Source of the DNA: Planctomycetota bacterium
GTDB lineage: Bacteria > Planctomycetota > JAMOSO01
DNA: 42,047 bases
NCBI GenBank assembly: GCA_027063065.1
Contig: JAMOSO010000035.1
Span: 1-42,047, forward strand
Reading direction: 5' to 3'
In this document: positions 1 to 42,047 of the stretch, one piece after another
Position numbering within the stretch: the stretch's first letter is position 1
Layout: every line of letters starts with the position of its first letter
Translations under genes and position numbers: made by a program
The notes under the pieces: model-generated
The model's database searches: none
Told to the model about the DNA's origin: nothing
The model's input: only the letters and a program-made list of their open reading frames with translations

Positions 1-323
1 AAGCTGAATATTATCCATTAGAAGGTCTGTCGCAAATAGTAGAGATACTTGATATGGTTAAAGCTATTAATGGAAAAGAGGTAGATATTGAGGGTATATT
101 AGTAACTATGTTTGATGCTTCTGAGGAATTAGCCCACGAAGTGTTAACAGAGGTTGAAGAAAGTTTTGGTGAAAAAGTTTTTAATGCTGTTGTGCCAAGA
201 GACGGCGCTTTGGCCGAGGCGCCAAGTTTTGGTTTGCCGATATTTGAATATGCCCCATCTAGTTTAGGGTCAATTAGCTATATGTTATTAACTAAAGAAA
301 TTATCTCTAGGAGTCTTATATAA
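1..323 (+). CDS. parA: Chromosome-partitioning ATPase ParA/Soj, C-terminal part (5' end outside window)
   Basis: The reading frame is open from base 3 to the TAA at 321-323, giving the last 106 residues. These match the C-terminal third of ParA/Soj: an EYYPLEGLSQ stretch, an IEGILVTMFD strand, then VVPRD and LAEAPSFGLPI, the segment after the last nucleotide-contacting loops. The Walker A region lies outside the window. ParA is a deviant-Walker ATPase that binds DNA non-specifically and is driven by ParB-parS complexes to segregate chromosome origins. The stop overlaps the parB start by one base (TAATG), so the two are translationally coupled in the usual parAB operon. An internal ATG at 54 is not the start, since homologous sequence continues upstream of it. 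Confidence 0.93.
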   Translation, partial: AEYYPLEGLSQIVEILDMVKAINGKEVDIEGILVTMFDASEELAHEVLTEVEESFGEKVFNAVVPRDGALAEAPSFGLPIFEYAPSSLGSISYMLLTKEIISRSLI

Positions 324-1258
324 TGGAAAAAAACAAGTTAGGAAAAAGTTTAAAATATTTGTTAAAGAAAGATAATCAGGCAGTCAGTCCTGTAGTTAAA
401 GAAAACGTTGATGCTGGTAATGTGTTAGTGGATTCAGATATGTCTAAGGCTGGTGTTTTAAAAGATATTTCTGTTGATTTGATGTTTCCTAATACTTATC
501 AGCCTAGAAAGATTTTTAAAGATGATGAGTTAGAATCTTTATCAAGTTCTATAAAAGAACAGGGTGTTTTAGAGCCTATCTTAGTGCGTCCTATTGAAGA
601 TCGTTTTGAAATTATCGCTGGAGAACGTAGGTGGAGAGCGGCCAAGCGTGCTGGTTTAAGTAAGGTTCCTGTAATTGAAAAACCGTATGATGATCAAAAA
701 ATGCTTGAGGTTGCAATTATTGAAAATTTGCATAGGGAAGATTTAAACCCAATAGAAAAGGCTACGGCGTATCGCCAGTTAATAGATACTTTTAAGTTAA
801 CGCAGGATGAGGCAGGTGTTAAATTGGGGATTAACCGCTCTACATTGACTAATTTTTTACGGCTTTTAAATTTGCCAGAGCAGGTTAAGTCTTTTGTTTC
901 ACGTGAAACATTGTCTATGGGACATGCTAGATGTTTATTATCTTTGAGCAATAGTGATGAAATATGTGAGGTTGCACATAAGGTTATAGCTAAAGATATG
1001 TCGGTAAGAGATACTGAAAAGTTAGTGCATTATCTTTCTCATGGAGGCGAGCAAAGTAATACACGAGGAGTGTCAAACTCTGAGAAATCGGCTAATGTTA
1101 TTGATATAGAGGATAAATTACAGCGTTCTTTAGGCACTAAAGTTAGCATTAAAGAAACTAAGTCCAAGGGAAAAGGCAAAGGGAAGGGTAAAATTATAAT
1201 TGATTTTTATTCTAATGATGATTTTCAACGTTTGTTAAATAAATTACAAAATGACTAA
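323..1258 (+). CDS. parB: Chromosome-partitioning protein ParB/Spo0J (CTPase clamp)
   Basis: A 311-residue ParB. Residues 48-140 are the ParB CTPase domain with both nucleotide boxes visible: GERRWRAAK at 100-108 and ENLHRED at 134-140. Residues 155-205 hold the helix-turn-helix that reads parS (LTQDEAGVKLGI, then NRSTLTNFL). After a linker comes a Lys/Gly repeat (KGKGKGKGK, about 282-290) and a C-terminal dimerisation segment. The protein loads at parS, slides on DNA as a CTP-dependent clamp, and stimulates ParA and SMC loading. An AGGAG at 309-313 lies 9 bases before the ATG, inside the end of parA. A perfect parS lies inside this gene at 895-910. The gene ends at the hairpin terminator shared with convergent dnaK. 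Confidence 0.95.
   Translation: MEKNKLGKSLKYLLKKDNQAVSPVVKENVDAGNVLVDSDMSKAGVLKDISVDLMFPNTYQPRKIFKDDELESLSSSIKEQGVLEPILVRPIEDRFEIIAGERRWRAAKRAGLSKVPVIEKPYDDQKMLEVAIIENLHREDLNPIEKATAYRQLIDTFKLTQDEAGVKLGINRSTLTNFLRLLNLPEQVKSFVSRETLSMGHARCLLSLSNSDEICEVAHKVIAKDMSVRDTEKLVHYLSHGGEQSNTRGVSNSEKSANVIDIEDKLQRSLGTKVSIKETKSKGKGKGKGKIIIDFYSNDDFQRLLNKLQND
895..910. promoter_or_regulatory. parS: parS centromere site inside parB
   Basis: TGTTTCACGTGAAACA is a complete 16-bp palindrome identical to the widely conserved bacterial parS consensus. It encodes ParB residues about 191-196, just after the helix-turn-helix. It is the only full match I find in the window. A parS inside the parB/spo0J gene is also known in Bacillus subtilis. 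It implies that this locus is bound by its own product and lies in the origin-proximal domain. Confidence 0.93.
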
Positions 1259-1277
1259 AATATAAATGTGGTCAAAT

Positions 1278-1311
1278 AAAAAAAGCCCATCTAAATAAGA
1301 TGGGCTTTTTT
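1278..1311. terminator. Bidirectional intrinsic terminator between parB and dnaK
   Basis: GCCCATCT (1285-1292) pairs perfectly with AGATGGGC (1298-1305) around a 5-base AAATA loop. The stem is flanked by an A-run on the left and a T-run on the right (1306-1311), so it can extend by A-T pairs and gives a U-tract in either direction. It serves convergent parB (+) and dnaK (-). Confidence 0.92.
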
Positions 1312-1330
1312 ATTGTGTAGTTAAAGAAAA

Positions 1331-3277
1331 TTATTTTTTATCTTTGTCGTCCACTACTTCAAAATCTGCATCTACGATATCATCGTCAGCATTTTTATCG
1401 CAATTATCTGTTGAACATGAACCATCACTACATCCGCCACCAGCATTGGCTGCGTCTTGAGCTTTGGCTTGTTCTTCATACATTTTTTGTGCTATTGGCG
1501 CAAACACAGTATTTAATTCTTCAACAGCTTTGTCTAATTCTTCTTTGACTGTAGCAGTTTCTTTTGTTTTCTTTAGTTTATCAAGAGCCTCTTCAACTTT
1601 CTTTTTGTCATCGGCACCGATTTGCTCTGCTTGATCTTTTAGAGCTTTTTCGGTTTGAAAGATTAATTGTTCTGCTGAATTTTGAGCAGTGATAAATTCA
1701 AACTTTTTAGCATCTTCTGCTTCATTGGCTGCTGCATCATTAACCATACGGTTAATTTCTTCTTCAGATAGACCAGAAGAAGATTCAATTTTAATCTTTT
1801 GTTCTTTACCTGTTCCTTTGTCTTTGGCGCTAACATGCAAAATACCATTGGCATCTAAATCAAATGTTACTTCAATTTGAGGTGTGCCACGAGGAGCTGG
1901 TGGTATATCTGTTAATTGAAAACGACCTAAAGTACGATTGTCAGCGGCCATTTTTCTTTCGCCTTGTAGAACGTGTATATCAACTGAAGGCTGATTATCT
2001 GCCGCAGTTGAAAACACTTCTGATTTTTTAGAAGGAATAGTGGTATTCTTTTCAATTAACGGTGTCATAACAGCACCCATAGTTTCAATACCTAATGTTA
2101 AAGGTGTTACGTCTAATAATAAAACGTCATTAACATCACCAGAAAGTACACCAGCTTGAATAGCTGCGCCAAGGGCTACAACTTCATCTGGGTTAACACC
2201 TTTATGAGGTGCTTTGCCAAAGATTTGTTCAACCATTTCTTGTACAGCAAGGATACGGCTAGAACCACCAACTAAAATAACTTCATTAATATCACTGCCA
2301 GAAAGTCCAGCATCTGTTAAAGCTGTTTCACATGGTATGCGTGTACGTGCAACTAAATCGCTAGTTAATTCGTTAAATTGTGCACGACTTAAAGTTGTTT
2401 GAAAATGTTTTGGACCAGATGCATCAGCTGTAATAAATGGTAGGTTGATACTTGCGGATGTAGTGCTTGAAAGTTCGCACTTGGCTTTTTCGGCAGCTTC
2501 CTTTAAGCGTTGTAAACTCATTGGATCATTGCGTAAATCAATGCTGTTTTCTTTTTTAAACGTGTCTGCCATCCAGTTTACAATAATTTCGTCAAAGTCA
2601 TCACCGCCTAAATGAGTATCGCCATTTGTAGCTAAAACTTCAAATGATTTATCACCATCTACATCGCTTACTTCTAAAATTGAGATATCAAATGTACCAC
2701 CACCCAAATCAAAAACAGCGATTTTTTCGTCTTTGCCAGCGCCTGTACCATAGGCTAGAGCGGCTGCAGTTGGTTCGTTGACAATACGTTTAACATCGAG
2801 TCCTGCAATGCGTCCGGCATCTTTGGTAGCTTGACGTTGAGAATCATTAAAGTATGCAGGTACAGTAATAACAGCTTCCGTTACATCTGTGCCTAAATAG
2901 TCTTCTGCTGCTTTTTTTAGGTTTTGTAAAACCATAGCTGATAACTCTGGAGGAGTCATTTCTTTGTCATCAATTTTAACTTTAACGGGTTCATTGCTTG
3001 AGCCTGTTAATGGATAAGATACAATTTTTTCTTCACTAGCTACTTCTGAGTGATTACGCCCCATAAAACGTTTAATAGAATAAATCGTTTTTTCAGGATT
3101 AGTTACGGCTTGACGTTTAGCTGTGTTACCAACTAATTTTCCGTCTGGTGTAAAAGCAATCATTGAAGGTGTTGTACGGTTTCCATCGTTGTTAGGTATA
3201 ACAACGGCATCGTTGCCTTCCATAACTGCTACAACTGAATTTGTAGTACCTAAGTCAATTCCTATAATTTTTCCCAT
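1331..3277 (-). CDS. dnaK: Molecular chaperone DnaK (Hsp70) with unusual Cys-containing tail
   Basis: A 648-residue Hsp70, normal length. The N-terminal nucleotide-binding domain (1 to about 385) opens with [14 protein letters not shown] and holds the [15 protein letters not shown] phosphate loop. The hydrophobic linker [10 protein letters not shown] joins it to the beta-sandwich substrate domain, followed by a helical lid. The tail ends in an acidic [12 protein letters not shown] segment, as in other DnaKs. Just before it is a Gly/Cys-rich insert with three cysteines at exact 5-residue steps (C-x4-C-x4-C, codons at 1430, 1415 and 1400), absent from E. coli DnaK. On the minus strand an AGGAG lies 7 bases before the ATG. 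The gene stands alone: grpE, dnaJ and hrcA are not adjacent, and I see no CIRCE operator upstream. Confidence 0.97.
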
Positions 3278-3578
3278 TTTTTTTCTCCTAAATGAGTAAT
3301 AAATAAATTTTAATCACTTATAGCAAAGCTTGTGCCTAAAACAGACTATTTAACGTAAGATGTTTCTGTATAATGGTTTAGCTCTGTTTGTTTTTTAAAA
3401 AAATAATTGTTTATAGTCATTTTGACACATAAACTATAAAATTGACCCTGACAATTTTACCTTTGTTTTAACTTTTAAGTATTTATTTGTAATAATTTGT
3501 TTTATGCTGTAAAAACCTATTTGTTATTATATATAAAAGGTTAAAATAAAATTTTAAATTAATTAATTGGATAATATT
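3278..3578. other. AT-rich divergent intergenic region between dnaK and arsC
   Basis: About 300 bases with no gene. It must hold the promoter of dnaK (-) and of the arsC-led operon (+). I see no consensus -35/-10 pair on either strand. TTGACA at 3422 and TATAAT at 3369 exist on the plus strand but are not paired at a workable distance. An 8-bp inverted repeat at 3410-3440 is the clearest structure. No heat-shock sigma32-type promoter, CIRCE element, tRNA or DnaA-box cluster is visible. Confidence 0.6.
3410..3440. repeat. Inverted repeat (operator-like) upstream of dnaK
   Basis: TTTATAGT (3410-3417) and ACTATAAA (3433-3440) are perfect 8-bp inverted arms separated by 15 bp, about 24 bp centre to centre. 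The spacer contains TTGACA. The spacing differs from CIRCE (9-N9-9). It could bind a dimeric regulator of dnaK or of the divergent operon. This is inference from symmetry alone. Confidence 0.45.
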
Positions 3579-4016
3579 ATGAAGATGCAACGCAAAAAAG
3601 AGGTGTTATTTTTATGTACTGGTAATTCTTGTCGTTCACAAATGGCAGAGGGCTTGGCTAGGCATTTGAAAAGCGATCACATTATTGCATATTCTGCCGG
3701 TATTGAAACTCATGGTTTAAACCAGTCAGCTGTTTTAGTTATGCGTGAGATAGGTATTGATATCTTATCGCAAAAAAGTCAGCATTTGGATGAATTTGCC
3801 AATCATAAGTTTGATTACGTTATTACTGTATGTGATCGTGCAGCTCAAAGTTGCCCAATATTTAATCAAAATGTGCAAGTGATAGCTCGTCCTTTTGACG
3901 ATCCACCTCTATTGGCTAAAGACGAAAAAGACCCAGAGAAGGCTTTAGATTGTTATCGTAGGGTTAGAGATGAAATTTTAGAATATATCCAAACTTTGCC
4001 AGAGTCTTTAGGATAA
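3579..4016 (+). CDS. arsC: Arsenate reductase, thioredoxin-coupled LMW-phosphatase type
   Basis: A 145-residue protein of the low-molecular-weight tyrosine phosphatase fold. The P-loop is CTGNSCRS, with Cys13 as nucleophile and Arg19. Cys85 and Cys92 complete the disulfide relay of thioredoxin-coupled arsenate reductases. The spacings Cys13-85 (72) and 85-92 (7) are the same as Cys10/82/89 of Staphylococcus pI258 ArsC, and an FDDP motif follows. It should reduce arsenate to arsenite in the cytoplasm. A protein-phosphatase role is less likely but worth noting, because a Ser/Thr kinase gene starts 9 bases downstream. The frame extends upstream to a TTG at 3567; I chose the ATG at 3579 (another ATG at 3585). 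There is no clear Shine-Dalgarno sequence. No arsenite pump or ArsR is nearby. Confidence 0.85.
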   Translation: MKMQRKKEVLFLCTGNSCRSQMAEGLARHLKSDHIIAYSAGIETHGLNQSAVLVMREIGIDILSQKSQHLDEFANHKFDYVITVCDRAAQSCPIFNQNVQVIARPFDDPPLLAKDEKDPEKALDCYRRVRDEILEYIQTLPESLG

Positions 4017-4025
4017 AAGTATTTA

Positions 4026-5297
4026 ATGCTTAAAGTTGGGGATATCATAGGCGGTTATAAAATAGAAGCCAAGCTCGGCGAAGGTGGTATGGGGGTTGTC
4101 TTTTTGGCCGAGCAAGTATCTCTTCAACGCAAGGTTGCGTTAAAATTATTGCCACCTAAATTGGCTGATGATGAAGTTTATGTACAAAAATTTCAACGAG
4201 AGGCAAAATCGGCGGCAAAAATATCGCATCAAAATATAGTACAAGTGCACGATGTTGGCTCGGATAATGGTATCCATTATTTAGCCATGGAATATGTCGA
4301 TGGTGAAAGCCTTAAAGATATGTTAGAAACTTTAGGAAAAATATCTTGGCAGGGTACAGTTGATATTTTAAAACAGAGTTTGGCAGGCATTGGTCGCGCT
4401 CATGAGGCTAATATTATACACAGAGATATAAAACCAGATAATATTATGATTACTAGTCAGGCAGAAATTAAAGTTGCCGATTTTGGTTTGGCAAGGGCGG
4501 CTACAGAAGAGTCTAGTTTAACTATGGAAGGGCTTGTGGTTGGCACTCCTTACTATATGAGCCCCGAACAAATCGAAAGCCAAATATTAACTGGGCAAAC
4601 AGATATATATAGTTTAGGTATAACGATATGGCATTGTTTGATGGGGTATCCACCTTTTAAGGGTGATACTCCTATGAAGACTGCCTTGTTGCATTTAAAT
4701 AAAGATTTGCCAAATTTGCGCAAAGAGTTGCCTGATGTGCCAGATAAGTATATTGCAATTATCGAAAAAATGTGTCAAAAAGAACCTAAACATCGTTATC
4801 ATCAAGCTAAAGATGTTTTAGGTGCTATTGCCGATTTTGAAAAAGATTTATTTGGTAACAGTATAAAAAAAACTAGCCGTAAAGCGCATCGCTCAGTTTC
4901 ACAAGAATCTGTCGCGTCAGACTTAGATGAAGATTTGTTTAAAGATTTGAATATTGGGGTAAAAAAACGACATATTGTGCTTATTTTAATAGCGGCAATA
5001 GCCAGTTTTGTATTGATTTTATGGTTTTTTGTGCCAGATCAGTCTAAAGATGATTTACAATTTAAAATAGATTTAATCTTAACAGATATTAAGCAAGAGT
5101 TTAAAAATCCCAAAATTGATGAAGTAAGTAAGGCCTTACGTAGAGGTTATATTTTGGATGCGGAGAAATCAGAGGCAGAGGGCTTTATTGATCAGGCGAT
5201 TTATTTATTACAAAAAGCTAATGCAATAGATGAAACATCTTCTGTTAAGCAAAAAATACGTCAATTGCAAAAACGTAAGCGGGTGATTAATAAATGA
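4026..5297 (+). CDS. Transmembrane Ser/Thr protein kinase (PknB/Hanks type)
   Basis: A 423-residue kinase. The kinase domain (about 11-275) shows the glycine loop GEGGMG (18-23), Lys40 in VALKLL, the catalytic loop HRDIKPDN (132-139, Asp134), DFG (152-154) and GTPYYMSPEQ as the activation/APE segment. All catalytic residues are present, so it should be active. A cytoplasmic linker runs to a single membrane helix at about 317-336. The final 85 residues, presumably periplasmic, include a helical TPR-like piece (AIYLLQKANAIDE), not PASTA repeats, so the ligand is not the usual muropeptide. The stop overlaps the next start by 4 bases (ATGA), indicating coupling. Substrates are unknown; the three coupled downstream products are the best candidates. 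Confidence 0.93.
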   Translation: MLKVGDIIGGYKIEAKLGEGGMGVVFLAEQVSLQRKVALKLLPPKLADDEVYVQKFQREAKSAAKISHQNIVQVHDVGSDNGIHYLAMEYVDGESLKDMLETLGKISWQGTVDILKQSLAGIGRAHEANIIHRDIKPDNIMITSQAEIKVADFGLARAATEESSLTMEGLVVGTPYYMSPEQIESQILTGQTDIYSLGITIWHCLMGYPPFKGDTPMKTALLHLNKDLPNLRKELPDVPDKYIAIIEKMCQKEPKHRYHQAKDVLGAIADFEKDLFGNSIKKTSRKAHRSVSQESVASDLDEDLFKDLNIGVKKRHIVLILIAAIASFVLILWFFVPDQSKDDLQFKIDLILTDIKQEFKNPKIDEVSKALRRGYILDAEKSEAEGFIDQAIYLLQKANAIDETSSVKQKIRQLQKRKRVINK

Positions 5298-6517
5298 AAC
5301 AGTGGTTTAAATTAACAATTGCTATTATTAGTATTATAAATATAGCAGTTATGCTTTTTTTATGTATTTATAATTACGATTCTAATAATAAATATAACGA
5401 GCGTATAATTGATAATCAGTTAGATGTTTTATTAGAACTTGCTAAGACAAATTATAATAACAATAATCAAATTGTGGATTACCAAAATAGTGTAGCTTTA
5501 AAAACCATGGCTATATTGGCGCGGGCATCAACAGTTAGTTTATTAAATAGGGTTGATTATATTAAAAAAGATATTTTTGCATCGATAGCAAAACTTAAAT
5601 CAGCAAGTATTTCAGAGCCTGGCCCAGACGGAATTGCTGAAAAAAAAATATGTACACAGCCTGATACGGGTGCGTTTGCTCAACAGGTTAGAGGTAAAAT
5701 TTTGCAACAATTTAATCAAATCGCCATTGCCTCGTTTAGTGCGTTAAATGATGAAAACATAGAGGTGCAAATATATGATGGCTCTAAAATAATTTACCAA
5801 AGTAAATATAGGTTATTAAATGATGTAACGGCATTAAAGTATAGCCATGAGATATTACTTCCCGTTGGTGGTTCTACTGTGGCACTTGAGCTAAAAATGA
5901 GTACACCTAAAAAAACTGTGGAGTTTTTAAAATCAAGCGATTCTTATTTCAGTTCTTGGTTACATGATGGTGGTGTAGTTTATGGCGTTTATTGGATTGG
6001 TTTTGATAGAGGCTTAAAGTCGTTATGGTATAATCAACCAGCTGATGAGCTTTTGGAGCAGATTCAAATGTATCTTGTGCCGTGGCCAGACGAATATCAA
6101 AGTAGAAAAATAAAATTAAAAGATAAAACCATATTAACTTGGATTAAACCTATAAAATATAAAGGTAAAAAGGCAGTGGCAGTGGCTTTATATGCTAATC
6201 CAGCTAGTAAATCAGTTTATTTTATTGGTATTTTATTAATAAATATCGCAGTTTTGATAGGGTTAGCGGTTTTGTCTCCACCTAAACCATTAATAATTAA
6301 TGGTGAATTGCGTAAACGCAGAAGCCAAAATCATAATACTAATTTATCAACACTACGTAGTGATCCTCCTCCGCCAAATCCAATGTTAGTGTCAAAAAAG
6401 CGTAGTCGCAATACGGAAATAGTTCGCAACGAACTTGATTCTATAGGTGTTCCAGATATTATGCATGGAGCTAAAAGTGAAGTTTTAAAGTCTCTTTTAA
6501 AAAAGATGCGTGAATAA
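5294..6517 (+). CDS. Two-TM membrane protein of unknown function, kinase-linked
   Basis: I do not recognise the family. The 407 residues contain an N-terminal membrane helix (about 5-27), a large domain of about 280 residues that is probably periplasmic, a second helix at about 307-328 and a basic cytoplasmic tail of about 80 residues. This layout (TM, extracellular domain, TM, short tail) is that of a sensor input half without an output domain. The soluble region has Trp/Tyr-rich stretches (SWLHDGG, VYGVYWIGF, LVPWPDEYQ) that could form a Cache-like or ligand-binding fold, but I cannot confirm that. It overlaps the kinase gene by 4 bases and the ATPase gene by 1 base, so the three are made together. 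The tail (RKRRSQ..., KKRSRN) could be a kinase substrate. Confidence 0.75.
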   Translation: MKQWFKLTIAIISIINIAVMLFLCIYNYDSNNKYNERIIDNQLDVLLELAKTNYNNNNQIVDYQNSVALKTMAILARASTVSLLNRVDYIKKDIFASIAKLKSASISEPGPDGIAEKKICTQPDTGAFAQQVRGKILQQFNQIAIASFSALNDENIEVQIYDGSKIIYQSKYRLLNDVTALKYSHEILLPVGGSTVALELKMSTPKKTVEFLKSSDSYFSSWLHDGGVVYGVYWIGFDRGLKSLWYNQPADELLEQIQMYLVPWPDEYQSRKIKLKDKTILTWIKPIKYKGKKAVAVALYANPASKSVYFIGILLINIAVLIGLAVLSPPKPLIINGELRKRRSQNHNTNLSTLRSDPPPPNPMLVSKKRSRNTEIVRNELDSIGVPDIMHGAKSEVLKSLLKKMRE

Positions 6518-7392
6518 TGTATAAAAAACATTGGAATTTAAAATATAAACCTTTTATTAATACTCCAGATCCTCGCTATTTGTATTTTAGTTCTAATCAT
6601 GAAGAAGCATTAATACGTTTGTTTTATGTGGCTAATGAGCAAAATGGGGCTTTATTGTTAACAGGTGGAGTGGGGTGTGGTAAAACATTAATTAGTAGGG
6701 TTTTTATTAATGAACTTAACCCTAAACGTTTTGATGTGGCATTAATTACGCATCCAAATTTATCTGCTGCAGAATTTATTAAAGAAATTTTATATCAATT
6801 AGGTATAGAAACAGACCTAACAGCTAAGGTTGATTTAATACACTTATTAAATGAAAAAATATTTGAGGCTTCTAGGCAGGGACGCCATACAATAATTATT
6901 ATAGATGAAGCACAATTGATTTGTGATCCATTAACAATGGAGGAAATACGTTTATTGTTAAATTTTCAGCAAAATGATTGTTTTTATATAACTTTAATTT
7001 TAATGGGGCAACCAGAGTTGGCAAAACATGTAGCTCAAATACCTCAATTGGTGCAACGTTTAGGGATTAAGTTTCATATTGGTCCGTTAGATGAAGGTGC
7101 TACAAAAGAATATATTGAACATCGAATGGCATTGGCAGGTAATAAAGAAGCTGTGTTTTCTGTCGATGCTTGTAAATTGATTTATCAAGCTAGTGCTGGT
7201 ATTCCACGTCAGATTAATACTATATGTGATATGGCATTATTAGTTGGTTTTGGGCAAAAGTTTTTATCTATTTCTGCCGATATTATTCAACAGGTGATTC
7301 ATGATGTGAATCAATACAACAATATGACAACTTCTGAGAATAAAACTGATGATAAATTTTCGCAATATAAAAATAGAAGAGGAACATCCTGA
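6517..7392 (+). CDS. ExeA/GspA-like AAA ATPase
   Basis: A 291-residue P-loop ATPase. It opens with the ExeA-type N-terminus (WNLKYKPF, then TPDPRYLYFS) and carries Walker A GGVGCGKT (50-57), Walker B IIIIDEAQ (Asp130-Glu131) and a C-terminal winged-helix-like lid with GIPRQINTICD. Aeromonas ExeA, of which this is the AAA half, works with ExeB to fit the type II secretin through peptidoglycan. ExeA itself continues into a membrane helix and a peptidoglycan-binding domain; both are absent here, so this is a soluble, ATPase-only version. No secretin or gsp genes are near. It overlaps the upstream membrane-protein gene by 1 base and the downstream acidic-protein gene by 44 bases, suggesting that its membrane partner is encoded by a neighbour. 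Confidence 0.88.
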   Translation: MYKKHWNLKYKPFINTPDPRYLYFSSNHEEALIRLFYVANEQNGALLLTGGVGCGKTLISRVFINELNPKRFDVALITHPNLSAAEFIKEILYQLGIETDLTAKVDLIHLLNEKIFEASRQGRHTIIIIDEAQLICDPLTMEEIRLLLNFQQNDCFYITLILMGQPELAKHVAQIPQLVQRLGIKFHIGPLDEGATKEYIEHRMALAGNKEAVFSVDACKLIYQASAGIPRQINTICDMALLVGFGQKFLSISADIIQQVIHDVNQYNNMTTSENKTDDKFSQYKNRRGTS

Positions 7393-9193
7393 AAATTATC
7401 CAGAAGATATTTTGGACGAAATAGCAGATGAGTCCAAAATCAGCGATGCTGATTTGGATTTATTATTAGAAGTTACTGAATCCGATGATGTTCAAGCGGA
7501 TGTGAGTGATAATACTATTGATAATTTTGTTATATCTGCAGAATCCAAACCTGATTTGAGCAATCGCATAGAATTGTATCGCGATTTAGAAAGTAAGTTA
7601 ATTGCTAGATTTAGCAAAGGTCAAGATGTGGTGTTAAAAAAACCAGATCACATTAATTTAAATGAATTGCCTTTTAAAGATGCTAAAACTAAATCTAAAG
7701 CTAAATTAGTTAGCTCTAAAATATCACAGGCAAAAAAGAAAAATCCACTAGAAGCATTTATTAATGATCATAGCTCTGTAACTAAAGCGCATAAAATCAA
7801 ACATAAGTCTGTTAGCGGATTGAATTTAAGTTCTATTTTTGACCATGATGATACAAAAAGTATTGATAAACCATCACAGCTTACACCTATAGATAAAGAC
7901 ATTTTTAATGACTCTCTTGAATCGATGGCAAAACAATCTCAAAAGATGTTGGCAGGTACACGGGCAACAGATTTATTTCCTACTGAAGTTCTTAATGCTG
8001 ATAACGTTAATAAATCAACATCTAGTGATTCTACTATCTTTATGGATTTAGATGATAGTTTGGCGGAGGCACAGTCTGGAAAGGGTTTATTGGTAAATAA
8101 AGGTCAGGATGATGAGCTTGTTGATGTAGATTTAGATTCATTATTTTCAGGAACAGTTGTTGAAGATGCTGTAGATTTAGATACGCAACACCAACAAATA
8201 TTTGACGAAATTGCTGATTTTGAAGCGAAAGATATGGCTAAGCATCATAAAGAGGATGATCAACCTGATAAAACTAAAAATACAACTAAAGAAGTTATTC
8301 CAGTAGTAGATACGGTTGATATTGATAAAAATAAGCAAAATATGTGGCCGGATGTTAAAAGGCACACCAAATCTAAACTTGGCAAGCCGTTAGGTATTAA
8401 GTCTAAAAAATCTGCAAATGTATCAGCTGAATCCAATAATCAGGTTATTGATGAGCATATACAGGTAGACGATACTTCTTGGTATGATAAAACTCAATTG
8501 CACGAATGTAGTAAGACTCAGGATTTGGAAGAGGATTATTTGCAGGATATATTTGCACCAGAAAATGAGTTTGACAAAATCTTGTGCGAAGAAACTCCTG
8601 TCGTAGCTAATAATCAATCAAAAGAAATTCAATCAGAAAAGATTCAATCAAAAGAGTCAAAATCTGAAATGGCAGTTGATCCAGTCTTAAACTGTGCAGT
8701 AGATGAAAGCAGTTCTGTCGATACAGCAGAGTTATTGTCGCTAGATGATGAATTTGGTGATCATATCTTTGATGAGTTAGAGGATGTATCTAGCTTGATA
8801 AATGAAACAAAAGCACCAGATAATATAGGTAATATAAAACCAAAAATTCAAAAATCTTCAGCCTTAGCTGCATTAAATGATATGATGAGTGATTTAGATG
8901 AGCCTAAAGAGACTGCAAATGCAAAATTAAATACGCCTTCTAAATCTACATCAAATATTAAAGATATATTTACTAAATTTATGGTTATTTTACAAAAAAT
9001 GCTTAAACTACCAATGGTTCGGTTGAAAATTTTTTACGATAGAATTGCTAATATTTTTCAACCTATTGGGGATTGGATTAGGTCTATTCCTGGGCTTGAG
9101 AATCTTAGTTTTTCCATGCGAGATTGGGCGGGATATCTGGGTTCGGTTGTTTTATTTATATTGGTCATGGACAATATTTTACGGCGTTGGTAA
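7349..9193 (+). CDS. Large acidic, mostly disordered tail-anchored protein, unknown function
   Basis: No family recognised. The 614 residues are dominated by Asp, Glu, Lys and Ser with short Asp/Leu patches (VDVDLDSLF, DAVDLD) and a small repeat around EIQSEKIQSKE, so most of it is probably disordered. The last 90 residues differ: an amphipathic, basic/aromatic stretch (about 530-590) and a single C-terminal membrane helix (GSVVLFILVMDNIL) ending in RRW. That predicts a tail-anchored protein with a long cytoplasmic arm, or the reverse. The ATG at 7349 lies 44 bases inside the ATPase gene. No better in-frame start with a ribosome-binding site is seen downstream, although an AGAGGAAC at about 7378 is suggestive. 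Its Ser/Thr content and coupling to a kinase and AAA ATPase suggest a phosphorylated scaffold (inference). Confidence 0.72.
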   Translation: MINFRNIKIEEEHPENYPEDILDEIADESKISDADLDLLLEVTESDDVQADVSDNTIDNFVISAESKPDLSNRIELYRDLESKLIARFSKGQDVVLKKPDHINLNELPFKDAKTKSKAKLVSSKISQAKKKNPLEAFINDHSSVTKAHKIKHKSVSGLNLSSIFDHDDTKSIDKPSQLTPIDKDIFNDSLESMAKQSQKMLAGTRATDLFPTEVLNADNVNKSTSSDSTIFMDLDDSLAEAQSGKGLLVNKGQDDELVDVDLDSLFSGTVVEDAVDLDTQHQQIFDEIADFEAKDMAKHHKEDDQPDKTKNTTKEVIPVVDTVDIDKNKQNMWPDVKRHTKSKLGKPLGIKSKKSANVSAESNNQVIDEHIQVDDTSWYDKTQLHECSKTQDLEEDYLQDIFAPENEFDKILCEETPVVANNQSKEIQSEKIQSKESKSEMAVDPVLNCAVDESSSVDTAELLSLDDEFGDHIFDELEDVSSLINETKAPDNIGNIKPKIQKSSALAALNDMMSDLDEPKETANAKLNTPSKSTSNIKDIFTKFMVILQKMLKLPMVRLKIFYDRIANIFQPIGDWIRSIPGLENLSFSMRDWAGYLGSVVLFILVMDNILRRW

Positions 9194-9207
9194 TGTAAGG
9201 AATAGTT

Positions 9208-10581
9208 ATGTCAAAAAAAAATCCAGTGTTGCATTTATTACAAGAATTTTCCATACCTTTAATTTTGGGTATTGTGATTGCAATTGTATGGGCTAATACA
9301 GATTATCATTCTTATCATTATTTTTTAGAACATTCATTAGGTTTTCAGTTGCTAGGGCATAAAATTAATTGGCATTTTATAGTTAATGATATATTTATGG
9401 TGTTTTTTTTTGGTATTGCAGCGGTCGAAATTACCACGTCTGTATTGCCGGGTGGAGCTTTAAATCCTATTTCTAAGGCTGTTAATCCTTTGTTTGGTAC
9501 AATTGGTGGGGTTTTAGGACCTATCTTAGCTTTTTGGACATTGTGTCATACTATGCCAGTTGGACATTTGATAGGTATGGAAGATATTACTATGGATACC
9601 TTATTGCATGGATGGGGTATTCCTACTGCAACTGATATAGCTTTAGCTTGGTTGGTTGCTAGGATGATATTTGGCAGTAATCATCCTGCCGTAACATATT
9701 TATTGTTATTAGCTGTTGCCGATGATGCCATAGGCTTAGGCATTATTGCTATATTTTATCCTGATCCAGCTTTTCCAGTTGCACCCATTTGGTTACTTTC
9801 CACATTAGCTGGAATATTATTGGCATATATATTTCGTATTAAAAATATAAGAAATATGTGGCTATATATAATGGTGTGTGGTGGTTTAAGTTGGTTTGGA
9901 CTGATTCAATCGCATTTGCATCCTGCTTTAGCATTAGTGGTTATTATACCTTTTTTACCAGCTGATATAAAAAAACCACATCATCATGAGCGTATGTTTG
10001 ACGAAGATTTAGAAGACCATTCACCATTGGTAGAGTTTGAACATCGTTTTAAAATTATAGTTGATTTGGGCTTGTTTTGTTTTGGTTTAGCTAATGCAGG
10101 GGTTGTGCTATCTGGTATTAATTCTATCACTTGGATAATATTTTTATCATTATTGATTGGTAAAACAATTGGTATAACTTTTATGGGATATGTCGGGCAT
10201 CTTATGGGGGCTAAATTACCTCAACATATGAATTTTATCAATCTTATGGTTGTTGGTATTATTGGTAGCTTGGGCTTGACAGTTGCTTTGTTTGTATCAG
10301 GTGAGGCGTATAGTAATTATGCCATATTTGAAAATGCCGCAAAAATGGGTGCGTTGTTTTCGGTTGGAGCTGGTTTTATAGCTTATGGCTTGGCAAAGAT
10401 TTTTAAAATTGAAAAACATTATGAAATTTGTTGTCCCAAAAAAATAAAAAAACAAATGCATTGCCATACTCACGGTACTCGAGATTGTACTACTTGTATC
10501 AGAACTAAGGATAGTCTACAGGGTGGCAAGCCACCGGAAGATGGTGAAATGGAAAGTGTATTGACTAATGCAAATAGATAA
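9208..10581 (+). CDS. nhaA: Na+/H+ antiporter NhaA
   Basis: A 457-residue inner-membrane antiporter. The conserved ion-site motifs are present: GIPTATDIALAW with Asp143, and LLLLAVADDAIGLG with Asp172-Asp173, equivalent to E. coli Asp133 and Asp163/164. There are about 12 membrane helices. It exports Na+ in exchange for H+. It is longer than E. coli NhaA (388): about 50 extra C-terminal residues carry a Cys/His cluster (ICC, CHTHGTRDCTTC) that looks able to bind metal. A TAAGGAA ribosome-binding site lies 7 bases before the ATG. The gene starts 14 bases after the acidic-protein gene and overlaps hemY by 14 bases, so it belongs to the same long transcript. Confidence 0.96.
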   Translation: MSKKNPVLHLLQEFSIPLILGIVIAIVWANTDYHSYHYFLEHSLGFQLLGHKINWHFIVNDIFMVFFFGIAAVEITTSVLPGGALNPISKAVNPLFGTIGGVLGPILAFWTLCHTMPVGHLIGMEDITMDTLLHGWGIPTATDIALAWLVARMIFGSNHPAVTYLLLLAVADDAIGLGIIAIFYPDPAFPVAPIWLLSTLAGILLAYIFRIKNIRNMWLYIMVCGGLSWFGLIQSHLHPALALVVIIPFLPADIKKPHHHERMFDEDLEDHSPLVEFEHRFKIIVDLGLFCFGLANAGVVLSGINSITWIIFLSLLIGKTIGITFMGYVGHLMGAKLPQHMNFINLMVVGIIGSLGLTVALFVSGEAYSNYAIFENAAKMGALFSVGAGFIAYGLAKIFKIEKHYEICCPKKIKKQMHCHTHGTRDCTTCIRTKDSLQGGKPPEDGEMESVLTNANR

Positions 10582-11959
10582 TTTAGTTGTTGGAGCTGGT
10601 ATTTCGGGGATTAGTGCAGCTTGGGAATTGCAAAAAGCGGGTAAAGAATATTTGATTTGTGAGGCTAGTAAAAAAGTTGGAGGGTGTATTGCCACTAATC
10701 GCAATGGAGAGTTTTTGTGGGAAGAAGGCCCTTCTAGCTTTTTGCCTAAGGATGAGATTTTATCTTTAATATCTGATGCTAAATTAACTGATGATGTAAT
10801 ATGTGTAGAACGAAAATTACCGCGTTTTATTTTTTATAACAATAAGCTAAATGCTGTGCCAGCTAGTGTATTAGAATTTCTAACCAGTGATTTATTAAGT
10901 TTTAAAGGGAAGTTGCGTTTATTTATAGGTTTATTGGGTTTTATAAAACCTTTGCCTAAACACGAAGAATCAGTCAGAGAATTTTTTACACGTCATTTGG
11001 GTTATGAGGTTGCCGAGCGTTTAGTTGAGCCTTTTGTTTCTGGGGTTTATGCAGGTGATATCGATTGTTTAACCAGTCGAGCTGTTTTTGCAAAAGTTTT
11101 TAAAATCGCAGGCAAGGGCATATTGTTGCCGGGAATTATACCAGGTTTAATTAAGTCTAAATTTAGTCGGCATAATAAATCTAAAAAAATATTAAATCCA
11201 AATATGCCCAAAATTAAAAGGGGTAAGCTTTGTAATTTAACAAATGGTTTAGATTCTTTGCCCAAGGCATTAATTAAAGTTATGGGCAACAATGTTAGGT
11301 TAAATTGGCAAGCTATTGCTATTAAAAAGACTCAAGAAGGCTTTGTTACAACTTTTAAAACAGAAGATGGTTTAACTGAAGTTAGTTCTAAAAATTTAAT
11401 TTTGGCATTACCTGCGTATATAACAGCTAATTTATTGCAAGGTATAGATTTTGAAGCTATCGATAATTTAAATCAAATTAAATATCCTCCTATGGCATCT
11501 GTGATAACTTGTTGGGATCAAATTTCCGCCAAAAACGCCCCGATAGGCTTTGGCTTTTTAACGCCACGCAGTGAGGGAATACGCAGTCTGGGCACAGTTT
11601 TTACATCGGCATTATTTGCTGGGCGTTGTCCTAGTGGGTATCGTTTATTTACATCTTTTATGGGTGGGGCTACCGATAGTCAAGTCGATAAATTATCGGC
11701 AAATGATGTGGCGCAACAAGTAATTGATGATATAGCAAAGTGCGTTGATATTCCTGCTCAAGAGGCACAGGTTGTTGCAAGTAAGCTGTGGTCATCGGCC
11801 ATACCTCAATATAACAAAGGACATTTAGAGCATTTACATAAGATTAAACAAGCTCAAAAAAAGTTTACAGGTTTGTATTTAATAGGTAATTATTTTAGTG
11901 GAGTTTCGCTTGGGGATTGTATTTGTAATTCTCAAGAAAGTATAAAACCCATTTTGTAA
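10568..11959 (+). CDS. hemY: Protoporphyrinogen/coproporphyrinogen oxidase, HemY type
   Basis: A 463-residue FAD enzyme of the amine-oxidase superfamily. It has the dinucleotide motif VVGAGISG (7-14) with the acidic ribose contact ICEA, then KKVGGCIATNRNGEF and EEGPSSFLP, all typical of HemY/PPOX. Near the C-terminus GNYFSGVSLGDC is the second FAD signature. It performs the six-electron oxidation of proto- or coproporphyrinogen using O2. Sequence reading alone does not distinguish the two substrates. No other haem genes are adjacent. The gene overlaps nhaA by 14 bases and has only a weak ribosome-binding site (GGAA, 13 bases upstream), consistent with coupling. Confidence 0.92.
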   Translation: MQIDNLVVGAGISGISAAWELQKAGKEYLICEASKKVGGCIATNRNGEFLWEEGPSSFLPKDEILSLISDAKLTDDVICVERKLPRFIFYNNKLNAVPASVLEFLTSDLLSFKGKLRLFIGLLGFIKPLPKHEESVREFFTRHLGYEVAERLVEPFVSGVYAGDIDCLTSRAVFAKVFKIAGKGILLPGIIPGLIKSKFSRHNKSKKILNPNMPKIKRGKLCNLTNGLDSLPKALIKVMGNNVRLNWQAIAIKKTQEGFVTTFKTEDGLTEVSSKNLILALPAYITANLLQGIDFEAIDNLNQIKYPPMASVITCWDQISAKNAPIGFGFLTPRSEGIRSLGTVFTSALFAGRCPSGYRLFTSFMGGATDSQVDKLSANDVAQQVIDDIAKCVDIPAQEAQVVASKLWSSAIPQYNKGHLEHLHKIKQAQKKFTGLYLIGNYFSGVSLGDCICNSQESIKPIL

Positions 11960-11984
11960 GTATTTGTTGGCTGTAAATAATCTT

Positions 11985-12012
11985 TTGGTTGTTTTTGGCT
12001 TTATGGTATAAT
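11985..12012 (+). promoter_or_regulatory. Sigma70-like promoter with extended -10
   Basis: TTGGTT (11985-11990), a 16-bp spacer and TATAAT (12007-12012), with TG at 12004-12005 making an extended -10 (TGGTATAAT). It is placed 35 bp before the ATG of the DUF3108 gene, after hemY ends. The -35 is weak but the extended -10 compensates. Confidence 0.6.
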
Positions 12013-12047
12013 TACTAATCATTTAAATAATTTTAACGAGGTATTTT

Positions 12048-12851
12048 ATGCTTAAAATTAAATATATATTGGCTTTATGTTTTTGTGTTATCACTACTAA
12101 TCTGTGGGCATTAAATAATCTAACACTCACAGAAAAGAATATTGCCAAGATTATGCCAATCGGCGAAAAGCTAACCTATGCCATTCGTTGGACAGGTATC
12201 CCAGCAGGCAAAACAGTTATTGTCAACAAAGGTATTGTAGATGTTAAAGGACATAAGTGTTTTCATATTGTCAGTAGAACTAAATCTAATTCTTTTGTGT
12301 CAACGTTTTACAAGGTAAACGATACTATTGAAACTTGGATTGATGTTAAAACTATGGCATCACGCCGTTTTAAAAAGAAATTATGGGAAGGCTCTCATCA
12401 TCGCGACATATATGTGGAATTTGATTATGATAAGATGATTGCCACTCAATACTCACGCACGCCAACTGGTGCTTATGGTAAGGATTTAGATATTAAATTA
12501 GACGCTTATATGCAAGATCCTTTAAGTGCATTATTTTATTTTAGAAAATGTAAAAATTTAAAAAAGAACGATAATATTATTATTGATGTAAATGCTGATG
12601 AAAAAAATTGGAAATTATTAGTAGAAGTCAAAAATAAGGATAGTGTTAAATTGTGGGGTATGCGTAAATTTTGGACCTATGAAGTAAGTCCAGTAGCCTC
12701 ATTTGAAGGCTTATTTATCCGCAAAGGTGAAATGCGGATATGGGTTGATGAAAATTGGTGTATACCTTTAAGAATAAAAGTGGATGTTCCTATCGGTGCA
12801 ATTGCAGTTACACTAGAAAAAGCAGAACATACCAATTTGTTTAGTAGGTAA
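12048..12851 (+). CDS. Exported DUF3108 family protein
   Basis: A 267-residue protein with a Sec signal peptide: a short basic start (MLKIK), a hydrophobic core to about residue 20, and a probable cleavage after NLWA. The mature part matches DUF3108: PIGEKLTYAIRWTGIPAG, then a VSRTKSNSFVSTFYKVND stretch and an R-F-K-K-L-EG segment. It is a beta-rich periplasmic or outer-membrane-associated fold whose function is unestablished. The ribosome-binding site is AACGAGG before the ATG. It heads a group with kdsB 2 bases downstream, so an envelope (LPS-related) role is reasonable inference. Confidence 0.87.
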   Translation: MLKIKYILALCFCVITTNLWALNNLTLTEKNIAKIMPIGEKLTYAIRWTGIPAGKTVIVNKGIVDVKGHKCFHIVSRTKSNSFVSTFYKVNDTIETWIDVKTMASRRFKKKLWEGSHHRDIYVEFDYDKMIATQYSRTPTGAYGKDLDIKLDAYMQDPLSALFYFRKCKNLKKNDNIIIDVNADEKNWKLLVEVKNKDSVKLWGMRKFWTYEVSPVASFEGLFIRKGEMRIWVDENWCIPLRIKVDVPIGAIAVTLEKAEHTNLFSR

Positions 12852-12853
12852 AA

Positions 12854-13582
12854 ATGTCAAACAATTATATTGTAATACCAGCTCGTTTAGCATCTAGTCG
12901 TTTACCTCGTAAGTTATTGGCAGACTTATGTGGTCAAACGGTTATCTCAAGGGTTATTGCTAGGTGCAAATTGTCAAAAAAAGCTGATGGTGTTTTGGTT
13001 GCAACTGATAGTGAAGAGATTTTAAAAGAGGTTGAAGCCTGTGGTGCTATTGGGGTTATGACATCCGATAAGCATCGTTGTGGTACGGATCGCATAGCCG
13101 AGGCATTGCAAAATAATACAGCCAAGCATATTGTTAATGTACAGGGCGATGAACCGTTTATAGACCCTAAGCTTATAGATAAAATTTTTAGTGCTTTAGA
13201 ATCTGGTGACGATATGGTTTCGGCAGCTACAAGTATTGATGGTGATGCTTTATTAGATTCTTCTAACGTTAAGGTTGTTTTAAATGCTAAATCTTATGCT
13301 TTGTATTTTTCTCGTTCGGTAATTCCGTACAATCGTGATAGTTGCAACAATGTTGATTATTGGTGGCATTTGGGTATTTACGGCTATCAAAAAACAGTTT
13401 TAAATAAATTAACTACTTTAAAACCAGCCCCTTTAGAAATCGCGGAAAGTTTAGAGCAGTTGCGGGCATTACATTATGGAATTAATATAAAAATTATTAC
13501 TACTTCCGAAAAAGCCATAGCTATTGATACTATGGCAGATTTAGAATTGGCCAGAAAACTAATTAATGACAATTTACGCTGA
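12854..13582 (+). CDS. kdsB: 3-deoxy-manno-octulosonate cytidylyltransferase (CMP-Kdo synthetase)
   Basis: A 242-residue cytidylyltransferase that activates Kdo as CMP-Kdo for lipid A inner core synthesis. The N-terminal nucleotide signature IPARLASSRLPRKLL (8-22) is diagnostic. VATDSEEI, MTSDKHRCGTDRIAEA and NVQGDEPFI follow, all classic KdsB blocks, and EIAESLEQLRAL appears near the end. The length is normal. It begins 2 bases after the DUF3108 gene and overlaps the next gene by 17 bases. Its presence shows that the cell makes Kdo-containing LPS. Confidence 0.96.
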   Translation: MSNNYIVIPARLASSRLPRKLLADLCGQTVISRVIARCKLSKKADGVLVATDSEEILKEVEACGAIGVMTSDKHRCGTDRIAEALQNNTAKHIVNVQGDEPFIDPKLIDKIFSALESGDDMVSAATSIDGDALLDSSNVKVVLNAKSYALYFSRSVIPYNRDSCNNVDYWWHLGIYGYQKTVLNKLTTLKPAPLEIAESLEQLRALHYGINIKIITTSEKAIAIDTMADLELARKLINDNLR

Positions 13583-14702
13583 TTGTAATGCCACGACTCC
13601 AGTGGCTAAAGAAGTTTTAAATGGGATGTTGCCGTTTTTTTCTGAGGTATTTGCCAATCCATCGGCTACCCATAAAGCGGCCAGCAAGCCTAAACAAGCC
13701 GTTGCTAAAGCGCGCAGACAAGTTGCTAATTTAATAGGAGCTAAGCCATCGGAAATAATTTTTACTAGCGGTGGTACAGAAAGCGACAATATGGCTCTCG
13801 GTGGTGCTGTGCCGTATATGGCCAATAATCCATCGGATACAATTTTGGTAAGTGCTGTTGAGCATCCAGCGATTTTAGAACAGATACCCAATTTAAAACA
13901 GCGTGGTTATCAAGTAAAAATCATTCCTGTTCAGCCAGATGGCTCTATAAACTTAAAATCTTACAGTCAAATGTTGCAAGAATATAACGTATTGTTAGTT
14001 TCTGTAATGTGGGCAAACAATGAAACAGGCGTTATATATCCTATTGAACAATTAGCTAAATTAGCTCACGATGCGGGAGCTTTATTGCATACCGATGCTG
14101 TGCAGGCTGTTGGTAAGGTTGTTGTTGAAGTGAGCAATGTAGATTTATTATCATTGTCATCACATAAAATATATGGGCCAAAAGGTATAGGGGCTTTATA
14201 TGTTAAGCAGGGTTTACGTTTAAATCCAATTTCTTGGGGAGGTGGGCAAGAAGCTGGCATACGTTCGGGTACTTTAAATGTGGCAGGTATTGTTGGTTTA
14301 GGTATTGCCTCTCAGATGGCTGGTGATAATTTAGAGAAAAATAACAAATATATATTACAGTTACGCGCTTTAATAGAAACCCAACTGACATCGGCATTTC
14401 CAACAGCTTTGGTTAATGGTGCATCTCAAGAGCGTTTACCTAATACTATTAATATTGCTTTTAAAAACTTAGAAAGCGAGATGTTATTAATGTTTTTAGA
14501 TAAAGCGGGTATATATGTATCTGCTGGTAGTGCGTGTTCATCTGCCGACCATAAAGCAAGCCATGTGCTTAGTGCAATGAAATTACCCAAGCAATGGCTT
14601 TATGGTGTTTTGAGAATTAGTCTAAGTTATTTTAATACGCAAGAAGATATTAATCATATAGTTGAGACAATTATTGCTAGTGTAAAAAAACTTAGCCGTT
14701 AG
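13566..14702 (+). CDS. Cysteine desulfurase (NifS/IscS class I)
   Basis: A 378-residue PLP enzyme. DCNATTPV and FTSGGTESDNMAL are family signatures. His100 follows AVE, Asp177 is in HTDAVQ, the PLP lysine is Lys201 in SSHKIYGPKG, and the persulfide cysteine is Cys324 in SAGSACSSADHK on the long class I active-site loop. It takes sulfur from cysteine for Fe-S clusters, thiamine or tRNA thiolation. No iscU, iscR or thiI neighbour is present, so the sulfur acceptor is unknown. The start overlaps kdsB by 17 bases. The 3' end overlaps the convergent histidine kinase gene by 11 bases, so no terminator separates them. Confidence 0.94.
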   Translation: MTIYADCNATTPVAKEVLNGMLPFFSEVFANPSATHKAASKPKQAVAKARRQVANLIGAKPSEIIFTSGGTESDNMALGGAVPYMANNPSDTILVSAVEHPAILEQIPNLKQRGYQVKIIPVQPDGSINLKSYSQMLQEYNVLLVSVMWANNETGVIYPIEQLAKLAHDAGALLHTDAVQAVGKVVVEVSNVDLLSLSSHKIYGPKGIGALYVKQGLRLNPISWGGGQEAGIRSGTLNVAGIVGLGIASQMAGDNLEKNNKYILQLRALIETQLTSAFPTALVNGASQERLPNTINIAFKNLESEMLLMFLDKAGIYVSAGSACSSADHKASHVLSAMKLPKQWLYGVLRISLSYFNTQEDINHIVETIIASVKKLSR

Positions 14703-17700
14703 TTGTTTTAATAATTTCATTTTTTAACTCGGTTAATTTTTCTTGAATAGATGGTATTAAATTTTGAGTTGCTTCTTTTAAACCGTCTTTAGCGTTAAAT
14801 TCAGCTTGCTTGGCAATGTCTGATAAGCGTAACGCTCCTATGTTGGCAGCTGCGCCTTTTATGCTATGGGCATGGCGAGAGGCGTCTTCTAGTTTATTGT
14901 CATCTAATGATTTTTGACATTCTTGCAATAACTTTGTGATACTGTCTATAGCTGCATTTAAAACCTCATGCTGGGATTCAATATCGCCAGGAAATACTTT
15001 ATCAAGTTGGCTTGCATCATAAATACATAGCTCATTTTGTTTTGTATTGTTTATCGTATTTGTTGAAGTTGTATGTTTTTGTATAATTTGATTAACAGCT
15101 TTTTTTAATACTTCTAAAGTGAAAGGCTTATGTATAAGTTGTTCCACGCCTAATGCTTTAACTTGTTGTATTTTGTCATCGCTATTATCTAAAGCGCTTG
15201 TAACAATTACTTTTATATTTTTATATATAGGTTCATTACGGATATATTTTAGTAAGGCTACTCCATCCATATTTGGCATCATTAAGTCTGTTATTAAAAT
15301 ATTTGGTATAAAGTCCATTAAAATAGCAGTGGCTTGTGTGCCCTCTTCGGCTACTTTGATATCGGCATTGCCAATCACTTTATCAATAAGTTTCATCATA
15401 ATTTTACGAATATGCTTATCATCTTCTACAATTAATACTTTGGTTGCCATTGTGCTATTATCATAATTGTTACTATATTTTTTTAAGATTTGTAATAGAT
15501 TAGGTGCTTCTATTGGCTTGCTTATAAAATCATCCATACCAACTGCTAAACATTTTTCTTTATCACCTTGCATGGCATTTGCTGTTAAAGCAATAATTGG
15601 TATATGTTCATTGGCGGCTTCTTGTTGCCTAATAATTTTTGTAGTTTCATAACCGTCTAATATGGGCATCGCACAATCCATTAAAATAATATTATAGGAT
15701 GTGTTGTTAAACATTTCGATAGCTTCTTGGCCATTAACTGCAATTTCGGGTACAATATTGTGTTGCTTTAACATACCTTTGGCAACAATTTGATTAATAT
15801 CATTATCTTCTACAAGTAAAACCTTAAGCTCAGAAAGATTGATTTTTTGACGGTTTTGTAATAAATCTTTTTTTAGATTTATATTTGTTTTATTAATAGC
15901 TTCTAAATTAATGGTAAAATAAAAACAAGATCCTTCGCCTTTTACACTTTTAACTTTTAGTGAGCCATTCATTAATTCTACTAGCTGTTTGCTTATACTT
16001 AAACCTAAACCTGTTCCGCCAAATTGTCTAGTTATCGATCCGTCCGCTTGTGTAAAGGCGTTAAATATTTGTGTGCATTGTAGATTTGTCATACCTATTC
16101 CAGTATCGACAACGCTAAATGTTATATTAGATTTTTGCCCAATGGCTACGGTGTCTATAGTTATGTTAATTTCTACCGAGCCTTGATTGGTAAATTTAAT
16201 GGCATTGCTAATTAAGTTTAATAATATTTGACGTAATCTAATTGGGTCAGCTTTAAATATTTTATGTGCATTTTTTGGATAATTGATTTTTAATTTAATG
16301 CCTTTTTCTTGGGCTTTTAAATTCATTAATTTATATAGGTCATTTAACAATTGGTGTATGTCAGTTTCTATTAATTCGATTGATATTTTACCGGCTTCTA
16401 TTTTGGAAAAATCTAAAATATCATTAATAATTATTAATAGTTCTTTGGCAGATTTATTTATAGCATTTAAATCTTCACGTTGTTCGGCATTTAAATTGGT
16501 TTGCGCTAATAAAGCGCTCATGCCAACAATGCCATTCATAGGTGTGCGAATTTCATGGGACATATTTGCTAAAAATTCAGATTTTATTTTAGTTTCATTT
16601 TCTGCTTTTTTAGCTATCTTTTGTAATTGTTTTTCGTAGGCGCGCTGATTGGATAAATCTTTGCAGTGGGCATGTATTTGTTTTTTACCATTAATTTGTA
16701 ATACAGTTAAACAAATTTCTACAGGAAAATCCTGCCCATCAAAATTTTTATGTACCCATTCAAATCTGTAAAAATCTTTTTGTTTAGCGGCTTCAATCAT
16801 TTTATGTGCTTTGCTTCTAGAATCTTGCCCGTCATTTTGTATGGGTGGAGATATTTCTGCTGGATGGATATTTAGCAATTGAGATTTATTGTTGGCTTTC
16901 ATCATATCGATAGCGGCTCGATTGCAGTCAATAATTGTTTCGCCTGATAATAAAAAAATTGCATTGCCTGAATTGTTAAACAGTAATTTAAAATTATGTT
17001 CGGTCTCTTGTAGTTCTTGTATTGCTATATTTTGTTTTTGCAATGATTTTTCTAAGTCGACAGTGCGTTGTTGTACTGCTTCTTCTAAAATAATATTTTG
17101 TGTTTTATAGTTATTTATTTTTTTTAGGATTAATAAAATAATTAAGCCTGCAATAATAGCTGCACAAGTTGAAATCATAATATGTTTAAAATTATGTATA
17201 ATATGCATATCTGGCGCATATAAACTTATCAACTTTACGCCTTTTAAATTGATAGGATTTGATAAAATATTAAATTGTTTTTGTTTGATATTAACTTGTT
17301 TGGATTTCAAATTAAATGATAGTGTAGTTAGTTTTTCGTCGGCAAATTGTTTGCTTTTTTGTATTTTTTTTAATTTTTTGGCATTGATTGGGTATGCGCA
17401 GCGATATAGCCATTTGGGGCGATTGGTGGCAAAAATAATTCCATCTTCATTGATCATTATAAGCGGATTTGCGTGTTTGTTTAAAAGAGTGTCTAAAGCA
17501 TCTAAATTTATTTTAACAACCGTAACGCCAATCACCTTATTGCGATTTAAAACAGGCGTAGCATAATAAATGCCACGCTTGCCTGTTGTGATACCTTTTG
17601 CAATATATATAGTGTGTGTGCCTTTTGTTATTGTATTTTTAAAATAAGGTCTAAAGGCATAATTTTTGCCTGTTAGGGTTTTTTGATTTTTTTTGCCGTA

Positions 17701-18045
17701 TGGTGTACATGCTAATACAGTACCTGTTTTATCCATTACATAAATCAGAGCTGTTTTTGCAATTCTTTTGGTAAAGTTTAATTCAAATAAAATATTTTTG
17801 TTATCAGGTTTGGTTTTTTTTAATAGTATTTTAATAATTTCAGGATGTTCTGCTAGTCTCTGGCTAGGACTTTTGACTGCTAATAACAATTTTTTATTTA
17901 TTGTGTTGATAAGTGTTGTGTTGGCTTCTTTGATATTATGGAAGACTTCTTTTTGGTAATTAATATTAAGCAGTGCTTGAACACCTAATCCTATTATAAG
18001 TATAGTACTTATAAAAATGGCTAAGATAAATTTATTTTTTAGCAT
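14692..18045 (-). CDS. Hybrid sensor histidine kinase (Cache-PAS-HisKA-HATPase-REC-REC-HPt)
   Basis: A protein of 1117 residues: membrane helix (about 5-27), periplasmic double-Cache-like sensor (30-285), second helix (about 290-310), coiled coil, PAS (about 350-465), HisKA with FLANMSHEIRTP (phospho-His497), HATPase with N box LLNLISNAIKFT and G boxes DTGIG and GGTGLGLS, REC1 (about 740-855, Asp790 in ILMDCAMP), REC2 (about 868-985, Asp920 in ITDLMMP), and HPt (AHSIKGAAANIG, His1060). It is a complete internal phosphorelay. The frame opens at an ATG at 18057, but GGAG at 18055-18052 sits 6 bases before the ATG at 18045, so I place the start there. It overlaps folP by 14 bases. The REC1-REC2 join contains an in-frame Met that looks like the start of a former separate regulator. 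No DNA-binding output is encoded here. Confidence 0.95.
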   Translation of the reverse strand: MLKNKFILAIFISTILIIGLGVQALLNINYQKEVFHNIKEANTTLINTINKKLLLAVKSPSQRLAEHPEIIKILLKKTKPDNKNILFELNFTKRIAKTALIYVMDKTGTVLACTPYGKKNQKTLTGKNYAFRPYFKNTITKGTHTIYIAKGITTGKRGIYYATPVLNRNKVIGVTVVKINLDALDTLLNKHANPLIMINEDGIIFATNRPKWLYRCAYPINAKKLKKIQKSKQFADEKLTTLSFNLKSKQVNIKQKQFNILSNPINLKGVKLISLYAPDMHIIHNFKHIMISTCAAIIAGLIILLILKKINNYKTQNIILEEAVQQRTVDLEKSLQKQNIAIQELQETEHNFKLLFNNSGNAIFLLSGETIIDCNRAAIDMMKANNKSQLLNIHPAEISPPIQNDGQDSRSKAHKMIEAAKQKDFYRFEWVHKNFDGQDFPVEICLTVLQINGKKQIHAHCKDLSNQRAYEKQLQKIAKKAENETKIKSEFLANMSHEIRTPMNGIVGMSALLAQTNLNAEQREDLNAINKSAKELLIIINDILDFSKIEAGKISIELIETDIHQLLNDLYKLMNLKAQEKGIKLKINYPKNAHKIFKADPIRLRQILLNLISNAIKFTNQGSVEINITIDTVAIGQKSNITFSVVDTGIGMTNLQCTQIFNAFTQADGSITRQFGGTGLGLSISKQLVELMNGSLKVKSVKGEGSCFYFTINLEAINKTNINLKKDLLQNRQKINLSELKVLLVEDNDINQIVAKGMLKQHNIVPEIAVNGQEAIEMFNNTSYNIILMDCAMPILDGYETTKIIRQQEAANEHIPIIALTANAMQGDKEKCLAVGMDDFISKPIEAPNLLQILKKYSNNYDNSTMATKVLIVEDDKHIRKIMMKLIDKVIGNADIKVAEEGTQATAILMDFIPNILITDLMMPNMDGVALLKYIRNEPIYKNIKVIVTSALDNSDDKIQQVKALGVEQLIHKPFTLEVLKKAVNQIIQKHTTSTNTINNTKQNELCIYDASQLDKVFPGDIESQHEVLNAAIDSITKLLQECQKSLDDNKLEDASRHAHSIKGAAANIGALRLSDIAKQAEFNAKDGLKEATQNLIPSIQEKLTELKNEIIKTTNG

Positions 18046-18850
18046 TGTTTGCTCCATTTGTTATTAAATTGCAGGCCTGTGCTATTTGCACTGCTTGTTT
18101 GGTTTCTGCAACATCATGTACGCGCAAAATATTTGCTCCGTTTAGCATACCAATTAATGCGGTTGCTACTGAACCGCCCAAGCGATTATTTGTATCGCTA
18201 TTGGTTATTGTACCTATAAAAGATTTGCGAGATGCGCCTAATAAAATAGGCAGGTTATGTACTTTAAATTTATGCAACTGTTTGATTATATGTATGTTTT
18301 GTTGGGTAGTTTTTGCAAAGCCAATACCTGGATCAATTATAATATTTTTGCGCTTAATGCCAGCTTCAATAGCTTTATCAATGCGTTGATAAAAATATTG
18401 ATTAATCTCTTCTATTATGTCTTGATAGCAAGTTAGCTTTTCGCTTTGCATAGTTTGTGGAGTGCCTCGCATATGCATTAAAACATATTTAGATTTGGAT
18501 TGTGCGGTTATTTTTAATAAATTAATATCATTTCCACCACTAATATCATTAACTATATTTGCGCCAGCTTTGATGGCTTCTTGAGCAACTTCGCCTTTGA
18601 GGGTGTCAATTGAAATGTCGATAGATGATTTGGAACGTAGGGCTTTGATTAATGGAACAACACGCTTAATTTCTTCGTTTATATTTACTTTTTGCGCTCC
18701 AGGTCGTGAAGATTCTCCCCCTATATCAATAATATCTGCCCCAGCTTTTACCATTGCTAAAGATTGTTTTAACCCATTTGCAATATTATTAAAGCGTCCG
18801 CCATCACTAAAAGAATCAGGTGTGGCATTTAAAATCCCCATAATTTGCAT
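18032..18850 (-). CDS. folP: Dihydropteroate synthase
   Basis: A 272-residue TIM-barrel enzyme joining p-aminobenzoate to dihydropterin pyrophosphate in folate synthesis. The conserved loops are all present: MGILNATPDSFSDGG at the N-terminus, DIGGESSRPGA, NDISGG, VLMHMRGTP, IIDPGIGF, LGASRKSFIG and the C-terminal RVHDV. The frame stays open to an ATG at 18922, but the extra 24 residues do not resemble the family. The ATG at 18850 begins right at the first strand and has GAGAG 7 bases upstream. It overlaps the histidine kinase by 14 bases, an odd pairing of folate synthesis with signalling. The leader contains competing inverted repeats at 18893-18946. Confidence 0.95.
   Translation of the reverse strand: MQIMGILNATPDSFSDGGRFNNIANGLKQSLAMVKAGADIIDIGGESSRPGAQKVNINEEIKRVVPLIKALRSKSSIDISIDTLKGEVAQEAIKAGANIVNDISGGNDINLLKITAQSKSKYVLMHMRGTPQTMQSEKLTCYQDIIEEINQYFYQRIDKAIEAGIKRKNIIIDPGIGFAKTTQQNIHIIKQLHKFKVHNLPILLGASRKSFIGTITNSDTNNRLGGSVATALIGMLNGANILRVHDVAETKQAVQIAQACNLITNGANNAKK
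18052..18055 (-). promoter_or_regulatory. Ribosome-binding site that fixes the histidine kinase start
   Basis: Minus-strand GGAG, inside folP, 6 bases before the ATG at 18045. It overlaps the alternative upstream ATG (18057-18055), which has no Shine-Dalgarno sequence of its own. Confidence 0.7.
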
Positions 18851-18892
18851 ATTTTTGCTCTCGTGATAATAAAAATATAGCTTAATATCTAA

Positions 18893-18946
18893 GTGGGTTA
18901 AGTCAACCTTGCTAAAACCCACATTAGGTGTTTTTTATATTGGGTT
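18893..18946. repeat. Three-arm inverted repeat in the folP/pfp divergent region
   Basis: GTGGGTT (18893-18899) can pair with AACCCAC (18916-18922), with AG/CT adding two inner pairs. The second arm can instead pair as AACCCA (18916-18921) with TGGGTT (18941-18946). The two pairings are mutually exclusive. In a folP transcript starting upstream of 18946 this would be a leader with alternative hairpins. No U-tract follows either form, so it is not a plain terminator. Confidence 0.5.
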
Positions 18947-18969
18947 AGTTTGTCAAATCAATATGTAAA

Positions 18970-18997
18970 TTGACACATCAATTTCAAAAACTATAAT
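18970..18997 (+). promoter_or_regulatory. Consensus sigma70 promoter of pfp
   Basis: TTGACA (18970-18975) and TATAAT (18992-18997), both perfect, with a 16-bp spacer. The transcription start would be near 19004, giving a leader of about 33 bases to the pfp ATG. TGTCAA at 18951-18956 makes an inverted repeat with the -35 (13-bp gap) and may be an operator half-site. Confidence 0.88.
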
Positions 18998-19036
18998 CGT
19001 TAATTCATTTTGTAGTCTTAATTTTAAGGAAAGTCT

Positions 19037-20668
19037 ATGTCTGCATCTATTTCTGCTTTGCAAATAGCTCGATCGCAATATCAACCAAAGTTACCAACAG
19101 TCTTAGCCGAAAACGGCCCTAAGGTGATAGTTTCTAATGGTGAAAGCACCACTTCAGTTGCTGATCAGGCTGAAATCGAAAAATTGTTTCCTAATACTTA
19201 TGGTATGCCAATTGCCAATTTTGATGCTGGACAATCAGGTGATATGCCAGCAGTTAATGTTGGTGTGATTCTTTCTGGTGGTCAAGCTCCAGGCGGACAT
19301 AATGTAATAGCTGGTATTTTTGATGGCATTAAAGCGATTAATTCAGAAAGCAAATTATATGGTTTTTTAGGTGGTCCTAGTGGTTTAGTGGATAATCAGT
19401 ATATGGAAATCACCGCTGAGATTATGGATGCGTACCGCAATACAGGTGGCTTTGATATTATAGGTTCGGGACGTACCAAATTAGAAGAAACAGCTCAATA
19501 TGATAAAGGTGCGCAAAACTGTAAGGCTTTGGGTATAACTGCCCTAGTTATTATTGGTGGTGATGACTCTAATACTAATGCTTGTGTTTTAGCAGAATAT
19601 TACTTAGCAAACAATACTGGTATCAATGTAATTGGTTGTCCTAAAACTATTGATGGCGATTTAAAAACAGCTCAAATAGAGACCTCTTTTGGTTTTGATA
19701 CAGCTTGTAAAGTCTATTCAGAATTAATCGGCAACATTCAGCGTGATGCAAACTCAGCAAAAAAATATTGGCATTTTATTAAATTAATGGGTCGTTCTGC
19801 ATCGCATATTGCTTTGGAGTGTGGTTTACAAACACAGGCAAATGTAACTTTGGTTTCAGAAGAAGTAGAAGCCAAAAAGATGACTTTGCAACAAATTGTA
19901 GATGATTTAGCCAATGTGGTAGCTAAACGTGCGGCCAATGGAGATAATTTTGGTGTAGTTTTAATACCTGAAGGTTTAGTAGAGTTTATTCCTGCAATGG
20001 GGGCTTTAATTGGTGAATTAAACGATTTGTTAGCTGATGGAGCAGAGGCAACACGTGATTTTATTATTTCTAAGTTATCTGCCGATAGTGCAGAAGTATT
20101 TAAAAGTTTACCCGTTGATATTGCCGAGCAATTAAGTATGGATAGAGACCCACACGGCAATGTTCAAGTGAGTCGTATTGAAACAGAAAAACTTTTAAGC
20201 CAAATGGTTGCCACTAAATTGGCAGAAATGAAGCAAGCAGGCCAATATAATGGTTCTTTTAGTGCGCAAAATCACTTTTTTGGTTATGAAGGACGTTGCG
20301 CAGCACCGTCAAATTTTGATGCCGATTATTGTTATTCATTGGGCTATACAGCTAGTGCATTAATTGGTGCAGAAAAATCAGGCTATATGAGTTGTGTACA
20401 AAATTTAACGCAACCTGCTAATCAATGGAAACCATGTGGTGTGCCAATTACTATGATGATGAATATGGAACGTCGCCACGGTCATATGAAACCTGTTATT
20501 CAAAAAGCTTTAACAGAATTAGATGGCGGTCCTTTTAATAAGTTACTTGAAAACCGTGAAGATTGGGCTGTAAATACTAAATATTTATATCCAGGTCCTA
20601 TTCAATATTGGGGACCAACTGAAGTTGCCGATTTGACAACTAAAACTATTCAATTGGAACAGGCTTAA
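19037..20668 (+). CDS. pfp: Pyrophosphate-dependent 6-phosphofructokinase
   Basis: A 543-residue PPi-PFK of the long (plant beta/spirochaete-like) clade. It phosphorylates fructose 6-phosphate reversibly with pyrophosphate instead of ATP. The PPi marks are visible: GGDDSN (174-179), where ATP enzymes have Gly in place of the second Asp, and PKTIDGDL with Lys203. GGQAPGGHN (81-89) is the substrate P-loop and [13 protein letters not shown] binds the sugar phosphate. An AAGGA lies 7 bases before the ATG, downstream of a perfect promoter. A 12-bp hairpin follows the stop. It saves ATP in glycolysis and can run toward gluconeogenesis. Confidence 0.95.
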
Positions 20669-20672
20669 TATA

Positions 20673-20702
20673 AATATGGGCAGGTTTATACCTGCCCATA
20701 TT
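20673..20702 (+). terminator. Strong hairpin after pfp, without U-tract
   Basis: AATATGGGCAGG (20673-20684) and CCTGCCCATATT (20691-20702) form a perfect 12-bp stem around a 6-base TTTATA loop. It is followed by GGTGGGG rather than a T-run. That GGTGGGG (20706-20712) is the ribosome-binding site of rsuA. The hairpin may stop transcription inefficiently, protect the pfp mRNA 3' end, or modulate rsuA translation. Confidence 0.55.
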
Positions 20703-20718
20703 ATTGGTGGGGTATTGT

Positions 20719-21420
20719 ATGAAATTGCGACTGGATAGAATTTTAACCTCACAAGGTCTTTGTTCTCGTAAAGAGGCAGGTATCGCAATTAAAAAAGGTA
20801 AGGTTTTATTTAATGGTCGGGTATTGAAATCTCCTAAGGATAAAATATCTACAGAGTCATTAATTATTACTTTTGATAATACATCATACACATACACGGA
20901 GCATATATATATTATGCTCAATAAACCCGCTGGCTATGAATGCTCGGATGCACCTGTGGTACATCCTTCTGTAAAAGATTTGCTTACGCCAATTCATCGC
21001 CATAGAAATATCATGAGCGCAGGGCGATTAGATGTTGATACTACGGGATTATTATTGTTTTCTGATGATGGGCAGTTTATTCATAATATAGCTTCTCCTA
21101 AAAAGCATTTGAGTAAAGTGTATCAGGCAATATTGGATAAGCCTTTAAATCATCAAGATGCTAATCGGTTATTAAAAGGTGTGCGTTTAGAAAATGATGC
21201 TAAATTAGCTATTGCATTAGATGTTCAAGGTATTGATACCAATACGGTATTAATTACTATAGATGAGGGTCGCTACCATCAGGTTAAGCGTATGTTTTTG
21301 GCTGTTGGTAATAGTGTTATTAAATTGCACAGACAGCAAATAGGTGATTTGGTTCTGCCTCAAGAGTTGCCTTTAGGGTCATGGATGGATTTAGATGTTA
21401 ATTTGTTAGGGCTAAAATAG
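20719..21420 (+). CDS. rsuA: 16S rRNA pseudouridine synthase, RsuA family
   Basis: A 233-residue RsuA/RluB/E/F-family enzyme. The N-terminal S4 RNA-binding domain (1-60) includes MKLRLDRILTSQGLCSRKEA. The catalytic domain carries MLNKPAGYECS and the motif GRLDVDTTGLLL with its catalytic Asp, then EGRYHQVKRMF. The spacing and the ECSDAP segment resemble RsuA (U516 of 16S rRNA) most. RluE-type specificity for 23S rRNA cannot be excluded. The frame opens at a TTG (20704), but GGTGGGG at 20706-20712 places the start at ATG 20719. It follows pfp across the hairpin at 20673. Confidence 0.9.
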   Translation: MKLRLDRILTSQGLCSRKEAGIAIKKGKVLFNGRVLKSPKDKISTESLIITFDNTSYTYTEHIYIMLNKPAGYECSDAPVVHPSVKDLLTPIHRHRNIMSAGRLDVDTTGLLLFSDDGQFIHNIASPKKHLSKVYQAILDKPLNHQDANRLLKGVRLENDAKLAIALDVQGIDTNTVLITIDEGRYHQVKRMFLAVGNSVIKLHRQQIGDLVLPQELPLGSWMDLDVNLLGLK

Positions 21421-21493
21421 TATTTGATTGAGTTGTATATATTCTTAGTTATATTTGTTTGAATGATTGCTTATAAATTAAAAAGGTTGTGTG

Positions 21494-22396
21494 ATGAGTA
21501 ATGCTAATGGTGAGATTTTACGCCGAGAAGCACGCTTGCTTTGGGAGCAAGCTTTGCAATATCAATCAGAAGGCAACCTTTCAAAAGCTATAGAGCATTA
21601 TCGTCTCTCGTTAGAATTAGTACCGACAGCCGAAGCGCATACCTATCTAGGTTGGGCGTTTAGTTTGGTGGGTAATTTTGATTTGGCTCGTAAACAATGT
21701 CTTATGGCAATTGATTTAGATCCAGACTTTGGTAACCCGTATAATGATATAGGCGTATATTTAATACATGATTTTAAATTTGATGCCGCAATAGATTGGT
21801 TTGAGCAAGCTATATCGGCTAAACGTTATGACTGGCCGCATTTTCCGATGTACAATTTAGGAACAATATGGGAGTTTAAAGGCTTGTGGCGAAGGGCTTT
21901 GCGTTATTATGAGCAAAGTCTTAAATTTGAACCTAAATATATTCATGCCATTAAAGCACAAAAACGTGTTTCAGGATTGATGCGTCCTAAACAGGGGTTG
22001 CGGGCTTTTACATTGGCAGAAGCCAATAATACCTTGCCATATGTTTCTCAAATTATGGGTGATATATATTTAGTTTGGTCCGAGTTAATTCCTCAGCATG
22101 CCCGTTATTTTGAGGCTTTAGAGTTAAAAGATATTACGGGCAAGGTTCCGGCAGACGGTTTAAAGGAACATGTGCAGATTTTAGAAAATTTAAATCTTAA
22201 ATTGAGGGTATATATTAAAGAATTGCATAATTTAGGTATTCAAGTTGCGTCTCCATCTACTGGAACTGTAAACTATTTGGCTTATATCGATGGTCAACAA
22301 GCAATGTATTCTTGGCGTTTAGGTGATGGTAAGATTTGTTTTTGGCATTTACTTGATGCAGATAGTAACGATAGAAGACAATTAAAAACAAAATAG
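21494..22396 (+). CDS. TPR - DUF2203 fusion protein
   Basis: A 300-residue cytoplasmic protein in two halves. Residues about 10-160 are four TPR units, seen in the repeated pattern around AIEHYRLSLELVP, ARKQCLMAIDLDP, AIDWFEQAI and ALRYYEQSLKFEP. Residues about 172-295 match DUF2203: it opens with FTLAEANNTLPYV and closes with MYSWRLGDGKICFWHLLD and a final RRQ. DUF2203 normally occurs as a small stand-alone protein of unknown function, so the fusion is unusual. AAAAGG (21481-21486) is 7 bases before the ATG at 21494; a GTG lies just upstream at 21491. It directly precedes the V-ATPase operon, which has its own promoter. Confidence 0.85.
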   Translation: MSNANGEILRREARLLWEQALQYQSEGNLSKAIEHYRLSLELVPTAEAHTYLGWAFSLVGNFDLARKQCLMAIDLDPDFGNPYNDIGVYLIHDFKFDAAIDWFEQAISAKRYDWPHFPMYNLGTIWEFKGLWRRALRYYEQSLKFEPKYIHAIKAQKRVSGLMRPKQGLRAFTLAEANNTLPYVSQIMGDIYLVWSELIPQHARYFEALELKDITGKVPADGLKEHVQILENLNLKLRVYIKELHNLGIQVASPSTGTVNYLAYIDGQQAMYSWRLGDGKICFWHLLDADSNDRRQLKTK

Positions 22397-22398
22397 AA

Positions 22399-22426
22399 TT
22401 GACCCTTTTTATTTAGGGCATATACT
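22399..22426 (+). promoter_or_regulatory. Promoter of the V-type ATPase operon
   Basis: TTGACC (22399-22404), a 16-bp spacer and TATACT (22421-22426). The transcription start would be near 22433, leaving about 29 bases to the atpE ATG with AGGGG in between. This fits independent transcription of the ATPase genes right after the TPR-DUF2203 gene. Confidence 0.8.
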
Positions 22427-22461
22427 AGTATTTTAAAATTTTTGACTTTAGGGGCAAAAAC

Positions 22462-23064
22462 ATGACAGAAAATCTCCAAGAGTTAACCGCTACGTTAATG
22501 CGTGACGGTGTAGAAAAGGGAGAGGCAGAAGCAGCTTCAATTATTGAAAAAGCTAATGCCCAAGCAGCCGAAATTTTATCAGCTGCTCAAAAAGAAGCCG
22601 ATGCTATTAAAGAGCAGGCTACAAAAGAGGCTCAGCAAACTACTGCGGCCACCAAAGCTGACTTGCAATTGCGTGCGCAACAGATGTTAGCTCAACTAAA
22701 ACAAGATATCACTAATTTGGTGCAGACTAAAATATTGGATGGGGCTTTAGCTAGTCCTTTGTCCGATGCTGGTGTAATTGCAGATTTACTTAAAGCAATT
22801 ACTAGCAATAAAGATTCTGTCTCATCTAAATTAGAAGCTATTTTGCCAGAATCATCCAAAGCTACTTTAGAATCTGCATTGCAAAGTTCTTTGCAAACAG
22901 AGCTAAGTGCTGGACTAACTTTAAGCTTTTCTGCTGATATTGAATCGGGCTTTCATATTCAACCGGCAGAAGGTGGTTATCGCATAAGCTTTACAGAGGC
23001 TGATTTGGATGCATATTTCAAAAATCAGTTACGTCCTAAGGTTCGGGAACTTTTGTTTAACTAG
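22462..23064 (+). CDS. atpE: V-type ATPase subunit E (peripheral stalk)
   Basis: A 200-residue V/A-ATPase E subunit. The N-terminal 90 residues are a long Ala/Glu/Gln-rich helix (IIEKANAQAAEILSAAQKEA) that forms the peripheral-stalk coiled coil. The C-terminal 100 residues are the globular head (a PAEGGYRISFTEADL patch) that grips the A/B ring. The stalk normally pairs E with subunit G/H; no such gene is visible in this operon. AGGGG lies 7 bases before the ATG. It is the first gene of the cluster, as in Chlamydia. Confidence 0.9.
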   Translation: MTENLQELTATLMRDGVEKGEAEAASIIEKANAQAAEILSAAQKEADAIKEQATKEAQQTTAATKADLQLRAQQMLAQLKQDITNLVQTKILDGALASPLSDAGVIADLLKAITSNKDSVSSKLEAILPESSKATLESALQSSLQTELSAGLTLSFSADIESGFHIQPAEGGYRISFTEADLDAYFKNQLRPKVRELLFN

Positions 23065-23070
23065 GTTATT

Positions 23071-23697
23071 GTGGCAAGTTATTATTATCTATTAACTGGT
23101 TTGCCAAATCTGGGCGCAGAAACTTTAGAGTTTTCTGTAGATGAACTTGCTTCATATCTCAGTGAAGAGCTTACCGAAAGCGATAATCAATTATTACAAT
23201 TAATCACTACTGATATCAAACAAAGAGATGCTGATTTTTATGCTCGATGTCAAAGTCAAAAACAAGGCTTTATTAAAGATTGGTTTGAATTTCAGCAACA
23301 GTTTAGAAATACCTTAGCAACTTTATCTAAACGTATTTTGCAAGACGCCGGTATAAAAATTGATGATGTTTTGATTGGTGATAATGAATTTTCTCAAGCA
23401 CTTAATAGCTCATCAGCCCGTGAGTTTGGTTTGGGTGGTATTTATCCTTGGGTTGAAGATGTTGTAGAGGCTTCTTCTTTAGAGGGTATTGAGCGTGAAA
23501 AACGCCTTGATGAAATTCAATTAGAAGTACTCGATGAGCTTACTCCCCATGGCACTTTTGCTATTGAAGAGGTGTTAGCTTATTTTGAAGCGTATAAATT
23601 AAATGCCCGTTGGCACTCCTGTACCCGAGAAATTGGTAGTGCTGCTCTTGTTCAACGGGTCAACGAAATTGAAGCAGCCATGGATTTAACATTCTAG
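23071..23697 (+). CDS. DUF2764 protein of the V-ATPase operon (possible subunit C equivalent)
   Basis: A 208-residue protein starting with GTG at 23071 (AGG 6 bases upstream), 6 bases after atpE. The opening ASYYYLLTGLPNL is the DUF2764 signature. The rest is helical, with an FEAYKLNARWHSC segment near the end. DUF2764 genes occur between atpE and atpA in V-ATPase operons of chlamydiae and Bacteroidetes. Because these operons lack a recognisable subunit C (the central collar linking rotor to membrane ring), and this gene takes that position, a C-like role is a reasonable inference, though sequence alone does not prove it. Confidence 0.85.
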   Translation: MASYYYLLTGLPNLGAETLEFSVDELASYLSEELTESDNQLLQLITTDIKQRDADFYARCQSQKQGFIKDWFEFQQQFRNTLATLSKRILQDAGIKIDDVLIGDNEFSQALNSSSAREFGLGGIYPWVEDVVEASSLEGIEREKRLDEIQLEVLDELTPHGTFAIEEVLAYFEAYKLNARWHSCTREIGSAALVQRVNEIEAAMDLTF

Positions 23698-23700
23698 GGG
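23696..23700 (+). promoter_or_regulatory. Ribosome-binding site deciding the atpA start
   Basis: AGGGG directly abuts the ATG at 23701 with no spacer, which initiation does not normally tolerate. It is 6 bases before the in-frame GTG at 23707, an ideal distance. Confidence 0.6.
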
Positions 23701-23706
23701 ATGAGC

Positions 23707-25491
23707 GTGAATACAGAATTAAAAAAAACTACTGGCAAGGTTGTCGGTATTGTTTCAAATCTGGTCTCCGTTGAGGTTGACGGGCCAGTAGGTCAAAATG
23801 AAATAGCTTATATTAATCTCGATGGAACAAAATTAATGGCTGAGGTCATTAAAATTACTGGCGATATCGCTTCTGTACAGGTTTTTGAAAGTACACGAGG
23901 CCTACGCACAGGTTGTTTGGTTGAGTTTGAAGGACACATGTTAGAGGTGGAACTTGGCCCAGGTATGCTAAGTCGTAACTATGATGGACTACAAAATAAT
24001 TTAGATGCTATGGAAGGCACGTTTTTAAAACGTGGCGATTACACTGAGCGTGTTGATAAGTCGGTTAAATGGGATTTTACTCCAATAGCTAAAGTTGGTG
24101 ATAGCGTTTCATCTGCTTCTTGGCTTGGCGAGGTAAAAGAGGGCTGGATACCACATAAAATTATGGTTCCTTTTAAGCTTAAAGGTGAATATAAAATCAC
24201 CTCCATTGCCGATGCAGGTTCATACACTGTTGATGAAGTAATAGCTACTTTAGAATCATCAAACGGTGAAAAAGTTGATGTTAGCATGATGATGCGTTGG
24301 CCAGTTAAAGTTGGTGTAACTGAATTTAAACATAAACCTAGACCTTTCCGTCAAATGGAAACAGGCGTGCGTGCTATCGATACTTTAAATCCAATTATGG
24401 AAGGCGGTACAGGTTTTATTCCAGGGCCTTTTGGTGCTGGTAAAACGGTATTGCAACATGCTATCTCTAAAAATGCGGATGCGGATTTGATTATTATTGT
24501 GGCTTGTGGCGAGCGTGCCAACGAAGTTGTAGAAATTTTCACAGACTTTCCAGAGTTAATCGACCCACGTACAGGACGTTCGTTAATGGAGCGTACAATT
24601 ATTATTTGTAATACATCAAATATGCCAGTGGCGGCTCGTGAGGCATCTGTTTACACTGGTATGAGTGTGGCAGAATATTATCGCACAATGGGTCTTAAGG
24701 TGTTATTGCTTGCCGATTCAACATCTCGTTGGGCTCAGGCTTTACGCGAAATGTCAAACCGTATGGAAGAATTGCCAGGTCCTGACGCTTTCCCTATGGA
24801 TTTAAGTGCGATTGTTGCTAATTTTTACTCTCGTGCAGGTTATGTTGAATTAAATAACGGCAAATCAGGTTCGATTACTTTCTTGGGTACAGTAAGTCCT
24901 GCTGGAGGAAATTTAAAAGAGCCAGTAACGGAGTCTACCAAAAAAGCGGCTAGATGTTTTTATGCATTACAGCAAGAGCGTGCCGATGCTAAGCGTTACC
25001 CATCTATTAATCCTATTGATAGTTATTCTAAATATTTGGAATATGATGAAGTTATCGAAAATTTAGACAAGACTGTAGAGCCAGGTTGGGTTAAAAAAGT
25101 TGATAGACTGCGTAATTATTTATTGCGTGGTCAAGAGGTTATGGATCAAATAAATATTTTAGGTGATGATGGTGTGCCTTTGGAATATCATATTCGTTTT
25201 AATAAATCTGAAGTTATCGATTTTATAGTCTTACAGCAAGATGCTTTTGATAAAATCGATGCATCGTGTCCTATGAATCGTCAACAATATATTGTTAATC
25301 AAGTGATGCATATCTGTGAATCTGATTTTGCATTTGATAAATACGAAGAAGTTGGCCCATATTTCAAAAAGATTATTAATCTTATGCGTCAAATGAATTA
25401 CCAAGAATTTCAAAATGATAAATACAAAGAGTTAGAAAAAGAACTCAATGAATTTGTGGCGACTAGAACAGTTGCACAGGAGGCTGTATGA
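23707..25491 (+). CDS. atpA: V-type ATPase catalytic subunit A
   Basis: A subunit of about 594 residues, catalytic part of the A3B3 ring. It shows the N-terminal beta-barrel (GKVVGIVSNLVSVEV), the A-specific insertion region after LEVELGPGMLSRNYDGL, the P-loop GPFGAGKT, the catalytic-Glu segment ACGERANEV, and DSTSRWAQALREMSNRMEELPG. It hydrolyses or makes ATP, coupled to ion flow through I/K. ATG 23701 is in frame two codons earlier, but the AGGGG site points to GTG 23707. It starts 9 bases after the DUF2764 gene and overlaps atpB by 4 bases (ATGA). Confidence 0.96.
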   Translation: MNTELKKTTGKVVGIVSNLVSVEVDGPVGQNEIAYINLDGTKLMAEVIKITGDIASVQVFESTRGLRTGCLVEFEGHMLEVELGPGMLSRNYDGLQNNLDAMEGTFLKRGDYTERVDKSVKWDFTPIAKVGDSVSSASWLGEVKEGWIPHKIMVPFKLKGEYKITSIADAGSYTVDEVIATLESSNGEKVDVSMMMRWPVKVGVTEFKHKPRPFRQMETGVRAIDTLNPIMEGGTGFIPGPFGAGKTVLQHAISKNADADLIIIVACGERANEVVEIFTDFPELIDPRTGRSLMERTIIICNTSNMPVAAREASVYTGMSVAEYYRTMGLKVLLLADSTSRWAQALREMSNRMEELPGPDAFPMDLSAIVANFYSRAGYVELNNGKSGSITFLGTVSPAGGNLKEPVTESTKKAARCFYALQQERADAKRYPSINPIDSYSKYLEYDEVIENLDKTVEPGWVKKVDRLRNYLLRGQEVMDQINILGDDGVPLEYHIRFNKSEVIDFIVLQQDAFDKIDASCPMNRQQYIVNQVMHICESDFAFDKYEEVGPYFKKIINLMRQMNYQEFQNDKYKELEKELNEFVATRTVAQEAV

Positions 25492-26807
25492 CTCAGGCGT
25501 TTCAAAAAATTTACACCAAACTAGAGAACATCACCAAGGCTACTTGTACCATTAAGGCTGAAGGTGTTGCCAATGAAGAGATGGCATTAGTAGATGGCCG
25601 TCCTGCTCAGGTTGTAAAAATTAATCGTGATATGGTTACGTTGCAAATTTTTCCTGGTACACAGGGTATCGCAACTAACTCTGAAGTTGTCTTCACTGGT
25701 AAGCCACCGTCAATTAAAGTTGGCGATGAATTGCGAGGACGCTTTTTTGATTCTTACGGTAAGCCAATTGATGGTGGTGCAGAAGTTGATGGCGAAGAAG
25801 TGCCAATTGGTGGTCCTTCTGTTAATCCTGTAAGACGTAAACAGCCTTCTGAATTAATTGCCACTGGTATTGCCGGTATTGACTTAAACAATACTTTGGT
25901 GACAGGTCAAAAAATACCTTTCTTTGCCGATCCTGACCAACCATATAATGCGGTAATGGCTGATGTAGCTTTGCGTGCCGATGCCGATATTATCATTTTA
26001 GGTGGAATGGGTATGAGTAATGATGATTACTTATATTTTAAATCGGTATTTGAAAACGCAGGTGCTTTAGATCGTATTATTTGTTATATGAATACAACAG
26101 ATAATCCTCCCGTAGAACGTTTGCTAGTACCAGATAGTTGTTTGACAGCAGCCGAGTATTTTGCTGAAAAGAGAAATATGAAGGTTTTGGTATTATTGAC
26201 AGATATGACATTATATGCCGATGCTTTGTCTATTGTATCTAATCGTATGGATCAAATTCCATCTAAAGATTCAATGCCAGGTTCATTATATTCTGAGTTA
26301 GCTAAGCTTTATGAAAAAGCTGTACAGTTGCCAGATGGTGGTTCTATTACTTTGGTAGCGGTAACTACTTTAAATGGTGGTGATATTACACATGCTATTC
26401 CAGATAATACTGGTTATATTACTGAAGGACAGTTGTTCTTACGCCGTGATACGGAAATCGGCAAGATTATTGTAGATCCTTTCCGTTCATTATCTCGTTT
26501 AAAACAGTTGGTTATTGGCGAGGTAACCCGTGAAGACCATCCACAGGTAATGAATGCTTGTGTTCGTTTATATGCGGATGCTGCCAATGCCAAAACTAAA
26601 TTGGATAATGGTTTTGATTTATCTGATTATGACGAGCGTTGTTTAAAATATGCTAGAGGCTATTCTGAAAAATTACTTGCCATTGATGTGAATGTCGAAA
26701 TCGACAAAATGTTAGACACTGGTTGGGAGCTTTTTGCCGAACACTTTACAGTGGAAGAAGTTGGTATTAAGCACGAATTAGTTGATAAATATTGGAAGAA
26801 AGCCTAA
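25488..26807 (+). CDS. atpB: V-type ATPase regulatory subunit B
   Basis: A 439-residue non-catalytic partner of AtpA in the A3B3 head. It has the V-type B pattern (ELRGRFFDSYGKPIDGG, TGIAGIDLNNTLVTGQKIP, DMTLYADALSIVSNRMDQIPS) but lacks a Walker A lysine motif, as expected for B. The arginine-finger region follows MPGSLYSELAKLYEKA. AGGAGG lies 4-5 bases before the ATG, which overlaps the atpA stop, so A and B are coupled at 1:1. It is slightly short of archaeal B subunits (about 460), as in the chlamydial type. Confidence 0.96.
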   Translation: MTQAFQKIYTKLENITKATCTIKAEGVANEEMALVDGRPAQVVKINRDMVTLQIFPGTQGIATNSEVVFTGKPPSIKVGDELRGRFFDSYGKPIDGGAEVDGEEVPIGGPSVNPVRRKQPSELIATGIAGIDLNNTLVTGQKIPFFADPDQPYNAVMADVALRADADIIILGGMGMSNDDYLYFKSVFENAGALDRIICYMNTTDNPPVERLLVPDSCLTAAEYFAEKRNMKVLVLLTDMTLYADALSIVSNRMDQIPSKDSMPGSLYSELAKLYEKAVQLPDGGSITLVAVTTLNGGDITHAIPDNTGYITEGQLFLRRDTEIGKIIVDPFRSLSRLKQLVIGEVTREDHPQVMNACVRLYADAANAKTKLDNGFDLSDYDERCLKYARGYSEKLLAIDVNVEIDKMLDTGWELFAEHFTVEEVGIKHELVDKYWKKA

Positions 26808-26809
26808 TA

Positions 26810-27415
26810 ATGGCAATTAAATTTCAGTTCAATAAAACTTCTATGCAACAACTTTCTAAGGATTTAAAAATCCGTGAGAAAGCTTTGCCAACCTTGCAAG
26901 CCAAGGAGGCGGCTTTGCGTTTAGAAGTCAAAAAGGCCCGTGCTACAATGCAGGGGTTTGAGCAGGAGCTGGAAACGTATAAATTACAAGCTGAAACTTT
27001 TATAACTTTATGGGGAGAATTTCCAGAAGGGTTAATTAAAGTCAGTGATATAAAACTTAATTGGCGAAAACTTGCTGGCGTGCATATACCACGCTTGGAT
27101 GCTTTGAGCTTTGAATTAGGTGATATTTATTTGCATGCTGCACCTGCTTGGTTAGGTCAAGGTGTAGTTGTGATGCAGAAGCAACTTGAGATATCTACCA
27201 AAATCAAAATAGCGCAAGAAGCATTAGAGCGTTTAGAGTATGCCCGCAAGAAAACAACCCAAAAAGTTAATTTGTACGATAAGGTTCAAATTCCAGAATA
27301 CAAAGAGATTTTATTAAAAATTAAGCGTTATATGGAAGATGAAGAAAATCTAGCAAAATCATCACAGAAAATTCTGAAACAGCGTTTAGCTGCTATTGAG
27401 GAGGAGGCCGCATGA
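26810..27415 (+). CDS. atpD: V-type ATPase subunit D (central rotor shaft)
   Basis: A 201-residue protein. It is almost entirely two long antiparallel helices (residues 5-65 and 130-195) that form the rotating shaft inside the A3B3 ring. The N-terminal FQFNKTSMQQLSKDLKIREK and the C-terminal KVNLYDKVQIPEYKEILLKIKRYMEDEE are D-subunit blocks. The frame opens at a TTG (26792), inside atpB, but ATG 26810, 2 bases after the atpB stop, matches the family start. It overlaps atpI by 4 bases. Subunit F, which normally caps D, is not encoded in the cluster. Confidence 0.94.
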   Translation: MAIKFQFNKTSMQQLSKDLKIREKALPTLQAKEAALRLEVKKARATMQGFEQELETYKLQAETFITLWGEFPEGLIKVSDIKLNWRKLAGVHIPRLDALSFELGDIYLHAAPAWLGQGVVVMQKQLEISTKIKIAQEALERLEYARKKTTQKVNLYDKVQIPEYKEILLKIKRYMEDEENLAKSSQKILKQRLAAIEEEAA

Positions 27416-29268
27416 TTATTCCAGTAAAAAAGATTGACATTCTTTTACATGAATCAAATCGTGATGTTTTTCTTGATGGTTTGCAAGAAGTTGGTGTAGT
27501 TGATATTAATATTGCTACATTGGATGTAACCGAAGAGTTAAAAGACTCTTTGGATGAACTTGCTCAAGTAGAAGATATCATCAAAAAATTAAAGCCAGTT
27601 GAAAATGCTCAGCCATTATCTTCGGCTTCTGAGGTTGTGGTTAAAGCAGTTGCCATTGAGGCAGAGCTGGAAACTATTGCGGAAGATGAAGAAAAAACCA
27701 AGCAATTAATTAGTCAGTTGCAACCATGGGGTAATTTTGATCCAAAAATTATACAGTCTCTTGCGCAAGCAGGTTATCCATGTAGATTTTGGTCAATCAA
27801 TGCAAAGAATTACGTGCCTAGTTCGGGTGTATTTCAAATAGCATCTTCTGGATCAAGTTTATTGTTGTTTTCAGTCGGTAAAGATAGTATTGCTGAAAAT
27901 GCAGATGAATTGCATTTGGAATTACACTCTATTGATGAATTGCAATCTAAATTGCAAAATTTAAATTTGCGAAAAACAACTTTAGAAAATGATTATGCAT
28001 CATTGGGTGCAAATTTGGATGCGTTATGTAACTTGCGTGATGAAATGCAAAAGAAATTGGATTTGGGTAAGGCTAAATTGATAGCACAAAAACCAATAGC
28101 AGGCTCTTTACTGCATTATGCAGGTTGGATTCCAGAATCCAAACAAGAGGCAGTGCAAAAGTATTTAGATAAAGCCAAGGCTGTATATTTTTTCTCAGAG
28201 CCAAAAGAGGAAGAATCCGTGCCAGTAGCTTTAAAAAATGGAGCATTTGCTAAGCTTTTTGAACCAGTTACAAAAATATTTGCTTTACCTGATTATGCGG
28301 AAATTGACCCAACACCGTTTTTTGCTCCATTTTTTGCATTTTTCTTTGGAATGTGCTTAGGTGATACAGGCTACGGGGCTTTATTGGTTATTATTGGTGT
28401 TGTGGCATTGATGAAGGTTTCGCAAGAAAATCGCGGTATACCACTTTTGATAACAGTATTGGGCACGTCTACATTTGTAGCGGGTATATTTTTAAATACT
28501 TTTTTTGGTATGGCAATTTTTACATTTCCAGGCGTAAAAGATGCTATTTTTGATACTGCAAGCCCAATTGCATTTTTGGCTACCGTGAGTGAAAACGGCC
28601 AAACATCATTTCCGGCTATGCCTTTTGCAATGTATTTAGGTGTCATACAGGTTATTTTAGGTATTTTACTGAAATCATTTATTAAATTTCGTAATAATGG
28701 ATTGGCTTATGCTTTACAACCAATAGCAAGTGCAATTATTATAGTTGGCGTAGCTTTGGTTATGATAAAAATCAATTTTATCAGTCTAGGTGAATTTAGC
28801 ATTGGCGGTTTACATATAGGCGCTACTTTAGCTGCGTTACCTGCGGTGGTTGGTAATGGTATTACATTGGCTGGAGTTTTATTATTGCTATTTGTAAATA
28901 GTCCAGAAAAACCAATTTATATGCGACCTTTACTAGGTTTGTGGGAGATATATACTTTTTCCACGGGATTAATGGGTGATATATTATCTTATTTGCGTTT
29001 GTTTGCCTTGGGTTTAGCGGGCGGACTTTTAGGTAATGCTTTTAATGGTATAGCATTAATGTTTATTACTAATGCCGATGGTACGACAAATTGGTCAACG
29101 CCGATGGTATTGGTTGCGGCATTAGTATTTATCATAGGGCATGGAATTAACTTTTGTTTGTCGGGGCTAGGTGCGTTTGTGCATCCTTTGCGTTTGACTT
29201 TTGTAGAATTTTATAAAAATTTAGAATTTAAGGGCGGGGCAAGAGCGTTCTCCCCATTTAAAAAATAA
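27412..29268 (+). CDS. atpI: V-type ATPase subunit I (membrane stator, a-subunit)
   Basis: A 618-residue membrane subunit. The N-terminal 280 residues are cytoplasmic and coiled-coil, binding the peripheral stalk. The C-terminal half has 7-8 membrane helices. It shows the conserved DPTPFFAPFFAFFFGMCLGDTGYGA entry helix (given here in pieces: DPTPFFAPFF, then GMCLGDTGYG), the DILSYLRLFALGLAGG helix with the essential Arg that faces the K-ring carboxylates, and GHGINFCLSGLGAFVHPLRL. It provides the two ion half-channels. GAGGAGG lies just before the ATG, which overlaps atpD. The final PFKK is typical. Confidence 0.95.
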   Translation: MIIPVKKIDILLHESNRDVFLDGLQEVGVVDINIATLDVTEELKDSLDELAQVEDIIKKLKPVENAQPLSSASEVVVKAVAIEAELETIAEDEEKTKQLISQLQPWGNFDPKIIQSLAQAGYPCRFWSINAKNYVPSSGVFQIASSGSSLLLFSVGKDSIAENADELHLELHSIDELQSKLQNLNLRKTTLENDYASLGANLDALCNLRDEMQKKLDLGKAKLIAQKPIAGSLLHYAGWIPESKQEAVQKYLDKAKAVYFFSEPKEEESVPVALKNGAFAKLFEPVTKIFALPDYAEIDPTPFFAPFFAFFFGMCLGDTGYGALLVIIGVVALMKVSQENRGIPLLITVLGTSTFVAGIFLNTFFGMAIFTFPGVKDAIFDTASPIAFLATVSENGQTSFPAMPFAMYLGVIQVILGILLKSFIKFRNNGLAYALQPIASAIIIVGVALVMIKINFISLGEFSIGGLHIGATLAALPAVVGNGITLAGVLLLLFVNSPEKPIYMRPLLGLWEIYTFSTGLMGDILSYLRLFALGLAGGLLGNAFNGIALMFITNADGTTNWSTPMVLVAALVFIIGHGINFCLSGLGAFVHPLRLTFVEFYKNLEFKGGARAFSPFKK

Positions 29269-29286
29269 TTAAAAAGGAGCTTAACA

Positions 29287-29754
29287 ATGGAAACAACAGG
29301 ACAGATTTTAGCAATGATTGGCTTAGGTCTAATGATTGGTCTATCAGGGGCTGGTTCAGCTATCGGTACAGCTATTGGTGGTAGTGCGGTGGTTGGTATG
29401 CTTAAAAAGAAACCAGACGGTTTTGGTAATGGTATGGTATTAGCCGCTTTGCCAGCTACACAGGGACTATACGGCTTTGTTGGTTTTATCATGTATAATG
29501 GTGCTTTGGCAAGCATCGGTGAAAAAATGACAACTTTACAAGGTTCAGTTGTTTTAGGTGCTGGTTTGGCCTTAGGTTTAGCTGCTTTAGTATCGGCTAT
29601 TCAGCAAGGTAAAGTATGTGCTAATGGTATTTCTGCTATTGGTAGCGGTCATAATGTATTTGGTAACACAATGATTTTGGCGGCCTTCCCAGAATTTTAT
29701 GCTATTTTGGCATTGGTTGCAGCTATTTTAATGCAAAGTTTATTAGGTGCATAA
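29287..29754 (+). CDS. atpK: V-type ATPase subunit K (ion-binding ring, double hairpin, Na+-type)
   Basis: A 155-residue proteolipid with four membrane helices, i.e. two fused hairpins. Only the second hairpin has the ion carboxylate, Glu136 in AAFPEFYAIL; the first has Gln59 in ALPATQGLYGF. Leu55, Thr58, Gln59, Gln107 (IQQGKV) and Glu136 correspond one for one to the Na+ ligands Leu61, Thr64, Gln65, Gln110 and Glu139 of Enterococcus hirae NtpK. This predicts a Na+-translocating ring with one ion site per subunit. AAAAAGGAG lies before the ATG, 18 bases after atpI. A terminator follows at 29781. Confidence 0.95.
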   Translation: METTGQILAMIGLGLMIGLSGAGSAIGTAIGGSAVVGMLKKKPDGFGNGMVLAALPATQGLYGFVGFIMYNGALASIGEKMTTLQGSVVLGAGLALGLAALVSAIQQGKVCANGISAIGSGHNVFGNTMILAAFPEFYAILALVAAILMQSLLGA

Positions 29755-29780
29755 TTGCTAAAAGTACTTTATATTTAATC

Positions 29781-29811
29781 AAAAGCCTCAGATTTTTCTG
29801 GGGCTTTTTTA
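29781..29811 (+). terminator. Intrinsic terminator of the V-ATPase operon
   Basis: AAAAGCCTCAG (29781-29791) pairs with CTGGGGCTTTT (29798-29808), one T-G wobble, loop of 6 bases, then a T-run to 29810. An A-rich left flank could let it also stop the convergent rhomboid-like transcript. Confidence 0.88.
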
Positions 29812-29835
29812 ATGCTCAATTGAAATATACAAGCC

Positions 29836-30699
29836 TTATTCTTTTATGATTTTTTCAATTTGAGCTAGCGCATTACGTTTTAAACATATTTTAAAACCAT
29901 CACAATTTATGCAACGTGCTAAATTGCTATCAAATGAAAATGGCGCACATAAATCACCGTCAAAATGAGTATCAGCATCTAAGTTGTTAATTATATTTAA
30001 CTCATTTGGATTAATTTGCCCATCTCTTTCAACGTTGTTGATAATCTGTTGGGTTTGTTGTACTGATGTAATTTTATTTTTTACTTCTTTAGATTGTTTT
30101 TTTGGTATTTTAGGTGTCAGTTTTTTATATGGATTATCCCAGCCGTATTTTAGACCTAATTTCCATAAGCCAACACCAGATAATAATCCCACCATAGCAC
30201 CTGCACCAGTAACAATGCCCATAGATGCAAAGCCTAACAAATACATAGCTGTGGAAAATATGGCTAAATATTTAATTTTTACTGGAATTACAAAAAACAA
30301 GTAAATTTGACTTTGCGGAAATGTAAACCCATGAATTAAAAAAAAGCTCAGTGAAACAAAAGCTCCCGTATATAATGGTATGCCAAAAATAGTGGCAGTT
30401 AAACCACCTAAAATGGTGGAACCCCAAAATACTATTGAAAAAAAGCGTCTTCCCCACATGGCTTCTAGTGGACTACAAATAAAAACAGCTACTAAAGCTT
30501 TAAAAAACAAACTTATCATTCCGCCTTGGTGTAAAAACACATAGGTAAAAATACGCCAAAGTTGCCCTTTTAATACTAATGATGGATATAGCACGGTATA
30601 ACTGCTAAAAGTATGTCCTTGGGGACTAGCTTGTATAAAAGCAATGCCAACATAAAGCGTAGCCAAGATATATGAAAGTGGTATTTTATTTTGATGCAT
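29836..30699 (-). CDS. Rhomboid-fold membrane protein lacking catalytic motifs, with Cys-rich tail
   Basis: A 287-residue protein. Six or so membrane helices (about 8-180) resemble rhomboids: KGQLWRIFTYVFLHQGG is the L1/WR-type region, followed by EAMWGRRFF and an IYLFFVIPVKIKYLAI block. The position of the catalytic GxSG reads TGAFVSLS and the position of the HxxG helix reads GAGAMVGLLSG, so the Ser-His dyad appears to be lost, as in iRhom/derlin-type pseudoproteases. After a Lys/Gln-rich linker, the tail ends in C-x12-C-x2-C-x5-C (codons at about 29952-29884), a possible metal site. The frame is open to a TTG at 30795, but the extra residues look non-coding. ATG 30699 has no Shine-Dalgarno sequence; TATAAT lies 6 bases upstream. 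Confidence 0.7.
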   Translation of the reverse strand: MHQNKIPLSYILATLYVGIAFIQASPQGHTFSSYTVLYPSLVLKGQLWRIFTYVFLHQGGMISLFFKALVAVFICSPLEAMWGRRFFSIVFWGSTILGGLTATIFGIPLYTGAFVSLSFFLIHGFTFPQSQIYLFFVIPVKIKYLAIFSTAMYLLGFASMGIVTGAGAMVGLLSGVGLWKLGLKYGWDNPYKKLTPKIPKKQSKEVKNKITSVQQTQQIINNVERDGQINPNELNIINNLDADTHFDGDLCAPFSFDSNLARCINCDGFKICLKRNALAQIEKIIKE

Positions 30700-30705
30700 A
30701 CAATT

Positions 30706-30711
30706 ATTATA
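30706..30711 (-). promoter_or_regulatory. -10 element abutting the rhomboid-like gene start
   Basis: Minus-strand TATAAT (30711 to 30706) ends 6 bases before the ATG at 30699. The expected transcription start, about 7 bases past the -10, is the A of the ATG. A weak -35 (TATTCA, 30733-30728) is 16 bp upstream. Suggests a leaderless transcript. Confidence 0.4.
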
Positions 30712-30864
30712 ACGAAAATAAATTATATGAATATAAGCGATTACCAAATAATTAGAATATTGCGTAGTTTTATTTGTTTGAAGAATAAATACCAAATTTT
30801 TGAAAAGCTTGTAATTTTATAATATTTCTTCAAAATAAAATAATTCAATATATAAAGGATAAAT

Positions 30865-31089
30865 ATGGTATTAATTTTAGTTTCAATTGCCCTTATGGGG
30901 GTTTTTATTTCGTTTCTGTATATTTATATCAAGAATAAAGAATCTGCCGATCAGTCATGCGGTATGGAAACAGGTAAGTATAAAATTGATTGTTTTTGCT
31001 CTCATGATAAAGCTGAGTTATGCGAAGAAAAAAGTGGTGATGAATTGTTGAAAATTCAAAAATTAACAGCTTTAGACCGCGATATATAG
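30865..31089 (+). CDS. nqrM: NqrM-like Na+-NQR maturation protein (DUF539)
   Basis: A 74-residue protein: one N-terminal membrane helix (about 2-22), a short basic stretch (KNK), then four cysteines at 32, 43, 45 and 53 in the order SCG...CFC...C. This layout and the SCG motif match NqrM (formerly DUF539), a small membrane protein required for maturation of Na+-NQR, probably delivering the iron held between NqrD and NqrE. In Vibrio nqrM follows nqrF/apbE; here it precedes nqrA by 121 bases. AAAGGA lies 5 bases before the ATG. The second glycine of the usual CGG is Met here. TATAAT at 30818-30823 could be its -10, but no convincing -35 pairs with it. Confidence 0.72.
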   Translation: MVLILVSIALMGVFISFLYIYIKNKESADQSCGMETGKYKIDCFCSHDKAELCEEKSGDELLKIQKLTALDRDI

Positions 31090-31163
31090 TGTTTAGGTCG
31101 TAACTAATAGTGTAAATAAAATCTGCTGTGATTTTTTTCACTATATGAGCTGTGAAAAGTTTC

Positions 31164-31193
31164 TTAAAACCGCTTGTTTTAGCTGTTAAAACC
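31164..31193. repeat. Direct repeats spanning the nqr promoter
   Basis: TTAAAACC occurs at 31164-31171 and 31186-31193, 22 bp apart (about two helical turns, the same DNA face). The first copy is just upstream of the -35 and the second lies inside the spacer. GCTGTGA also recurs at 31125 and 31149. The arrangement is typical of a repressor or activator site. Confidence 0.5.
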
Positions 31194-31201
31194 AGTATAG
31201 T
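31174..31201 (+). promoter_or_regulatory. Promoter of nqrABCDEF, immediately before the start codon
   Basis: TTGTTT (31174-31179), a 16-bp spacer and TATAGT (31196-31201). Only 9 bases separate the -10 from the nqrA ATG at 31211, so transcription should start at 31207-31211. Confidence 0.6.
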
Positions 31202-31210
31202 CTGCCACTT

Positions 31211-32575
31211 ATGTCAGATATAAAACTGAAGAAAGGCTATGACATCAAGCTAGAAGGCGAGGCTCCAAGTGAGTTTATTAGCTGTGATGCGCCGAAGAAA
31301 TTCGCCATCAAACCTACGGATTTTCCAGGTTTGAAACCGAAACTCCTTGTCGCCGTTGGTGATGAGGTGTTGATCGGCTCCCCTCTGTTTCATGAAAAAG
31401 GCAACGAAGATTTACTTTTTACCTCCCCTGTGGCGGGTAAAGTGATTGCCGTGAACCGTGGTGCTCGTCGTAAGATTTTGAGCATTGTGGTCGAAGACAA
31501 CGGCAGTGGGGAACGACACGAACTAAAGAGTCTGCAAAAAGATGTAGATGCTATGGGTTCTAAGGAAGTATTAGCAGCTATTATGGAAAGTGGTCTCTTG
31601 CCTATGATTAAGCGTCGACCTTTTGCCAGGATTGCTAATCCTGATAAATTGCCACGCGATATTTTTATTACTGCGCTTAATACAGCACCTCTTGCACCTA
31701 AAACGTCATTGTTGGCAAACAATAATGAAGAGGCTATGATTGCGGGTATTAATGCTTTGGCAAAATTGACGCAGGGCAGAGTACATATCACATTTGCAAA
31801 AGCGGATGCAGGTATGGGCGAAGTAATTAAAGACGCCAATTGTTTAGTGCATACGGTTAGTGGCGTGCATCCTGCGGGTAATGTCGGTGTGCATATTCAT
31901 CATATTGCTCCAATAAAAGATCGCAATGATGTTGTGTGGACATTAGATTTGCAGGCTTTGATTTTTATCGGTCGTTTATTTCAAACGGGTAAATTAGATT
32001 TAAGCACTATTGTGGCAGTAGCTGGTTCAGCGGCCATTAAACGCGGTTATGTTAAAACTACTGTTGGCGCTTCAATTGATGCTATTGTTGGCACTAAGTA
32101 TGATGAAACTGTGCGTATTATTTCTGGTGATGTTTTAACAGGCACTCAAGAAAGTATGGACGGTTTTGTTGGTATTACAGATAATTTGGTAACTATTATC
32201 CCAGAAGCCGTTGAACCAAATTTTTTTATGACTAAAGGTTGGGCTAGCCCAGGTTTTGGTGCAGAAAGCTTTTGGCGTATTTTTGCTGGTAAATTTTTAA
32301 AACCATCAAAAGGATATGTAAAAGATACTCGCTTAGGCGGTGGAGCACGTAATTTTGTTGCGACAGGCGTATATGATCAAGTATTGCCTATGGATTTATA
32401 TCCAGCATTTTTAACTAAATCCATTATATATCGCGATATTGAAGAAATGGAAGGCTTAGGCATTTATGAAGTTGCCGAAGAAGATTTTGCTTTATGCGAA
32501 TATATCTGCCCTTCTAAAGTTGAATTTCAAACCATCCTACGCGATGGTCTTACCTATGTTGAGACAGAGGGTTAA
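31211..32575 (+). CDS. nqrA: Na+-NQR subunit A
   Basis: A 454-residue peripheral subunit of the Na+-translocating NADH:quinone oxidoreductase, close to the Vibrio length (446). It begins IKLKKGYDIKLEGEA like other NqrA (IKKGLDLPI...), then KPTDFPGLKPKLLVAVGDEV, and later GVHPAGNVGVHIHHI, PSKGYVKDTR and a C-terminal LCEYICPSKVEFQ. NqrA takes part in quinone binding. The ATG fits the family start exactly, yet no Shine-Dalgarno sequence precedes it and the promoter is only 9 bases upstream. The first 350 bases are near 48% G+C by count, against about 37% from 31620 on, an abrupt internal shift. Confidence 0.95.
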   Translation: MSDIKLKKGYDIKLEGEAPSEFISCDAPKKFAIKPTDFPGLKPKLLVAVGDEVLIGSPLFHEKGNEDLLFTSPVAGKVIAVNRGARRKILSIVVEDNGSGERHELKSLQKDVDAMGSKEVLAAIMESGLLPMIKRRPFARIANPDKLPRDIFITALNTAPLAPKTSLLANNNEEAMIAGINALAKLTQGRVHITFAKADAGMGEVIKDANCLVHTVSGVHPAGNVGVHIHHIAPIKDRNDVVWTLDLQALIFIGRLFQTGKLDLSTIVAVAGSAAIKRGYVKTTVGASIDAIVGTKYDETVRIISGDVLTGTQESMDGFVGITDNLVTIIPEAVEPNFFMTKGWASPGFGAESFWRIFAGKFLKPSKGYVKDTRLGGGARNFVATGVYDQVLPMDLYPAFLTKSIIYRDIEEMEGLGIYEVAEEDFALCEYICPSKVEFQTILRDGLTYVETEG

Positions 32576-32578
32576 CCA

Positions 32579-33781
32579 GTGAAATTTTTAGCAAATATAT
32601 TTGACTCTCAGCGTAAGCACTTTGAAAAAGGTGGCAAGCTGGAGGTTTTTTATCCTCTTTTTGAGGCCAAAGAAACCTTTTTATTTACAACACCGCACAG
32701 AACCCATGGGGGAGCGCATATTCGTGATGCCGTAGATTCTAAAAGATTTATGTCCACAGTAATTGTAGCTCTTTTACCATGTTTGATTTTTGGAATTTAC
32801 AACATTGGTTATCAGTATTATGCCGCACAGGGCTTACAAGCCGATGTAATGAATTATTTTTGTATCGGTATGTGGAAGGCTTTGCCTATTATATTGGTAT
32901 CTTATGCCGTTGGTGGCACTTGGGAGTTACTCTTTGCCTTAATTCGTAAGCACGAGATTAACGAAGGTTTTTTAGTAACAGGCTTATTGTTGCCATTAAT
33001 TGTTCCGCCTAATATTCCTCTTTGGCAGTTGGCCTTAGCGGTTAGTTTTGGTGTGGTAATTGGTAAAGAGGTTTTTGGCGGTACTGGAATGAATATTTTT
33101 AATCCAGCTTTAACTGCTCGTGCCTTTTTGTTTTTTGCTTTTGCATCAGATATTTCTGGGTCTGCGCCTTGGACTTTCTTGGGCGGTGATTTAGTTATGA
33201 GTGCTAAGCAGGCAGTAGCAGGTTGGTCTGGAGCTACTCCATTGGCCATTGCTTCTGAAGCTATTAAAGGCAGTTCTGTTGAAAGTTTAATGGCATTTGC
33301 ACCTGGTGATTATTCGTTAACTAATATGTTTATTGGTTTGATTCCAGGTTCAATAGGTGAAACCTCTACACTGGCTTGTTTAGTTGGTGCATTGATATTA
33401 ATTGCTACAGGTATTGCTTCGGCTCGTATTATTATCTCTATCTTTTTAGGTGGGGCAGTTATGGGATTAATTTTTAATTCTGTTGCTGATGGTAGTTCTA
33501 ATGCAATGTTGGCTATGCCATTTTATTATCATTATGTAATGGGTGGTTTTGCTTTTGGTGCCGTATTTATGGCTACAGATCCTGTTTCGGCTGCTAATAC
33601 AAATTTGGGAAAAATCATTTATGGTTTTTTTATAGGTTTTATTGCCGTTTTAATTCGCGTTGTCAATCCTGCCTATCCAGAAGGTATGATGTTGGCAATT
33701 CTCTTTATGAACATGTCTGCGCCGCTGATTGACCATTATGTCGTTCAAGCCCATATAAAAAAGAGGTTAAGTCGTGGTTGA
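32579..33781 (+). CDS. nqrB: Na+-NQR subunit B (covalent FMN, Na+ channel)
   Basis: A 400-residue membrane subunit starting with GTG, 3 bases after nqrA. About ten membrane helices. The flavin attachment site is Thr220 in GWSGATPLA, where FMN is bound through phosphate by ApbE. Other NqrB blocks are GGTGMNIFNPALTARAFLFFA, split here as GGTGMNIFNP and ALTARAFLFF, and MATDPVSAANTNLGK. NqrB carries the Na+ translocation path and riboflavin site. The cytoplasmic N-terminus (KHFEKGGKLEVFYPLFEA) is typical. It overlaps nqrC by 8 bases. Confidence 0.96.
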   Translation: MKFLANIFDSQRKHFEKGGKLEVFYPLFEAKETFLFTTPHRTHGGAHIRDAVDSKRFMSTVIVALLPCLIFGIYNIGYQYYAAQGLQADVMNYFCIGMWKALPIILVSYAVGGTWELLFALIRKHEINEGFLVTGLLLPLIVPPNIPLWQLALAVSFGVVIGKEVFGGTGMNIFNPALTARAFLFFAFASDISGSAPWTFLGGDLVMSAKQAVAGWSGATPLAIASEAIKGSSVESLMAFAPGDYSLTNMFIGLIPGSIGETSTLACLVGALILIATGIASARIIISIFLGGAVMGLIFNSVADGSSNAMLAMPFYYHYVMGGFAFGAVFMATDPVSAANTNLGKIIYGFFIGFIAVLIRVVNPAYPEGMMLAILFMNMSAPLIDHYVVQAHIKKRLSRG

Positions 33782-34559
33782 TACAAGCAAAAATGGATAT
33801 ACGGTTGTTTTCTTGGCAATTACAACCATTGTTGCCGCATTGGTTTTATCGATTGCCTCAGAGCAGTTAAAGGTAAAGCAGGCTGTTAATAAAAAGTTTG
33901 ATCAAAAGAAAATCGTGATGAAAGCCATGGGCTTTAAAATAGATGATGGTGCAAAACCAGCGGATATTGATGCGATATATAAAAAATCAGTCGAGCGTAT
34001 TTTTGTTACACCAATGGGTAAAATTGTCAGCGTAAAAGATGCCGATAAATACAACTTTGAAAAAACTTTAAAGCCAGTGGGGTTGCATAAAGCTCCTGTT
34101 GATATGGCAAATTTAAGTGATGCGGCTAAATCTGTGCCTATGCCAGTATTTATTCGCAAGGATGAAAAAGGCCTACCTTTAAACTATACTTTTCCTGTTA
34201 CAGGCAAAGGATTGTGGTCAACTTTGTATGGTTATATTTCTTTAAATGCTAAGGATTTAAACACTATTGAAGGTGCTATTTTTTATGACACTGGAGAAAC
34301 TCCAGGTTTGGGCAAAGAAATAGAAGCAGATTGGTTTTGTAAAAATTTTGTAGGCAAAAAAATTCTAAATGCAGAAGGTAAATTTGTGTCTGTTAGTGTT
34401 AACAAAGGCGTTGTAAATCCCTCAGATAAAATGTTTGAGCATAAGGTTGATGGCGTCAGTGGCGCAACATTAACTTGTAACGGTGTAACAGATTTATTAA
34501 ATAAAGATTTTCACCTATATGAAGCCTACCTCAATTCTTTACGTGGAGGTAAAAAATAA
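33774..34559 (+). CDS. nqrC: Na+-NQR subunit C (covalent FMN)
   Basis: A 261-residue subunit: GTG start, one N-terminal membrane helix (about 8-27), then a periplasmic FMN-binding domain. The flavinylation motif is DGVSGATLT with acceptor Thr232. GLWSTLYGYISL and ETPGLGKEI are conserved NqrC/RnfG blocks. It passes electrons between the membrane Fe centre and NqrB. GAGG lies 8 bases before the start, which overlaps nqrB. The stop overlaps nqrD by one base (TAATG). Confidence 0.96.
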   Translation: MVDTSKNGYTVVFLAITTIVAALVLSIASEQLKVKQAVNKKFDQKKIVMKAMGFKIDDGAKPADIDAIYKKSVERIFVTPMGKIVSVKDADKYNFEKTLKPVGLHKAPVDMANLSDAAKSVPMPVFIRKDEKGLPLNYTFPVTGKGLWSTLYGYISLNAKDLNTIEGAIFYDTGETPGLGKEIEADWFCKNFVGKKILNAEGKFVSVSVNKGVVNPSDKMFEHKVDGVSGATLTCNGVTDLLNKDFHLYEAYLNSLRGGKK

Positions 34560-35185
34560 TGGCAAGTTCAGAAATGAAATCATTAGTTATCGACCCAGTA
34601 ATGGATAAAAATCCTGTCACTGTCCAGTCGTTAGGTATTTGTTCAGCTTTAGCTGTTACTACACAGGTAGCGCCATCACTTGTTATGGCAATCGCTGTAA
34701 CGGTGGTAATAGCGTGTTCAAATGCAGTAATATCTAGTATCAGAAATTTAATACCTTCTAAAATTCGCATTATTGTGCAGTTGGTGGTGGTTGCTACTAT
34801 GGTAATTTTAGTAGATCAGGTTTTAAAGGCCTATGCTTATAATGTATCTAAAAGCTTATCAGTATTTGTTGGTTTGATTATTACTAACTGTATTGTAATG
34901 GGGCGTTTAGAGGCTTTTGCTATGCATCAACCAGTTGGAAAGTCATTTTTAGATGGCATTGCTTCAGGTATTGGGTATGGCTGGGTTATTGTTTTAGTCG
35001 GCTTTTGTCGAGAGCTATTAGGCTCTGGCAAAGTGTTGGGCGTACAGGTTGTTCCAGATGCACTTTACGATATTGGTTATACTAATAACGGGTTGATGGT
35101 TTTAGCACCGGGTGCATTTTTGCTATTGGGTACTATTATTTGGATTCAACGTACTATCAATGACTCCTTGCAGGAGAAAGAATAA
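34559..35185 (+). CDS. nqrD: Na+-NQR subunit D
   Basis: A 208-residue integral membrane subunit with six helices. Cys28 in SLGICSALA and Cys111 in [10 protein letters not shown] are the two inverted-repeat cysteines that, with two from NqrE, hold the iron centre in the membrane between the subunits. [16 protein letters not shown] and REL(L)GSGKVLG are family blocks. GGAGG precedes the ATG. Overlaps neighbours by one base at each end, so C, D and E are coupled. Confidence 0.96.
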
Positions 35186-35802
35186 TGGATTTTACAGAAC
35201 TATTAAGTTTTGCTATTAAAAATGTTTTCCCGTCTAATATTTTATTGGCGTCCTTACTTGGTATGTGTTCTTTCTTGGCTTGTTCCAAGAAGGTAAACTC
35301 TGCTACGGGCTTGGGAATAGCGGTTATGTTTGTACTTACAATCACAGTGCCTTTAAATTGGTGTATTTATACATTTTTGTTAAAGGAAGGTGCATTGTCG
35401 TGGACAGGCAATCCAGAGCTGGCCAAATTAGATTTAAGCTTTTTAAATTTTATATGTTTTATAGCGGTTATTGCCGTTATGGTGCAGTTTGTAGAAATGG
35501 TTATAGGTAAAGTTTCGCCAAGTTTATATGGCTCTTTGGGTATTTTCTTACCATTGATTGCTGTAAATTGTGCTATTTTAGGCTCATCATTATTTATGGT
35601 TGAGCGTGAATATAGTTTTGTGGAATCAGCGGTGTTTGGTTTAAGTGCAGGTTTTGGTTGGATGTTGGCGATTGTTTTAATTGCGGCTATTCGTCAAAAA
35701 ATGCGTTATTCTAATGTGCCAGATGGTTTAAAAGGTCTTGGTATAACAATGTTTATCACTGGTTTAATGGCGATGGCTTTTATGGCCTTCGCAGGAATAT
35801 AA
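35185..35802 (+). CDS. nqrE: Na+-NQR subunit E
   Basis: A 205-residue six-helix paralogue of NqrD in inverted topology. Cys28 in LLGMCSFLA and Cys129 in IAVNCAILG supply the other two iron ligands. [17 protein letters not shown] and the last helices ([19 protein letters not shown]) are typical. AGGAG lies just before the ATG, at the end of nqrD. Six bases separate it from nqrF. Confidence 0.96.
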
Positions 35803-35808
35803 GGAGTA

Positions 35809-37053
35809 TTGATGGGAACTGTAGTTATTACATCTGTTGTCATCTTTACGGTGGTACTATTGCTTTTGGCGGTTATTATTATAATTGCGGATGCCAAATT
35901 AGTACCTCATGGTGATGTTGTTATCAACGTAAATGGTGAAAGAAAAATAGAAACTGGTGCTGGCGGAAAGTTATTAGACGCTTTAACTTCAAATGGTATT
36001 AATTTACCATCAGCTTGTGGTGGTAAGGGTTCTTGTGGTGTTTGTAAATGTAAAGTAAGTTCTGGTGGTGGCGAATTATTACCAACTGAAACTGGTTTTA
36101 TCAGTCGCAAACAAGCTAAAAATAATGAGCGTTTAGCATGTCAGGTTCCTGTTAAAGAAGATATGCAAGTAGAAGTTCCTGCTGAAGTGTTTTCAATTAA
36201 GAAATGGGAATGTACAGTTGAGTCTAATCGCAATGTATCGACATTTATTAAAGAATTTGTAGTTAAGTTGCCAGAGGGAGAAAATTTTGATTTTCAAGCT
36301 GGTGGATATGCTCAAATCGAAATACCTGCATACGAACTTGATTATAAAAACTTTGATATAGAAGAACAATATCGTGGTGATTGGGATAAATTTAATGTAT
36401 GGCAATTTAAAGCAACTAATACCACACCGTTGGTTCGTGCTTATTCAATGGCATCATATCCTGCTGAAGGTAATCGTATTATGTTAAATGTGCGTATTGC
36501 TTCACCTCCGCCAGATAGGACATCGCCAACAGGTTGGAAAGACGTACCACCGGGAATTGCTTCTTCATATATTTTTGATCGTAAACCGGGTGATAAAGTT
36601 ACTATGTCAGGTCCTTATGGCGATTTCTTTATCCGCGATACGCCAAATGAAAAAATGTACATTGGTGGCGGTGCTGGTATGGCTCCTTTAAGAGCGCATA
36701 TTATGCATATGTTTAAAACTCAAAAAACAACTAATAAAGTTAGTTTTTGGTATGGAGCAAGAACATTGCGTGAAGCCTTCTATCTGGAAGATTTTGCGGA
36801 AATAGAAAAAGAATTTGATAATTTTAAATTTAATTTAGCATTAGATAATCCTCTTCCTGAAGATAACTGGGAAGGTTATAAAGGATTTATACACAATGTT
36901 GTATTAGAAAATTATCTTAAAGATCATCCAGCTCCAGAGGATATTGAATATTATCTATGTGGGCCACCTATGATGATGCAAGCAGTCAACAAGATGCTGT
37001 ATGATTTAGGTGTCGAAAAAGATATGATTATTGCCGATGATTTTGGCGGTTAA
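35809..37053 (+). CDS. nqrF: Na+-NQR subunit F (NADH dehydrogenase, 2Fe-2S and FAD)
   Basis: A 414-residue electron entry subunit. One N-terminal membrane helix (about 5-26), then a ferredoxin domain with 2Fe-2S ligands Cys69, Cys75, Cys78 and Cys110, one extra cysteine at 80, then FAD and NADH domains: RAYSMASYP binds [11 protein letters not shown] and [14 protein letters not shown] bind [12 protein letters not shown] is near the end, and the chain ends in the standard ADDFGG. It oxidises NADH and passes electrons to the membrane subunits. AAGGAG precedes the ATG. No apbE follows, unlike in many nqr operons. Confidence 0.97.
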
Positions 37054-37075
37054 AGTTATCTTTTAGCTTTAAGAT

Positions 37076-37807
37076 ATGGGAATATTAGGTTTTATTCCTG
37101 CTAGAGGCGGTAGCAAGGGCGTTAAAAACAAGCACTTGCTACCCCTTTTAAATAAAGAGGTAATTCTTTATACAATTGATACGGCTAGATTATCAAAACA
37201 AATAGATAAAATAGTGGTTTCTACAGATAGTGATGTCATTGCTAAGCTATGCAGTGATTATGGTTGTGAGGTTATTCATCGGCCTGCAGAATTAGCTTTG
37301 GATGTATCTCCAATCGAAGATGCTTGGCGACATGCTGTTGAATATTTACGCACTCAAGGTTTTAAAACCGAAATCTTGGTAAACCTCTATGGCAATGTTC
37401 CTGTCAGGTCAAACGATATTATCGATAGGGTTGTTGATAAAATTAAAGAAACTAAAGCTGATATTGTGCGCACTTATACAGAAGTTGGCAAGTATCATCC
37501 TGCATGGATGTTAAGTTTAAATGCCCAAGGCGATATAAGTCCTTTTTATGGAGTTGGCAATCAAGCTTTTAGACGTCAAGACTTGGCTCCAGCTTATATT
37601 CATGATGGTGCGGTTGACGCTACTAGAGTTGAGACACTCTTTAACCCAAGCATCCCTTTTAGAGGTGCATTTAATCAATATAACGAAGTAATCAAAGGTG
37701 TTATTCAAAAGCAGGGCGAAACGGTTGAAATTGATACTGAATTAGATGTGGCTATTGCCGAGGCTATTTTAAAGCGAAGGTCTCAAGTTAAAAATGTCGG
37801 AAATTAA
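37076..37807 (+). CDS. neuA: NeuA-like acylneuraminate/nonulosonate cytidylyltransferase
   Basis: A 243-residue nucleotidyltransferase. The N-terminal IPARGGSKGVKNKHLLPL (7-24) is the CMP-sugar synthetase signature of NeuA/PseF, distinct from the KdsB pattern seen at 12854. VVSTDSDVIAKL, VNLYGNVPVRSNDII and the C-terminal VEIDTELDVAIAEAIL are also NeuA-like. It should activate a nonulosonic acid (sialic, pseudaminic or legionaminic) or related acid sugar with CTP. The sugar is not identifiable, because no synthase (NeuB/PseI) is near. It begins 22 bases after nqrF with no clear ribosome-binding site and overlaps the next gene by 14 bases. Confidence 0.83.
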   Translation: MGILGFIPARGGSKGVKNKHLLPLLNKEVILYTIDTARLSKQIDKIVVSTDSDVIAKLCSDYGCEVIHRPAELALDVSPIEDAWRHAVEYLRTQGFKTEILVNLYGNVPVRSNDIIDRVVDKIKETKADIVRTYTEVGKYHPAWMLSLNAQGDISPFYGVGNQAFRRQDLAPAYIHDGAVDATRVETLFNPSIPFRGAFNQYNEVIKGVIQKQGETVEIDTELDVAIAEAILKRRSQVKNVGN

Positions 37808-38594
37808 TTTAAACAATGCAGATGTCCATAGTTTATATGAAAAATCGGTACAAAATGCAGATTTTGATGTCGAGTTGATTAATGATTTATATCAAAATTA
37901 TAATGGTTGTGAGCCACTTTTAATTAAAGAAGATTTTTGTGGTACGGCATCTTTTTGTTGTGAGTGGGTCAAATTAAATCAAAATAAAAAAGCTGTAGGG
38001 GTAGATTTAGACAGCGAAGTTTTAGATTGGGGGCGTACTCATAATTTATCTAAGTTATGTATACAAGAGCAACAAAGGATTGTATTAAAAAATGATAATG
38101 TTTTAAATGTTATTGCTCCAAAGACAGATGTGGTGGTAGCTTTTAATTTTTCATATCAAATATTTAAAAAACGCCAAGATTTATTATATTATTTTAAACA
38201 GGCTAAACGCTCTTTAAAAAGAAAAGGCATCTTTGTTATAGATGTGTTTGGCGGAACACAATCCACTGCATTAGTTGAAGAAATTACCCCAAAAGATGGC
38301 TTTGATTATGTTTGGGAACACGCAAAGTTTAATTCTATTACTAATGAATTGCTTTGTTATATTCATTTTGATTTTAAAGACGGTTCCCGTTTAGAAAAAG
38401 CTTTTACTTATGATTGGCGATTATATACCGTGCCAGAATTGGTGGACATTATGACCGACGCAGGTTTTAAGCAGGTTGATGTGTTATGGGAAGGCACCGA
38501 TGAGTCTGACGGTACTGGCAATGGTGAATTTAAGCACGCCAAAGATGGTGAAGTTTGTGAGTCTTTTATTGCCTATATAGTCGGGCGCATATAA
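37794..38594 (+). CDS. Class I SAM-dependent methyltransferase
   Basis: A 266-residue Rossmann-fold methyltransferase. Motif I is atypical but readable: IKEDFCGTASFCCEW, then VGVDLDSEVLDWG, where the acidic residue after VGVD binds the SAM ribose. VVAFNFSYQIFKK and KGIFVIDVFGG are motifs IV and VI. The Phe-Cys-Gly-Thr version of motif I belongs to a group of uncharacterised bacterial methyltransferases. The substrate is unknown. The 14-base overlap with the NeuA-like gene suggests sugar or surface-glycan modification, weakly. Confidence 0.82.
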   Translation: MSEINLNNADVHSLYEKSVQNADFDVELINDLYQNYNGCEPLLIKEDFCGTASFCCEWVKLNQNKKAVGVDLDSEVLDWGRTHNLSKLCIQEQQRIVLKNDNVLNVIAPKTDVVVAFNFSYQIFKKRQDLLYYFKQAKRSLKRKGIFVIDVFGGTQSTALVEEITPKDGFDYVWEHAKFNSITNELLCYIHFDFKDGSRLEKAFTYDWRLYTVPELVDIMTDAGFKQVDVLWEGTDESDGTGNGEFKHAKDGEVCESFIAYIVGRI

Positions 38595-38648
38595 ATTTGT
38601 TAATTATCTTTGCAATCTTTATAAATGCTTTTAATATACATATAACTT

Positions 38649-39818
38649 ATGACAATACCAAAGTTAGTATATCAATTTATTGAACATTCAAATCTCGATG
38701 ATACAGATTTAAATAGTGTACGGGATTGGGTTAAAGGTTCTATTGTCAATATTCAAAATTTAACTCGTCAAATTAAAAGACAGGAGTTTGAGTTTAGAAC
38801 AATCCTTGAGGCTTCTAATGTTATTCATGCACGAGCAGTTGATAATGCTAATCCTAAATCTAGCTTAAATCATCAAATCAAATTTCTTATTAATACGGCT
38901 AAGGGTTATTTAGGTATAGCGGATATTAGAATTTTAACCAATAATTCTCATGAAGGTGTCATGCAAGATTTTACATCTACTAATATCCCGTTTAACTTTG
39001 CGGTTAAACATGATTTTATAGAGGCTTTAACTTCAGAGTTATCGTTGGTTTTGTCGCACCCAAGTGAGGCGTTTAAAAATTCTCAATCAGAATTAAATGC
39101 TCTGCTTAATTTTAAATATGAAGTTGTAGTGCCCTTATTAGCAGAAACAGGTTTGCGTGACATTCGTTTAGAGGGTGCAATATGTTTTGGACGTAAAATT
39201 AATGGTGAAGATTTTGCAAATTCATCACTGAGTTTTATGAGTTTATTAGGCTCTCTTTTAGGTACTGCAATACATAATGCAGAATTGCATCAACGTTCTA
39301 TTGTAGACTCGTTAACGCAGGTTTTTACCCGTGGTTATTTTGATATGTACCTTAAAAAAGAAGTCGAGCGTTATCATCTTCTTAAACAAAATCCAAGTTT
39401 TCATGCTAAAAATAATTATGGTTTTGCCATTTTAATGTTAGACGTGGATAAATTTAAAAACTTTAACGATAAATACGGCCATCAGGTTGGCGATGAAGTT
39501 TTATGTATTTTAGGTAAAGTATTGCGTTCAGCAGTGCGTCATAATGATGTTGTTTCTAGGTACGGTGGTGAAGAATTTGTGGTGCTTGCTCCAGCTGCAA
39601 ATTTACAAGATGCTGGAGAACTAGCAGAGCGTATCAGGTCTAAAATAGAGGCTAATCCTGTGCGCGTTAATGGTAAAGATATAACTATTACAGCCTCATT
39701 TGGTGTTTCTAGTTTTCCAGCGCACACAACCGATCTTGTTAAAATAGTGCAATATGCTGATGAGGCTTTGTACAAAGCTAAAAGTAATGGTCGCAACCGT
39801 GTGGAGCTTTATTCTTAA
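38649..39818 (+). CDS. Diguanylate cyclase with GAF-like N-terminus
   Basis: A 389-residue GGDEF enzyme making c-di-GMP from GTP. The active site is GGEEF (306-310), after LDVDKFKNFNDKYGHQVGD. RHND (297-300) is five residues before it, the exact position of the inhibitory RxxD I-site, so product feedback is likely. Residues about 20-50 form a short coiled coil and about 50-215 look like a GAF-type sensor (no membrane helices), so it is cytoplasmic. There is no Shine-Dalgarno sequence before the ATG; TATACA (38635-38640) lies 8 bases upstream, so a very short leader is possible. The next gene has its own CGGAG site 16 bases downstream. Confidence 0.94.
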   Translation: MTIPKLVYQFIEHSNLDDTDLNSVRDWVKGSIVNIQNLTRQIKRQEFEFRTILEASNVIHARAVDNANPKSSLNHQIKFLINTAKGYLGIADIRILTNNSHEGVMQDFTSTNIPFNFAVKHDFIEALTSELSLVLSHPSEAFKNSQSELNALLNFKYEVVVPLLAETGLRDIRLEGAICFGRKINGEDFANSSLSFMSLLGSLLGTAIHNAELHQRSIVDSLTQVFTRGYFDMYLKKEVERYHLLKQNPSFHAKNNYGFAILMLDVDKFKNFNDKYGHQVGDEVLCILGKVLRSAVRHNDVVSRYGGEEFVVLAPAANLQDAGELAERIRSKIEANPVRVNGKDITITASFGVSSFPAHTTDLVKIVQYADEALYKAKSNGRNRVELYS

Positions 39819-39833
39819 TATATCGGAGTATTT

Positions 39834-40421
39834 ATGACTAATGTATTACATCATAATTTGTTTTTAATTAAAGAACATGTGGGTATGTTTAAAGCAGCTA
39901 ATAATTATGATATTTACAATCCAGAAACGGGCGAAATTATCATGGAATGTCGTGAGCCAAACCTAGGTATTTTTGCTAAAATATTTCGTTTTACTGATTA
40001 TAAACGTATGACACCTTTTGATATTGAAATACGCACCCCTGATGGAGAGTTGATTGTGCGGATTAAACGCAGTATATCCATATTTTTATCAAAGGTTTTT
40101 GTATACGATGGCGACAATCAATTGCTAGGTGGGTTTAAGCAAAAGTTTTTTAGTATTGGTGGGGCATTTAATGTATTAGATGCACAAGAAAATCCTATTT
40201 GTACTTTAAAAGGTAAATGGACTGGCTGGGATTTTAAATTTATGGCTGAAGATAACCAATTGGCACATGTATCTAAAAAATGGGCTGGATTGGGCAAAGA
40301 GCTTTTTACATCTGCTGATAATTATGTGCTAAGTATTTCAGAGACTGTACCGCCAGATAGCGTAATGCGTCATTTAATCCTCGCTGCAGTTATGTGCATA
40401 GATATGGTTTTAAAAGAGTAG
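39834..40421 (+). CDS. LURP-one/phospholipid-scramblase-related (Tubby-like fold) protein
   Basis: A 195-residue protein of short beta strands around a C-terminal hydrophobic helix, the layout of the Tubby-like/LURP-one/scramblase family. The second half is most telling: CTLKGKWTGWDFKFM, then a KKWAGLGKELFTSADNYVL stretch, and a final hydrophobic helix (HLILAAVMCIDMVL). Bacterial members are uncharacterised; eukaryotic relatives bind phosphoinositides or move lipids, which cannot be assumed here. CGGAG lies 5 bases before the ATG. It may be co-transcribed with the diguanylate cyclase 16 bases upstream. Confidence 0.7.
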   Translation: MTNVLHHNLFLIKEHVGMFKAANNYDIYNPETGEIIMECREPNLGIFAKIFRFTDYKRMTPFDIEIRTPDGELIVRIKRSISIFLSKVFVYDGDNQLLGGFKQKFFSIGGAFNVLDAQENPICTLKGKWTGWDFKFMAEDNQLAHVSKKWAGLGKELFTSADNYVLSISETVPPDSVMRHLILAAVMCIDMVLKE

Positions 40422-40506
40422 TAAACTAATAGTTTAGCTCTATGCTTGCTCTTGTAAATTTCTTAGTTAAAATTAAGTTTTATAATTATTTGAGATTGAG
40501 AAATTT

Positions 40507-41124
40507 ATGTCTTGTATACCTGTTACATCTAAAAATATTATTGATACTCTTAATACATTAACACAGCAATGGCATATTGATGATGGTTTGTTTTTTAATG
40601 AAGTAGATAATACTTTTATTAATCAAGCGGTTATTACCCATAGATTTAATTTTCAGTTATGGCACGAAGAAGATATCGCGCGTATGCGAAATATTGCCGA
40701 TTCTAAGATTGCTGAGGTTAAGCGTGCTATTGATGGTTTTAATCAATCTCGAAACGATAGCATTCAAGAGTGGGATTCTAAGATGGTATATTTATTGGAT
40801 AAATCTGGCATTAAACCAACTTTAGATGTTCCTATGAATTCTGAAACTCCTGGTAGTATAGCCGATAGAATATCTATTATGTCATTAAAGATTTTTCACA
40901 TGGCAGAGCAACTTAACAGAACAGATGTCGATGAGCAACATATTAAATCTTGCCAGACTAAATTGCATACATTGCAACAGCAACAACAAGATTTGGGTGA
41001 GTGTTTAGATCAGTTGCAGATAGAGTTTTTTAATGGTACAAAGCGATTGAAGGTGTATTTTCAACATAAAATGTATAATGATCCTACTTTAAATCCTGCG
41101 CTTTATGGCAATTTGTCAAAATAA
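40507..41124 (+). CDS. DUF4254 family protein
   Basis: A 205-residue, all-helical, soluble protein. It matches DUF4254 block by block: HRFNFQLWHEEDIAR, KRAIDGFNQSRNDSIQEWD, NSETPGSIADRISIMSLKI and the C-terminal VYFQHKMYNDPTLNP. DUF4254 is found mainly in Bacteroidetes and PVC bacteria, often near LPS or glycan genes, with no established function. TATAAT at 40481-40486 may be a -10, with no good -35. A weak TGAGA precedes the ATG. Confidence 0.86.
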   Translation: MSCIPVTSKNIIDTLNTLTQQWHIDDGLFFNEVDNTFINQAVITHRFNFQLWHEEDIARMRNIADSKIAEVKRAIDGFNQSRNDSIQEWDSKMVYLLDKSGIKPTLDVPMNSETPGSIADRISIMSLKIFHMAEQLNRTDVDEQHIKSCQTKLHTLQQQQQDLGECLDQLQIEFFNGTKRLKVYFQHKMYNDPTLNPALYGNLSK

Positions 41125-41160
41125 CTTTAGTTATATTTGGTTAAACCGATAAAGAAAACG

Positions 41161-41457
41161 ATGAAAATTATAATTTTTAACATACATATATCACGTCAAA
41201 TAATTTTGGTGTTTTTAGTTACATTTGTGGCTTGGGCTTATTTTTGGTTGCCAGATTATGATACTAAAGTTCAAATGCAAAAAGACGTGGCAAAGTTAAA
41301 AAGTGATATTGGGGAGTTAAAATCAAAATTAAATTATAATCGTGAACGGATTAATTTATTAAAAAATGATCCTGTTACAATCGAAAGTGAAATCAGGCGC
41401 AACCTGCGTTGGGTGAGTGCCGGAGAATTACCTGTTGAGGCAAAGAATTATGAATAA
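41161..41457 (+). CDS. ftsB: FtsB/DivIC-like septum protein
   Basis: A 98-residue bitopic protein: short basic N-terminus, one membrane helix (about 10-30), then a periplasmic coiled coil (KDVAKLKSDIGELKSKL), and a RRNLRWVSAGE ending like the FtsB/DivIC family. It would link FtsL and FtsQ in the divisome. The frame opens at a TTG (41137), but ATG 41161 is the sensible start. It overlaps proA by 8 bases. Assignment rests on architecture and short motifs, so related coiled-coil families remain possible. Confidence 0.72.
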   Translation: MKIIIFNIHISRQIILVFLVTFVAWAYFWLPDYDTKVQMQKDVAKLKSDIGELKSKLNYNRERINLLKNDPVTIESEIRRNLRWVSAGELPVEAKNYE

Positions 41458-42047
41458 TCAAGAATACGCCAAAGATTTAGCCAATAAAGCTCGTTTAGCA
41501 TCTAGAGATGTAGCGTCTTTAACTACACAGCAAAAGAATAACATATTGGCAATGATAGCTGATACATTAATTGCTCAGACAGATATCATAGTATCTGAAA
41601 ATCAAAAAGACTTAAATATAGCTATAGAAAATAATTTATCCGAAGCACTTGTAGATCGTTTGCGTCTAACGCCTGATAGAATAGCAGATATGGCACAGGG
41701 TGTAAGAGATGTGATTGCATTGCCAGATCCTTGTGGTCAAATTTTAGATGGTTCTACTTTGGAAAATGGTTTGCGATTGCAAAAGGTTAGTACGCCAATA
41801 GGTGTTGTTTTTATGATTTATGAAAGTCGCCCTAATGTTACTATTGATGCTGGTGTTTTATGTTTTAAAGCTGGCAACGCCTGTATTTTGCGTTGTGGTA
41901 AAGAGGCAGCTGCTTCAACAAAAATATTGGGCAAAGTATTAAGTGATGCTTTACAAAAAGCAGGTGTCAATCCTGATATGATTCAAGTAGTTAATATTGC
42001 CGATAGGGATGTAGTAGATGCTTTATTGGTACAAGATTCTTTAATCG
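41450..42047 (+). CDS. proA: Gamma-glutamyl phosphate reductase, N-terminal part (3' end outside window)
   Basis: The frame runs open from ATG 41450 to the window edge, 199 residues. It matches ProA: LANKARLASRDVASLTT, then ENQKDL, DRLRLTPDRIADMAQGVRDV, PIGVVFMIYESRPNVT and AGNACILRCGKEA. The catalytic cysteine lies further downstream, beyond the edge. It reduces gamma-glutamyl phosphate with NADPH in proline synthesis. GAGG at 41437-41440 is 9 bases before the ATG. The start overlaps the FtsB-like gene by 8 bases. Confidence 0.95.
   Translation, partial: MNNQEYAKDLANKARLASRDVASLTTQQKNNILAMIADTLIAQTDIIVSENQKDLNIAIENNLSEALVDRLRLTPDRIADMAQGVRDVIALPDPCGQILDGSTLENGLRLQKVSTPIGVVFMIYESRPNVTIDAGVLCFKAGNACILRCGKEAAASTKILGKVLSDALQKAGVNPDMIQVVNIADRDVVDALLVQDSLI

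Follow-up and report, generated by a model that had tools for sequence, protein, structure and literature searches.

A putative three-gene envelope module with a stand-alone AAA+ ATPase in Planctomycetota, and the kinase gene beside it

Two of the described systems close to the locus considered here involve an AAA ATPase. The first is ExeA/ExeB (GspA/GspB), a pair of type II secretion assembly factors composed of an AAA ATPase and an inner-membrane protein, in which the ATPase domain of ExeA is needed for ExeB complex formation and secretin multimerisation (PMC4098917). The second is the XrtA/PEP-CTERM ATPase (TIGR03015), which is a stand-alone AAA ATPase. A relative of the latter is encoded in the window, i.e. 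the whole 42,047-nucleotide stretch of DNA that was analysed, which stems from a Planctomycetota genome (G000) of 2.13 Mb and 90% completeness.

The locus and its ATPase

The + strand of the window carries four ORFs at 4026–9193 that successively overlap by 4, 1 and 44 bases, just as the first-pass annotation had described. Together with their neighbours they are arranged as follows:

3567–4016: ArsC-like gene, ending 9 bases before the kinase gene
4026..5297, + strand: ORF1, Ser/Thr kinase, 423 aa (PF00069, E 1e-55)
5294..6517, + strand: ORF2, two-span membrane protein, 407 aa (topology by hydropathy)
6464..6514, + strand: ORF2 C-terminal peptide, residues 391–407, HGAKSEVLKSLLKKMRE, proposed ATPase-docking helix (from comparison with relatives)
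6517..7392, + strand: ORF3, stand-alone AAA+ ATPase related to TIGR03015, 291 aa (AAA_22)
7349..9193, + strand: ORF4, acidic protein with C-terminal membrane anchor, 614 aa (pI 4.66, single TM span)
From 9208: NhaA gene, starting 14 bases after ORF4

The four genes had been proposed to be made as one unit; the transcription unit is probably longer than that. Since the flanking genes lie only 9 and 14 bases away and terminator-like sites are not in excess in the region, transcription may extend to the ArsC-like gene, which would probably be the first of the unit, and to the NhaA gene. The 44-base overlap rests on a predicted start, as position 7349 is the mechanical first ATG of ORF4, and it falls within extra residues at the C-terminus of ORF3, which the relatives of this protein lack. 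The ArsC-like protein has the fold of low-molecular-weight phosphatases (TIGR02691, 131.6 bits, cut-off 174.3) and bears a CX5R loop as well as a pair of cysteines (VCDRAAQSC) of the sort characteristic of thioredoxin-linked arsenate reductases. Further downstream, a V-type ATPase-like operon (22462–29754) and a Na+-translocating NADH:quinone reductase-like operon (31211–37053) were read from the sequence, and their presence with NhaA in one window suggests sodium-based energetics.

ORF3 contains an AAA_22 domain (E 1.5e-18) with intact Walker A (GGVGCGKT, residues 50–57) and Walker B (IIIIDEAQ) motifs and aligns over its whole length with TIGR03015 at 220.3 bits (cut-off 324.5). Its relatives share 40–52% identity and end at about residue 265–270, and it is the one ATPase of its type found in the window genome. 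The first-pass annotation took ORF3 for an ExeA that had lost its membrane and peptidoglycan-binding parts. A search of the 291 residues gave no peptidoglycan-binding Pfam domain, and the trimmed-ExeA reading was rejected in favour of membership in the stand-alone TIGR03015 group. A TniB/transposition reading was likewise discarded (TniB 29 bits vs TIGR03015 220 bits), and no solved structure was found for ORF3 by sequence.

Gene order and the acidic protein

The order of a two-TM protein, the ATPase and an acidic tail-anchored protein recurs at L055 (G017), L073 (G004, with a less acidic third protein), L032 (G125) and L075 (G309), as well as at L072 (G340), where the acidic gene is cut by the contig end. 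At L055, the ORF2-like gene and the ATPase gene have a single base in common, just like ORF2 and ORF3, and a 4 kb contig (L056, G028) carries the ATPase with the acidic tail-anchored protein. Even the nearest relatives of the window genome among the genomes drawn share only its phylum. Nearly all named relatives are metagenome assemblies, with the classes of G004 and G017 represented by two genomes and one genome, respectively. In GC-rich relatives, ORF calling produced antisense artefacts, so that L036, L041 and similar loci were counted neither way.

ORF4 itself has a pI of 4.66, consists to 19% of D+E, is mostly of low complexity and bears a single C-terminal TM span from residue 593 (about 9125–9181); the first-pass annotation had described it as mostly disordered with a membrane anchor. 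No family was assigned in Pfam or NCBIfam. Counterparts directly follow the ATPase at L032, L055, L056 and L075/L155; they have composition and topology in common with ORF4, and their sequences cannot be aligned. The loci examined contain 385 ORFs of 250 aa or more. Only six of these combine an acidic composition with one TM span at the C-terminus, and five of the six come immediately after the ATPase (Fisher p = 4.4e-6); the G004 protein at L073, tail-anchored in appearance with only 14% D+E, was left out of this count. A repeated acidic motif of the D-L-D-x-L-F type was considered as a docking signal in ORF4 and dropped, as it exceeds shuffled sequences in the window and G004 proteins and not clearly in the others. 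Other Planctomycetota of families f27 and f54 (L052, L053, L058, L059 and L062) have another kind of acidic protein behind the ATPase, with no TM span and a conserved ending K-[RKH]-[YH]-[KR]-W-[VID]; it forms a second, separate recurring pair with the ATPase. Upstream of the ATPase, L062 carries a gene of the acetyl-CoA hydrolase/transferase family and L053 a similar one.

The set is not always complete. In the class of G125, three loci (L037, L038 and L042) retain the ORF2-like protein, but its gene is set apart from that of the ATPase, and a search of these loci gave no acidic protein; L037 and L038, which keep the first two members alone, were counted against the module. In members of this class, a small ORF of about 165–220 aa directly precedes the ATPase (L037, in the gap at about 3789–4295; L042, in the gap at 2100–2612; L049). 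Its N-terminus is signal-like, and its last residues are much alike from locus to locus (WSSDPxxxxxELIxYG). Nevertheless, because Planctomycetota that are only distantly related also have the three genes side by side, ORF2–ORF3–ORF4 look like a real envelope machine: judged from sequence, they apparently constitute a genuine three-gene module, not previously described, with an ATPase of known type. The first-pass annotation knew of no described system with its proposed composition, and searches of open-licence papers did not turn up a described set like ORF2–4 either. Conservation of the neighbours, by which it proposed to judge its reading, divides the locus: ORF2, ORF3 and ORF4 are contiguous in distant lineages, whereas among the loci read the kinase joins them in the window genome alone.

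The ORF2 tail and its counterparts in Omnitrophota

By hydropathy, the TM spans of ORF2 start near residues 7 and 310, with an extracytoplasmic part of about 280 residues between them and a cytoplasmic tail behind. The protein has no match in Pfam, NCBIfam, PHROG or PADLOC, and a single-sequence search of 58 relatives returned the self-match alone. Positional and architectural counterparts exist at L073, L055, L075, L072 and L032, although the hydropathy rule calls one TM span each in the proteins of L075, L032 and L072. Full-length homologs show 12–18% identity and are poorly alignable apart from a stretch of ~20 residues at the very end (AKSEVLKSLLKKMRE in ORF2). BLASTP against the G004 protein recovers the last 20 residues (13/20 identical, E 9e-5) without any other noteworthy match. 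A profile of Omnitrophota two-TM proteins encoded upstream of the ATPase aligns with ORF2 at HGAKSEVLKSLLKKMRE alone, a weak statistic by itself. The first-pass annotation had ascribed to ORF2 a large periplasmic domain without output, but the protein seemingly has an output in the form of the conserved C-terminal peptide.

This motif was first spotted by eye. To reduce circularity, a matrix built from six Omnitrophota tails was scored on the C-termini of 1061 Planctomycetota ORFs. Membrane proteins encoded just upstream of the ATPase, which account for 21 of these ORFs, took five of the top 12 places (p = 1.3e-6), and the top 12 include L042, a locus missed by eye. In the reverse test on other phyla, five of the top 12 were flagged (p = 1e-4), in addition to L111, which falls under the length limit. 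When every upstream membrane protein was included, rank tests were weak (p = 0.02 and 0.62), since the ATPase has other partners at many loci. The tail peptide of ORF2 thus probably docks the ATPase.

In Omnitrophota, Cache-sensor membrane proteins upstream of the same ATPase family end in the same C-terminal helix. A model of one of them (L096, mean pLDDT 69.8) predicts a TM span, a folded domain, a second TM span, a disordered linker of about 80 residues and a C-terminal helix (303–316); among PDB structures, the folded domain was matched to Cache chemosensory domains. As to a Cache fold in the extracytoplasmic part of ORF2, the profile alignment was weak (24%). Omnitrophota loci of this type (L094 and L090) resemble polysaccharide loci, in which a WecA-type glycosyltransferase comes first and an HD-domain protein and a Wza-type exporter follow. 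At L078, L080 and similar loci, a Wzc-like protein (Wzz, GNVR, ParA/AAA_31) without the C-terminal motif occupies the ORF2 slot before the ATPase, which therefore seems to swap its membrane partners.

Proposed function, alternatives and known systems

A plausible function for ORF2–ORF3–ORF4, to which we assign a probability of roughly 0.5, is that of a planctomycetal envelope module in which the tail of ORF2 holds the ATPase at the membrane and the ATPase acts on ORF4. ORF2 would sense or contact something periplasmic, while its C-terminal helix would tether the soluble AAA+ protein ORF3 at the inner membrane. ORF3, probably ring-shaped, may then remodel or assemble the membrane-anchored ORF4 or a complex scaffolded by it. 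This logic would be akin to that of ExeA/ExeB, in which the AAA ATPase works with its partner in the membrane to build an envelope structure. In a wider version, which we hold with somewhat less than even confidence, receptors with interchangeable periplasmic domains would recruit one type of AAA+ ATPase via the conserved C-terminal peptide, the output being an acidic membrane-anchored protein in Planctomycetota and polysaccharide export in Omnitrophota. If true, a receptor-to-AAA+ coupling principle that pairs a fast-evolving sensor domain with a fixed docking tail of ~20 residues would be common to two phyla, and ExeA-like stand-alone ATPases would gain a first testable role outside polysaccharide loci. 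The module would also bear on the planctomycetal envelope, which is a poorly understood structure.

Alternatively, the ATPase might resemble its TIGR03015 relatives in serving a surface-polysaccharide or exosortase pathway whose genes lie elsewhere, with ORF2 and ORF4 as accessories. TIGR03015 is the family closest to ORF3, the Omnitrophota ATPase occurs with the same type of partner among the WecA-type, HD-domain and Wza-type genes, and G000 possesses two Poly_export genes, both on contigs other than that of ORF3. Yet no exosortase was found in this 90% complete genome (no PF09721 match), and the Planctomycetota module loci that were read have no adjoining polysaccharide genes. Moreover, the module-bearing genomes G125, G309 and G340 carry additional ATPase paralogs on Poly_export contigs, which argues for the module ATPase being a separate branch. 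In the ATPase tree, the window sequence groups with L075, L032, L072 and kin (support 99/83), and L033 and L055 fall in the unresolved backbone. Overall, a role in such a pathway appears doubtful.

Even less probable is a single kinase-controlled complex of all four genes, as envisaged by the first-pass annotation, in which a periplasmic signal would control phosphorylation of ORF4, with the ATPase then acting on it. The kinase domain of ORF1 appears intact, and the 4-base overlap makes co-translation with ORF2 probable here. However, the kinase is not the fixed module member that had been assumed: a kinase-domain scan of 119 related loci placed none beside the other module loci, its matches at L051 and L064 belonging to non-module loci. 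Its C-terminal 138 residues have no convincing relative in 391 other genomes of the phylum, one of which matched marginally (E 0.002 over 56 residues). The window genome encodes eight kinases, ORF1 among them, and membrane-spanning kinases are the rule in the phylum, with TM spans in 70–80% of Planctomycetota Ser/Thr kinases (PMC11032199). Judging by these comparisons, ORF1 is probably a local, lineage-specific addition; its overlap with ORF2 likely reflects co-expression in the window genome and nothing beyond, although the kinase may regulate the module there. Two other kinases of G000 (contigs C3 and C53; L168 and L171) appear, as read from the sequence, to have an FHA-like domain N-terminal to the kinase domain. 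A defence-system reading was also rejected, as PADLOC matches the kinase generically and ORF3 marginally.

That the genes are chance neighbours in a long operon of unrelated functions, as the unrelated-looking genes closely flanking both sides and the very fast divergence of ORF2 and ORF4 might suggest, is likely for the kinase but highly improbable and disfavoured for ORF2–4, given that distant lineages repeat the three-gene order, that the C-terminal peptide is shared across phyla and that the acidic proteins are statistically concentrated behind the ATPase.

Compared with known systems, the proteins of the locus display partial likenesses. ORF1 resembles PASTA kinases (PknB/Stk1) in its catalytic domain (NF033483, 336 bits) and in having one hydrophobic membrane-spanning segment, but it stays below the cut-off of 450, has a short extracytoplasmic part and, as annotated earlier, lacks PASTA repeats in a Pfam profile search. 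With Cache-domain receptors such as chemoreceptors, the Omnitrophota counterpart of ORF2 has in common a Cache-like domain between two TM spans, for which ORF2 itself gives the weak alignment only; unlike these receptors, the counterpart lacks a methyl-accepting, kinase or cyclase output and ends instead in the disordered linker and the C-terminal helix. The XrtA/PEP-CTERM ATPase is likewise a stand-alone AAA ATPase with which ORF3 aligns over the full model length, yet ORF3 scores below the family cut-off, no exosortase was found alongside it in the genome, and it lies outside a polysaccharide locus, among ArsC-like, kinase and NhaA genes. ExeA in turn shares with ORF3 an AAA ATPase domain with conserved GGVGCGKT and DEAQ motifs, but ORF3 has neither the TM span nor the peptidoglycan-binding domain that define ExeA structurally, ORF2 differs from ExeB by its two TM spans and its cytoplasmic tail, and no secretin gene adjoins the locus, the secretins of the genome being encoded on other contigs. 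Nevertheless, ExeA/ExeB likewise combine an AAA ATPase with an inner-membrane protein in the assembly of an envelope structure and, by analogy, are the nearest experimental counterpart of the module.
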